This document shows positions 1-64,000 of a stretch of DNA of 64,000 nucleotides, piece after piece; the stretch's first letter is position 1, and each line of letters starts with the position of its first letter. Source of the stretch: Epinephelus fuscoguttatus (taxonomy: Eukaryota; Chordata; Actinopteri; Perciformes; Serranidae); assembly GCF_011397635.1 (NCBI RefSeq), contig NC_064775.1, positions 16,536,954 to 16,600,953 of the forward strand, read 5' to 3'. The notes beneath the pieces are model-generated. The model was not told where the DNA came from, made no database searches, and saw only the letters and a program-made list of their open reading frames with translations. Both the position numbers and the translations under genes were made by a program.

Positions 1-1242
1 CACCAGCAGGCTCGCAGGAGCAATCTCCTTCCAACACAAGGCTGATGTCCATTTCCCACAACAACTGCTCCTTTTGGCTTGAAATGGTAGAAAATAGTGG
101 CATCTGCTTGTTGTGTTGTTTGCTTTAAACAAACAGCAAATTAGATTTAAGACGGTGGAACATCTAATTACCCAAATCCGTGCTGATCTTGCTGTCTGTT
201 CAAAGGTTAGCAGCCAATCATACGTCTTAGCGTCTGTCAGCAATCATATCCTGCTCATATAATTTCATCACTAAAGGTTATTTATGATTATTAGATTAAG
301 GCATTTTCTTTGATGAGAGATCAAATTGTTTCAAAAGCGTCTGGATTCATTTATTTTTCTCAAAGCTTTCAATTCATTTTTCAACCAAAACATTTTAGAG
401 ATGTATGATGCTGTCAGATTCTTTTACTACTGTTGTTGTTTGATCAAAAGCTGTTTAAGGCCTGTGATGTCAGAGGTCAAAGGTGAGTATGCTCAGAGCT
501 GCTAGACCAGACACAGACGCTGATCCTCTCCATCCCCTCAGAGCCCTCTGCATATAGACACTACAGCGTGACTCACACTGAAGCCAAAGACCGACACCTT
601 GTCTGAGCCCTGTGCTCCTGCTCAACCTGCTGATTATGTCAGTCTGGTTCAAAGTGTTTAGTTCAGTACAAAACCAGGCCTATAAAAGCACTGTTTATGC
701 CATTTAAATTAAAGATGACTCTCCAGAAAGGGGTGACAGAGCGAGATTATTTATTTACAGTCACCAGATGAACTCCATTCATGTTTTGGTAAAAAGAAAC
801 AGTTTACGATATTGACACAATCACCCAACAGCCCAGCCACTCGTCATTATCCAGAGTGTGCCACTGCATCAAGGCTTGTGAAAAGCCCTGCAGTGCATAA
901 AAACCTAAGTGGTTTGTGAAAGTGCAGCTTTCCTTGTTCGCAACCGCCAAGAGCAAATAGCAGGCTGCTTGTTTGCCAAGAGCCAGCGTCACACCATCTC
1001 AATGACCAGCTTGCGATTCATAACCGAAAACACAAGCGCGTTGGGAATGTCCAATACACTTCTCATGCAACAACCAGACCACCACTGGACACAATATTGA
1101 CTATGATGGATGGAAAGTCTGTCTTCCTTTCTACCACCCAGCAAGACGGCCTCTCAGGGGTGCATATTGTCTCATCACTCACATTCATATACAATGTGAA
1201 GGCGTATACACACACCCTCCCACGCTGACAGGCTAAAGATGG

Positions 1243-1286
<44 letters not shown>

Positions 1287-2182
1287 TGTGTGTGTGTTTG
1301 TGTGTGTGTGTGCTTCTCCTGGATTGTCATTCCTCTCTGATATAAGCAGAACACAGGAAATTCCTCAAATGTGAAATATGCCTCAGAGAGGCCTGTTTAA
1401 AACAGAGACGTGATTTGAGGAGAACGAAATAGACAGGAAGTGGAGAGGCTGTGCGTACATGTGTGTGTGTTTTACAGCAGAAGAAGGGGGAGGTGGGCGG
1501 AGGGGACCGATGCTACGACTGTGGGGGAATTCAGGGGTGAGAAGGCAGTCAACTGTTTTTATGGACTTAAATAAATTTGCGCTTGTCTGAGGGCGTGTGT
1601 ATCGTGGCGTGCATATCAACTCCCTGCCAGATTGTGTGTGTGTGTGTGTGAGCGCTCCTGCTCGCGTGTGCCCGGCTTTACACTAACCACAGGGTGTAGC
1701 CGTGGGCTTTGAAGTCGTCCATACACCCTGGGCTGAACTCAAACACAGGCTACTGTACAAGATCCCATATTACTCCATGGAAAAATCACAACATGCTTTT
1801 TACTCACAGGGAACACAGCCCTGTCTATTCCCCCAGTAAAACTTCACTGGGAAGAAAACGCTGAAAAACAGGGGGCCCAGTGTAGGGCCGAGGCTGACAA
1901 GTATTTACATATTTCTATTAATAGATCACCGGATATCAGACAGAATTATCAACGCATTACACACCATAAACTTAGAGGAATTGGCGAATTCAGGCAAATG
2001 AACAGATAAAACATTTAGTTTATAAAATCTGGTTTATAAAAAAGGTCTGACCAGCACATCCAGCCACAAAGATATTTAAGTCACATTATGGAACTAGCAA
2101 ATGCCAACAACACACAAATAATTGACAATCAAAATAAGAAATTGTCATATTTTGGAATAGGTGTTTTTCAAAGTATGACACA
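1..2182. other. gene-free stretch with TG microsatellites
   Basis: No exon-like open frame with splice sites or recognisable protein similarity was found on either strand. The stretch holds a long (TG)n microsatellite at about 1245-1312, interrupted by a few other bases, and a shorter one near 1632-1650. The rest is AT-rich single-copy-looking sequence. Confidence 0.6.
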
Positions 2183-2190
2183 CTGCAGTC

Positions 2191-2651
2191 TAGGGGTGTA
2201 AATCACCAGCTTCATCACGAGACGATATTATATCGATTTGTTTGGATGATGATACGATGTTTGCCGATATCACAAAGTCTGTCACGATACGATTTTGATT
2301 CGATTCGATTCAGGAGCCTGCAATCAATATGACGCAATATCATATGCCCATCAAACACAATCATTTACATCAACTCACAAAAACAACTAGAATATGATTG
2401 ACCATTTTATTTCTGAGCTCTTCCAGGTATCAGGAATTTAAATGAAAAACAGTATGCTTCTGTAACAAAAAATAATAAAAACAGACCTGTTCACTAAAAT
2501 GGTGACACAGACGTGCTATGTGAATTTCAAAATAAAGGCGTATCTTTAAGATGACAATATGGATTGATGTTTTCATTTCGCATCGATGTAATTGGATCGT
2601 TAATCAATGAATCGATGTTTCGATGTAGATCGATGTATCGTTAGACCCCTA
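2191..2651. mobile_element. non-autonomous hAT-type element (MITE), 461 bp
   Basis: The left end reads TAGGGGTGTAAAT and the right end ends GTTAGACCCCTA, an imperfect terminal inverted repeat. The ends are flanked by 8-bp near-duplicates, ctgcagtc at 2183-2190 and ctacagtc at 2652-2659 (one mismatch). An 8-bp duplication and TAGGGGTGTAA ends are typical of teleost hAT elements. The interior repeats cgat/atcgat motifs and has no transposase frame. Confidence 0.8.
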
Positions 2652-2746
2652 CTACAGTCCCCATAATTCTTTGGGGGATGCAAACAGAAATTCGTGAGTT
2701 ATGTTGTGGATCACTATGATGTTTTTTATCTTGTGTGCAAAATAAC

Positions 2747-3025
2747 TAGGGATGCATGAAAATATTGGTACGCCACCTATACTGGCTTCAAAATGAAGTA
2801 TCAGAATCAGCAAACATGCTTCTTCTTATTTTGCAAAATGAATATTACATACATTGAAAAGTATTGTATTTCCTTTGTCCATTTGTGGTGGGCCATCATG
2901 ATAACAAGCATGCATACATAATACAAAGGTGTATATATCAATATCAGTATCGGTTATCTGTCAAATGAGTTGTTACATATCCGCATATTGGATAACGGCA
3001 AAAAATCGAATATCTTGCATCACTT
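2747..3025. mobile_element. second, shorter hAT-type MITE
   Basis: The left end is TAGGGATGCATGAAAATATT. The interior contains the tatcagtatcggttatc and gcatattggataacgg segments seen in fish hAT MITEs, and the right end is a decayed form of the complementary end (ttgcatcactt). Flanks aaaataac (2739-2746) and gtaataac (3026-3033) agree at 6 of 8 positions, as expected for an old target duplication. It is non-coding. Confidence 0.6.
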
Positions 3026-3129
3026 GTAATAACTTCTGTGTTATTATCTTGCATGCACAAGATATTAGGCTAACGTAAGCACACAAGAAAAAACTTCATG
3101 CACAAAGCAAAAATTATTATGAATTTTTT

Positions 3130-3300
3130 TTTTAAAGATATTTTTTGGGCACTTTTAGCCTTTATTTGATAGGACAGACAAGCGTGAAAGGGGGAGAGAG
3201 AGAGGGAGTGACATGCAGCAAACGGCCACAGAACCGGGCCGCTGCGGCAACAGCCCTGCACATGGGGCGCCCGCTCCACCACCAAGCCACTGACGCCCCA
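3130..3300 (-). mobile_element. tRNA-derived SINE, minus strand
   Basis: Read on the minus strand it starts GGGGCGTCAGTGGCTTGGTG and has a tRNA-like head with a box-A-like segment (GTGGTGGAGCGGGCG) and a decayed box B (CGGTTCTGTGG). A body follows (tttgctgcatgtcact, a CTCTCTCT tract, ctgtcctatcaaataaagg). This matches a SINE family common in teleosts. It is a retroposon, not a functional tRNA gene, because the head cannot fold into a complete cloverleaf. Confidence 0.75.
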
Positions 3301-6300
3301 GCAAAAATTATTTTGTTTTGGGAGTTTAGGGGCTACGTAAATTTCTATGTGAATTTTGAGCCCGGTCTCACACCAAAGTCGTCGAAATCATGCTCACTCA
3401 CTATCTCTAGGTGTCAGTGTCCGGGGCTGTCAATCAAATCATCAGCTGTTCTACAGCTGATCCACAATCAATCCACAATCAATCAATAGCACAGTGACAC
3501 CCCATTCCATCAGCCTATCATCTTACTGCTCCTCATTCTAATTATGGTTCTTTTTCTGTTTGCGTACCCTCCACCTCTCCATCGCTGCCTAGTCTTCTTG
3601 GATTCAACCTCATTAGCCCCATCAGTCATCAGCCACCTCCACCTCCACCAGTGTCTAGACTCCATGCAGGGATTTATCTTGCTGCCGCTCAGATGTCTCA
3701 TGATCACAAAATATATCCCTTTGGTGTCTAAGCGCCAAAGACTTCTGTTTAATCTTATCAGCACAAATCATCTGTTAATCTGTACACTCATATACGTATT
3801 AAACTTTATTTCATTCTCCTGTCTCTCCTGACAAAACTGTAATTGTCACTACAAACCCTTTCAGCTCATGTAGTATCGTTGCCTTCCCTACCTCCCCTGC
3901 AACTTCCCTGCGGTTCCCCCTTGAAAACCTCGATAGCGAATTATCCATTAGCAGTTCTGGTTTGTAATGTACCCATGGATTTGCAGACAACTATTGAGTT
4001 CTGGAGTTATATTTTATATGATTTCCAAGCAGATTTTTTATGTTAATCGCTGCAATCAGGTGATAATAGTCTTTTTATTAGCCTCCACAAACTAATTAAA
4101 TATGCCATGTGTCCCTTTCACCTTATGCAATTATCTTTACCCTCCCCTCAACTCTCCCATGCCTCTCCCTTACAGTTTGAAAATCTCTGTCGAAGAACCT
4201 CAGCCTCAGGTGCTTACTCTCTAATTAAGAAGCTTCCTTTCTCTTCTGTTTGGTTTGTCTTATCCTTGACTGCGGTGTCTGAATGCAGCAAAGCAAACAA
4301 ATAATTCATCAAGCAGAAGCAAACCCCAAATGTCAGAGATGATGCACTCACGCCTACAGAGTTCACAGAAACAGCGAATCGAATTAAAATGAGAATAAAG
4401 TGATGGATCAAAAGTGCTAAAACAGTAATGAATAAATGGCAATGCAGCTTTCCCTTGGTGCTGATTGTTTCTCTAATAACATTGTGGATTATTAAAAGGG
4501 CAGGTTACCAGCAAGGAAAGGTAAACGGCTGTAATTTGTAGCAGGGATGTCCCCGTTTTTAAGCCATTTCCTGTTGATGGGAGTTCTGAGCCTTGGCGTC
4601 CGCATGCCATCTGCTCTAAATTAGCACCTACACAGGGAGCACTGAGATCTGGGCACCAGTGGTCAGACACTGGGGTTCAGAGTCATGAAGCTCCAGTAGG
4701 ACGACAGCTCAAGATCAGCTTAATGGAAGCAGTCATAGCAGAGTAAGGTGAATATTAGATGCTGGAGGAGGAAGTGAGCTCTGTCATTAAGATGGAAGGT
4801 TTGAAAGGCTAAATACTAAATTACTTCCACCACATCCAGTTATGGCTTCATGTGAGCAAGACTAGGCAAAACTACTTTTCCTTCAGGACTAAATTCAGAT
4901 GACAGAGGCCTGTTAGCAAGGCCAATTAAATTATATTTCAGTCCAGATGTTGGACTGCTTCTCTAGAGAGAAGTGTGAGAAGCAGCAGATAAGCCCTGTT
5001 GAGTTGCCGTGGCGCTCAGGCTTGGAGAAGAGAGGACACACGTGTCACTGAGATGGAGTGAAGACCGGAAGTTTCTGGAAGTCATCAGAGACAGGCGGGT
5101 GGGGGAGCGGGGGGGGGGGGGGGGGCTGCACGGGACTTTTACTGCAGCGGAGGAGGATGTCACAACTCGCATGCACACACGCCCACACACAAGGCAAATC
5201 ACACACAGTATGCATTCAAATATAGTAAATGGACACACACATACACAAAACACCACTTGGAGACAAACACAACACGCCAAAAGACGTCAACAAAGACCCA
5301 CATCCTGGGCTGGCAGGTCACTGGCCCAGCATGCACACACGCAGCTCAATCCTGCCAAGTGTAAACACCAATAAATGACAAACAAACACAGACAAACACA
5401 TCCCCGAGTTGGAGTCAACAGCTGTCAAGTCTTATGGGGCAACTCTGTCATTCAGGCCAGGCATGGGAAACCGCCCTGTCAGTAAAGCATCCAAAACAAG
5501 CAAACTGGCTCTTTTCCCCTCCTCCTCCTTCCATCCCCCAAAAAAGAATGAGTCATGGTAGGAGGCTCGGGAATAGAGATGATGTTGATTTCTGGCTGCT
5601 CTGGATGGGGAATAACTGTACGCACTACCCTCGTGATAAATTAAAAACAATGTGTTGTTTTGACATCTATTTAAAAATTGTAAACAAATTTTCAACTGCT
5701 CATAAAGGATCATAACCCATAGTTTTAGTCCATTAACTACAAATCATACTTCTCATTAGAACTAACCACAACTTTTTCCACCATTCAAGGAAGCCATTGA
5801 TTCTTATTCATTTCTGCATCGTACTATAAACAACAGGCTACTTTTGACTGAGCTCTTTGGCTTTCCAAGGAGAAACAACAATAAAAACAGGTCACTTAAA
5901 ACTTGTCAATTATACCTGATCCTTGACAATCAGGACAGCTACTGATTTAGTAAAATCCTATGCATAGAATGTTCTTACTTAATGTATACAGTTTGTGTGG
6001 ATGTTGTGACAAATCACTTCAAGCTAAGCTAACTAGCTTCCTGACAACTTTCCGAGTTACTGCTAGCTAGCCTAGCCAACTAGCTAATACTTTCTGGATG
6101 GAATAAAACGTCATAGCATGATGGATTCTCCTAAATTTTTGGTGCTATAAATGACAGATATGAGTACAACACATACTACGTGAGTTAGTTAACCCTTTGA
6201 ACTCTGCAATAGAAATGGTCCACCAGTGCCAACAGTGATATTTTGGCTTGTTGTGATTTCACTTCCTGGATTATCTTCAAATGCTTCATATCTCCGAAAG

Positions 6301-6520
6301 CAGTTCAAACCTAAGCTAAAAGTTTATGCACGTCAATACACCAGAATAACGATGAAAATAATGAAACTGTGTCCTGAAAAATAATACAAAAATTGTTTAT
6401 CATCATTTTATCACTAAACAGAGGCAAAGTTTGCTCAGCATCATTTCATTTTATGTACAAGAGTTATAAACAAAAATTCCGCCTATCAATCATTCCACTG
6501 GAACTGCACTGCTAGGCAAA
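3301..6520. other. gene-free stretch; possible conserved non-coding block at about 4090-4650
   Basis: No coding exon was found. A 16-base G run lies at 5109-5124, with CA-rich sequence at about 5160-5400. At 4090-4650 the sequence is complex and free of visible repeats, with several TAATTA/TAATTT homeodomain-like cores (for example ctaattaagaag at 4219). That is the look of a conserved enhancer, but conservation cannot be judged from one sequence. Around 6010-6090 there is a cluster of CTAGC/GCTAGC repeats. Confidence 0.4.
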
Positions 6521-6599
6521 ACGTGGGTCCGTGTTTACTTCCTGTCAGCTGATGTCATTTGTTTCACTGCAAAACATTCCTAAAGGAAATACAATGGGA

Positions 6600-7135
6600 C
6601 CCACATTCTGCTGGGTCCTGGCATTCATGTGGATGCTACTTGACATGCTCTACCCACCCGAACACTGTTGCAGACCAAGCAAAACCCCTCATGGCAACTC
6701 CAAAGGTACCCCCGATCCACAGTGGGTGCTCCTTGGACTGGACTTGGCCCTGAAATGTGAAGGCATGGACATAGGACCTCTTGAGGGTGTCCTTTGGTTT
6801 CTGGCACCAGGGCACTGGCTTCAGATCTTTTGAGTCCTGTACGATGTGAGGTGGGGTACCAGCATGTCCCAAAGATGTTTGATCAGGTTGGGATTTGGGG
6901 AATTTGGAGTGCAGGTCGACACCTTGAGGTCTCTGTCACCTTCCTCGGGCCATTCCTGAGCATTTTTTGTGGTGTGGCATGACGCACTGTCCTGCTGGGG
7001 GGGGGGGGGCACTGCTAATGGGGAGTGCCGCTGCCATAAGTGGGGGTACCTGTTCTGCACTGGTGTTCATGGGGGTGGAGCATGTCAGGTGGCAACCACA
7101 TGAATGTCAGAACCCGAGGTTTTCCCAACAGAACA
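6600..7135 (-). pseudogene. decayed Tc1/mariner-superfamily transposase remnant with an inverted partial copy
   Basis: On the minus strand between about 6840 and 7060 a frame reads QQDSASCHTTKNAQEW, later PNSPNPNLIKHLWDM. This is the second-D and third-acid part of a Tc1-type DDE domain (family form QQDNAPCHT ... P(D)xNxIEHLWD), with the final Glu changed to Lys and Asn-Ala changed to Ser-Ala. A plus-strand segment at 6605-6710 (ggcattcatgtggatgctac) is repeated in inverted, diverged form at about 7020-7115 (cattcatgtggttgccac on the minus strand). Two copies of the same transposase piece therefore lie head to head. It is not functional. Confidence 0.65.
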
Positions 7136-7183
7136 TAAGAAAAACTCGCAGAAACACTGGTATGGTCCTTTAAAAAGGAACTA

Positions 7184-8798
7184 CAGTGGTGGAAAAAAGT
7201 TTTCGGACACCCTTAAAATTTTACACAATCTCAAATATTATTATGAAATATTTGTGGAAAAATCTTTTTTGTGTATCAAAAGGTGTGGCTGCATTAGACA
7301 GATACAAACAAATACAAATTATATTTTTTTGTTTATTGTTTACAAGAAAAACTAACAAAACTAAATTCTTGACAGTTTCATTATGTCAGTTCTCAACATT
7401 GTATCAAAGTCAACAAATAACAGAGAATGTGTTCAAAACTGAACAAAAAATAAATAAACCATCACATCATCAAATTGATATTTAGTAGTCCTGCCATTGG
7501 CATGTAGTAGAGCTCTACTCCTGGCTGGCATGTTCCCCACGAGCCTTTCACACTGTTGAGGGGTAATCTTGTCCCATTCTTCTTGAATTACTGCTTTTAA
7601 TTCTTCGGTTTATGCTTTGAAACAGACCTTTTGATAATCCACCACAGATTTTCAATGGGGCTCATGTCCGGGGATTGAGCTGGCCACTCTAAGACCTGGA
7701 TACTGTGCTCCTGCAGCCAAGTTCTACTGGCCTTGGATGTGTGGCAAGGGGCATTATCTTGTTGAAACATCCAGTTTTTACCTCGAGGGAACAGTGCACG
7801 CGCAGAAGGGAGCATGTGGGTTTCGAGAATGGTGCAATACTTGGTAGAGTTCAATGTGCCATTACAGACAGTGAGATGACCAACACCAGCAGCACTCATG
7901 CATCCCCAAACCATGATACTGCCTCCACCATGCTTGACAGTAGGTACTCTACATGCTGGAGATAATGCTTCGCCTGGCCTTCTGCGTACCCTCACATTAG
8001 TAGGAGGAAGATAAAGCTGGAAACTGGACTCATCTGACCACAAAATCTTCTTCCAATTCCTGGCTGTCCAGTTCTTGTGTGCCTGGGCCCAACGACGCCG
8101 GGCTAACCTCTGTCTCTCATTGATCAGGGGCTTCTTGATAGCCTTGTAGGACCTTAAGCCATGATCTAAAAGTCGGCCACGTACAGTGCGGGTGGAACAC
8201 TGGACACCAGTTTGGTTTGACCACTGCTGCTGAAGCTCCCGTGATGTCATTCGGCGGTTTTGCCTGCACATGTGGATCAGGATGCGGTCATTTCTTGCTG
8301 AAGAAACCCTTGGACGCCCAGATCTTGGTTTGTCTTCCAAGCTGTTGGTTCGTCTGTATTTCTGCAGAGTGTATCCAACTGCTGAAGGACTGCATCTGCA
8401 CTTCCTGGCTATCTGGCGGCAGCTGTACTCTTCCTGGCTGAGAATCTTTATCTTCAGGTGTGTTTCCTGCATTAGGTTCCTTGTTTTAGCCATTTTTGCA
8501 TCTGAAGAACTTTCAAATGTGCTGGCTTTATGTAGACACGAAGCTTGGCAACAAAAATTGTGTCTTTTAATAAAAAGAACGACCTTCATCACTGGTACCA
8601 AAATGACCCAATACTCAAAATTTCTTATGTATTTTTATGGAACCAATCAATTTTAAGTTTTTAATGGCTTTTTTAGGATTTATTTAGTATTTCGGCTGTG
8701 ACTGTACTAAAAGAAATTGCACTTGAAGACCTAAGAGTGATTCTTAATGCAATATTTCACAAATGCATGGGGTGTCCGAAAACTTTTTTCCACCACTG
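7184..8798 (-). mobile_element. Tc1-like DNA transposon, 1615 bp, both ends present
   Basis: The two ends carry a perfect 29-bp terminal inverted repeat starting CAGTGGTGGAAAAAAGTTTT and continuing to ...CGGACACCC. Each end is bounded by TA (7182-7183 and 8799-8800), the Tc1/mariner target site. The single gene inside runs on the minus strand. The ends are identical and the reading frame is nearly complete, so the copy looks comparatively recent beside the other elements in the window. Confidence 0.93.
7597..8493 (-). pseudogene. Tc1-like transposase, DD34E, C-terminus lost by a frameshift
   Basis: From ATG at 8493 the frame gives 298 residues. The N-terminal half is a paired-type helix-turn-helix DNA-binding region, with the GRPR motif that links the two subdomains at about 59-62. 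The catalytic triad is visible: Asp154 in WSDESSF, Asp246 in QQDNAPCHTS and Glu281 in SPIENLW, with 34 residues between the last two. The frame stops at 7597, but the neighbouring frame continues the family C-terminus (EELKAVIQEEWDKITPQQ, then CERLVGNMPARSRAL). This points to a single missing base near 7610-7618 that removes roughly 45-50 residues. An in-frame upstream ATG at 8601 is less likely, because MAKTRN is the usual start of this family. Confidence 0.88.
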
Positions 8799-10251
8799 TA
8801 CAACAAGGCAGGCGTGAAATAAAAAGCCTCAAGCACCAAAGGGACCAGTCCAGTGGGCAGCTGAGTGATAATGTAGTAGACACAACATAACTGTTCAATC
8901 AGCTCAAACAGACTGCCTTTTAAACTGCATTTTAATCGCAAACACAATCCCTCCGCATCTTTCCTCCGTCGACAGGAAGCACCTCGGCAGCACCTCCACC
9001 TTGAGGTACTCTAAGAGCAAGCTATTAGTGTAAGTGATACAGCAATATTGTGGTTAGAGCGAGAGGCGAGCTTGGATGGCATGCGGGGGGGGGAGGCAAT
9101 AATATGAGCAGGCCCGTAAGGCAGATGAAGGAGGTTGAGTGGGGAGGGGCTCCATGCCTGGGAATCTCTTGCCAGTTTCCATTAACAAAAGAGGAAGGAG
9201 GGAAGAATGAAGCTGGAGTTATTAAGATAAAAGAGCACAGCAGCATCCCAGGTATAATGCACTGACATGGGGTTTGGTGTGGTGGAGCGATAATGACTTC
9301 ATGCACTTAGGGGACTCAAGAGTGAGGTCAGTCTTCATTAACTTACTCGACATTTACATGCTTGGAGCCAACTGCAGCTCAGGATATGTCTTTCTAATTA
9401 TTACTGTGGCCTCTCTTAAGTCACAATTGCCATTATGTTCCATAATAAAAAATGAAAGCTCATGCCCAGCAAGGTTGTTTTTGTCACAATCATTGTCTGA
9501 AGCCAAATGTATTGCGTCAGGAAAGAGACAACTGAAACTTCTCTTTGCTGTCACAGAAAAACTCACTTGATGGTTTTATTCAGTCAATATTTTATTGCGC
9601 AGTCGGCAACGCTGTGTGGGCTACAGGTTTCTGTGGGGTTCTGGAGGCTGCTGTTATTGCTGCAGTGATAGTACTTTGTTTCCATGACACTGAGATGAGT
9701 CACTATGGCTACAGCTCCACCGGGAAACAAAGTTAAATGAAAGAGTGACTGTGATGGCGGAGTTTTATTGGCAGATAGGTGATGTAGAGGGAAATAAAAA
9801 GCTGGGTGAACCATGAAGTCACAGAGAAACACTCTAAAAAGCAGCATTGCAATCTCTTTAAAATGTATTAACCTGGCATTAAATCCAGTTACATGAATGA
9901 AGACTACTGAAATATAAAACTGTGCATGATCTTCGTTCAAGCATTCCTCTACTGCCTTCATTTTTTATGTCTCAAGAAACAAACGGAGCCATGAGATGGA
10001 AACAATAAACTGTTGTGTTAGTCCATCATTCCCGCTTTGTGACTTGGTGGTTGCCTCAGTGAAAAGGAGCTACGCCTGGAGAGCCTTGTCAAGTTCAAAA
10101 ATTAAGCTGCGTGCAAAATTGCTTGATGAGAGATCTCTTCAGTTTATGTGTAATTTCACCCACTGCTAACTACTGAGGGTTTGTTGCTCCATCTTTTATT
10201 TCTATTCCCTTGTTACTAATTTGGGCTTGTTTTTCTTTTTTAACCATGTTT
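8799..10251. other. gene-free stretch, mostly unique sequence
   Basis: No exon or mobile element was recognised. The part from about 9120 to 9570 is complex, non-repetitive sequence with TAATTATTA (9397-9405) and TTAATGxx-type motifs. It could be a conserved regulatory block, but nothing in a single sequence proves it. A short G run is present near 9086. Confidence 0.35.
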
Positions 10252-10420
10252 CAGTGTTTCCCCTACGACTGTACAGGCCTGGCGAGCCGCCACGCCAACG
10301 GGAACCCCAGCCAGGCCAGAAAACAACAAAAATAACGCCAAATAACCATGCAGGGTTTCCCCCTTTACTCATTCTACAGCGACCGCACGCCATGAACTGC
10401 AGCGGCGCACTGCTGTGAGT
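10252..10420. mobile_element. probable hAT-end fragment
   Basis: The sequence CAGTGTTTCCCCTACGACTG at 10252 resembles the terminal repeat of hAT elements (CAGTGTTTCCC...). A second related motif, cagggtttccccc, lies at 10351. No complementary end or target duplication was found, so this is a truncated or rearranged fragment. An open frame that follows at 10434-10868 shows no similarity I recognise. Confidence 0.35.
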
Positions 10421-11017
10421 CCGAACGAGGCAAGTGTCTGTGGTTAGTTCACACATCTGTAATGACAGCAGGACAACTGAGTGTCTGTTATCTAAACCGT
10501 TAAAGTCAGATGAACAGGTGAATGAAGATAACACTGTCGGTAAGCCACTGGTTACAAAGAGGATTGGTAGTGATGACACACTGCACTGTGCTGACAGATT
10601 TGGTGCCTTTGTGTTATTAGATAAACTCAACCAGAGAACATTCAGTTACAAGCAGATCAGTGAGGCTGTTTTGCCCTCATTGTTCTCTGTGTTAATGAGT
10701 GGTTCATGTGGATTTCAAAAAGTAATGACAAATACAGGCTTCCTACAGTTTCAGGCAAGTGAGATTTCAGACTTTTTAGGACTTTTCTTAATACCGCTTA
10801 GATTGAAATGTAAGACCAATTTTACAATAAATGAAGAAAAAAAACATGAATCTATACCAATTATGTAGGGTAAGGGATAATTTTGCCCTAATGTTTATTG
10901 TAACGGAAAACACAACATTTTTCTTCTCATGGCAGAGATGATGGTAGAACAGACCTGGGAAATACCCTGTTTGATGATACGTTTTCTTGGCGATTTTGTT
11001 TGGGGGATGTGGCTGGA

Positions 11018-11345
11018 TGTGGGGTTCAACTCCCTTGATTCATATAAAGTTCTGCTAAATTAAATAAAGTACAAGTTCAAATGTGAGGATTTATTCACTG
11101 TAAGCTGAAAACTAACTAACAACTCTCCACTTAATATATAACAGTATTTGCAAGTTGCACTGGTGCTCCATGGTAGCAAAATGTGGGGTTCAACTGCCTT
11201 GATTCATAAAAAGTACTGCTAAGTTAAATAAATTACAAGTTCAAATGTGAGGATTTATTCACTGTAAGCTGAAAACTAACTAACAACTCTCCACTTAATA
11301 TGTAACAGTATTTGCAAGTTGCACTGGTGCTCCATGGTAGCAAAA
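11018..11345. repeat. tandem duplication, two 164-bp copies
   Basis: The unit starting tgtggggttcaactcccttg at 11018 is repeated at 11182 (tgtggggttcaactgccttg) at a constant spacing of 164 bp. The copies differ at only a few positions and end with the same ggtgctccatggtagcaaaa. A third copy is absent. This is a simple recent tandem duplication of non-coding sequence. Confidence 0.92.
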
Positions 11346-12847
11346 TACTAGTAGCAGTAGCAATAAGGCCTGCTAACACTTAGGAGATAGTGATCTGGAT
11401 GGATGTAGCAGTGTGTGTGACATATTGTGTTTGTGAGTCTTTTGTTATGTGTTTGCGACTATGAGAGGCAAAGAGAAATAAGAGAGAATGAGAAAACCGA
11501 AATGCAGAAGCGAGTTTCATGCCGGTGGCTTAAAAATAACAATGTGACAATTTACAATGGATGTTCATGATATAGTCATTTTATGAATCCCACATGGGAA
11601 AAAGCCACAATACATCAAGTAAAATTGCTATATCGTCCTCCCCTAATTCAATGCTTTTTAAAAGAGCTCCAAGAACCCTGTAAATATTTGGGAAAATGGG
11701 CTAAATGTTAAATATTTAAAGAACTTTTAAAGTGTTTGAGACTGGGATGCGGTGTTGCGGTAGGTAAACAGCTGTGCCTAAACCCAACGCCAGTCTTTGT
11801 GTCCTGACCGGACAACCCATCATATTGATGAACACTACCTAAGCCTGCTAAAACCTTCATTATAAATCAATGCATTACTAAGTGCCTGCAAATGAGCTGA
11901 GCATAACCATAAAGACAGGTGGAAAAAGGTCAAACAATAAAGAATATATTAAAACCGAGGGCTGAAATCAAAAGTTCAGAGATTGCCTCAAAAAGCTCTG
12001 AAGTCTGACTTCATTTATTATTCATGCCCGGTGGAAGTGATGACACAGCCAGAGTGACAGAAAGACAAACTGAACCCGAGCGCAGGTAAGTTCATCTGTC
12101 AGAAAAGGGACACCAAGCAGTGCTGCTGTCAGTGCATCATCAGCATTCAGGACGCCGCCATCACCAGCTCCACAGGAGACAGGAGTGACATCGTCTGCAA
12201 TGCAACTGACTGAGTGTCACTTTGGCTTTACACACACATATACACAAACACACACTCACACATGCAGGAATCAACACACAAAATAGAACCACATGCAGAC
12301 ACAGTCCATGTAGACAGAATGATGCAGTGCAGGCGAAACAAGACAGAGCTTTGTGTTTTCATTACTCAGATGTAGATGCAGATTAAAGCATCTTGACTGT
12401 GAAGCTCCATCCATGCTGTGGTTTAGATCACAACTGGTTCACATGCCTGTTGACGGGAATGCCGCCTGGTGCAGGAAATAGCTGGGCTTGAGAACATACG
12501 AGCTACTGCAGATAAAATGCATTCCGAGTCTCCTGGTTTGAAACGTGTGGAGCTGTGCTGAATTAGTGGTGAGGATATGGGAGATAAAGGCTGGAGGGAG
12601 TGGGACTTTATTTTCCTGTTTGCATCAGCTTTTTAAGTTTCATCTGATCTGTGATGGGAAAAGCATAGAAGTGGTATGAGAACCTTTGGGGGACATTTGT
12701 CACAGCTATTATCGGGGCAGTGGTGTTTTCATTCCAGAGTTATTCACACTTTTATCAGTACTATCTGTGGCTCAAGTTGGTGATCTATCATATTACATTT
12801 AGTGTACCAGTGCAATCTCAGATTTGTATTGTAGTTAATTGAAACGA
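11346..12847. other. gene-free stretch; isolated consensus splice donor at 12085
   Basis: No coding exon was recognised. A strong donor consensus, GCGCAG|GTAAGT, occurs on the plus strand at about 12080-12091. It follows sequence without a long open frame, so it might belong to a non-coding first exon or be chance. CA-rich sequence lies at about 12230-12300. Confidence 0.3.
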
Positions 12848-13930
12848 AGATGTCTGCCTTCTCTCCAATATAATGGAACTAGATGGCACTCAGCTTGTGG
12901 TGCTCAAAGCTCCAAAAAAATACATTTGAAAAACTAAAAACCAATGTCTCTTTCCAGAAATCATGACCTGGTTTCTGAAGATAATCCACAGACCTTGTTG
13001 AGAGCAGTTTCATGTAGGAACTATTTTCTTTCTGTTGAACTACGCCCACCAACTGTATCACTGTGCAGAGGGAAGCATGCATCTAATCATGGCGACAGGC
13101 TTATGCTTATGACAGCATGAGATGTAAACACTGATGACGTCCTCCTCAGCTGAGCTGTAAGGGTCATTGGTCAGTGTAGGGTCGTCAAGCGTCTGTCGCC
13201 CTAATTTTGGCGGTGTGTCCTACAGTGTTGGCAAGACTTGGCCCTTGTTGGTGTTTCGGTGCCGGAGATGCTGGAGCCCATCAGTGACAGAAATAACTCT
13301 GAATGGCAGTTCAGTTTAATGATGAGAAGATTCTGTTTCCCCTTTTGAATGACGAATACAGACTACCACCGCCTGCTGCTGTGGAGAGTTATTTCCTCTC
13401 ATGCTGTTGCAGAATGGACTTGCTAGTTGGCTGCGGCTGTAGTCTTTGTGGTGTGTTCATGTGCAACTTTCTGGCTGAGATAGGGGTGACGTGAGGCGAT
13501 GCAACAGTCGACCTTCGTTGCCACAAGTTCTTTGATGTGGGTTTGGTGTTTCTGGGCCTAAATGTTAGCTTGCTCAGTGGTGCTAGGTGAGCTAGAAGTT
13601 GGCGATTAGCAGGTGTAGTCTGGAAGATAAAAAATAGTTCCTATATGAAATTGCTCACAACAAGGTCTGTGGATTATCTTGAATAACTAGGTCATGATTT
13701 TCAATGGAAAGAGACATTGCTGTTCAGTTTTCAAATGTACCATTTTGGCACTTTGAGCACCACAAGCCGAATGCCATCTAGTTCCATTATATTAGAGAGA
13801 AGGCAGACATCTCTGTGGCCGATATCTACATACTTGACAACTCACACCAAAACAATATAGACTGATAAACAGCACTATAGGTAAGGGGAAAAATATGTAT
13901 TTTTGATTTTGGGGTGAACTGTCCCTTTAA
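12848..13930. mobile_element. foldback-type non-autonomous element with TTAA right end
   Basis: Two arms of about 204 bp, 12848-13051 and 13609-13812, are inverted copies of each other (agatgtctgccttctctc on the plus strand on the left and on the minus strand on the right). The right side continues to gggtgaactgtccctttaa at 13912-13930, which read inward is TTAAAGGGACAGTTCACCC. That is a common teleost element end with a TTAA target, as in Kolobok/piggyBac-type elements. No matching outer end was found left of 12848, so the left end is lost or replaced. The 550-bp centre has no transposase frame. Confidence 0.7.
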
Positions 13931-15975
13931 GTGGTCAGTGTGCGTCAAACGAAATGCTTGTTGGATCCTGAAACAGCATCTGAGTCTCTAGAGCCATTTT
14001 ACTGTGTGTTTATTGAACTACATCATAACTACATCTACTTCATCCGTGGGAAGAGTTGTTTTACACTAAAAGGAATACATAAAATTCAAGAAATCATTTA
14101 ATTCTAAATACAGGCTACAAACATGAAGAGGAACTTCCAGCAGCCAGAGACTGCCAAAATATACTCTATTATGTCATCCCAGAGCTGCAAATCCAAGCAC
14201 CATCACACACACACACCAGTTGATGTGCAACCAGTCAGAAAAAGGAGCCTGAGAAGCGTTCCCACTCATAAGAGTGGGAGCTAAACTCCAGCAAACTGAA
14301 GTTACGTGTAAATCAAGTCTGCTTCATTTGATCAGTGGGCAGTTTTGAACGGTGCCAGTGATTAACTCATCTGCCCGGAAGCCTCTTTGACCGGGCAATG
14401 TGAGGGGTCATGCAGAGAAAAGGGGTCTATTATGCTAAGGTCCACTGCCCCTGGATAAAGGGGGTAACTTCTTTAGGTTCTCTCTGAGCCTTCCCCATGG
14501 ATGACCCCTGTTTGAAGAAGGGGTGAGGGGTGGGGTGGGGGGGTGTAGTATGCCTTGATAAGGGTGTTAAGGTGGCAAACAGCCTGGCAAACCCTCAGGG
14601 CACAAGGAGCTCAGGGATTTATCTCCCTACCCCGTAGCGACCGTGGACATGGAGGCATGACGTGCAGGCTCCCTGAGGTACAAAGCAGATGGTAAGGGAT
14701 TAGCATCTGAATGTGGACATGCAGACCTGCAGGGGGTCTCTCCCTCTCCTCCTGCTTCCCCACAGGGGATAGGTGAGCAGAGGGAAAGAGGGCTCTGGAG
14801 AGACAAAATCAATAATTGGCGACCCATGGTGCGCAGACAAAAGAGCTGGGAAAAGCTGGTGGCTTTAAACAGTAGTGATTTTGCAAGAGAAACGGCTAAT
14901 TACAGACTGAGAATATGCTCAGTTATTTTTGCTACAGTCTTTCTATACATATTTCTGTGTGTTTTTACTCCAAGCTGAAGAGTGGCATGCAAAATCTAAA
15001 TGTAATAAAACACAGAATCATGCCTGCTCTCCTGCAGTAGTGGGAGATAGCAATCAGGCCTTGTGCTCCTGTAGACATGACAGCAGCAGAGATAACATCA
15101 GGATGGATACAATAAGAAGTGACGCAGCTTTGAAGTTCACGTCCGCAATGTTTGGACTCTTAGTACACAGTCAGGGGGGAAAAAAGCATGCTGGTATCAA
15201 CAATGAACTGCAGCCCAGACCTCTGCATGAAAAATGTGAGGCAGTTTAGATACAGAGGTAAAACACAAAGGACAGGTTTGCTGTTCCTAAGAGACCACAA
15301 AACTGCACTGACTTTCCTGTACCATCTATAAAACCTGTACAAATAACACTGAATATAAAAGTTTATAAGGAAACTGGGACCACATGCCAGTATATAGTAT
15401 ATTGTCATTATTAACAGAGCACTTCGCCTTTATGACTTTAAACAGACACTATGATACTGTGGTTCGATGCACTGATTACAGTTTTCATGGTGGATTCCGA
15501 TTTCTGAGTCTGACCTGCCAATTCCAATATTGGCTGATTCTGATTTTCTTTCTTTTAAGAATTGACAGCATACACAAACATTTCTGTAACTTTTCTTTAA
15601 AGCCTCTGGAAACTTGGCTTGAAACAGTAAAAATCCACACTTGAAATCAACAATGAGTACCTCATTAAGCATCCACCAATTTCTGAGAGAAAAACAGCTC
15701 ATTTGGCTCCATAAAAGGTCCAGTATGTATGGATGTGGATTAAGGGGCATCAATTGGCAGAAATGGAATATAATATTTATAACTATCTTTTCATGAGTGT
15801 ATAATCACCTGAAAAATAAGAATCATTGAGTTTTTGTTACCTTCGAAGGAGCTCTTTATATCTACAAACAGAGAAAGCTCTCTTCCATGGAGTCCGCCAT
15901 GTTGTTTCTGCAGTAGTCCAGAACTACCAAACTAAACACTGGCTCCTGATAGGGCCATTCACTCTTTCTTGTCAG
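13931..15975. other. gene-free stretch
   Basis: No exon, RNA gene or identifiable mobile element was found. G-rich runs occur at 14520-14545 (ggggtgaggggtggggtggg), which could form a G-quadruplex. Confidence 0.4.
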
Positions 15976-16846
15976 TAGGGCTGCCCCCTAATAGTTGGCC
16001 AAATGTTAGTCCACCAGAAAGGTCATTATTTAAAATTTGAATTTAGAATTTGAATTTAATGTGAAAGGACAGACACAGGAAGTGGCCACGCTCAGCAGTC
16101 AATCAGGAGTCATGTTACAAACCAATCACAGCTGACAGATATCTTGCCCTTCTTCTGTAAATATTCAGTCTGATAAATACGGACAAGTTGATCATTTTGG
16201 TGCAGGGCTACCTCGAGCTTTCCATATGTCCCACGGACGATAGACCTATACACTTACAACAGTGGCGCCCAGCACCAGATCTCGAGTTTTCCAGGCGATT
16301 AAAGACGCGGAATGTGTACGGCCCTTAATTTCCAGGGTTGGTACCTGTGGTTATTCCACAGGCTAGTCAATAACATGTCGGCAGGAAAACCAAAGTGTGG
16401 GATCATTTTGAGAAGGTGAAGGACGAACCCAAGGTGATATGTAAACTCATCTTCATTGGTCGACTACAAACATGACGTATCATCTGAAACATGGAAGCAG
16501 CTACATGCCCATTAGCCACTTAGCACAGTCATTACTGCTTTGCAGACAGCGTCATTAACAGGCAGCTCGCTCAGTGTGTGACGTGCACTTGTAGATAGAA
16601 TAAAGGCCTATATTAATGAAGGTTCATTAGTACGGTTTTGTATTTCTCTGTAATGTAGCACAGTGTTAACAATGTTACTGATACTATTCTTTCTCACACC
16701 TTCAACTCAAACCATTGTGTTGCCCCGCCCAAAATATATCATTTAATAATTAAATTAATATTGTAAACATGCAGGCGACTAGTCAACGAATGGTCCTAAA
16801 TGACGACTGCTGATCAACTAGGAAAATTTAGTCGGGGGCAGCCCTA
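15976..16846 (+). mobile_element. hAT element remnant with BED zinc-finger relic
   Basis: Both ends carry a perfect 13-bp inverted repeat (TAGGGCTGCCCCC at 15976 and GGGGGCAGCCCTA ending at 16846). An internal plus-strand frame from 16392 reads KVWDHFEKVKDEPKVICKL, the start of a BED-type zinc finger found at the N-terminus of hAT transposases. A preceding ATG (16375) is out of frame with it, and the second metal-ligand half is disrupted. Flanking 8-mers (cttgtcag / gtttaata) do not match, so the target duplication is gone. It is a deleted, non-functional copy. Confidence 0.75.
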
Positions 16847-17760
16847 GTTTAATATATGTACCAAAAAACAAAGCGAATTCCTTGTAAGTGAAAACCTACT
16901 TGGCAATAAATCTTAAACTGATTCTGACATACGTAAATTTGGCCCTGCGAACTCAAGCTCTTCAGTTTACCCCCAGTTTATCACCAGCTATTGTCAGCAC
17001 TATAAAGACAACATTTTTCTTCCCCAGAGAGGCCATTCACAAACATCTGTTGATACTCCAAAATAAAGCCAAAGCCAAAGATTTATGCTCTTTGATTTAA
17101 TGTGGTGACCTGAGGCAGTGCAGTCTCCCACCCTACCTCCACCAGACGGCGCCTTGAGGATACAAGCCCTGTCGTACATAAACATCAGCTCAGCTCATAC
17201 ATCAGTTTCTGCCATTGACTGGTTGGTCCCTTGAATACTGCAAGACTAAGAGAGAATTTAGGAGAGATTCCTCATTTTCAGTCCCTTCCCTAATCCTCTG
17301 TAGGGTCAAAGGTTGCGTCCCAATCAGGGGATTCCCAGGTGGAAAAATAAAGGAAAGGAAAATAAAAGAAGAACAAGGGATGGGAACACGATAGAGAACA
17401 GAAAACGTGTAAACACTGTTTTCTAGTCTCCTGCCTGTATCCTCTTACTACAGAGTGAGGTAGAGCCACACAGAGGGTCTCTACACACTGGTACTCAAAG
17501 GGGTCATTCCTTTGAGGGGCTGGTTTCCATGGCAAGGGTTGCCGTGGTGAGGGGGGCCCTTGATGGTCCCAATGGGGGCAGTAGGCACAGTCAACACTCA
17601 GTTTAGATAGGAGGATACTTGTGAATGAGAACCCACTGCAGTGTAGTATGATGATTGCATTTATGTCTTTCATGTATTACTATTTCTGTTGTATTATTTG
17701 TTCATATGGAAAGACAATGAATGGAGATGATTGTGCAATAAACTGATTATTACCTTCACC
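16847..17760. other. gene-free stretch
   Basis: No supported gene or element. An open frame on the minus strand at 17290-17673 has no recognisable domain and no splice context. Confidence 0.4.
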
Positions 17761-17764
17761 AAAA

Positions 17765-17940
17765 GGTTATGATTTCATTTCTGTTTGTCAGGAGCGTTAC
17801 TTTAAAGCTACTGGCTGGATTTTCATGAAATGTGGTGGAAGGGTGTAACGTTGGCCACAACAGAACTCATAAAATGTTGGAGAGGATCCAAATCATGGGG
17901 TGGATACATCATTCATTTTCACCCTTGTCAACATTACAAG
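17765..17940. repeat. dispersed repeat fragment
   Basis: The segment contains aaggttatgatttcatttct, ggattttcatgaaatgtggtgg and atcatggggtggatacatc, which resemble a widespread fish interspersed repeat (form aggttatgttttc ... gatttttatgaaatttggtgg ... ggggtggatacag). Only this one copy is seen in the window. The family assignment is from memory of such repeats. Confidence 0.45.
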
Positions 17941-18196
17941 ATTCAGCAGCTTTGGAAGAGGTCTGCTCTCTCTGAGTGCATGGACGGATTATAAGACGAT
18001 GGGTCCCTGGGTACATATATGCAAACGGCCCCATCACCCCTCCTACATAGGAACAAGACACATCAACTTTGTGGTGGTTTTGCCTCTCTTTTTTTGTTTT
18101 GCATTTACTGGTAATCATGTTTTTTGTGGTTTTGTATCTCCATCTGTTTGCCTTGCCCATTTTTGGAGCTATTTTGTGTCTCTTTGCATTTCCTTT

Positions 18197-18732
18197 ACCC
18201 CTTTCCACCAAATAAGCTCCGGTTCTTGAACCGGTTCTGTTAAGGACTCTTGGAACCTTGGTGCTATCTGGCAAACCAGCCCGTGTTTCCACCAATTTTC
18301 ATCAGAAACGTTGTGATTAAAGATGTGTCATAAACAGACGGTGTTGCACAATGCACAATCGAAATTAACAGTAGTATCAAGACAGCAGATTGCACTGATT
18401 ACCTGCGAACTTTTGTTCTGTTATCACAGATATTTGCTTTTATTAAAAAAAAAACATGGACCAACTATTAATATTACTGTATGCTCTTTTTACTTAACAT
18501 CTCTGTTGCTGTCTTCTCCATCCTCACTTTCAATCTGAAGAATATGAAGCACCAACTGATGTCGTCAGTGTTTGCACTTCAAGTCAAGTAAAAACTGCTC
18601 ATTGTTGGTTCCAGCTGGAAACCAACTTTTTGGGTTCTGAACCACTTTATTTTTAGTCAAAATGCTCTGCACGCTAAAAATTAGACGCGGGAACTGGATT
18701 GGAACCAGTTTCATGTTGGTGGAAAAGAGTAT
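18197..18732. mobile_element. probable hAT-like MITE
   Basis: The left end cccctttccaccaaataag and the right end atgttggtggaaaagag form an imperfect inverted repeat (CTTTTCCACCAA read inward from both sides). Inner segments ggttcttgaaccggttct and ggaactggattggaaccag also mirror one another. No clear target duplication was found. No coding frame is present. Confidence 0.5.
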
Positions 18733-21525
18733 TTGTGGTCTTTTTGTGTCTCTTTATGGTCAGTTTGAATCTCTTCCTGGTTGGCACATGTTAATTTGAG
18801 TGACATTTAGCGGGTGAAGGCCAGAGGGCCCCTGACACATTGTAGATCCGTTCAATAGTCCGTTCATGTCTGAGTGCCCTTCTAGTTAAAAATACTACAG
18901 ACTGATTTTCTGTCATTTAACTACTCAACTAATCTTTTCCAGTGTACAAAGGTGTGTAAAAAAAGCTCTGCAAAGCCAAAGTGGGAAACCTGACTGTATG
19001 TGTGGATTTGCCCTCAATGACATGCCTTCATCTCCATCTTACTCCATCTGTTACATATGTAAGAGAGGATGTTAGATTTGCTGGTAAGTCCCTCTTCAGA
19101 CACATTCAGTGGCGGTCACAGTAAAAACCCTTCCTGGAAGCCGGCCAGGAGGTCCACTACACACACTCAGCTGCTGTGTTCCTGCAGTCCAGTTAAAAAC
19201 AGCCTTACAGGAACGTGATGTACCATCAATGCATTCATGCCGTCCATCTGTTTCTACGTTTCACACTGGCTTTACAGAGCTGCTGTGTGTGAAGTTCCTA
19301 TGAACTGGGGGGGTTTCCATTCATCCGATATACGGCCCTGACCAGCAGATGCACACAGGAACAGAGATGGACACACTAACACAGTTAAGGAGATGTTCTG
19401 GTTTTGTTTAAGAACCCTTGGAGACTTAATTCCATGACATGAGACTCCTCAATGGATCAACTGAAATTGAGATGCAATAGAAGAAAAAAATGTTCTCAAA
19501 AGAACATAAAGAAACCTGATATATAGAGACTGCATGTTCTAACATTACAATGACTTCAACAATGAGGCTCATTGATTCCTCCAGTACACTTCACCCAATG
19601 TTTCAGCCCACAGCCGCTGCCAGTCCACTGTTTGCAGAAGGATGGGGAGAATACAATCTAGCTGTTTAGCTCCAACATCTGGAAACCATAAAGGCTCAGC
19701 ACTACATAGCTTAGCCGCTACGCTAGGCTAACTGGAGGGTCCCTGGCCCATTCAGGAAGACGCTAAGGCTCATTAGTGGTTTCTTCCCACCGTTGGCCCA
19801 GGTCAGGGTCCGAAAAACCAGACTGGCCTCCAGTGTAACTGCTGCATGTACTGCTGCTTCTAGTGCATCATTTAGGCTACTATTAAGTCTCAAAATAGTT
19901 CTGACTTCGATGGACAAGTGAAAAAAGAAATTTTTCCTACATGGTTTTTCAAGATCTCAGGGAAACAAAATTAAACATCTTTAACACTCAATACCACCTG
20001 CAGTTTAAAAGCTAATTTTTCCTTGAGGAATCCTGACCGCCAAAAACACAGTTTGTTGTCTGTCAATAAAAATGCAATTAAAAGTTCCTTTAGACAGCAC
20101 AGCCAATAAAATCCAGCCAAGCTTTGGTGCTTTGCAAACATTAAAACAGATGCAGGACCCAGCTGGCTACATATAGAAACAGACCCAGCCATAATATTAT
20201 CCAGAATATGTCAACAGCCCAGTTGCCTGCATTCTCGTGCGCCAATTAGGGGTGTGAAACCGCAAACAGTAATTTAAAGCTGAACTATATGTCATAACCC
20301 TGTGAAGACAGAGACGCATAAACTTCCTGTAATAGCTCCGTGTGAACATCCAGCACATTTTTTTCTTGGAATGTGCTTTTGGGCACTTGTCCACACAAAC
20401 TGCTCTAAATAAAGAAAGCTTTCTAGAGGAGGGAAATAAGTTTGAGGCACATGGATCAACACGCCGTGGATTTGCTGTACGCCAGCCAAGTCGACCTGTA
20501 CAAACTGTGGTAGGCGGTGTTCTTTGTCTCTCAGAAATAAACCTCTTTCCTACTCACTCCCGGTCTTCCGCAGCCTCTTATGTACAAACCCGCCATTATC
20601 GCGCTGACCTCACGGATTAGCTAACATGGTTATGACACAACTTCAGAAGTGAGAGCAGCAGAGAATATTACGGATGCCAATATCTGAGGAAGTTGGTGAC
20701 GGAGTGTAAGAATGCCCTGAATGAGTGTCCTCTCTGTCGAGGGGCACCATCCGTGAGGAATGCAATGTGACACTGGCTGTCAGGGTTTGTTTGGGAGACT
20801 GGGTGCTAGTCAGCCGGAGATGGAGATGGAGATGGTACAAGGGCAAGCAGGCTGGGTGAATGGTTAGAAAGACTGTCCTCTACCAGGGAGGTCACAGGAT
20901 GGATCTCAGCGCCAGATACACAGTGTTTATCATACGCCATAAACTCTGCACCTGTGTCTTCAATAGTGAACTTCAAGGGCCTTCATTTTAACAGCTGTTT
21001 CGACTACATCTGGACTGCAGATTTTATGTGCTGTTTGAACGTAATGCAATACAAAATCTGTGCTTTTTCTAAGATTTTGCCACACTAGCCACTACAAAGT
21101 GGCAACCTCCAGGGCTGGAAAAAAAGCTGGCTTCAAAAGCGAGTCGTCCCCCATAGACCTTGCCTGATATCAGTCAGAATTGTAAACTTGTTACACTCGG
21201 TTTCCATCTTCAGTCTGACATTGCGTCCACTCTAACCGATTTCTTTAGTGATTGGTGAGGGAAAATCAAATCCCCCTCCCCTGGAGACCAAGATATGTGC
21301 CTACACTAAGGTCATTTTAAGTCCACACAGTAGAGTCCACATAGTAGAAACAAACAACAGTACAAACAACAAAGTAAAAACAAATATAATGTTGGGAGTT
21401 ATTAAGAAGACACGTTGATTTAGAACAGCCTCGACAGCATTGTCCATCTTGTCTATAGCATTCGTGATTGTTCTTATTACTCCAGTGCACTGCTTAATAG
21501 AAGACTAACAACAGCCTGACAACTT
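18733..21525. other. gene-free stretch
   Basis: No coding exon, RNA gene or recognisable element. The sequence is moderately AT-rich with short open frames only, none with splice sites or domain similarity. Confidence 0.4.
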
Positions 21526-21890
21526 TAGCTGCCCCCGTTAGTCGACCAGACAGGTCATTAGTCGGCAAGATTTCATCTGGATGTGAGTGGGTGGAAATCA
21601 CTTCACACGACAAAGAATCTTCTGTTCCCGCATTTGACGTAAGTTCGGCAGGTGAGTATTGAACATACCACCATTTAGGCAACTATGCTGGGTTGCAGTC
21701 TCTAGCTTGGGCACAGAACAGCAAGCAAGCACTGTCCATGCAATGAGCCGCAAGCACCATTCAACTTTTACAAACTGACTCCTGTGAAAGCTGTCTTCAT
21801 ACTTCATCACGTCAACTGACCAATCAACAAGCAATAAGGACCACATTTGTAAGGGAAGAGAGGAGGTACGTAAGTGGTAAGTCTTATTCA
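21526..21890. mobile_element. fragment of the same hAT family as 15976-16846
   Basis: The sequence tagctgcccccgttagtcga followed by ccagacaggtcattagtcgg parallels the left end of the 15976 element (tagggctgccccctaatag ... ccaccagaaaggtcatta). No right end was found. The right limit given is an estimate. Confidence 0.45.
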
Positions 21891-22019
21891 GCATTTGGTA
21901 AAACCAGAAGACCTTAAAAAGAGTCGGATGTTCAGCTTTTTTGGTATGAACATTTTCTGTTAATGGTTATAAGCCTGGTTTTTGGGAGCAAAAACATATT
22001 GTAGGCGTAGATTGCAGGG

Positions 22020-22260
22020 GGCACACTGGGGACATGTCCCACTCAGTATTTAGAACGTGTATTCGTCACCCCAATAAAAACTTGAGAACTTTTACTTCAA
22101 TGACAATAAAGACATTTCCATCATAAATTGGTGCATAAAAACTCACCAGGATGCAGGAAGTTAAATTTCCTTTCCTTTCAATCCCCCACCTGCGTCATAT
22201 GTGCCCCCCCAATGTTGAAATGAAACCTACGCCTTTGGGTTACGCCTACGCCTAGGGTTA
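22020..22260. repeat. dispersed repeat, related to a copy at about 61828-61925
   Basis: The core ataaagacatttccatcata followed by a partial match to tggtgcataaaaactcaccagg recurs at 61848 (attaaagacatttccatcat ... tggtgcatgaaaattaaccag). The two copies show that this is an interspersed family. The class is not known to me. Confidence 0.55.
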
Positions 22261-23631
22261 GTCAAATATGGCCTCTTCTGGCTCCAAAAATCCAAGATAG
22301 CAAAAGTCACAATGCCAAACCAATAACTGACGTCACGGTGACTCTGTCCATTATTTTTATACTCTATTTTTGTACACCATCCTTCTTCTCTTGGTTAAGA
22401 GCTCTGTTTTTCTCAAAGACAGTGACGCCTTGCCTTTTCAGTGTGTAATCAGTGATTCATTCTTGAAAAATGGATGATGTTGGTGTACAGGTGATAGCAG
22501 CACAACACTTCACACTATCAGCTTTTTGATTTACTCCACATCCGTAATTTCATTCCTCTACGCCCATCAAAAAGCACTCTAGTGTGCCAGGAATCAGTGT
22601 GTGTGTGAGCCTGCTCCACATGCAGGTCAGTGGGCCGTTTGGTTTGTCTGACGTATGTGAATTAGATTAGGTCCCTCTCACAGTCAAGACTTAATCATGG
22701 ACTAAAGCACAGTTCTGCCAGCTCCCATTAGACACCTGTAGAGCAAAAAGGCCTCAGACGGGAGGAGCAGCAGGGGACAAAGACCTCAAACACCTGTGAC
22801 GATGGCACTAGACCACACTGTGTTCACCTACTTCCCAGAGCGCACGCAAGCACACACAAAAGAGATCCATATCACCACTGACATACCTCCAAAACCCATC
22901 ACGGCATGCACATAAACCAAACACTCTCCTTCACAAATAAGCAAAACAGAGTCCAACTATCAATCCACAAACAAATCCAGAAACTGATCTTTATGCCGAA
23001 CATTGTTCCAAAACAATTCCTTCCCAGGAGGAAGGAAGCACCAGCCAATACAGCGTGTCTTAATTTCAGTGGAGCACAGAGTGGTTCTGTGGTTTCAGGA
23101 TTTTGACGGCGCACCTAACCAGAATTGACGTTGGGAAATATACTTAACGTTCCCGCGTGGTGCATGGAGGTGGATTGGGTTTCCCAGTGGTTGGAAAAGC
23201 ACAAAGTGGCTGAATGTATGGCTCTCACACACATACTGTACATGAACGCAGGAGGAGTCCACTAGAATTAAATTTGAGATTTAGATAAGTCGTATTTTCA
23301 TAGCTTATGCAAATAAACACACAAAATCCAACCTGTTGTTACGTGATTAAGGTCATTTCAATTACTCCATCGGTGATAAGACACAGCCCAATCTGGTCGG
23401 ATGGAGGTTTGTCCTTACAGGAGGCAAGTAGGTGAAACCTGACACACGTCACGATACACGTTGTCAACACCTATTTGGCCCGAACTGAAAAACACATAAT
23501 CTACATTTAAATAATGAACTAATGTTTCATTTAATGCCACTTTTTCTATCTGTGTAGTCATATGTATGGATTTCTGCCCATTCTTTGCAATGTATGTTAG
23601 GTTAATTGACAACCAACCTCCAAGGTTTGCC
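22261..23631. other. gene-free stretch
   Basis: No supported gene or mobile element in this interval on either strand. Confidence 0.4.
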
Positions 23632-23880
23632 TTAAAGGAACAGTTTGGATCTTCTGAGGTGGGGTTGTGTGAGGTAATTATCCATAGTCAGTTTATTATA
23701 GACAGTAGATGTCTGTCGGCATGGTCCAAGTTTGGAGGAGCAGCAGACGGACTGACACAGAAGCTGAGCAATGCACTGCTGTGGATGGACGCAGCAGCAA
23801 AACGTCTTTTAGCCACCTAAAAAAATGATTATCAGTTTAAGTGTACACTATATTGAGAGTATTTTCACCAGTTTACATTG
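23632..23880. mobile_element. TTAA-ended non-autonomous element (Kolobok-like)
   Basis: It starts TTAAAGGAACAGTTTGGATC and contains gaggtggggttgtgtgaggt, tagatgtctgtcggcatgg and acgtcttttagccacctaaa. These match the order of segments in a very common teleost non-autonomous element with a TTAA target. The right end is not recognisable, and the limit given is where similarity fades. Confidence 0.6.
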
Positions 23881-25537
23881 GTCTACTGCCGTCTGGCTTT
23901 GAAGAGAGATAAAATCTGATTAAACATCCAAAAGGGTGTATGACTCTTGGCTTTAAATGACTTGCTAAGCCTCAAAGCAAGAAACACTTGAACACTTAAA
24001 TCTCATTCAGTCTGAGTCAAAACCCACCATATGATTGTACATCATCAGCATGTGAGGGTGTTGTTTTCATTATATATCTCCCATACCCGGGGGTTTATGA
24101 GACAGCAATCAGAATGTGCCGACACAAAAACTGGAGCGCAGTTTCATGAGAGTGTTAATACCTTTTCACAAAAGGAATGTTTTCACATCCAGACATGGGA
24201 AATCTGTGGTTCCTGTTTCTGCTCGGTGTGTGGAGGCTGAGGCGACACTGAAAGGAGGCAGGTCTGGAACAGATCCATGCTTAATGGAAGTCTGGGCTTT
24301 TCTAGATCATTATCAGTGGCTGAATATATGTATAAAATAGACATCACCACCCATCAGGGCTTCCGTTATAGCCTGCAGACATGAGGAATCAGGGCTGTCA
24401 TAACAGAAATTTAACTTAATTCAACATAAAATACACATCAGTGCAAGACACCTTTTGCTGATGCAAGCTGGTGATGACTGCAAGGGCAACTGGCTGTGGC
24501 AGACAAGATGCCAACTACAAGCTGGGCTACTCCCATATCCACAAGCCATGGCCATGGGCAAGACATGAGCCAATATATGAATGCGCAAATATGACTTCAG
24601 TTAAAATTCTCTACACATCTACATGTTAAATCCCCATCCTTTCCTCACAGGTTAGTCTGCTCTCCTGTGCTGCAGTGAATAGCTGGGGGGCAGCGCCGGT
24701 TTCAGCACCATACAGGCGTGGACCAGAACAAAAGGCGCAGGCTGCTGCAGCGGACAGAGGCGCACCAGGACGCAGCAACACAGCCACAAATAAACAGCGA
24801 CTAAAACGCAGTTTCACACATTTCCACACGTGCACACACTCAATTTTTACTCTTAAATCACTTGAAAGCCACAGTGAGTTAGAAACTCCCTGTCGAGATT
24901 GCGCGCCATCATTTTACATCTCTAAATCCACGCATAACTGTACATCACACACATACACATACACACAGCTGAGGATTAGTGGACAGCAACATTAATGTAC
25001 TTTGACTTTTAATTTTAAAGAAACTTTTACAGCTGCCTGTGCTGCATTAAAATAACTGAAACTCTACATGCATGCTTGTTGGTATTTATTATAAGGCAAG
25101 TAAATGACAAACAAAGAGCTTGAGCTCTTACCTGGAGGTTTAGGCTGCTGAGCGGCACTAATACCCTTGTGTGTGTGTGTGAAGGCAGAGAGCTGTAGTG
25201 ACAATGAGAGCGGTATGGGGCCCTCTGATCCCTCCCATCGCAAATTAAGCTACCGTAAATGCAGCAGTGTAGGCGCAGCAGGATTATGTGGATGTGCATG
25301 ACAGGGCAATCCCTCCTATATGGCATATGTGCAACATTTTTATGAGTGTAAATGCAACAAAGACATGCAGATATACACTGATATGAAGCCAGACAGGTGC
25401 AAGGAAACGTAGAATCATGGTTAAAGAGGGTTTTGCATGTCTATAATGTGCTACTTTGCTGAAAGGGGATGCACTGTGTCCGCAGTAGAAATGAGTGCAG
25501 AGCTGAAAGCAGCGGGGTGTGGCTGTTGCTGAGGAAA
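23881..25537. other. gene-free stretch; isolated minus-strand splice donor near 25131
   Basis: No protein-coding exon was found. A perfect donor consensus on the minus strand (CTCCAG|GTAAGAG, plus strand ctcttacctggag at about 25126-25138) is preceded about 60 bases upstream by a CACTACAG acceptor-like site, but the piece between has no coding similarity. A CpG-richer patch lies at about 24690-24780. Confidence 0.3.
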
Positions 25538-25690
25538 CATGGAGAAGAGAGGGGGGGAAAGGAGAGAGGAGGAGAGGAGGAGAGGGAAGGGGATAATGTG
25601 GATGCGATGCCAAGGGGAGAGTGGGAAGGAGGGGCACGAGAGAAGATGGGAGGAAGAGGGGAAGAAAAAGGAGGGGTTGGAAAATGCATC
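25538..25690. repeat. polypurine tract (GA-rich)
   Basis: About 150 bases are almost entirely A and G on the plus strand (gagagaggaggagaggagga and similar), interrupted by a few pyrimidines. Such tracts can form triplex DNA and give spurious open frames on both strands. No gene was inferred here. Confidence 0.8.
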
Positions 25691-26039
25691 AGTGAGCAAT
25701 AGCTGCACTTCTGTCCTCCCCAGGTGAGGCGTGGTGGGGATGCCGTCTGCCTCCTCAACTGGCACTGATGTGGGTTTTTTGGGCATCAGGGAGTCAGACT
25801 GGCATGCTGTGCATATTCAGGCGCATACACCACATCCACAAAGAGTGATACATGGTACCCAGACATTGCTACAGCATGCTGTACCATATAATTTATAAAA
25901 CTGAGAAAGCTGCTTTAAATCTTCCAGACACATTCAACAGTCTGCTGTTGCCTGCTGAGTGTGCTGCATTGGAATCAAATGGACACTTGGTTATTTTTCA
26001 TTTGTCTGACCCATTTATCCATCCATCTGCTGCCACCTA

Positions 26040-26195
26040 TTGGTGGGTGTGAGGAAATGCACAGGGGATGGTGTCTCGCAAGTTTTTCTTCAGTTTAGGA
26101 GATATACTGGGAAGGGTCAGTTTTTTTTCCCCAGATGGGGACTTGAACCGACGACCCCTCTGGTTCCCAACCCAAGTCCCTATGGGCACTTCATT
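26040..26195 (-). mobile_element. tRNA-derived SINE fragment, minus strand
   Basis: On the minus strand the sequence contains gggttgggaaccagaggggt then CGTCGGTTCAAGTCCCCATC, a clear RNA polymerase III box B (GGTTCAAGTCC), followed by a body segment. The tRNA-like 5' half is shortened, so this is a SINE rather than a tRNA gene. Confidence 0.6.
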
Positions 26196-26341
26196 TACAT
26201 CAATTCATCTTTAACTCTCTCAATCACATGCCTCAAATTCACACCCTGACATACTCTCAAGATCTACCTGTAATCTGATGTAAAATATTAGTTTATTTGT
26301 AATATATGTCTCAGATGTATGGAAAAAGCATTATCTTGTGA

Positions 26342-26512
26342 GAATGGAAATCTGCCTCCCCTCCTTGCTTTACAAAATGGCTAAATGACATGGTTTCTTG
26401 TCTACATCTTGAGGAATTTCAGAACACTCTGTCCAACTCCCTCATCAAGTTTTATAAAATGTGGAGACCTTTTATTGAACATATCAAAAAGATGAGGACT
26501 CAAGCTGACTAA
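26342..26512 (+). pseudogene. C-terminal end of an L1-like LINE ORF2 (5'-truncated)
   Basis: One continuous plus-strand frame of 56 codons ends at TAA (26510-26512). It carries the pattern of L1-clade ORF2 C-termini: EWKSASPPCFTKWLNDMVSC, then a short spacer, then FYKMWRPFIEHIKK. An A-rich tail region follows to about 26580. The element is severely 5'-truncated, as is usual for LINE insertions. Confidence 0.6.
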
Positions 26513-27671
26513 CCATATTGGACTACTTCCTTGCATTGGACTGTACACTGTGCTTGGGTCATACAAATAAACTGTGTCAATATCTGAACTTGCAATGAAG
26601 CAAAATCCTCATTTGGGTAGCTGTGTTCAGTCTCTTACTCTCAGCTCTGAAATTTTCTGTAATTATTTTCCATATTACAGGATTCAGACACATAAATTTG
26701 AATATTCTGTTGATTCTGAAAAATACTGCACAGTTAAACATTGTGTGAACTTCATTTATTTCATCAGGTGGACAGCCATAGTTGGACAATTTCAGTGTTG
26801 ACATAAAGGCACATAGATCTGATTAATTAATCTTTTATGCAGCTACATACTCAACACAATATCAATAAACAACCCAATCATTTACAAAAATACTTTCTGG
26901 CTGGAATCTATTATTTTTAGTGCAATATATACAATATATTCTATACACACGACTACCGCTACAGTGAGTGGACAGAAGCAAACATAAAAATAAGTTGTTG
27001 TTTTTTGTACCAACAATGTGAAATACAACATGTTTGACTGAGGTCATTGAAGGTTTTGTTCATACAATGCTTAGCATTTTGTGCTCTGTCTATTTTCTGT
27101 CAGCCTTTAAAATCAACAAATTTAATTTTCCATCTGTAAGAGGTAGGTCATTCAAGGCACACGGCATTCATGATAGACTATTACCCTTGAAACCTTGTGC
27201 AATCATGTTAGCTAGGTAACCCTTAATTACTGTGCAGCACCGGTTTATAACAGCGAGGCAAACTAGTAAGCTAACAGTTACGTGCTATTGATACACACTG
27301 GCCAGTAAGCTGTATTATTATTTCAAGTGTACCAACATCCTTGTGAGCCACAGTGGATTGCTTTGTAATTTTTCGAGCATGAGATTCAGAAATACCATCC
27401 ACTTCAGAGACAAACATGATGTATGAATGAATAAAAAGGTAAGTTTATAGATGGCACTTTAGACTGCCCTACATTACCTTACTGTAGGCCCAGTTTAACA
27501 AGCAACTTTCAACAATAGGACGATATGCAGTAGGGGTCCCTGCTCTGTCTAAGAAACCCCAGAGACACCTGCTTTAACCCAATTTACACAAATGGTGAAC
27601 TAAGAAAAAACACCTGTGCAAAGCATCCCACTTTCCCCAGTGCGCCTCCACCGTGAAAACATCCAAAGTTC

Positions 27672-30600
27672 TCACTTCTGGCTGACGATGGTGCGGGCGA
27701 TGAGCTCTTTCATGATCTCGTTGGTGCCTCCGTAGATAGGCTGAATACGGGAGTCCACAAACGCCCTGGAAAAACAAAGCGAGACAAGTCCAGCAACTTG
27801 TAGAAGGACTGGAATACGAACAATGTGGCGTTCTTCCCTGATGTTATACCGACCCTCTGGTACACAGCTTATGTGGTACTTACTTGGCAATGGGGTATTC
27901 CCACATGTAGCCCCAGCCTCCGTGGAGCTGCAGGCACTGAGTGGCCACCTTAATCTGGAGGTCAGAAGCCCTGGAGAGAAGGTGAAGGACATTAGCAAAT
28001 GGCTGCAACATAGCCTGTTTTTTTTTAAAGATGAGAAGCTAACACATTCTCACCAGAACTTGGCCATGGAAGCTGTTGCGGCATCCAGGCGTTTCTCAGC
28101 GTGGAGCTGAAGGCAGTTATCTATGAAGGATCGGCCCACACAGATTTCAGTCTTCAACTCTGCCAGCTTGTGTTGAACAGTCTGTGAAGTAAAATTAGAT
28201 GCAATGATATTTATTCTCTTACGTTTTGACTGGTATGGAGCGTGTGATGAAGATATCTCAAAACAGTAGCTTTAGGTAAACCTTAACTTCTGAAACTCTT
28301 GTCTGCCAGTTACAGTTTAAACAGTACATAACACACAGGTAAAAACACAAGATTCAGAAAAAACCTTGTTATACAGACCTGGAGATGAGCGACCGTCTTG
28401 CCGAAAGCTTTCCTCTGCATCACGTAGTTCCTGGTTTCCTCAAACATGAACTCACAGCTCGCAATGGCCATGCCAGCAATCACCAGACGCTCCTTCGCCA
28501 TAAAATGATAACAAGATTTACTATCAGACAGGCTGAACCGAAGCAATTACAGAGTTCCTTGGGTGGAGGTATCTCTGTAGTAAAACAAGAAACAACTAGA
28601 AACAAGTTCATGCAGGCTCAGATTACCATTCGAAGTGTTTGACAACATTATGGAAAGGATCCCTACAGAGATAGACCTTTCTGTTGAAGAGAAAGATGCT
28701 TTTTGTTGAACCAGAAACCGCCATCACCAAACCCACCAGACTCCATTCAAGTAAAGTGATTTTAGCATGTATAGAACCAGCATTATTTCACATTTAACTG
28801 TATGAATTAAGGGTTTATTTCAACAAACCAAGAGTTGGTGATTGTTGAAACAGTGGAAAAATGAACCAAGATGCCTTTTGTGAGTTTCATTTTTTTTCTG
28901 TAGACTTGGGATGAGGTGTGTTTTATGATGATAAAATTACTGTTATTTCAAATGGGGTCTGGTGGGCTGTTTGTGGTGAAACAAAAAGGATCTTACTCTT
29001 TAACAAAAAGGTCTATCTCTGTAGGGATGCTTTCTATAATGTTGTCAGACACTTATAACAACAATCTGAACCTGTCAGTGGCAAAAATAAGCACTTTTAG
29101 TGGACATAAATTGATGGTGCACAATTGCCCTTCAACGTCACATTGCAGGGCGTTTTGTGGCTGTCAGATGCAGCCCTCTCGCTCAATGCTGGAGCAATTT
29201 CAAAAATAGTTGTTCCCATTAGTCACTTAGACTCAAATGCATGGTAAAATAGGGTTCAGGTAGAAAATACAATAAGTTACCCTTTCAGTGAATGAGTTCA
29301 ACATTTTCCTGTCACCTGAGGCAGTTCGTTCATCAGGTAGTAGAAACCCTTGTTGAGTCCTCCCAGGAGGGCGCTAGCTGGGAGTCGCACATCCTCAAAA
29401 AACAGTTCAGCTGTGTCCTTTACAAGAAGAAGAAAAAAATAGTGAGATGACAGAATCACAGTCTCCTGACATCAATCTTTCACATGACCTTTAGCAGGAT
29501 TGAAGAAGATTTAAGGAGCTCCAGTACCTGGGCCTTCAGACCGATCTTCTCCAGCTTGCGTCCTTTTTGGAAGCCCTTCATGCCATTCTCCACTAGAAAC
29601 AGACTGATGCCATGTGCCACTGACTTTGCCTCACGGTTAGTCACAGCCACAACCACCACTAAGTCAGCCATCCAACCATTTGTGATGAACACCTGGAAAG
29701 GTGAAAGCGAAAAAGAGTTCAGGGTGATGTTGAGATCGGATGGAATGACAGTTTTGCTTTTACAGCTCATTACCTTGCTGCCATTGAGGATCCAGTCGCT
29801 GCCATCCTTCTTGGCGTACGTCTTCACACCTTGAAGATCACTGAAAAGATAGAGATGCCGTGTCATCAAAGCTACACAACACCATCGCTGATGTTTCATC
29901 TATGCTCGAGTCCTGACCTGCCTGCTCCCGGCTCTGTCATGGCAATAGCGCCGATGCATTTCCCAGCAGTCATGTCAGGGATGAAGCGTTCAATCTGTTC
30001 CTTGCTACCATAGTTGGAGATGTAGGGCATGACGATGTCGGAGTGCAGGAGAAAACCCGGCCCTGAGCAGTTGGAGTACATTCTGAAGGGCAAAAAAAAA
30101 AAACAAACAAAAAAAACCCCCCTGATTAAAAATAGTTTGATCTTTGATATGATGGATGTTTTCAAATTTCCAAAGCAACTTACTGCTCCTCCCACACGAC
30201 AGCCGCAGAAAACACGTCTGCTCCGATGCCACCGTGCTCCTCTGGTATCAACACTCCTAGCATCCCTTGCTCACCAGCCTTCTCCCACACCTCCCTGCTC
30301 ACCTGACCTGCCTTCTCCCACCTGGAACATGGAAAAGGGGATTATAGTGAGGTGGGAAAGTAACTGATTAATTCTGCATTTCTTTGTGGTTGTTCTGAGC
30401 ATGTGCCATGCTTCCACCTACTCCTTGTGGTGTGGAGCCACTTCATCTTGAAAGAAGCGCCGGACACTTTGTCTGTAGATATCATGGTCCTCAGTAAAGA
30501 TCCGGCGGGTCCCGATGTCCATCAAGGTCTTGGCACTGGAGGTTTCTAGACGGGTTGATGGGGCAGGCTGCCCATGATCCTGGGCTTGACTGTGCTGTAG

Positions 30601-33116
30601 CCTGGGAGGAATTACAGAAATGTAACCAACCATACTCTTCTTGAATGCCAGCAAGTGGCTGATTTGGCAGCCCATGGCAAATAATTTCACTTTGGTAAAG
30701 CAGCAGGTGATCATGGATAGTTTGATATTGTAAGTTTAAGATGCTAACATTAGCATGACAGGCAGGCAGAAACTAATGTTTATTCTCATCATCATTTGTT
30801 CCTGTTTGATTATCTTCTCTATTAATTGTGAAATGTAAAAAAAAACAAACAGACAATAACAAAGGAAGCAAAGTATAATTTCCTAAAGCTCAATGCAATG
30901 TCGTCAAATGTCTTGTTTTGTCCAACTAGCACTCAAAAACCTAAAAACAGTCAGATAATTGTCATATAAGACAACAACTAAAAACAACTAAAACTAGTGC
31001 ATACCCATTGGTAGCTTTGTCACCTTCTACCTATGCCAATCCTCAATGCCTATGTGCAGTTTCACATAGATTGACCACGTCAGTGAGCAGAAAAACATGG
31101 GACAGACAGAATGACTGACTGACTGACTGACAGAATGACACACTGACAGTTTCTGTGATTATGTACAGCAAACCATACCATGACTTAGTCATACCAAAAA
31201 TTAGAAAAAAATAAATAAATAAATAAATAAATCAGCCAAAGGGGGAGCCACAGCGAGTTAAATTTCTCCAGTCACCTTGAGGCATCCTGTTCTACATATC
31301 TACCAAGTTTAGTAAAAATCAATATGGCGGTTAGGCCTAGATCAGAAATTAGTTCTCTAGCGCCCCCATTTTGTTTGATGAAGTGTTTTTCAAAAAATTC
31401 AAAATGGTGGAAAATCTATATAGCCGGAAGTTATGGGTTCTAGGCAAATTTGTTCCTCATGAGGAGAGGCATCTCTGTGCAAAGTTTCATGTCTCTACGA
31501 CATACGGGGCATGAGATATGCCCATTCAAAGTTTGCAATTTCAATCGGTTGCTAATATGGCCCCCCCATTCGCATCCTCCCATGACCCTCTACCACTGTG
31601 CCAGATTTCACATGGATTGACCAAGTCAGTGAGGAGAAAAACGTGGAACAGAGACACAATGACACACCCACAGACAGAGTTTTTGTCATTATATAGTAAA
31701 ATTATTAAATATTAAACAGTTCCAGATGTGTTTATAAGTCGATCCTTGAACTTATTTGAACCCTTTCAGCTCTACATGCGAGTTTAGCAATTTACACAAT
31801 TGTACCGGACATATTAACTTTGATTTTTTTACTTTCCTGTCAGAGCTTCATAACTATGGAACATTCTCCCATTGGAAATAAGAAACAGTGACATCCATCA
31901 CACATTCAAACAAAGGCGCAAGACCTGTTTTTCAGACAATCAGACATGAGAAAATCCTGTGACTTGTATCCTTTTATTGGTTTTAAAACATCTTGCCAAA
32001 GGACTGTAGTTGAAAATTAGCCAGCTGACCAACACAATGGGAATTTTCTTTCTTTCTTTCTCAAATGCTAATTCTGAATTTATTTTTTTCAGTGTACATA
32101 AATTAAGATCCAAAAATTCAAGATTCAGAAAAATATCAAATTAATTAATAGATGTTTGGAGTTGAGTTTTTGGATGTGAATTGGACCAGTCAAATGAGCC
32201 ATTAACCTAAATCTGATTTTTGAAAATGATGAAACTTGAATTTTTTTAGTCTGAATTCGTGAACATTGAATACAGTACATTAAAATTCAGCTTTTGACAT
32301 TGCAACAATATTTTAACAAACAATGAATACTTAATATTGAAATTTAAACACCTCTGAAATCATAGCATTGAAATATTTTACTGTGAAAACCATGAATCTG
32401 AATTTATTTATGAATTCGAGTATTTTTCCCCTCAATATTCACAAATTCAGATCCAAAAGTTCAAGTCTCAAACCTTAGAAAAAAAAAAAAATAAAATAAC
32501 AAAATAACAAATTAAAGTTACATTTTTGTATCTGTCTTTAGCCAATCAAATTACAGCCACCTGAGTCTATTTTTTAAGATTCATACAGTCGAATTTTTGG
32601 ATCTGAATTTACAAACACTGACAAAAACATAACTAAAACATCTCATATTTTAATTTCAAAGAGGTGAAGTCAAAAACAAAATAAAAATTATATTTTCAAA
32701 GTAAAAAAGTTTAATGCTACGAATTAATTGTTGGTTTTCTGATCATATCAATATTAAGTCAACAGTTGCTCAAAAAGTGACAACACAATGTCAGTGTGCC
32801 AAAGGTTGACTTCAACAGACAACTGCACGTCCGCTACAATCGATAAAATATACTATTTTCCAAGAGTGCAGCAGCCTTTCAATATTTAATATAACCGATG
32901 TTACTCGATAAAACTCAAACTGTGTCAGAATTCCGCATTTCTTGAAGTTAGCCATTAGCCCACTGACACATAACTCCACTTTCAAAGTAATATATCATTA
33001 TAAATGTATATATATCATATAATTTACCTTGCAGCAGCCACAGAGAGCACCTGTCCTCGCCCAGAGACATTTCTCAGTCCCAAAAGACAAGTTTTGCTGA
33101 CATATTTAAGAAACAT
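27672..33116 (-). CDS. acadl: long-chain acyl-CoA dehydrogenase, mitochondrial (ACADL), 11 coding exons
   Basis: FAD-dependent first step of long-chain fatty-acyl-CoA beta-oxidation in the mitochondrial matrix, passing electrons to ETF. Exons in transcript order: 33116-33028, 30601-30422, 30321-30184, 30082-29918, 29840-29774, 29692-29528, 29417-29316, 28492-28379, 28181-28054, 27970-27884, 27765-27672. All junctions are GT-AG with matching phase and sum to 1329 nt, 442 residues (human 430). Exon 1 encodes a basic, serine-containing transit peptide. Visible motifs are the first family signature [13 protein letters not shown] (about 183-195), catalytic Glu303 in PQERL (aligning with human precursor Glu291) as first codon of exon 8, the second signature starting [16 protein letters not shown] at 397, and the FAD-binding [10 protein letters not shown] near the C-terminus. 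Intron 1 is large (2.4 kb) and full of repeats. The 5' region is disturbed by a mobile element and carries a duplicate of exon 1. Confidence 0.97.
30985..31705. repeat. two direct copies of a dispersed repeat in acadl intron 1
   Basis: The segment tttcacatagattgaccacgt ... gaggagaaaaac-type sequence at about 31059-31140 recurs at about 31605-31690 (tttcacatggattgaccaag, then tcagtgaggagaaaaacgtg). Between them lie an (AAAT)n run at 31209-31235 and phrases such as aaagtttcatgtctctacgac that mark a fish interspersed repeat. No coding frame is present. Confidence 0.55.
32040..32720. repeat. AT-rich interspersed repeat, copy in acadl intron 1
   Basis: Contains aagatccaaaaattcaagat on the left and the reverse motif gaatttttggatctgaattt on the right. 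These motifs recur in copies at 40.2-41.0, 44.1-44.7, 58.1-58.7, 61.9-62.6 and 63.46-63.64 kb. The opposed motifs make the repeat partly self-complementary. Confidence 0.65.
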
Positions 33117-33535
33117 CTTGGATTAAAGCAGGAGGACGATGACACTGGTCACGTAGAGAGGTAGAAGCAAACAAGTCAAAGATCGTATGAGTAGGCAAGA
33201 TGGATCATAGACATATATACATAGACGCCGCATCGACTGCCTGAGCGCGTCCTCGCCGGCCGCCATCTTGGATGGGTCTCGCTTCGCCTCCACAGTGCAT
33301 TCACTTCTACTGAGGAAGGAGCTGTATGCACAAGTAAAATACAATAACTCGCTGAATTTTCGACTGATTTTCACGCGGTTTGGTTTGTTACAAACGGCAC
33401 ACATGTAGTTATGATACAGGATGCTTTCGTACATTAAAAATGCGGGATTTCATGCTTTAATACTTCCTACAGATAGCAACAGCATGTTATTTAGGTCACA
33501 ACACAGTTATTTTATTCACCTCAACCCCAGAGTGG

Positions 33536-33550
33536 GATATATATATATAT

Positions 33551-33585
<35 letters not shown>

Positions 33586-33600
33586 TACACACACATATAT
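33536..33600. repeat. (TA)n / (GATA)n microsatellite
   Basis: A (TA)n run followed by about eight GATA units and further TA repeats, immediately inside the left arm of the long-inverted-repeat element. A matching (TA)n run lies at about 35540-35582 inside the right arm. Confidence 0.95.
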
Positions 33601-33610
33601 ATACTGTTTC

Positions 33611-34643
33611 AGCTATCGCACTGAGACCTGCCATCTTCAGAAGTTTTCTGATGACTCTGCTATAGTTGGATGTATCACCAAGGGTGATGAGGATGAGTAC
33701 AGGGCTGTTGTGGATAACTTTGTCACATGGTGTGAGCAGAACCATCTGCAGCTCAACGTGGCAAAGACAAAGGAACTGGCGGTGGATCTGAGGAGGACCA
33801 AGACACCGGTGACCCCTGTTTCCATCCAGGGGGTCAGTGTGGACATTGTGGAGAGCTATAAGTACCTGGGGGTACACATTGACAATAAACTGGACTGGGT
33901 TAAGAACACTAATGCTCTCTACAGGAAGGGCCAGAGCCGTCTCTATTTTCTGAGGCGACTGAGGTCCTTCAACATCTGCCGGACTATGCTCAGGATTTTC
34001 TATGAGTCTGTGGTGGCCAGTGCTATCCTCTATGCTGCTGTGTGCTGGGGCAGCAGGCTGAGGGTGGCGGACGCCAACAGACTCAACAAACTGATCCGCA
34101 AGGCCAGTGACGTCGTGGGAATGGAGTGTGACTCTCTGATGGTGGTGTCAGAGAGGAGGATGCTGTCTAAGCTAAGAACTATCTTGGACAATGTCTCACA
34201 CCCACTCCACCATGTGCTGGTCAGGCACAGGAGTACTTTCAGTGGGAGACTCATACCACCAAGATGTACCACTGAGCGCCACAGGAAATCATTCCTGCCT
34301 GTGGCCATCAAACTGTACAACTCCTCCCTCTGAGTGGCCCTGTGACTATTTCACACACTGCAATAATTTAATCTAACTTGTGCAATAACCCCATTCACCC
34401 TGACTGTATATATTTTGTTTGTGTAAATAATCTTGTTCAGTCTACAATATATATATATGTATATATATATATTTATTTAAGTTTATGTTTGTTAATAATT
34501 CCTGTTTATTTAACTCTATATTTGTTAATACTAATGTTTAAATTTCTTATATTTTCACGTATCTTTCCTCTCTTGCAAGGAGCAATAGTAACATAAACAA
34601 TTTCCCCTCGGGGATCAATAAAGTATTTCTGTATTTCTGTATT
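33611..34643 (+). pseudogene. L2-like LINE, 5'-truncated reverse transcriptase C-terminal part
   Basis: A plus-strand frame runs from about 33611 to the TGA at 34331-34333. It reads LQKFSDDSAIVG (the reverse-transcriptase catalytic DD box, with Ser for Ala in the usual FADD), then LQLNVAKTKELAVD, YKYLGVHIDNKLDW and LYFLRRLRSFNICR, the standard order in L2/CR1-group LINEs. The 3' untranslated part ends with ggggatcaataaagtatttc and a short ttctgta repeat, typical of fish L2/Maui tails. The upstream catalytic domain and endonuclease are missing, so it cannot be active. It sits inside the long-inverted-repeat element. Confidence 0.85.
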
Positions 34644-34754
34644 TTAACACAATATACACAATACAAAACGTAGTATAGCATATTAATAAATTTATTAATA
34701 TATTTTAATAAAGAAAAAGCTCTATTGTTGATTGAGTTTATTTCTTACACACAC

Positions 34755-34866
34755 TCTCTTTTATACCCACAGCCATCAGACTTAATAAATCTTCGTTAAA
34801 TAGATGATCTTACAGACTTCTTTGAAATTTTCTTTTCGGGGATTATTAAAGTTATTCTTATTACAC
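34755..34866 (+). mobile_element. LINE 3'-tail fragment
   Basis: Contains acccacagccatcagactta and ttcggggattattaaagtta, the usual end of a LINE 3' untranslated region. No coding part remains. Confidence 0.45.
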
Positions 34867-35069
34867 TGACTGCTGTGATCCCTCAAAAGTAGTAAAAAAC
34901 ATTTTCAGTATTTACATAAACACTGAAATTAATTTTGGTATTGGTATTATAACTATGAAAATGGGACTGTGGTCAAGATAATTTGAAAAAAGATACAGAA
35001 GGATGAGCAGCAGGGGATATTTGCAGCACAGCTGGTGGAAAAGTGAGTATGTGCACAAAGGTGTGCTAG

Positions 35070-35455
35070 GCAAGGCAAGGCAAGGCAAGGCAAGTTTATT
35101 TGTATAGCACAATTCAACACAAGGTAGTTCAAAGTGCTTTACAGAGACATTAAAAGCAACAAGACACCATTTAAAACAATAAAAACAGTCGATTGAAAAG
35201 GGAAATAGAAATTGAGAATGATAATGATAATAATAAAATACAGTAACATAAAATAAAAACAGGCTCAATACATTGAACTGTCAGGATAAGAAAAGAAGTA
35301 GAATAATAAAAGGCATAAATCAGCAGTGTGTGGTTAAAAAGTACGGGCAGTAGAATACAGCAAGTAAGTATTTAATCTAAGAGTACGCTTCAGTAAACAA
35401 TAGTGTTTTTAGCCCTGATTTAAAGGAGCTGACAGTTTGAGCAAACCTCAGACCT
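35070..35455 (-). mobile_element. LINE 3' end with (GCCTT)n tail, minus strand
   Basis: On the plus strand it begins with five aaggc units then aagtttatttgtatagcaca and caaagtgctttacagagaca. This is the reverse complement of a very common fish LINE/SINE tail. The upstream part on the minus strand (gctcctttaaatcagggcta) belongs to the same untranslated region. No coding remains. Confidence 0.6.
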
Positions 35456-35538
35456 ACATATTATGTGATACATAATATGCTATACTGTGTTTTCTATTGT
35501 GTATATGGTGTTTATACAGTATGTTTATACAGTATATA

Positions 35539-35585
<47 letters not shown>

Positions 35586-35933
35586 ACTCTGGGGTTGAGG
35601 TGAATAAAATAACTGTGATGTGACCTAAATAACATGCTGTTGCTATCTGCAGAAAGTATTAAAGCATGAAATCCCGCATTTTTAATGTACGAAAGCATCC
35701 TGTATCATAACTACATGTGTGCCGTTTGTAACAAACCAAACCGTGTGAAAATCAGTTGAAAATTCAGTGAGTTATTCTATTTTACTTGTGCATACAGCTC
35801 CTTCCTCAATAGAAGTGAATGCACTGTGGAGGCAAAGCGAGACCCATCCAAGATGGCGGCCGGCGAGGACGTCGGCTCCAATAGGCAGCGGCAGTCAATG
35901 CGGCGTCTATGTATATATGTCTATGAGATGGAT

Positions 35934-35970
35934 CACTTTATAGTCCGTCTCTGGCTCCTCTTCCGGTCTA
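35934..35970 (-). promoter_or_regulatory. putative original acadl core promoter, displaced from exon 1
   Basis: On the minus strand the sequence reads ACCGGAAGAGGAGCC (ETS-type site ACCGGAAG, 35967-35960) and then CTATAAAG (TATA-like, about 35943-35936). It lies directly outside the right end of the inverted-repeat element. With the element removed, the TATA-like site would sit about 93-100 bp before the acadl ATG at 33116. The homologous stretch at about 37062-37095 is similar but has lost both motifs (caaaaagtgatc; ttcggagg). The function is inferred. Confidence 0.45.
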
Positions 35971-36867
35971 AGAAAGGAGGTTTTATCCCTTGAGAGGTGC
36001 TCCGGGTTGTTAAGTAAATACGTTTTTAGTTCCGCTTGTAGAAACTAACATTCGAGTGTAATTACGGATAAATACATTTATGATGTGATTTCGAAGCAGG
36101 GTTTCACACTTAAGAAGAAAGTTTTGCCCATCATAACAGCAGCAGAGTGAGACCTCTTGTTATTTTCTTGTCTTATCGCAGAGATTTCTTCTTCTACTAA
36201 ATAAATAAATACATGTATTCTTACTGACACCTACTGGTGGGATAAAAGGATTGCAGAAATACATGTGTTTAGTTTTCAGCAGGAGGTAAAAACTAACAAT
36301 TGGTACAAATAATCACATATATCTATATTAAATTTGCCTAGCTGATATCATGAAAAATTAATAGCATGTACTCGACAAAATAATGAGAGAAATCATATTA
36401 GAAATGAAAAGAAATATATATATTTTGGTGCAGAAATCATTGAATATTTTATCCAGCCAAAAATAAAAGGTTTTTATCTTTAAATGTATTCTGATATTTT
36501 GCCTATTTCAGAGATCCAATATGTAACATTATTGAAAATGCAATAATAATGTATAAAAAGAAACAGATTTTAAAAAAACAAAAAACAAAAAAACCCAACA
36601 ACAACATATATACTTATTTACTTATTTTATCTTTGTTTCACACTAACAGGTAACATTTAATTGCACAATCGATATTTTTACCTTATAAATTTATTTAACA
36701 TATTTTTACAGTGTGGTATTAGTGCTTTTATTTATCTGACTACTTCTGACCCCAAAGGTTGTGACCCACCCCTACAGACAAATGTCAATTACTGAAACAT
36801 ATGTTCATCTCAAAAGTAATACTACCAAACAAAGACAAATATTTAAACAATTGAGGCTATATTTCAC

Positions 36868-36956
36868 TTTGCAGCAGCCGCAGAGAGCGCCTGTCCTTGC
36901 CTGGAAACATTTCTCAGCCCAAAAAGACAAGTTTCAGCTACTTTTTTAACAGACAT
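36868..36956 (-). other. duplicate of acadl exon 1, open frame and GT donor kept
   Basis: On the minus strand the 89 bases have the same length, phase and start position as acadl exon 1 and match it at 71 of 89 bases. They encode 29 codons without a stop (MSVKKVAETCLFGLRNVS, then 11 more), ending AA|GTGAAA where the canonical exon ends AG|GTAAAT. Spliced to exon 2 (first base G) the frame would continue as Lys-Leu-Gln-His. Ten of the 14 codon differences change an amino acid, but the basic, Ala/Ser-rich character of a mitochondrial transit peptide remains. The donor is weaker (A at -1, A at +5). It may be an alternative first exon or a decaying duplicate. Similarity extends into flanks at about 36810-36870 and 36957-37095. 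Confidence 0.6.
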
Positions 36957-37499
36957 CCTTGACAAAAAAAAAAAAAGAAAAAAAAAGAAATAAAGCACAC
37001 AGCAGAAGATGCAAACAAACTAGATGAGTGAGAATGTGTGAATGACTATAAGGACAGATCAGATCACTTTTTGGGTAGTCACTGGCTCCTCCTCCGAATT
37101 ACAAAAGTAAAACAAAAGTAAAAGTCTGCCTTCTGTCTGCCTGTAGCCTAAAAATACACATTGAAGATGTCACAAGAAAAAACAAAACACCATGATGCAT
37201 TTAAAGAGTACTCGATGCAATATTGGCCCTTCAACTTATGCATCAGGGCCCATTGTGTCCCATTGTGCACACCCATCACACCCCTGAACATAACCTGTTC
37301 CAACTTCTCTACAGATGAGTGGGTTTTTATTTTGGAAGTAGAGACTGCCTTTCTTTCTAGGTCAAAAAAGACTGGTCTTTGCCACATCCCCGACTGTGCT
37401 TGATTTTGGGGATGTATCATATATGAATGCACCCCAGTGTTTGCATGCTCTAGACTCTGTATCATGGTGCAATGAGATTTATTACCAACTGTAATTGAT

Positions 37500-37670
37500 T
37501 GATAATTAACTCATCACTCATTTATATTGCTTGTTTTAGAGCTGTATTTTTGTTCTATGTTGTCTGTCTGTAACTTAAATTACTGCCTGTCTTGGCCAGG
37601 ACACTATTAAAAAGAGATATTTTTAATCTCAAGAGGTTAAATAAAGATTAAATAAATAAATAAATAAACT
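37500..37670 (+). mobile_element. LINE 3'-tail fragment with (AAAT)n end
   Basis: Contains cctgtcttggccaggacact, aaaagagatatttttaatct and gaggttaaataaagattaaa followed by ataaataaataaataa. This is the standard 3' end of a common fish LINE. No reverse-transcriptase frame is attached. Confidence 0.55.
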
Positions 37671-37689
37671 GTACAGCAGAACAGTTTCT

Positions 37690-38790
37690 TCCCCCATCAC
37701 TTTGAATCACTCAGAAAGTTAAACCCAGGTCAAGAGGCAAGAAATCTAGGAGTGACATTTGACTCTGATCTTAATTTTAAGCCACATATACGCTATGCCA
37801 CAAAAACAGCATTTTATCATTTAAAAAACATTTCCAAAGTGAGGCCGTTTCTCTCTCTGACCAACACGGAGAGATTAATACACGCTTTTATAACTAGCAG
37901 GCTAGACAACTGTAATGCTCTCCTTTCTGGTCTACCCAAGAATACAATTAATCAGCTGCAACTGATTGAAAACTCTGCAGCACAAGTTCTCACTCAGACC
38001 AGAAGGAGGGCACACATTACGCCTATTTTAAAATCCCTGCACTGGCTGTTAGTTTTCGTATTGATTTTAAAGTTCTTTTATTAGTTTTTAAGGCACTGCA
38101 TGGGCTTGCACCAGACTATATTTCAGAGATGTTTTTATTTTAGGAACCAGGAAGGCCCTTCAGATCCTCTGGCTCCTCTCTTTTAACTGTCCCACAGAGT
38201 AGAACAAAAACATTTGGTGATGCTGCTTTCAGTCACTATGCTCCAAAACTGTGGAACAATCTGCCGGAGGCTCTGAGAGGAGTCAGAAACATCTACACTT
38301 TTAAACATAGGCTAAAAATCCATCTCTTTAGTCTGGCTTTTGTGTGGTGTCCTACGTTAGTTCTATTGTTTTATAATTATTCTATTTATTACTTTTGATC
38401 TGTATTTGTCTTATTGCTATTTCCCTGATTGTTTTTCTTATTTTATTCTATATTTTATTTATATTTTTACTTTTCTTTTTATTCAGTGGTCTTATCTGTA
38501 TTTTTCTCTATTTATTATTGCTATTCTCCTGACTTTGATTTTATATTTTATCCTGCATATTATTTTAAATATTTAAAAAAAAAAATTTAGTAGCAGCAAA
38601 GTAGTTTTGATCTTGTTTTTATTTTCTATTATTGTTTTAAGTTATTACTGTATGACACAGTGTGCATTAGTTTCCCAGTCCTTTTTCTGATTTAACTTTT
38701 TTATTCTCTATATTTATCAATCAAAATGTAAAGCACTTTGAATGACATTGATTTGTTTTGAAAGGTGCTATATAAATAAATCTATCCATC
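37690..38790 (+). pseudogene. non-LTR retrotransposon fragment (reverse-transcriptase C-terminal region)
   Basis: A plus-strand frame at 37740-38084 reads LGVTFDSDLNFKPHI, then KTAFYHLKNISKVRPFLS, SRLDNCNALLSGLPK and NSAAQVLTQTRR. This is the conserved tail of a fish non-LTR reverse-transcriptase family. After a frameshift near 38050 the similarity goes on (LHGLAPDYISEM, later FSHYAPKLWNNLPEALRGV). The 3' end has atgtaaagcactttgaatga and gaaaggtgctatataaataaa, then ATCC/ATCT simple repeats. 5'-truncated, frameshifted and non-functional. Confidence 0.8.
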
Positions 38791-39024
38791 CATCCGTCCT
38801 TCTATCTATCTATCTATCCATCCATCCTGTTTGCAATTCACAAAAACAACCTGTATTTGTGTCTATTGACTTTGTACAGTGGGATATTAAGTACACACTT
38901 GTGTATGTACACACACTATGTACACACGCTATGTGTACACACTCAGCAGAACAACTGTTTGCTCTGCACCAAAGCATCCCTACAGCTGTATGTGGTCAAT
39001 AAAAGATCAAGAACCAACCCAGAT

Positions 39025-39512
39025 GGGATGTACGTTGGAAAAGTTTATTCTGAAATGAACAGAGTGATAATAAATAAAACTTTTCTGGGAAGACTTTTGG
39101 CGGTCTATCCACAACCATTTTCCAGCACCTTTGGCATTGCTGGGCCAGTGATGGCATGACTGAATGAGGTGGCGGTGGGAAGGTAGGGATCTACCCTCAC
39201 TTGATGAGCGGTCATCCCTTCTCCCCCGTTCCTCACCCCATGTGGCGAGTGGAGACACGCCCCGGTTGGAGTAGAGGCCAAGTGATGGGAGGTCTTCAGC
39301 GGAGAGGTGGTGGTGATGTCCCGAGAGAGGAGGGTTGGTGACGAAATGGAAAGAAAAACAAAATAAACAACAAGATGGGTTTGCTTCAACATCCCTTGTA
39401 CATAGTCCTTGTCTTTCCTTGGTTGGTCTTTGATACAGTGAAGATGTCCTGAACACTGATGGGCTGTCTGTAGGGGAGCTACAGTTTCCTCAGCACTCCA
39501 ACTGCTGGCCTC
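39025..39512 (-). other. myl1: 3' untranslated region of myl1 with AATAAA signal
   Basis: Downstream of the myl1 stop codon the minus strand has no further myosin coding sequence. The first AATAAA is at 39049-39044 (plus strand tttatt), so the mRNA probably ends near 39025. Whether an intron lies within this untranslated part, as in some vertebrate MYL1 genes, cannot be decided from the sequence. Confidence 0.6.
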
Positions 39513-39767
39513 TTACACAGACATGATGTGCTTGACGAAAGCTGGAGAAAGACAAAGCCATATGAGTAAATCTTAGGCATTACATATTTATTAAAAAAGA
39601 AAAAGAAAAGGCATGCCAGGAAGTATCAGCTTACCCTCATAGTGCACACTGCCGTTCTCGTCCTCCTGGCCGGCCATAAGAGCATCAATCTCTGTCTCAT
39701 TCATCTTCTCTCCTGGAGATGTTACAAGGATCCATGTCAGACTCTCTGTTTCACACACACGCTCACA

Positions 39768-39810
<43 letters not shown>

Positions 39811-42800
39811 TGCGTGCTAAGCAGACTATATTTGTGCACTTCTATATTTGGGGAACTCACCCAGGGTGGACAGCACGATGCGCAGCTCAGCGCCCATGAC
39901 TGTGCCGTTGCCCTCCTTGTCGAAGACGCGCAGACCCTCAACGTAGTCGTCATAGGTACCCTTGGGGAGGGCGTCGACCTGCTTCAGCATGGGAAGGAAA
40001 GCGTCGAAGTTGAGCCTCTTGTTGGCCATGTCTGTTGGAAATGTCACACGGAGGGCACCATAAACAACCACAGACCTCTCCTCTGTGCTCACTAACTTTA
40101 CGAACGTTATCTTGTGCTACTGCTACGCTATGTTTTAGCATCTGGCTTTATCTCATAATTCTTTGATGTCTTTAATTTTTGTCTATGAATGCATATATGG
40201 AGGCAAACTAGAGACAAAAGTATTTTTATTTTTGACAATCACTGAATGGTAAATAGTGAAATTCAAACGGCACTGAATTAATAGAATTTTAGTATTTTTT
40301 TGAGGGACTTTGTATCATGAAATTTCATGATTTTCACTTTTGAAAGCTTAATTTGAATTTTTTAAATTTTATTCTTACAAATTCAGATAAAAAAATAAAC
40401 CATCAGAATTTTAAAAATTACATTTAGGTTGCTAAAATGCAATTGGTCATATTTAGATATATAAATCCAGGATATAGCATTAGTCAAACTTGATCGGTCA
40501 AATTAAGATCCAAAAATTCAAGTTAAATAATCTTTTTTTTTTTTTTTGTAAATTCTAAAACTTGAATTTGGGGATCTGAATTTGTGAGAAAAACATAATT
40601 GAGAGAAATTATTGAATTGAATTTTGATTTTCAATGTTCACAAAATTCAGCTCCAAGAATTAATGTTTCAAAATTAAAAAAAAAAAAAAAATGGAGTCAC
40701 AGACTCAAATTAGATTGGTCAAATAAAGACTCAAAAATTCAACTGGAATTTTTTTTTTTTTTTCAAATTCTGAAACTTGATTTTTTTTTATATAAATTTA
40801 TAAACACTGAGAAAACTATAATTGAGAAAAATGAAAATTGCAAATCAAGAAATTTCAATTTTCAATTTCAAAGAGGTGAATTCCAAACAAATAAATTCAG
40901 ATACATTCTTTTTTTTCCCACAGTAAAGCATTTCAAGCTATTCATTCAGTGGTGTTTAAATTTTGTTGTTAGAATGCAAATAATTCTGTCACCTATTTGC
41001 TTCCATATATCTGCATTTTGCAAGCATGCAATGGGGTCTCACCTTCTGCGGTGGGGTTGCCCAGGATCTTGTTAACATCCTTGTTGGTGGGGTTCTGGCC
41101 CAGAGCGCGCATGATATCAGCCACCTGGTTGAAGGCCACCTGGCTGTCACCGACTCTGTCAAAGAGGCCAAAAGCCTCCTTGAAATCTGGCCAGGAAGAG
41201 TAAGCGAGAACTTTGAGTTACAAAGACACAAGTCAGTCAAAGAACCAAAAATACATGATGCCCTCTGCTATAGTGCTCACAACAGTTAAGTGGCTACACA
41301 CACTGGAAAGCTATGTCTTGATGGCATCAGAAGAAAGAACTAAATGGCAAATGGTAAAAAATATGTCAAGGCTATTGGACAATTTATATTGCCCCCAGAA
41401 AATTACGTCGGATTTGTCCGATACGTCAGTAATGTTCTCTTTTTGTGCAAATGCCTTTGGGTTTTCTATCCTTCAGGGTTTTAGTCAGCTATGGCAGCCA
41501 TGTGGTGCCACACTGTTTCCGAGGATCAAAGACAGTAGAAGCCGCATACTTCAGTCATTGTTCCCCGATAATTGGAAGGGACAGCTGTATCCAAGCAGAG
41601 AGGAGGAAGGTACTGAACAAAGGTTAGCTATTCCTATGAATCCTACCAGGAAGCCAACTCAAAGTGACCTTTTTGACAGATTAATGGTCTGAACAGCAGC
41701 AGAAGGAACAGCTGTACCTCCCACCCCACCTCCACCCCCGCCCCTTTGACCCCCTCTCCATTCCTGCCTCTGCTTGCATTTGAGAGGCATTTAGGTCGAC
41801 ATCGGGAGCAAACTGATACACCCCGAGAGAGGAACCCTGGCCATATAGAGGCATGGCAGCACGGCCCTGCTCAAGTTAAACATAAGAATGCTGACTGTGT
41901 TGTAACCAACACCTCGTCATGCATGGCTTGCATGTGTTTCACTGTAGTATAAATGTACCAGGATGTGCAGGAGCAGCACTTTTTTTTTGGGTGCAAAGCA
42001 AATTGAAAGTCCATACAAACCAATTAGCTTGACAGGAAGTGCTTTTGCCTCCAACTCTAAGATACACAACTATCCATACCGAAGCCATTATGTAGGCCTA
42101 TTACCCCACAAATACCTTTCACCAAACACAGGGTAATGTTTATAGAGGGCACATCTTTCAGCATTGAACAAAAGGGTTGGGGATGGTGCTCGGGGATCAG
42201 AGTCTGGATTCCGCATGTAATAGGACACCGCTGAGGCTGCATCTTAAACCCTGACCTCGGGATTAACGCCTCTGCTGCGTGCGAGCCACAAGACAAGGCT
42301 AGGTCGGCTTAGAATAGACATATCTCGAATTCTCCTCGACAACTGGACAAATCCGTGAAATGGCACGTCCTTTGGTGAGTTTGGGAGTTAATTTGGACTA
42401 GAGGTTTAACTGAGCAAACAACTACTCCGAGTTTGTTAAGTGTGACAATTAAAATTCCTCGCTAGGAAAGGTTTGGGGCATAATGTCACCACGAATTATT
42501 GTGAGACGTTTAGATTCTCACAGCCTGTTTCTCACACGTCAAGCTTTCTGTAAGGGACAAGGACAAATCTTGGTGTTTCTTCACTTACCCTCAATCTGGT
42601 CCGCTGAGAACTCGGTCTGTCATGTGGAAACACACAAAAATGCACATGTATACCAAAGACAATGCACATTTACAAATACACAAACACAGAGAACGCAGAG
42701 AAATGAATGAGTGAAGAAGATGCACAGACAAAGTCCAGTTCATGTAAGACTTCCTAACAATGCTCAAGCAGAGAATGTATTGCTGTAAACTGTGGGTGTA

Positions 42801-43045
42801 TTTTAAAGTGGTGGTCCCAAGAACTTTTATCACATTTTTTAAAGACAAGCTTTTTAGAGCAAAAGTCTTGATTTCTCCTTCCTATCACGATTTCATTGAT
42901 GCCAATTAAGTCCCAACTTTGAGCTTATTCTGCAGAGATGGTGTCCAAACCCATGCCACAAAGAATTGTCCCTGGCAGAAAAAAAAGTAACTCCATCGGC
43001 ACCGCCCCACCCAAAGGGTCCAAAACACAATTATGTACACACCAT
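39513..43045 (-). CDS. myl1: fast skeletal myosin essential (alkali) light chain, LC3 type, 6 coding exons
   Basis: Essential light chain that wraps the lever arm of fast-muscle myosin in the sarcomere. Exons in transcript order: 43045-43043 (ATG only), 42616-42589, 41186-41043, 40031-39861, 39712-39635, 39541-39513. These give 453 nt and 150 residues; the 28-, 144- and 78-nt exons are typical of this gene family. The protein starts [20 protein letters not shown], the fish LC3 (mylz3) N-terminus without the Ala-Pro-rich LC1 extension. EF-hand-like folds lie at about 11-40, 86-116 and 121-150 (for example [20 protein letters not shown]), and the end is [10 protein letters not shown]. No LC1-type first exon was found upstream. 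The position between acadl and lancl1 matches vertebrate MYL1; fish literature also uses the name mylz3 for LC3-type genes. Confidence 0.96.
39770..39809. repeat. (CA)n microsatellite in myl1 intron
   Basis: About twenty CA units lie between the fourth and fifth coding exons of myl1, 51 bases upstream of one exon edge. The length is likely to vary between individuals. Confidence 0.97.
40045..41012. repeat. AT-rich interspersed repeat in a myl1 intron, with extended homology to 44.0-44.74 kb
   Basis: The repeat has opposed ends, tatatggaggcaaactagag at about 40195 and tatttgcttccatatatctg at about 40994, i.e. an inverted GGAAGCAAATA-type end, and inner ccaaaaattcaag motifs on both strands. 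Similarity to the region upstream of myl1 starts before the element: gtgctcactaactttacgaa at 40086 matches gtgctcactaccttggtgaa at 44031. The shared block is therefore longer than the repeat itself. Confidence 0.65.
41187..42588 (-). other. myl1 intron 2, no further feature seen
   Basis: The intron lies between the 28-nt exon (42589) and the 144-nt exon (41186). An open frame on the plus strand at 41213-41692 has no domain or conserved motif and is taken as chance. No mobile element was recognised. Confidence 0.5.
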
Positions 43046-43138
43046 TTTGGAGAGAAGGAGCTGGAGGAGCGGAAAGAAAGGAGAAGAGAAGCTGAAGTCC
43101 CAAGACAGAGTGGTCCTGAGCCATGGTCAAAGCCGCCT

Positions 43139-43192
43139 CTTATTTAACCCTGGCACGTGACGTCACGTATGCTAATGGGGCGGATCAGATGA
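43139..43192 (-). promoter_or_regulatory. myl1: myl1 promoter: TATA box, E-boxes, CRE-like palindrome
   Basis: On the minus strand TTAAATAAG (43147-43139) is a TATA-like box about 95 bp before the ATG, so transcription should start near 43110. Upstream are overlapping CACGTG (43154-43159) and TGACGTCA (43158-43165), an ATTAGC segment, a GC-rich CCCCATT/CCGCCCC-type stretch (plus strand ggggcgg) and a CATCTG E-box (plus strand cagatg, 43186-43191). E-box plus TATA architecture fits a muscle gene driven by MyoD-type factors. Factor binding is inferred from motifs only. Confidence 0.65.
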
Positions 43193-44010
43193 CACGTTGG
43201 AACATCTTTAACTTTCTTAGGGCAAACGGAAAGGAGAGCTGTGCGTCCCGCGCAGTGGGAGTAGGCCTTTAGAAGGGGACAGGGGTATTTTTAGAAGGCC
43301 AAAGAACTGTGTCAAGACTCCATGTCTTGTGTCTCAAGACTTGAAACTGTTTAATTTCTATAAAGACAAAACACCATTAACTTTCATTAGCTTGACATCT
43401 AAACTTTGGAGGGAGGTTTTTGGATGCAGTTGAACCATGAGAGTGAAAATACAGAGAAGTCACCTACCTAGTGGCCCACTGCAGAGTGGCTCCAAGCCCA
43501 GAGAGCTCATTTACAAGGTGATATTTTTAAACTGTCAGCGTGCTCCTCCTCTTATGGTGAAATAGCAGCAGGGCAAAAACCATCTGAAAAGTTGATTCCA
43601 TTCTGACAGGCATTGCAAAAGTCAACTTTTAATGACAGTTTATTTAAGACCTTAATATACATTCATAATACTACAGTATAAGGTTTATAAATCAATGCAC
43701 CAGATTATCCGCAACATAGCTAATGGAGACATCCCAAAGTTCATGTTTTTAGTAGTTAAATCAAGCGCTATAATGCATTAGAGTGAAATCGAGGTTATAA
43801 AGTGATAACAATAGGTTAAGCTACCCAGAAGTAAAGACTTGATTATATAATCTATGCAGGTGAAATGACCCGAGCGCAGAGCAGCTTCACAGAGCTCTCC
43901 ATGGTGCTGATGACTGTATCAAAAGGAGTCCATTATTATCAACGCAGCAGATGCACAAAACTTAATTGTAACATTTGCTGTTAAACAAATAAATACATTT
44001 CTGCACCATT
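43193..44010. other. sequence upstream of myl1, no gene
   Basis: No exon was recognised, and in particular no LC1-type first exon (start MAPKK, Ala/Pro-rich) on the minus strand. The sequence is moderately AT-rich and unique-looking. Confidence 0.45.
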
Positions 44011-44745
44011 AACCACCAGACTCGTATCTGTGCTCACTACCTTGGTGAATGTTGTCTTGTGCCACTGTTGTGCTATGTTTCAGCATTTAGCTTGATCTTA
44101 TAATTCTTTTATGTCTCAAAGCTTTGTCTATGATTGTCTGTATGGAAGCAAATACGAGACAGAAGTATTTTAATTTTAACAATAACTGAATACTCCATTT
44201 TTTATTTTTTTATTTTTTTTTTTAGAATTAAAAAAATACATTTAGGCTGCTAAAATCCAATTGGTCAAATTCAAATCCAAAAATTCAAGAAAAAATAAAA
44301 ATGAAATAAAAATAATTCTTCTTTTTTAAATTCTTAAACTTCAATTACTGGATTTGTGAATATTGAGGAAAATACAGTTGATTGCAATTTTAAAAGCTGA
44401 ATTACATTTTCAAAAATTCACTTTTCAGAATTTCAAAAAAATAGATTCAGTTTGCCCAAATTCGATTAGTCAATTTATCCAATTTATTTATTTTTAAATT
44501 CTGAAACTTGAATTTTTGAGTCTGAATTTGTGAACACCGAGGGAAATAGAACTGAGAAAAATGAAAACACATTCAAATTCAGTTTTTGAAATTGCGGGGT
44601 GAACTCATACATGATCTTTCAAAGTTAAATATTTCAATGCTATGAATTCAGTGGTGTTTAAATTTCAATACTAAGTTTTCAGTCATTATCAAATTCAAAT
44701 ATTTGTCTTTTATTTGCTTCCATATTGTTGAACCTGTAGTGTTAA
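44011..44745. repeat. AT-rich interspersed repeat upstream of myl1
   Basis: Ends tgtatggaagcaaatacgag (about 44140) and cttttatttgcttccatatt (about 44711) are inverted copies. Inner motifs aaattcaaatccaaaaattc and gaatttttgagtctgaattt occur on opposite strands. It pairs with 40045-41012, including about 110 bp of flanking similarity on the left. Confidence 0.65.
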
Positions 44746-45635
44746 TTACTCTGTTTAATTTTTGAATTCAAGTTAATTTTTGAATATGGAAACAGAAGTT
44801 TAACTAAACAATCCTAATTCAAGGTCCATCCTGCCTCTGTTGCAGGGTCAACAGGTATAAACAAGCTCAATTTCAAGACTTTTTATATATAATTTAAGAC
44901 TAAACACACCAAAAATAAAAAAGATACTCTTGGCAAGTTGACAAATTGATGTATGTTCAAAATGAGCAGTAAGGATGAAACTCTGTCCTTACTGCTCTGC
45001 ACAGAAAATATGTTCAATGATCTAAATGTGTATAGGGGGTGAAAATAGGCCGAGGGTGTCGAATGTGCAAGGTGCTGCACTGCCCTAGTGTTTCTTATTA
45101 ATGGAAAAATATGCTGTTTTGCATTGGTATTTGATTTTGTTGTCGAGTGTGGGGCTTTTACTTTTTTGTACTGTCCAATTACTTTTAATGTGTATTTTAA
45201 TGTGTGCATAGCTTCATTAGCTGACCCATGAATTTTTCTTGCATTAAAGGTTAAATTACACTGTATAAGATGCAGTCTGCACCCAAAATATCTAGCTCTG
45301 CAATTCCCTCACAAGCCTCTGATGGCCACTGTATATTTAGTATAATCTTTAGGTTCATTTTGCAGTAATAAAATGATAGATATGAATGTTGTCAGTGTAT
45401 TATTTACATCATTTCTGACTTGCCACACATTTTTGCCCAAGGACTGTACTTGATTTTGTGCAGTGCAGAGTGGATTAGTCTTTGGCTGCTAAATCAAAAG
45501 TGTCAATTTGTAAGCATGTGGTTTTGGACTCAAACTTTATTTTCTTGCACAGACTCTCCAAAAGACAAAGCTGAGAGGGAGAACAAGTGTAAATACACAC
45601 AAAGGCAGCGTGCACAGGATTAGATAACTCACTAA

Positions 45636-45639
<4 letters not shown>

Positions 45640-45667
<28 letters not shown>
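45640..45667. repeat. (TG)n microsatellite
   Basis: About fourteen TG units between myl1 and lancl1. A long open frame on each strand here is a by-product of the repeat. Confidence 0.95.
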
Positions 45668-45669
<2 letters not shown>

Positions 45670-45759
45670 CCAGACTGCACGGACCAGAACAGTTATGTCC
45701 TGCAGCTATGGAACTGACGGAAAAGAGTTGGAGGCCATTTGTGAGACTGAGTGAAAGAC

Positions 45760-45975
45760 ACCACTCCCCTGGACAGATGAGCTCTATTTTTACTCCCATT
45801 CCTGCTGGAGGTGTTCGGTTTCTCCTACGCTGGGCTGGCTCTGTGGAGGTGGGGGTGGAGAAAATGTACACTCCTGCTCCCCAAGACTGGTACAGTAACC
45901 ACCCTTTAGCCCTCCAAAACCCCAGCTGACGTCAGGTTATGAAGAAGCACGGGCAGGGGGCTTAAAAAAGAGTGG
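45760..45975. promoter_or_regulatory. candidate muscle enhancer between myl1 and lancl1
   Basis: Within about 210 bp there are a CAGATG E-box (45774-45779) directly followed by gagctctatttttactcc, which contains a MEF2-like CTATTTTTA; a CAGCTG E-box overlapping a TGACGTCA CRE-like site at about 45924-45935; and a TATA-like GGGGGCTTAAAAAAGAG at about 45956-45972. This motif set suits fast-muscle expression, 2.7 kb upstream of the myl1 start. It is inferred from motifs alone. Confidence 0.35.
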
Positions 45976-46480
45976 TGGCATTGTGTCGTCGCTTGGTTTT
46001 CACGAGTATTACGTGAGCCTTATTTGGAATAGAGAGCAGGCCAGTTGAGCCAAGTGGATTTTAGACACTTGCCACTGTGACAGGAGGCTTCTTTTAGAGG
46101 CTTAAAACTGACAGTTTACAGTGAGAGAGATGTCAAAAGTGTATATCTCCTGCATGCCTGTGTTATCTCAGGGCTTAAAAGACGATTCATTACATAATTA
46201 GGGTAAAGCAGATCAAATAGTGGACACTTTTTCCACCATCTTGTAAGCAGTATCCATATATCCGCTGACTTCATTAGCATTAAATTTGACAGTCAAATTC
46301 ATAAAGTGACCAAGGTGAACGCACTACATTTGCCAAGCGGAGGTCAATCGTCTCATTAATTCACAAGTTCCAGCCTCTCTGCTGCCCTCTTATGGCCTTT
46401 CTGTGCTGCTGCATACTCACAAAGATGAGCAGGAGCTAAGGGAATTCACCACAAAGCGACAGCTGTAAAAAGACACATGG

Positions 46481-47083
46481 TTTATTGCTCAGACAGTGCA
46501 AAGGACAGGCAACAGTTTACACTGCAGGGTTAATCCCTTCACACATGGCACAGCTTGTACTGAATTATATTTAGTGCATTGTTCCTAGCTTTGCTGCTGA
46601 CTCTGAGAAAGAAAACAGAAAAGCTGTGCAAACTAAAAGCATCCATGTCCCTATTTTTTAACATATCAAGCTTACAGAATAATAGAAATATTTAGTAAAG
46701 TTAACGCTGTTTAGTTTCACCATGTTTTAATTTATGTTTTGACAGCCAGAAAATTGGTTTCTATCCTTTTGCTGAAACCTTTAAAGACGTCACAATCTGA
46801 GCAACAGCCAAGCAAGAATTTCATTTATACAGAAAAAACAAAAAGCGACTCAAGCTCTCCCCTTTGACACATCTTTACGACAATTATGTAGCTGAGATTT
46901 ATCCTGTTAATATCATGGAAAATCCCAGGAGAGAAGAGAAGAGCAGGAAAAACGTGGCATGACGTTGTGCTGCTTTGAATGTGTTGTGTTTCCATGCGCG
47001 CGCGTGTGTGTGTGATGGACAGCAGAAGTGCGGGTCTTCTCCTTGTTCTTTTCTCCCACAGTGTGAGTGGGGAGGACTCACTT
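46481..47083 (-). other. lancl1: probable 3' untranslated region of lancl1
   Basis: The first minus-strand AATAAA downstream of the lancl1 stop codon is at 46486-46481 (plus strand tttatt), about 600 bp away. No coding sequence or obvious mobile element lies between. The transcript end is therefore placed near 46460, tentatively. Confidence 0.45.
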
Positions 47084-55631
<8,548 letters not shown>

Positions 55632-56022
55632 GTTCACGGTTCTGTCACTGCTGCACTGCTCAATATCTGGGCCAGAAAGAAATAACCGGATTAGGGATGA
55701 GGCAATATGAGGCTCAGGAGACACAAAAGGCGAGTGTGATAGTGGTAAAGCTAAACATAGTGAGCTATCGATCTTTTAACGGAATAAAAAAACACATGAC
55801 GAAGCTGCATCCACCCACACACGCACAAAATAACGACAGCTTAGCGCGCTGATGCTTCTAGCTAGCTTAGCTACATGTAGCTAAAGCTAACGGCTAGCAT
55901 TTACTCGTGCAACCCGTGTTGTAACAACATTATAAAACAAATAATACATCCAAAATATATGTCGTATCTATTCAAAGTCATGAACTGGGATAAAGGTGTG
56001 CGCTTCATACACAGAGAAATAC

Positions 56023-56115
56023 CTGCGCCAGTGCTACACTGTTGATGTTGTTCAATCTTCTTCGCCTCTAAATGTTACTGAGGATTATTAGCGCGCTACT
56101 CCCCCTGCTGCTGCG
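56023..56115 (-). other. lancl1: probable non-coding first exon of lancl1
   Basis: On the minus strand the sequence ends CACTGGCGCAG|GTATTTC, a good donor, and has no open frame leading into the coding exon. It contains gcgcgctaataatcctcagt and lies about 360 bp upstream of the coding exon. The upstream boundary is not visible. The stretch around 56095-56130 is the most GC-rich nearby, as expected for a housekeeping promoter. Confidence 0.5.
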
Positions 56116-56169
56116 GAGGTGTAACTACAGCTCACAGGATGAAGTGCTGTGGTGATGGGAAAAATCTGA

Positions 56170-56810
56170 AAAACATGAATAATAAAGACATAAAAAATGT
56201 AAAGTCATAAAAAAAATTAAATAATATAATTAATAATAACCTACTCTAAATTTTCACACTTGTAGTATGATGCACATATTTGTACAGATCTCATATACGT
56301 GTATTTCTTATACAACATTTATCTGTCTTAAAATGTTCTTATATTTTTATATTTATATTTATGTATTGCGTTTAATGTTATAACATAATGCACTATGCCC
56401 ATAGCTTAACAGTATGAGAGCAACTATAATGTATCCCAGTTTTCTGCCGGGGATCAATGATAATAATAATTATAATTTCATTATACCTATAATATTATAT
56501 TATAATAAAGTATTATAATATATTTCTAGTATCCTATTCTAGTCTTACATTTATATTTAGGACATGTGTAATGCACATATTTGAACATATTTCATAAACC
56601 TCTATTTCTATCTTATCATCTCTTTCTTATATAAATCTATGCATATAAAATATGTAGATATTGTGTTCTATATTGTAGCATAATGCACATTTTTTTCTTT
56701 GCGTACTTCTTATTTCTATTTTCGTATAATTTCTCTATGCCTATAAACAGTATGGGAGCAACTATAATGTCTTAATTTTCTCCACGGACTCAAATAAGTA
56801 TCCTGAATTC
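56170..56810. repeat. two diverged copies of a LINE-tail-like repeat
   Basis: The phrase agtatgagagcaactataat at 56413 recurs as agtatgggagcaactataat at 56749, each preceded by similar AT-rich text with taatgcac motifs. The first copy ends with ttctgccggggatcaatgat, a LINE-tail signature. Both lack coding sequence. Confidence 0.55.
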
Positions 56811-56814
56811 TAAA

Positions 56815-56905
56815 TAATAATAATAATAATCGTAATAATAATAATACTGCCACTACTACTACTACTACTACTACTACTAATAATAATAATAGTCATAATA
56901 ATAAA
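56815..56905. repeat. (AAT)n / (ACT)n microsatellite
   Basis: Runs of taa/aat units at about 56814-56844 and 56877-56904 enclose about eight act units at 56853-56879. Confidence 0.9.
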
Positions 56906-58040
56906 CCACCCCCACAAGATAATAAAGGGGTAAAGCAAAGTACTAAGACTTAATACTAAAATGAAATATTAAAATAAGAGTTGGATAAGGGATAAAAAGC
57001 AGGAGGAAAAAACAAAAATGTCTCTAATAATGTACCAGGTCCATTTACTTTTCATCAAGTGATTCATGAGGAGTTTGCTCAGTTGTCGACATGTGCATCA
57101 CACTATCACACATTTTACCTTTAAGATTCCCTTTCCTGCCATTTCAGGGGAATATGGTAGGAAAAATAAGAGAGTGTGTTTGTAATATAAATATTGTTGG
57201 GTTGTTTTAACAAAGAAAACATCATGTTTTATATGTTTATCTGAATATATTGAATGTAAAACTACATCCTGCTGAGTCACTCACATGCCAGAGCCAACAA
57301 TTTATCTATTTTGAGAAAATGCATAAAGAAAAAGCACACAAGGCCTCAGTGAGAAACAGTATGTTGCCATTTCATAAATGAATGCAACAATCACACAGTC
57401 AGAGATGGATGTGGGAAATATGGCTTTGATCAGAGCTGGACTGACCCCATTTAACAAATCACAGAAAACATCCCTGCTGAAAAAAACATCTCATCAAAGT
57501 GTGATCTTTGCCCTTATGCATATCTATTTAAGATGTGCTTAACATGGAGGTGTTGTATGCAAACAGATTAGAGCTCGACCTGCAACAATAGCTGACTTCA
57601 GTACACACTGTTCCGCTCAGAGCCCTAAACGGCTTTGTCCCACAGGTGTCTAATCTCAGACATTAGCCCATCAACATGAATGTTTCCAAAGGTTGCACAA
57701 TCAATCAGGATTTTTCCGCTGTCGCGACTGTGCTCTGCAGTGGCACACGTGCCAAAATGTCCATGTGGTCTGGTTTATGTTTGATAAAGTAAAAGAGCTT
57801 TAAAGGTTCTCATATCTAAATACAACACAGAGTACATTATACACAGGCTAACCATGGCTCTGCAGTGTTCAGGGGAACAGCAGATTTTTCACCCTCTCCT
57901 AGAGGTGGTGGCATTATTAACTCACTGCTCTGCACAGAGGGATATTGGATTAATGCTCTTAAGACAGCGGAGCCGTTTTGGCCTTAATGAAGAACTGCAT
58001 TTCTCAAGTATTTTAATCTTCACAGCCACTCAAACACCAT
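56906..58040. other. gene-free stretch upstream of lancl1
   Basis: No coding exon or identifiable element on either strand. In mammals CPS1 follows LANCL1 here, but no carbamoyl-phosphate synthetase exon was seen in this window. Confidence 0.4.
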
Positions 58041-58059
58041 GTCATTTATAGCATTAAAA

Positions 58060-58715
58060 ATATTTTACTTTCAAAAAATGTTTTTTAATTTATTCTTTCA
58101 AATTAAAACATGAAATTTCTTGCAGTTTTAAAAACTGAAATCGAATATGTTTTTGTCAATGTTAACAAATTCAGATCCAGAGATTCAAGAATCAAAAATC
58201 TGTTTATTTGAAATTCTGAAAATTGCATTTGCATCTGAATTTGCAAACATTGACAAAAATATGAATATTCTTGATCTGCGGTTCTAAAAGCTGAATTTGA
58301 ATATATTTTGTTCAATGTTCACAAAATTAAAAAAAAAAAAAAGTTCAGGTTGCTCAAATTTCATTGGCTGAATTTAGATACAAAAATTCCAGCTGAATCA
58401 AATAAATAAATAAAAACAAAACAAAACAAAACAAAATAAAAATAAAACAAGGCAAAATAAAATAAAATAAAAATAATACAAATGAAAAAAAAAATCTGGA
58501 ACTTTTGGACCTGAAATTATGAATACTGAAAAAACAACAACAACAAAAACATACTTAAATTCATTTGGAATTTCACATCTGAATTCAGAACAAATAAAAT
58601 CAGATACCTGGTTTTCAAAGTAAAATATTTCAATGCAATGCATGCAGTGGTGTCTGAATTTCAATATTATGTATTCAGTGGTTGATAAATAAAAAAGAAA
58701 CTCTTATTTGCTTCC
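58060..58715. repeat. AT-rich interspersed repeat copy
   Basis: Shares with the other copies the motifs aaattcagatccagagattc and agatacaaaaattccagctg, and the terminal ctcttatttgcttccatata at about 58704. The left terminal repeat is missing, so the copy is truncated. Confidence 0.6.
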
Positions 58716-61700
58716 ATATATGCAGTACTTGTGCTCTTTCTCATATATGCAGTAGTTATGCTCTTTGTACTTCAATCTTTGTAACTGTAAGTTTCTTCTT
58801 CAGAGCAGTATGTGGTGTGTAGCACGTGGCTACTGACTGCTAATGGCTTTCTTAGAATCAGACAAGACTAAATTTACTATACCAGGCTGGAGCAGACTGG
58901 CGCCATGGAAACATCATGTGCCACCAATCTGACCCTCTGCGAAGCCCAAACAACATGTCATTCCTGTGGATGGTGATGATAATTACTGTAGTCACAGAGA
59001 ACATGGCTGATATTGATTGGCACACTGCTGAGTCTCACTGCTGGTGTTCCACATTCTCATTTATTGCAGACATGGGAGCTGCACTAGCCCTGTAATCTCC
59101 CCTTTGAATGTTCAGCCCTACCATCGGCACAATGGAGAGAAAGACCGCATTGTTGTGGCAGCAAGACGTTGCACGTTCAAAAGAGGGAGTGCAATGGGAT
59201 ACGTCCTCTGAAGGGCTGTGATTACTGTTCTCCCTTTGTTAATGTGACTCAATCGCTTTCGCTTCTTTCCATGTTTCATCCTGATTCTCTGTGGTGTTAG
59301 CCGGCTTTCTGCTCTGGACTTTGTAAAAATCATCAAAACAGGGTCCTAATTAAACTATGCTATGGGCCGAACAGTCCTGCTTCTATAAGTTCCCAAAAGA
59401 GTACGGGCATGTTTTTTTATACAGACATTGATAATAATGGTTTTGCTTGCTCTTCGAAACCTTGACCACTCGTCTCGACTTTATGCAACAAAATTTTGAG
59501 TTGCTAATATGCAGGATTCTTTTGCTGTCCAGAAATCTTGATGACTGGTGTGACCTTGTCTTTGAAAAGTGCAAATGAAGCTGATAATTAGATTGACCAA
59601 AGCAGCAGATTTGGAACAGTCATCACTGTCACTCTTTTGTTTACTTTCTGTCTGTGTATGCTCCATTATTTCCCTTCAGTTAGAAGAACTTGGCCGCCCG
59701 TCATTTCCATATCAAATGACCGAGCTGCAGGTGAATGCCAGTCATGCGGCACAAAGTATAGCGCCTTTGCTCGTATACCTCGGGACTGTTTTACCTTGCC
59801 TTGAGGGACGGGGAATGGAAATGAGGCTCGGAAATGCAACAAGACTCCGAAAGGAGACCTTCGGGCTTGATGAGAGCTCCTCGTTGAAAGACACATTATT
59901 GACCTGAGTTTCCCTCCCACTGCGCCGCTGGGAAAAACAGCTTCATGGAGGAAAAAAATATTAATTAGAGGAGTTATTGATCATCATTTGTTCTCAGCAC
60001 AGGACAACATCTGAGCTCAGGCCTCATCTTGAGCACTGCTGTCAAATCAAATGTTTTCACTTTATTTTTGTCTCTCAAATGAAACCAACAACAAACTGAT
60101 CCCATTAACAAGCATTGTCTGTGTAACCAAAGCTAGTTTATTCCCTCTGTTTCACAGATCACAGTAGCAGCTCCGTGAAGCTGGTGCTTTGAGCTAAATG
60201 CTAATATGCTCCCAATGAAAATGGTTAATTAAGAGTGAGTCTCACACACACTATCATCCTGCTGCTGCTAAATACTCACTACTGCACCAAATGTGTATCA
60301 GTCCACGGCTTAAAATAGTCCCCACCAAATGCACTTTTTACTCTTGTGGGGATCATCTGAATCCCTCAAAAACTGCAACCTTAATAGATTCTCTTTCATT
60401 GTGTAATAGAAGTCTTAGGTGTCGGGTAGGAACACAGCTGCAGTGTGACACATCTGCTGCAGCATGCCCACAGCATTATAAACAACTAAAGGTGCTACAC
60501 TGAACACGGAAGCCTGCAAATAACCGTGTAACAACGAGTACAATCTGTTTAAGAATGACTGAAATGAATATCTCATTGTCCTGGAGGCAATGTGACACAG
60601 CAGAGCAACCTTGTGTGTGTTTTTACACATTAAAATAAATAAATGAAATCAATGCATGCCTGAAGTTAATATAATATAATATACACTAAGCCTCCAAATT
60701 CTGCATTAGTAACTACATTATTACTTTGCAAAACTCAATACACGCATAGTGAAGCACTACAAGGACAGAGTCTGTGTTGCACAAATAATATAAACTCCGG
60801 TGTGGCCCAGTCTGTGACGCCAGGGATTAGCATGCTCCCGGCACACAGTGCACCCGACCCTGATTCCTGTCACTGTCCACATGTTGCCCAAGGCCCAGCC
60901 ACCAGATTTCAATTAACTCCACTGTAAACCATCTAGGGGTAGAGGAGGGGGAGGGTGTTGAATGGGTCAAACAAGCATAGGCTTTTACACAGGACACCGC
61001 TGTTTGTGCCCCATGTAACACCAAATGTCAGTGCTGTCAATGTTATGAGAACCACAGAAGAACTGGATATTTACATTTTGACATGACAAAAAAGTCCTCT
61101 CACATCAATGTCAAGTGTCTTACTCCAGGATTGACCCTTTGGTGACCTCTGACCCCAATTCTGATTTTGAAATTCTACACTAAAATTTAGTTTCACAGCA
61201 CCCTCTAGGGAGTGAGATATAATAAATGTTACAACTAACCCTGTTTCAGGCGTAAGTTCAGGCGTGAACTCGAGCCTTAGACACACTTTTGAATCGTGTG
61301 TTTTTGTCATGGTACTGGAGATATAGCCAAAGAAAGTCACTCAAAACTTCACTCCCACTTGCCGAAAACAATCACCTGAACACAACTTGACAGCCTGACA
61401 AACCAAACTTTGGATCATTTCTGACTTCTTTGCCCCACAGACCATCTCCCGTCCCTCCCTCTCCCTCCTCTCTGTCAGCATCCCCTTCTGTCTTCCTCCC
61501 ACCCCTCCTTGATATTCACGCGGACAGCCGGTCTGCTGCTAGAGTGTGTGAACGCTGCCAGAGGAGAGTCTCAGCAGACTCCAAACTGCGATGCACAAAG
61601 CCGACCACTTGACCCCCAGTCGTAGCCTGCAGCATATTTTACTACTCCCTCTGCACTAGAGAAAAAAAAATCTTCAGAGTCGGAAAGACCTGCTCCCTGG

Positions 61701-61820
61701 TCTCTGCTGACCAACACAGTGTTCAGAGGTTGTTAGGGAATCAAATAGAAAGCTTATTCCCTAAATGTGCACATTCAGTGCTTTACAAGTGGGGACCTTA
61801 AACATAGAGGTGTGCAGACA
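58716..61820. other. gene-free stretch; possible conserved non-coding block at about 59560-60050
   Basis: No coding exon with splice sites was found. At about 59560-60050 the sequence is complex, CpG-containing and free of visible repeats (for example cagctgcaggtgaatgccag, atattaattagaggagttat). It stands out from the AT-rich repeats around it and could be an enhancer. An open frame at 59569-59907 has no domain. Confidence 0.35.
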
Positions 61821-61929
61821 CAGAACTTTTACTTTGACGAAATTAAAGACATTTCCATCATAAACTGATGCAGAAAACGCACAAATTGGTGCATGAAAAT
61901 TAACCAGAATGTATGGAAGTAAATAAGAG

Positions 61930-62620
61930 ACATATGTATTTAAATTTTAAAAACTTTAACAACAAAACTGAATATTGAAATAAAAACACGCCTGAATTCA
62001 TAGCATTGAAATATTTTACTTTGAAAAACCAGGTATTCAAAGATTTTTGACAATGTCAAAAGCTAAAGCTAAGCATATTTTCTCATTCATTTATTCATCT
62101 TCGAACCGCTTCATCCTCTTGAGGGTCGCGGGGGGGCTGGAGCCTATCCCAGCTGACATCGGGCGAGAGGCAGGGTACACCCTGGACAGGTCGCCAGACT
62201 ATCGCAGGGCTGACACATAGAGACAGACAACCATTCACGCTCACATTCACACCTACGGGCTATTTAGAGTTATCAATTAACCTAGTCCCCAGTGTGCATG
62301 TCTTTGGACTGTGGGAGGAAGCCGGAGTGCCCGGAGAGAACCCACGCTGACACGGGGAGAACATGCAAACTCCGCACAGAAGGGCTCCCACGCCCGGGAT
62401 CGAACTGGCAACCCTCTTGCTGTGAGGCAAAGGTGCTAACCACCACACCACCGCGCCACCCGCATATTTTTTCTAATGTTCAAAAATTTGGATCAAAATT
62501 TAGAGTTTTAGAATAAATTTTTTTTTTCAGAATCTATTTTATGAAATTCTGAAAGTTGAATATTTGCATCTGAATTTGTGAACATTAATTTCTTTTTTTC
62601 AAATTCCAACCTGTTCTCAT
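61930..62620. repeat. AT-rich interspersed repeat copy, split by a SINE
   Basis: The left half (gaattcatagcattgaaata, 61994) and right half (atgttcaaaaatttggatca, 62477) belong to the family described at 40.2 and 44.1 kb. They are separated by the SINE at 62082-62461, which shows that the SINE came later. Confidence 0.6.
62082..62461 (-). mobile_element. tRNA-derived SINE, minus strand, with target duplication
   Basis: On the minus strand the head reads GTGGCGCGGTGGTGTGGTGG then TTAGCACC (box A-like), and GGGTTGCCAGTTCGATCCCG with a good box B (GTTCGATCC). The body includes ggagaacatgcaaactccgc on the plus strand and a tail complementary to ttcgaaccgcttcatcctct. The 9-bp flanks gcatatttt at 62073-62081 and 62462-62470 are identical. 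This is a very common fish retroposon. A real tRNA gene is excluded, because the head is degenerate and embedded in the long element. Confidence 0.85.
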
Positions 62621-62739
62621 TCTGAAGTTGTCAAATACCACCACATGGTCATTGATCTCCTGTCAGACACGGCTGAGAAAAGGCATCCTTTCATGGTGGT
62701 GTGATATGCCACCCGATGGCGTCAGTTTGAAACAGCACC

Positions 62740-62850
62740 GGAAAACAACATAACTTAAGGAGCTGCAAAGTCCCTTGAGCAAAGGTCTTGAACCTGCGAC
62801 TCTAGAGCCTCAAGGGCTGTGTAGCCCCTCTCCAGTTGCTCCCTGTGTCT
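62740..62850 (-). repeat. possible tRNA-like SINE fragment
   Basis: On the minus strand AGTCGCAGGTTCAAGACCTT contains a box-B-like GGTTCAAGACC, preceded by gccttgaggctctag-type sequence. No box A or tail is clear, so this is a weak call. Confidence 0.35.
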
Positions 62851-63455
62851 TTGACAGACAATCATATGGAAATTAATAACTGCTATTGATTTTTATTGTT
62901 GTAGGCCTAAAGTGACTCTTACATTCTTCAACTGTAGCCCACTGCAGAGTAGCCACCTTGTGCTAAAACATATCAATGAATGCTCATTTAGATCATTAGT
63001 AATGTTGATCGGCTAAATTTGACTTAAAAGGCTGTGTTACCTTTATCATGATGTTCAAATATTTTTTTTGACTCCAGCCAAAAATGGCTCTTTTGATGGT
63101 AAAGGTCACCAACCCCTGCCCTTGATGGTGGGCGGGAAGGGTGATGGATGGGTCCAACGAACAGTTGCCTAAACCTAACCATTTGCGTTTGTTGCACGAG
63201 GAAATAAATAAAAATAAGAGGTGTTTTACCAACTTTGTAGCTTTATATTAAAAAAGACTTCTAACGAGCATAAACTGTACATTACTTGTAAAAATGGAGG
63301 TGTATTCCGAAAGACACACTACATGTAACAGATGTAAACTGACACGGCGTCCTAGAATGTCAACAACAGATGCACCCGTGATACGTAGGGTGTCATATGG
63401 AGATGTCAAAAGCCCCCTCAGCAGGCATATGTGACGAGTTTGGAGTGAAAACAAG
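62851..63455. other. gene-free stretch
   Basis: No supported feature on either strand. Confidence 0.4.
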
Positions 63456-63459
63456 TCGC

Positions 63460-63645
63460 AAATTCAACTTTTGGAATTATAAATCAAGAATTTTCACATT
63501 TTCAATTTCAAAAAGGAGAATTCAAACAAATAAATAATAATTAAAGTAAAATATTTCAATGCTTTTAATTCAGTGGTGTTTGAATTTCAACAGCAAGTAG
63601 TTGGTGGTTAAAATTAAAATACTTGTGTAAATCATTTACTTGTGT
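63460..63645. repeat. AT-rich interspersed repeat fragment
   Basis: Contains aaagtaaaatatttcaatgc and attcagtggtgtttgaattt, the end segment shared with the copies at 44.6 and 58.6 kb. From here to 64000 nothing else was recognised. Confidence 0.55.
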
Positions 63646-64000
63646 ACAGACCTGCTTTTGGCTATGAATAAAGCCTGGGTTGGTAATTTACAAAGCTTTT
63701 TAAGAGCCAGTTTGGTCACAGCGTAGGATCTTTTTCCTGCTACAAAATGTGCAATGTTAGAAAATGTGTCTTTCTGTGACTATATACACTGATATCTGCT
63801 GTGCTTTGTCCTGACAGGCAGCCTGCTTTTGAGATGTTTTCCTGCCGAGGTATGGTCTGCAAATTCACCTCAGCTTGATCACAGGTTTGGATGCAGCTCC
63901 CACCGAGGAGCTGACACAGCAACTGCGAGCGTTTCCTTTCACCACCTTCCATTTACACCCTCAATAGTTGCTCAGAGATGCCAAAAGACACAATTAAAAC

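Follow-up and report, generated by a model that had tools for sequence, protein, structure and literature searches.

A long-armed DNA transposon inserted between acadl exon 1 and its putative core promoter in Epinephelus fuscoguttatus

Introduction

Promoter turnover is known to arise when transposons land beside transcription start sites. Of the published cases that we found, the closest to the one described here is the insertion of Izanagi and Rex1 at the medaka dmrt1bY promoter. In this fish, a non-autonomous DNA transposon with an 8-bp target-site duplication (TSD) and CA...TG ends is interrupted by a LINE of roughly 1 kb (Rex1, 1,024 bp). A gap of 69 bp separates it from the start site downstream, which belongs to a duplicated gene, and the region exceeds 2 kb overall (PMC2820524). 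The acadl locus of Epinephelus fuscoguttatus resembles it broadly in these respects. The two differ in that Izanagi has terminal repeats of 27 bp and other sequence, with a THAP domain remnant deduced in that report; its insertion-free counterpart is a paralogous gene, whereas here it is an exon copy; and in medaka ChIP demonstrated binding and transgenic lines demonstrated expression (PMC2820524).

Three further systems share single traits with the acadl element. The P-like element Pdre2 of zebrafish also has an 8-bp TSD and ends that start CATA (CATACC... in Pdre2) but its repeats, terminal ones of 13 bp and subterminal ones of 12 bp, differ in sequence, and the description extracted from PMC10983969 mentions no long arms. 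The Mutator-like elements Muta1 and Tm1 likewise have long terminal inverted repeats, TSDs of 8-10 bp, and non-autonomous derivatives (PMC5225508, PMC3169594); the likeness is one of description; no transposase was found in the acadl element, and Muta1 has subterminal tandem repeats. ProtoRAG, of the RAG superfamily, is a DNA transposon with YY1 motifs in its terminal repeats; these sites matter for its transcription, the repeats drive transcription in both directions in reporter assays, and overexpressed lancelet YY1 lowered ProtoRAG transcription (PMC7481187). The acadl element is likened to it by the presence of a candidate YY1 motif. In the extract of PMC2518114, the TISU motif lies past the start site, as far as +30, and works in one orientation as a functional YY1 element; TISU motifs in 5'UTRs other than the main start codon are out of frame or are followed by a stop.

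Results

The window, a 64-kb stretch of genomic DNA, has the gene order and repeat types of what looks like teleost DNA. It contains a gene on the minus strand that the initial annotation called acadl, and exon matches support this name. Human LCAD (long-chain acyl-CoA dehydrogenase) is the best PDB match in all three minus-strand frames of 18201-33202 (E 4e-53, 1.6e-46, and 8.9e-39), the matches jointly span chain residues 4-399 of 400, and the exons are closer to human LCAD than to other acyl-CoA dehydrogenases. PDB matches start only in exon 2; exon 1 is a prediction from its open frame, its donor, and a phase that agrees with the acceptor at 30601. Its predicted ATG is at 33116-33114. Upstream on the same strand are exon matches to a myosin light chain (myl1, about 39.8-41.2 kb, minus) and LANCL1 (about 48.9-50.7 kb, minus). 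Human ACADL, MYL1, and LANCL1 are also adjacent, in what we take to be the usual vertebrate neighbourhood. An Rfam scan of the 64-kb window gave no family at gathering score. The features discussed below are listed in Table 1.

Table 1. Coordinates of acadl, the inserted element, and flanking features within the 64-kb window
Feature	Position	Strand	Basis or remarks
acadl exon 2 to last coding exon	27678..30601	-	human LCAD matches
acadl exon 1 (predicted), coding part	33028..33116	-	donor AAG/GTAAAT; phase agrees with exon 2 at 30601
47-codon uORF	33123..33266	-	opens at the ATG of the left-arm motif, crosses the TSD, and runs into the acadl leader; in-frame stop ends 6 nt short of the acadl start codon
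TSD copy 1, AGATGGAT	33198..33205		8/8 identical
Non-autonomous DNA transposon, 2720 bp, ends CATAGACATATATAC...GTATATATGTCTATG	33206..35925		BLAST arms and TSD
Left (exon-proximal) arm, 372 bp, ends in microsatellite	33206..33577		inverted match
Candidate YY1/TISU motif CAAGATGGCGGC, left arm, aimed at acadl	33259..33270	-	motif scan
LINE 3' fragment nested in left arm	33608..34645	+	RT C-terminal part; edges approximate, inferred from resumption of the arm match
Inner piece of left arm, resumed past the LINE	34646..34685		40 bp, 90% complementary to 35473-35512
Inner piece of right arm	35473..35512		pairs with 34646-34685
Right (promoter-proximal) arm, 384 bp	35542..35925		inverted match
Candidate YY1/TISU motif CAAGATGGCGGC, right arm, aimed away from element	35849..35860	+	inverted copy of left-arm sequence
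TSD copy 2, AGATGGAT	35926..35933		8/8 identical
Candidate TATA box CTATAAAG	35936..35943	-	motif scan
Candidate ETS site ACCGGAAG	35960..35967	-	motif scan
Upstream copy of exon 1	36868..36956	-	open, 89 nt, same phase, weak donor AAA/GTGAAA
Copy of far-side promoter block, lacking the element and a TATAAA or GGAA core	37062..37107	-	alignment

The initial annotation had placed a 2720-bp element with a perfect 8-bp duplication close upstream of the acadl ATG. Both the element and its duplication were confirmed, with 89 bp between the ATG and the element. The TSD length comes from a single copy of the element, and by eye alternative even registers of 6 bp (perfect) and 10 bp (one mismatch) are possible. 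As in other Class II elements the ends are terminal inverted repeats, the tips being CATAGACATATATAC and its complement. Aligned with each other, the arms are 92.7% identical over 385 BLAST columns, counting one extra base per tip, and a core of 330 bp aligns without gaps at 95%. Of the 289 core positions that lie outside the microsatellite, 9 differ, a figure that gives no age for the insertion, as the arms may already have differed when it occurred. The TSD and inverted arms bear out the reading as a transposon insertion, and we are confident that a long-armed, non-autonomous DNA transposon, with its nested LINE fragment already in place or gained afterwards, entered by cut-and-paste between the putative acadl core promoter and the 5'UTR.

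Searched against the 64-kb window (BLAST with low-complexity filtering, E up to 1e-3), the element matched only itself and its own arms. Exact terminal inverted repeat patterns of 20 bp and 26 bp had no match in viral contigs. The 16 stretches that a 16-bp pattern found there match the element over at most 26 bp, and a single 20-bp match in a bacterial bin (genome contigs) does not extend; both were taken as chance. A literature search with the terminal repeat sequence returned nothing related by title.

Within the left arm, the match to the right arm halts at 33577 and resumes at 34646 with a reverse transcriptase (RT) frame between, so that the arm appears to be interrupted by an inserted LINE fragment of about 1.04 kb; without it the element would measure about 1.68 kb. 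The C-terminal part of the RT sits in an open frame (33575-34333) with an ALKBH8_N match and a weak match to the tail of RVT_1 (E 0.004, which falls short of the curated cut-off). By eye, a LINE-like 3' end is recognizable near 34640. This fragment may have been gained either before or after the element landed at acadl. A DNA-repair gene was considered for the ALKBH8_N match and dropped, as the match falls in the LINE frame that also has the RVT_1 tail. Two other repeats lie in the interior of the element. One (35069-35140, GGCAAGGCAAGGCAAG...TTTATTTGTATAGCACA) resembles a further dispersed repeat nested there, and the other is a second LINE-like 3' end (34836-34864, TCGGGGATTATTAAAGTTATTCTTATTAC), which by eye suggests that nested insertion took place more than once.

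Pfam gave no transposase match in the six frames of 33201-43192 at E up to 0.01, and in particular no THAP domain and no P or MULE transposase, which a non-autonomous copy need not have. The 8-bp TSD agrees in length with those of hAT elements, though no hAT transposase matched in that interval either, and by TSD length we take Zisupton/KDZ to be a candidate superfamily. Long terminal repeats with a TSD of 8-10 bp, as described for MULEs in extracts of PMC5225508 or PMC3169594, are both present. For the P superfamily the TSD length fits, and the end CATAG deviates at position 3 from YARNG, the terminal motif that PMC2820524 cites; Pdre2 itself (CATAC) also fails this motif in the extract of PMC10983969. 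Membership among the P elements was dropped as a statement of fact, given long arms and an end motif unlike those of the fish P elements described in PMC10983969 and PMC2820524, and the missing THAP match.

Just outside the far end of the element, in the acadl sense, the ETS and TATA motifs reported in the initial annotation were found again. Each is at chance level in the 64-kb window, with three CTATAAAG against 2.28 expected and two ACCGGAAG against 0.69 expected. As an ordered pair (CCGGAAG then TATAAA, 5-35 bp apart) they occur once against a mean of 0.03, with 3 of 100 shuffles holding one; this pattern was picked after the site had been seen. A start 30 nt past the TATA box would now fall at 35912, inside the right arm, and without the element about 68 nt before the ATG. 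This block is plausibly the ancestral acadl promoter, as judged from its motifs and position.

The duplicate exon upstream is real, no shuffle in 1000 reaching the alignment score of exon 1 against it. Its upstream region was said to match the sequence on both sides of the insertion, which stands for the far side, whose score 1 of 1000 shuffles reaches, and fails for the near 5'UTR flank of 87 bp on its own, where 257 of 1000 do so. With the flanks joined, none of 1000 shuffles is as good, although the alignment runs only 3 bp past the junction, all within the target duplication. From ATG to block is 105 bp in the copy versus 86 bp at acadl with the element discounted. The proposal that the duplicate is an in-genome empty site therefore stands structurally, as the same layout of block and exon without the element, with the near flank matching at chance level. 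On this alignment evidence the copy shows that an element-free arrangement existed; divergence is too high to show the exact target bases. The duplication (36791-37107) is small, old, and in tandem, and takes in the promoter block, exon 1, and the start of intron 1, which are 74-78% alike in three matching pieces.

In the copied block, CCAAAAAG stands in place of CTATAAAG and TCGGAGG in place of CCGGAAG, while neighbouring bases are kept. Conservation in the duplicate was accordingly dropped as support for the TATA/ETS block, both motifs being lost. Of the suggestion that the insertion moved the promoter, there remains that it splits a plausible TATA/ETS block from exon 1, for whose motifs the copy gives no conservation support.

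Each arm carries an outward candidate YY1/TISU motif, CAAGATGGCGGC, which contains SAASATGGCGGC, the TISU/YY1 core consensus. The motif occurs twice in the 64-kb window, once per arm, where shuffled sequence has 0.03 on average; none of 100 shuffles holds two, the maximum being one per shuffle. Being inverted copies of one arm sequence, the two occurrences count as one event, and conservation of the motif is judged from the two arms of a single element copy. YY1 acts as a repressor as well as an activator. The near motif is in the acadl sense, with its ATG 150 nt from that of acadl and in the same frame. For the resulting uORF, falling in frame has a one-in-three chance and is no evidence by itself. 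Among the TISU motifs in 5'UTRs described in the extract of PMC2518114, the arm motif is of the stop-terminated kind. These motifs are new, being absent from the initial annotation, and give a start within the arm a candidate basis in sequence.

Discussion

The insertion at acadl is real and clean, and an event of a common kind. For its consequences, the best explanation, which we hold tentatively, is that the insertion severs the TATA/ETS block from the gene and that transcription of exon 1 now starts in the exon-proximal arm through the YY1/TISU motif. The insertion would have cut the block off from exon 1, and transcription would begin in the left arm at a site placed by the outward motif, giving a leader of about 160-180 nt whose uORF would end just short of the acadl ATG. 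The gene may have tolerated the insertion with the help of the alternative first exon, which lies 3.8 kb upstream. A start inside the near arm appears the likeliest route, as suggested by one motif and by analogy with the TISU and ProtoRAG systems as extracted from PMC2518114 and PMC7481187.

The upstream copy of exon 1, open and phase-compatible, could also be used as an alternative first exon. Were it the main start, spliced to exon 2, the element would be intronic and nearly neutral; we regard this as doubtful. The copy is open over its 29 codons (89 nt) and keeps its ATG, GT, and phase, but under neutral simulation (18 substitutions in 91 bases, no indels) ATG, GT, and frame survive with a probability of 0.184, so their survival is no strong signal. 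Rough estimates of dN 0.21 and dS 0.26 over the 29 codons give no clear constraint. Its donor has 6 of 9 consensus bases compared to 8 of 9 for exon 1, and its block is without the TATA and the ETS core.

Continued use of the old TATA/ETS promoter, with a start near 35912 in the right arm and the element serving as a 5' intron or long leader, is unlikely. The two motifs are intact and unusual as a pair, and two acceptors are possible, an AG at 33145 (69% pyrimidines before it) and one at 33117 adjoining the ATG (81%). Splicing would nevertheless have to use modest donors: scanning from 35970 to 33300, three reach at least 7 of 9 consensus bases, all at 7/9 (34398, 33865, and 33519), and the first past the TATA box is that at 34398. 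Unspliced, the leader would be 2796 nt long with 43 upstream ATGs, and its arms could form a hairpin of 355 bp (-624 kcal/mol for the plus-strand sequence of the arms). The number of ATGs was dropped as a special feature because composition predicts 47.3.

It is quite unlikely that the TATA/ETS block was never a promoter, that TATA-less starts lie in the 89 bp beside the ATG, and that the insertion changed little. Taken singly, the motifs stay at chance level across the window, and both are lost in the paralogous block, as this reading would have it; against it, the ordered and spaced pair, though chosen post hoc, is rare and located where a promoter is expected, and the copy conserves the flanking block. 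That the insertion is polymorphic, or a peculiarity of assembly or haplotype with an empty site on most chromosomes, is very improbable: the evidence is from one assembly, but the 64-kb window contains no N, and a clean TSD with complete arms resembles real sequence.

The start in the near arm stays the preferred reading. A fuller version of it, in which the arm replaced the promoter of acadl, a gene of mitochondrial fat oxidation, the YY1/TISU site sets the start, the in-frame uORF provides new translational control, and the upstream copy keeps the older regulation, strikes us as improbable when taken as a whole.

A literature search gave no such insertion at acadl by title among the matches listed, which does not prove its absence from print. 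The locus amounts to one insertion near one gene. It would also make a tidy test case, combining a paralogous element-free site with two candidate promoters, one old and one borne by the transposon. Should the arm motif prove functional and be kept in the family, every copy would bring a pair of outward promoters that could reset starts at other genes. Elsewhere in the window, a Tc1-like transposase frame (7600-8634, minus) is open without a stop over 345 amino acids and matches HTH_Tnp_Tc3_2 and DDE_3.
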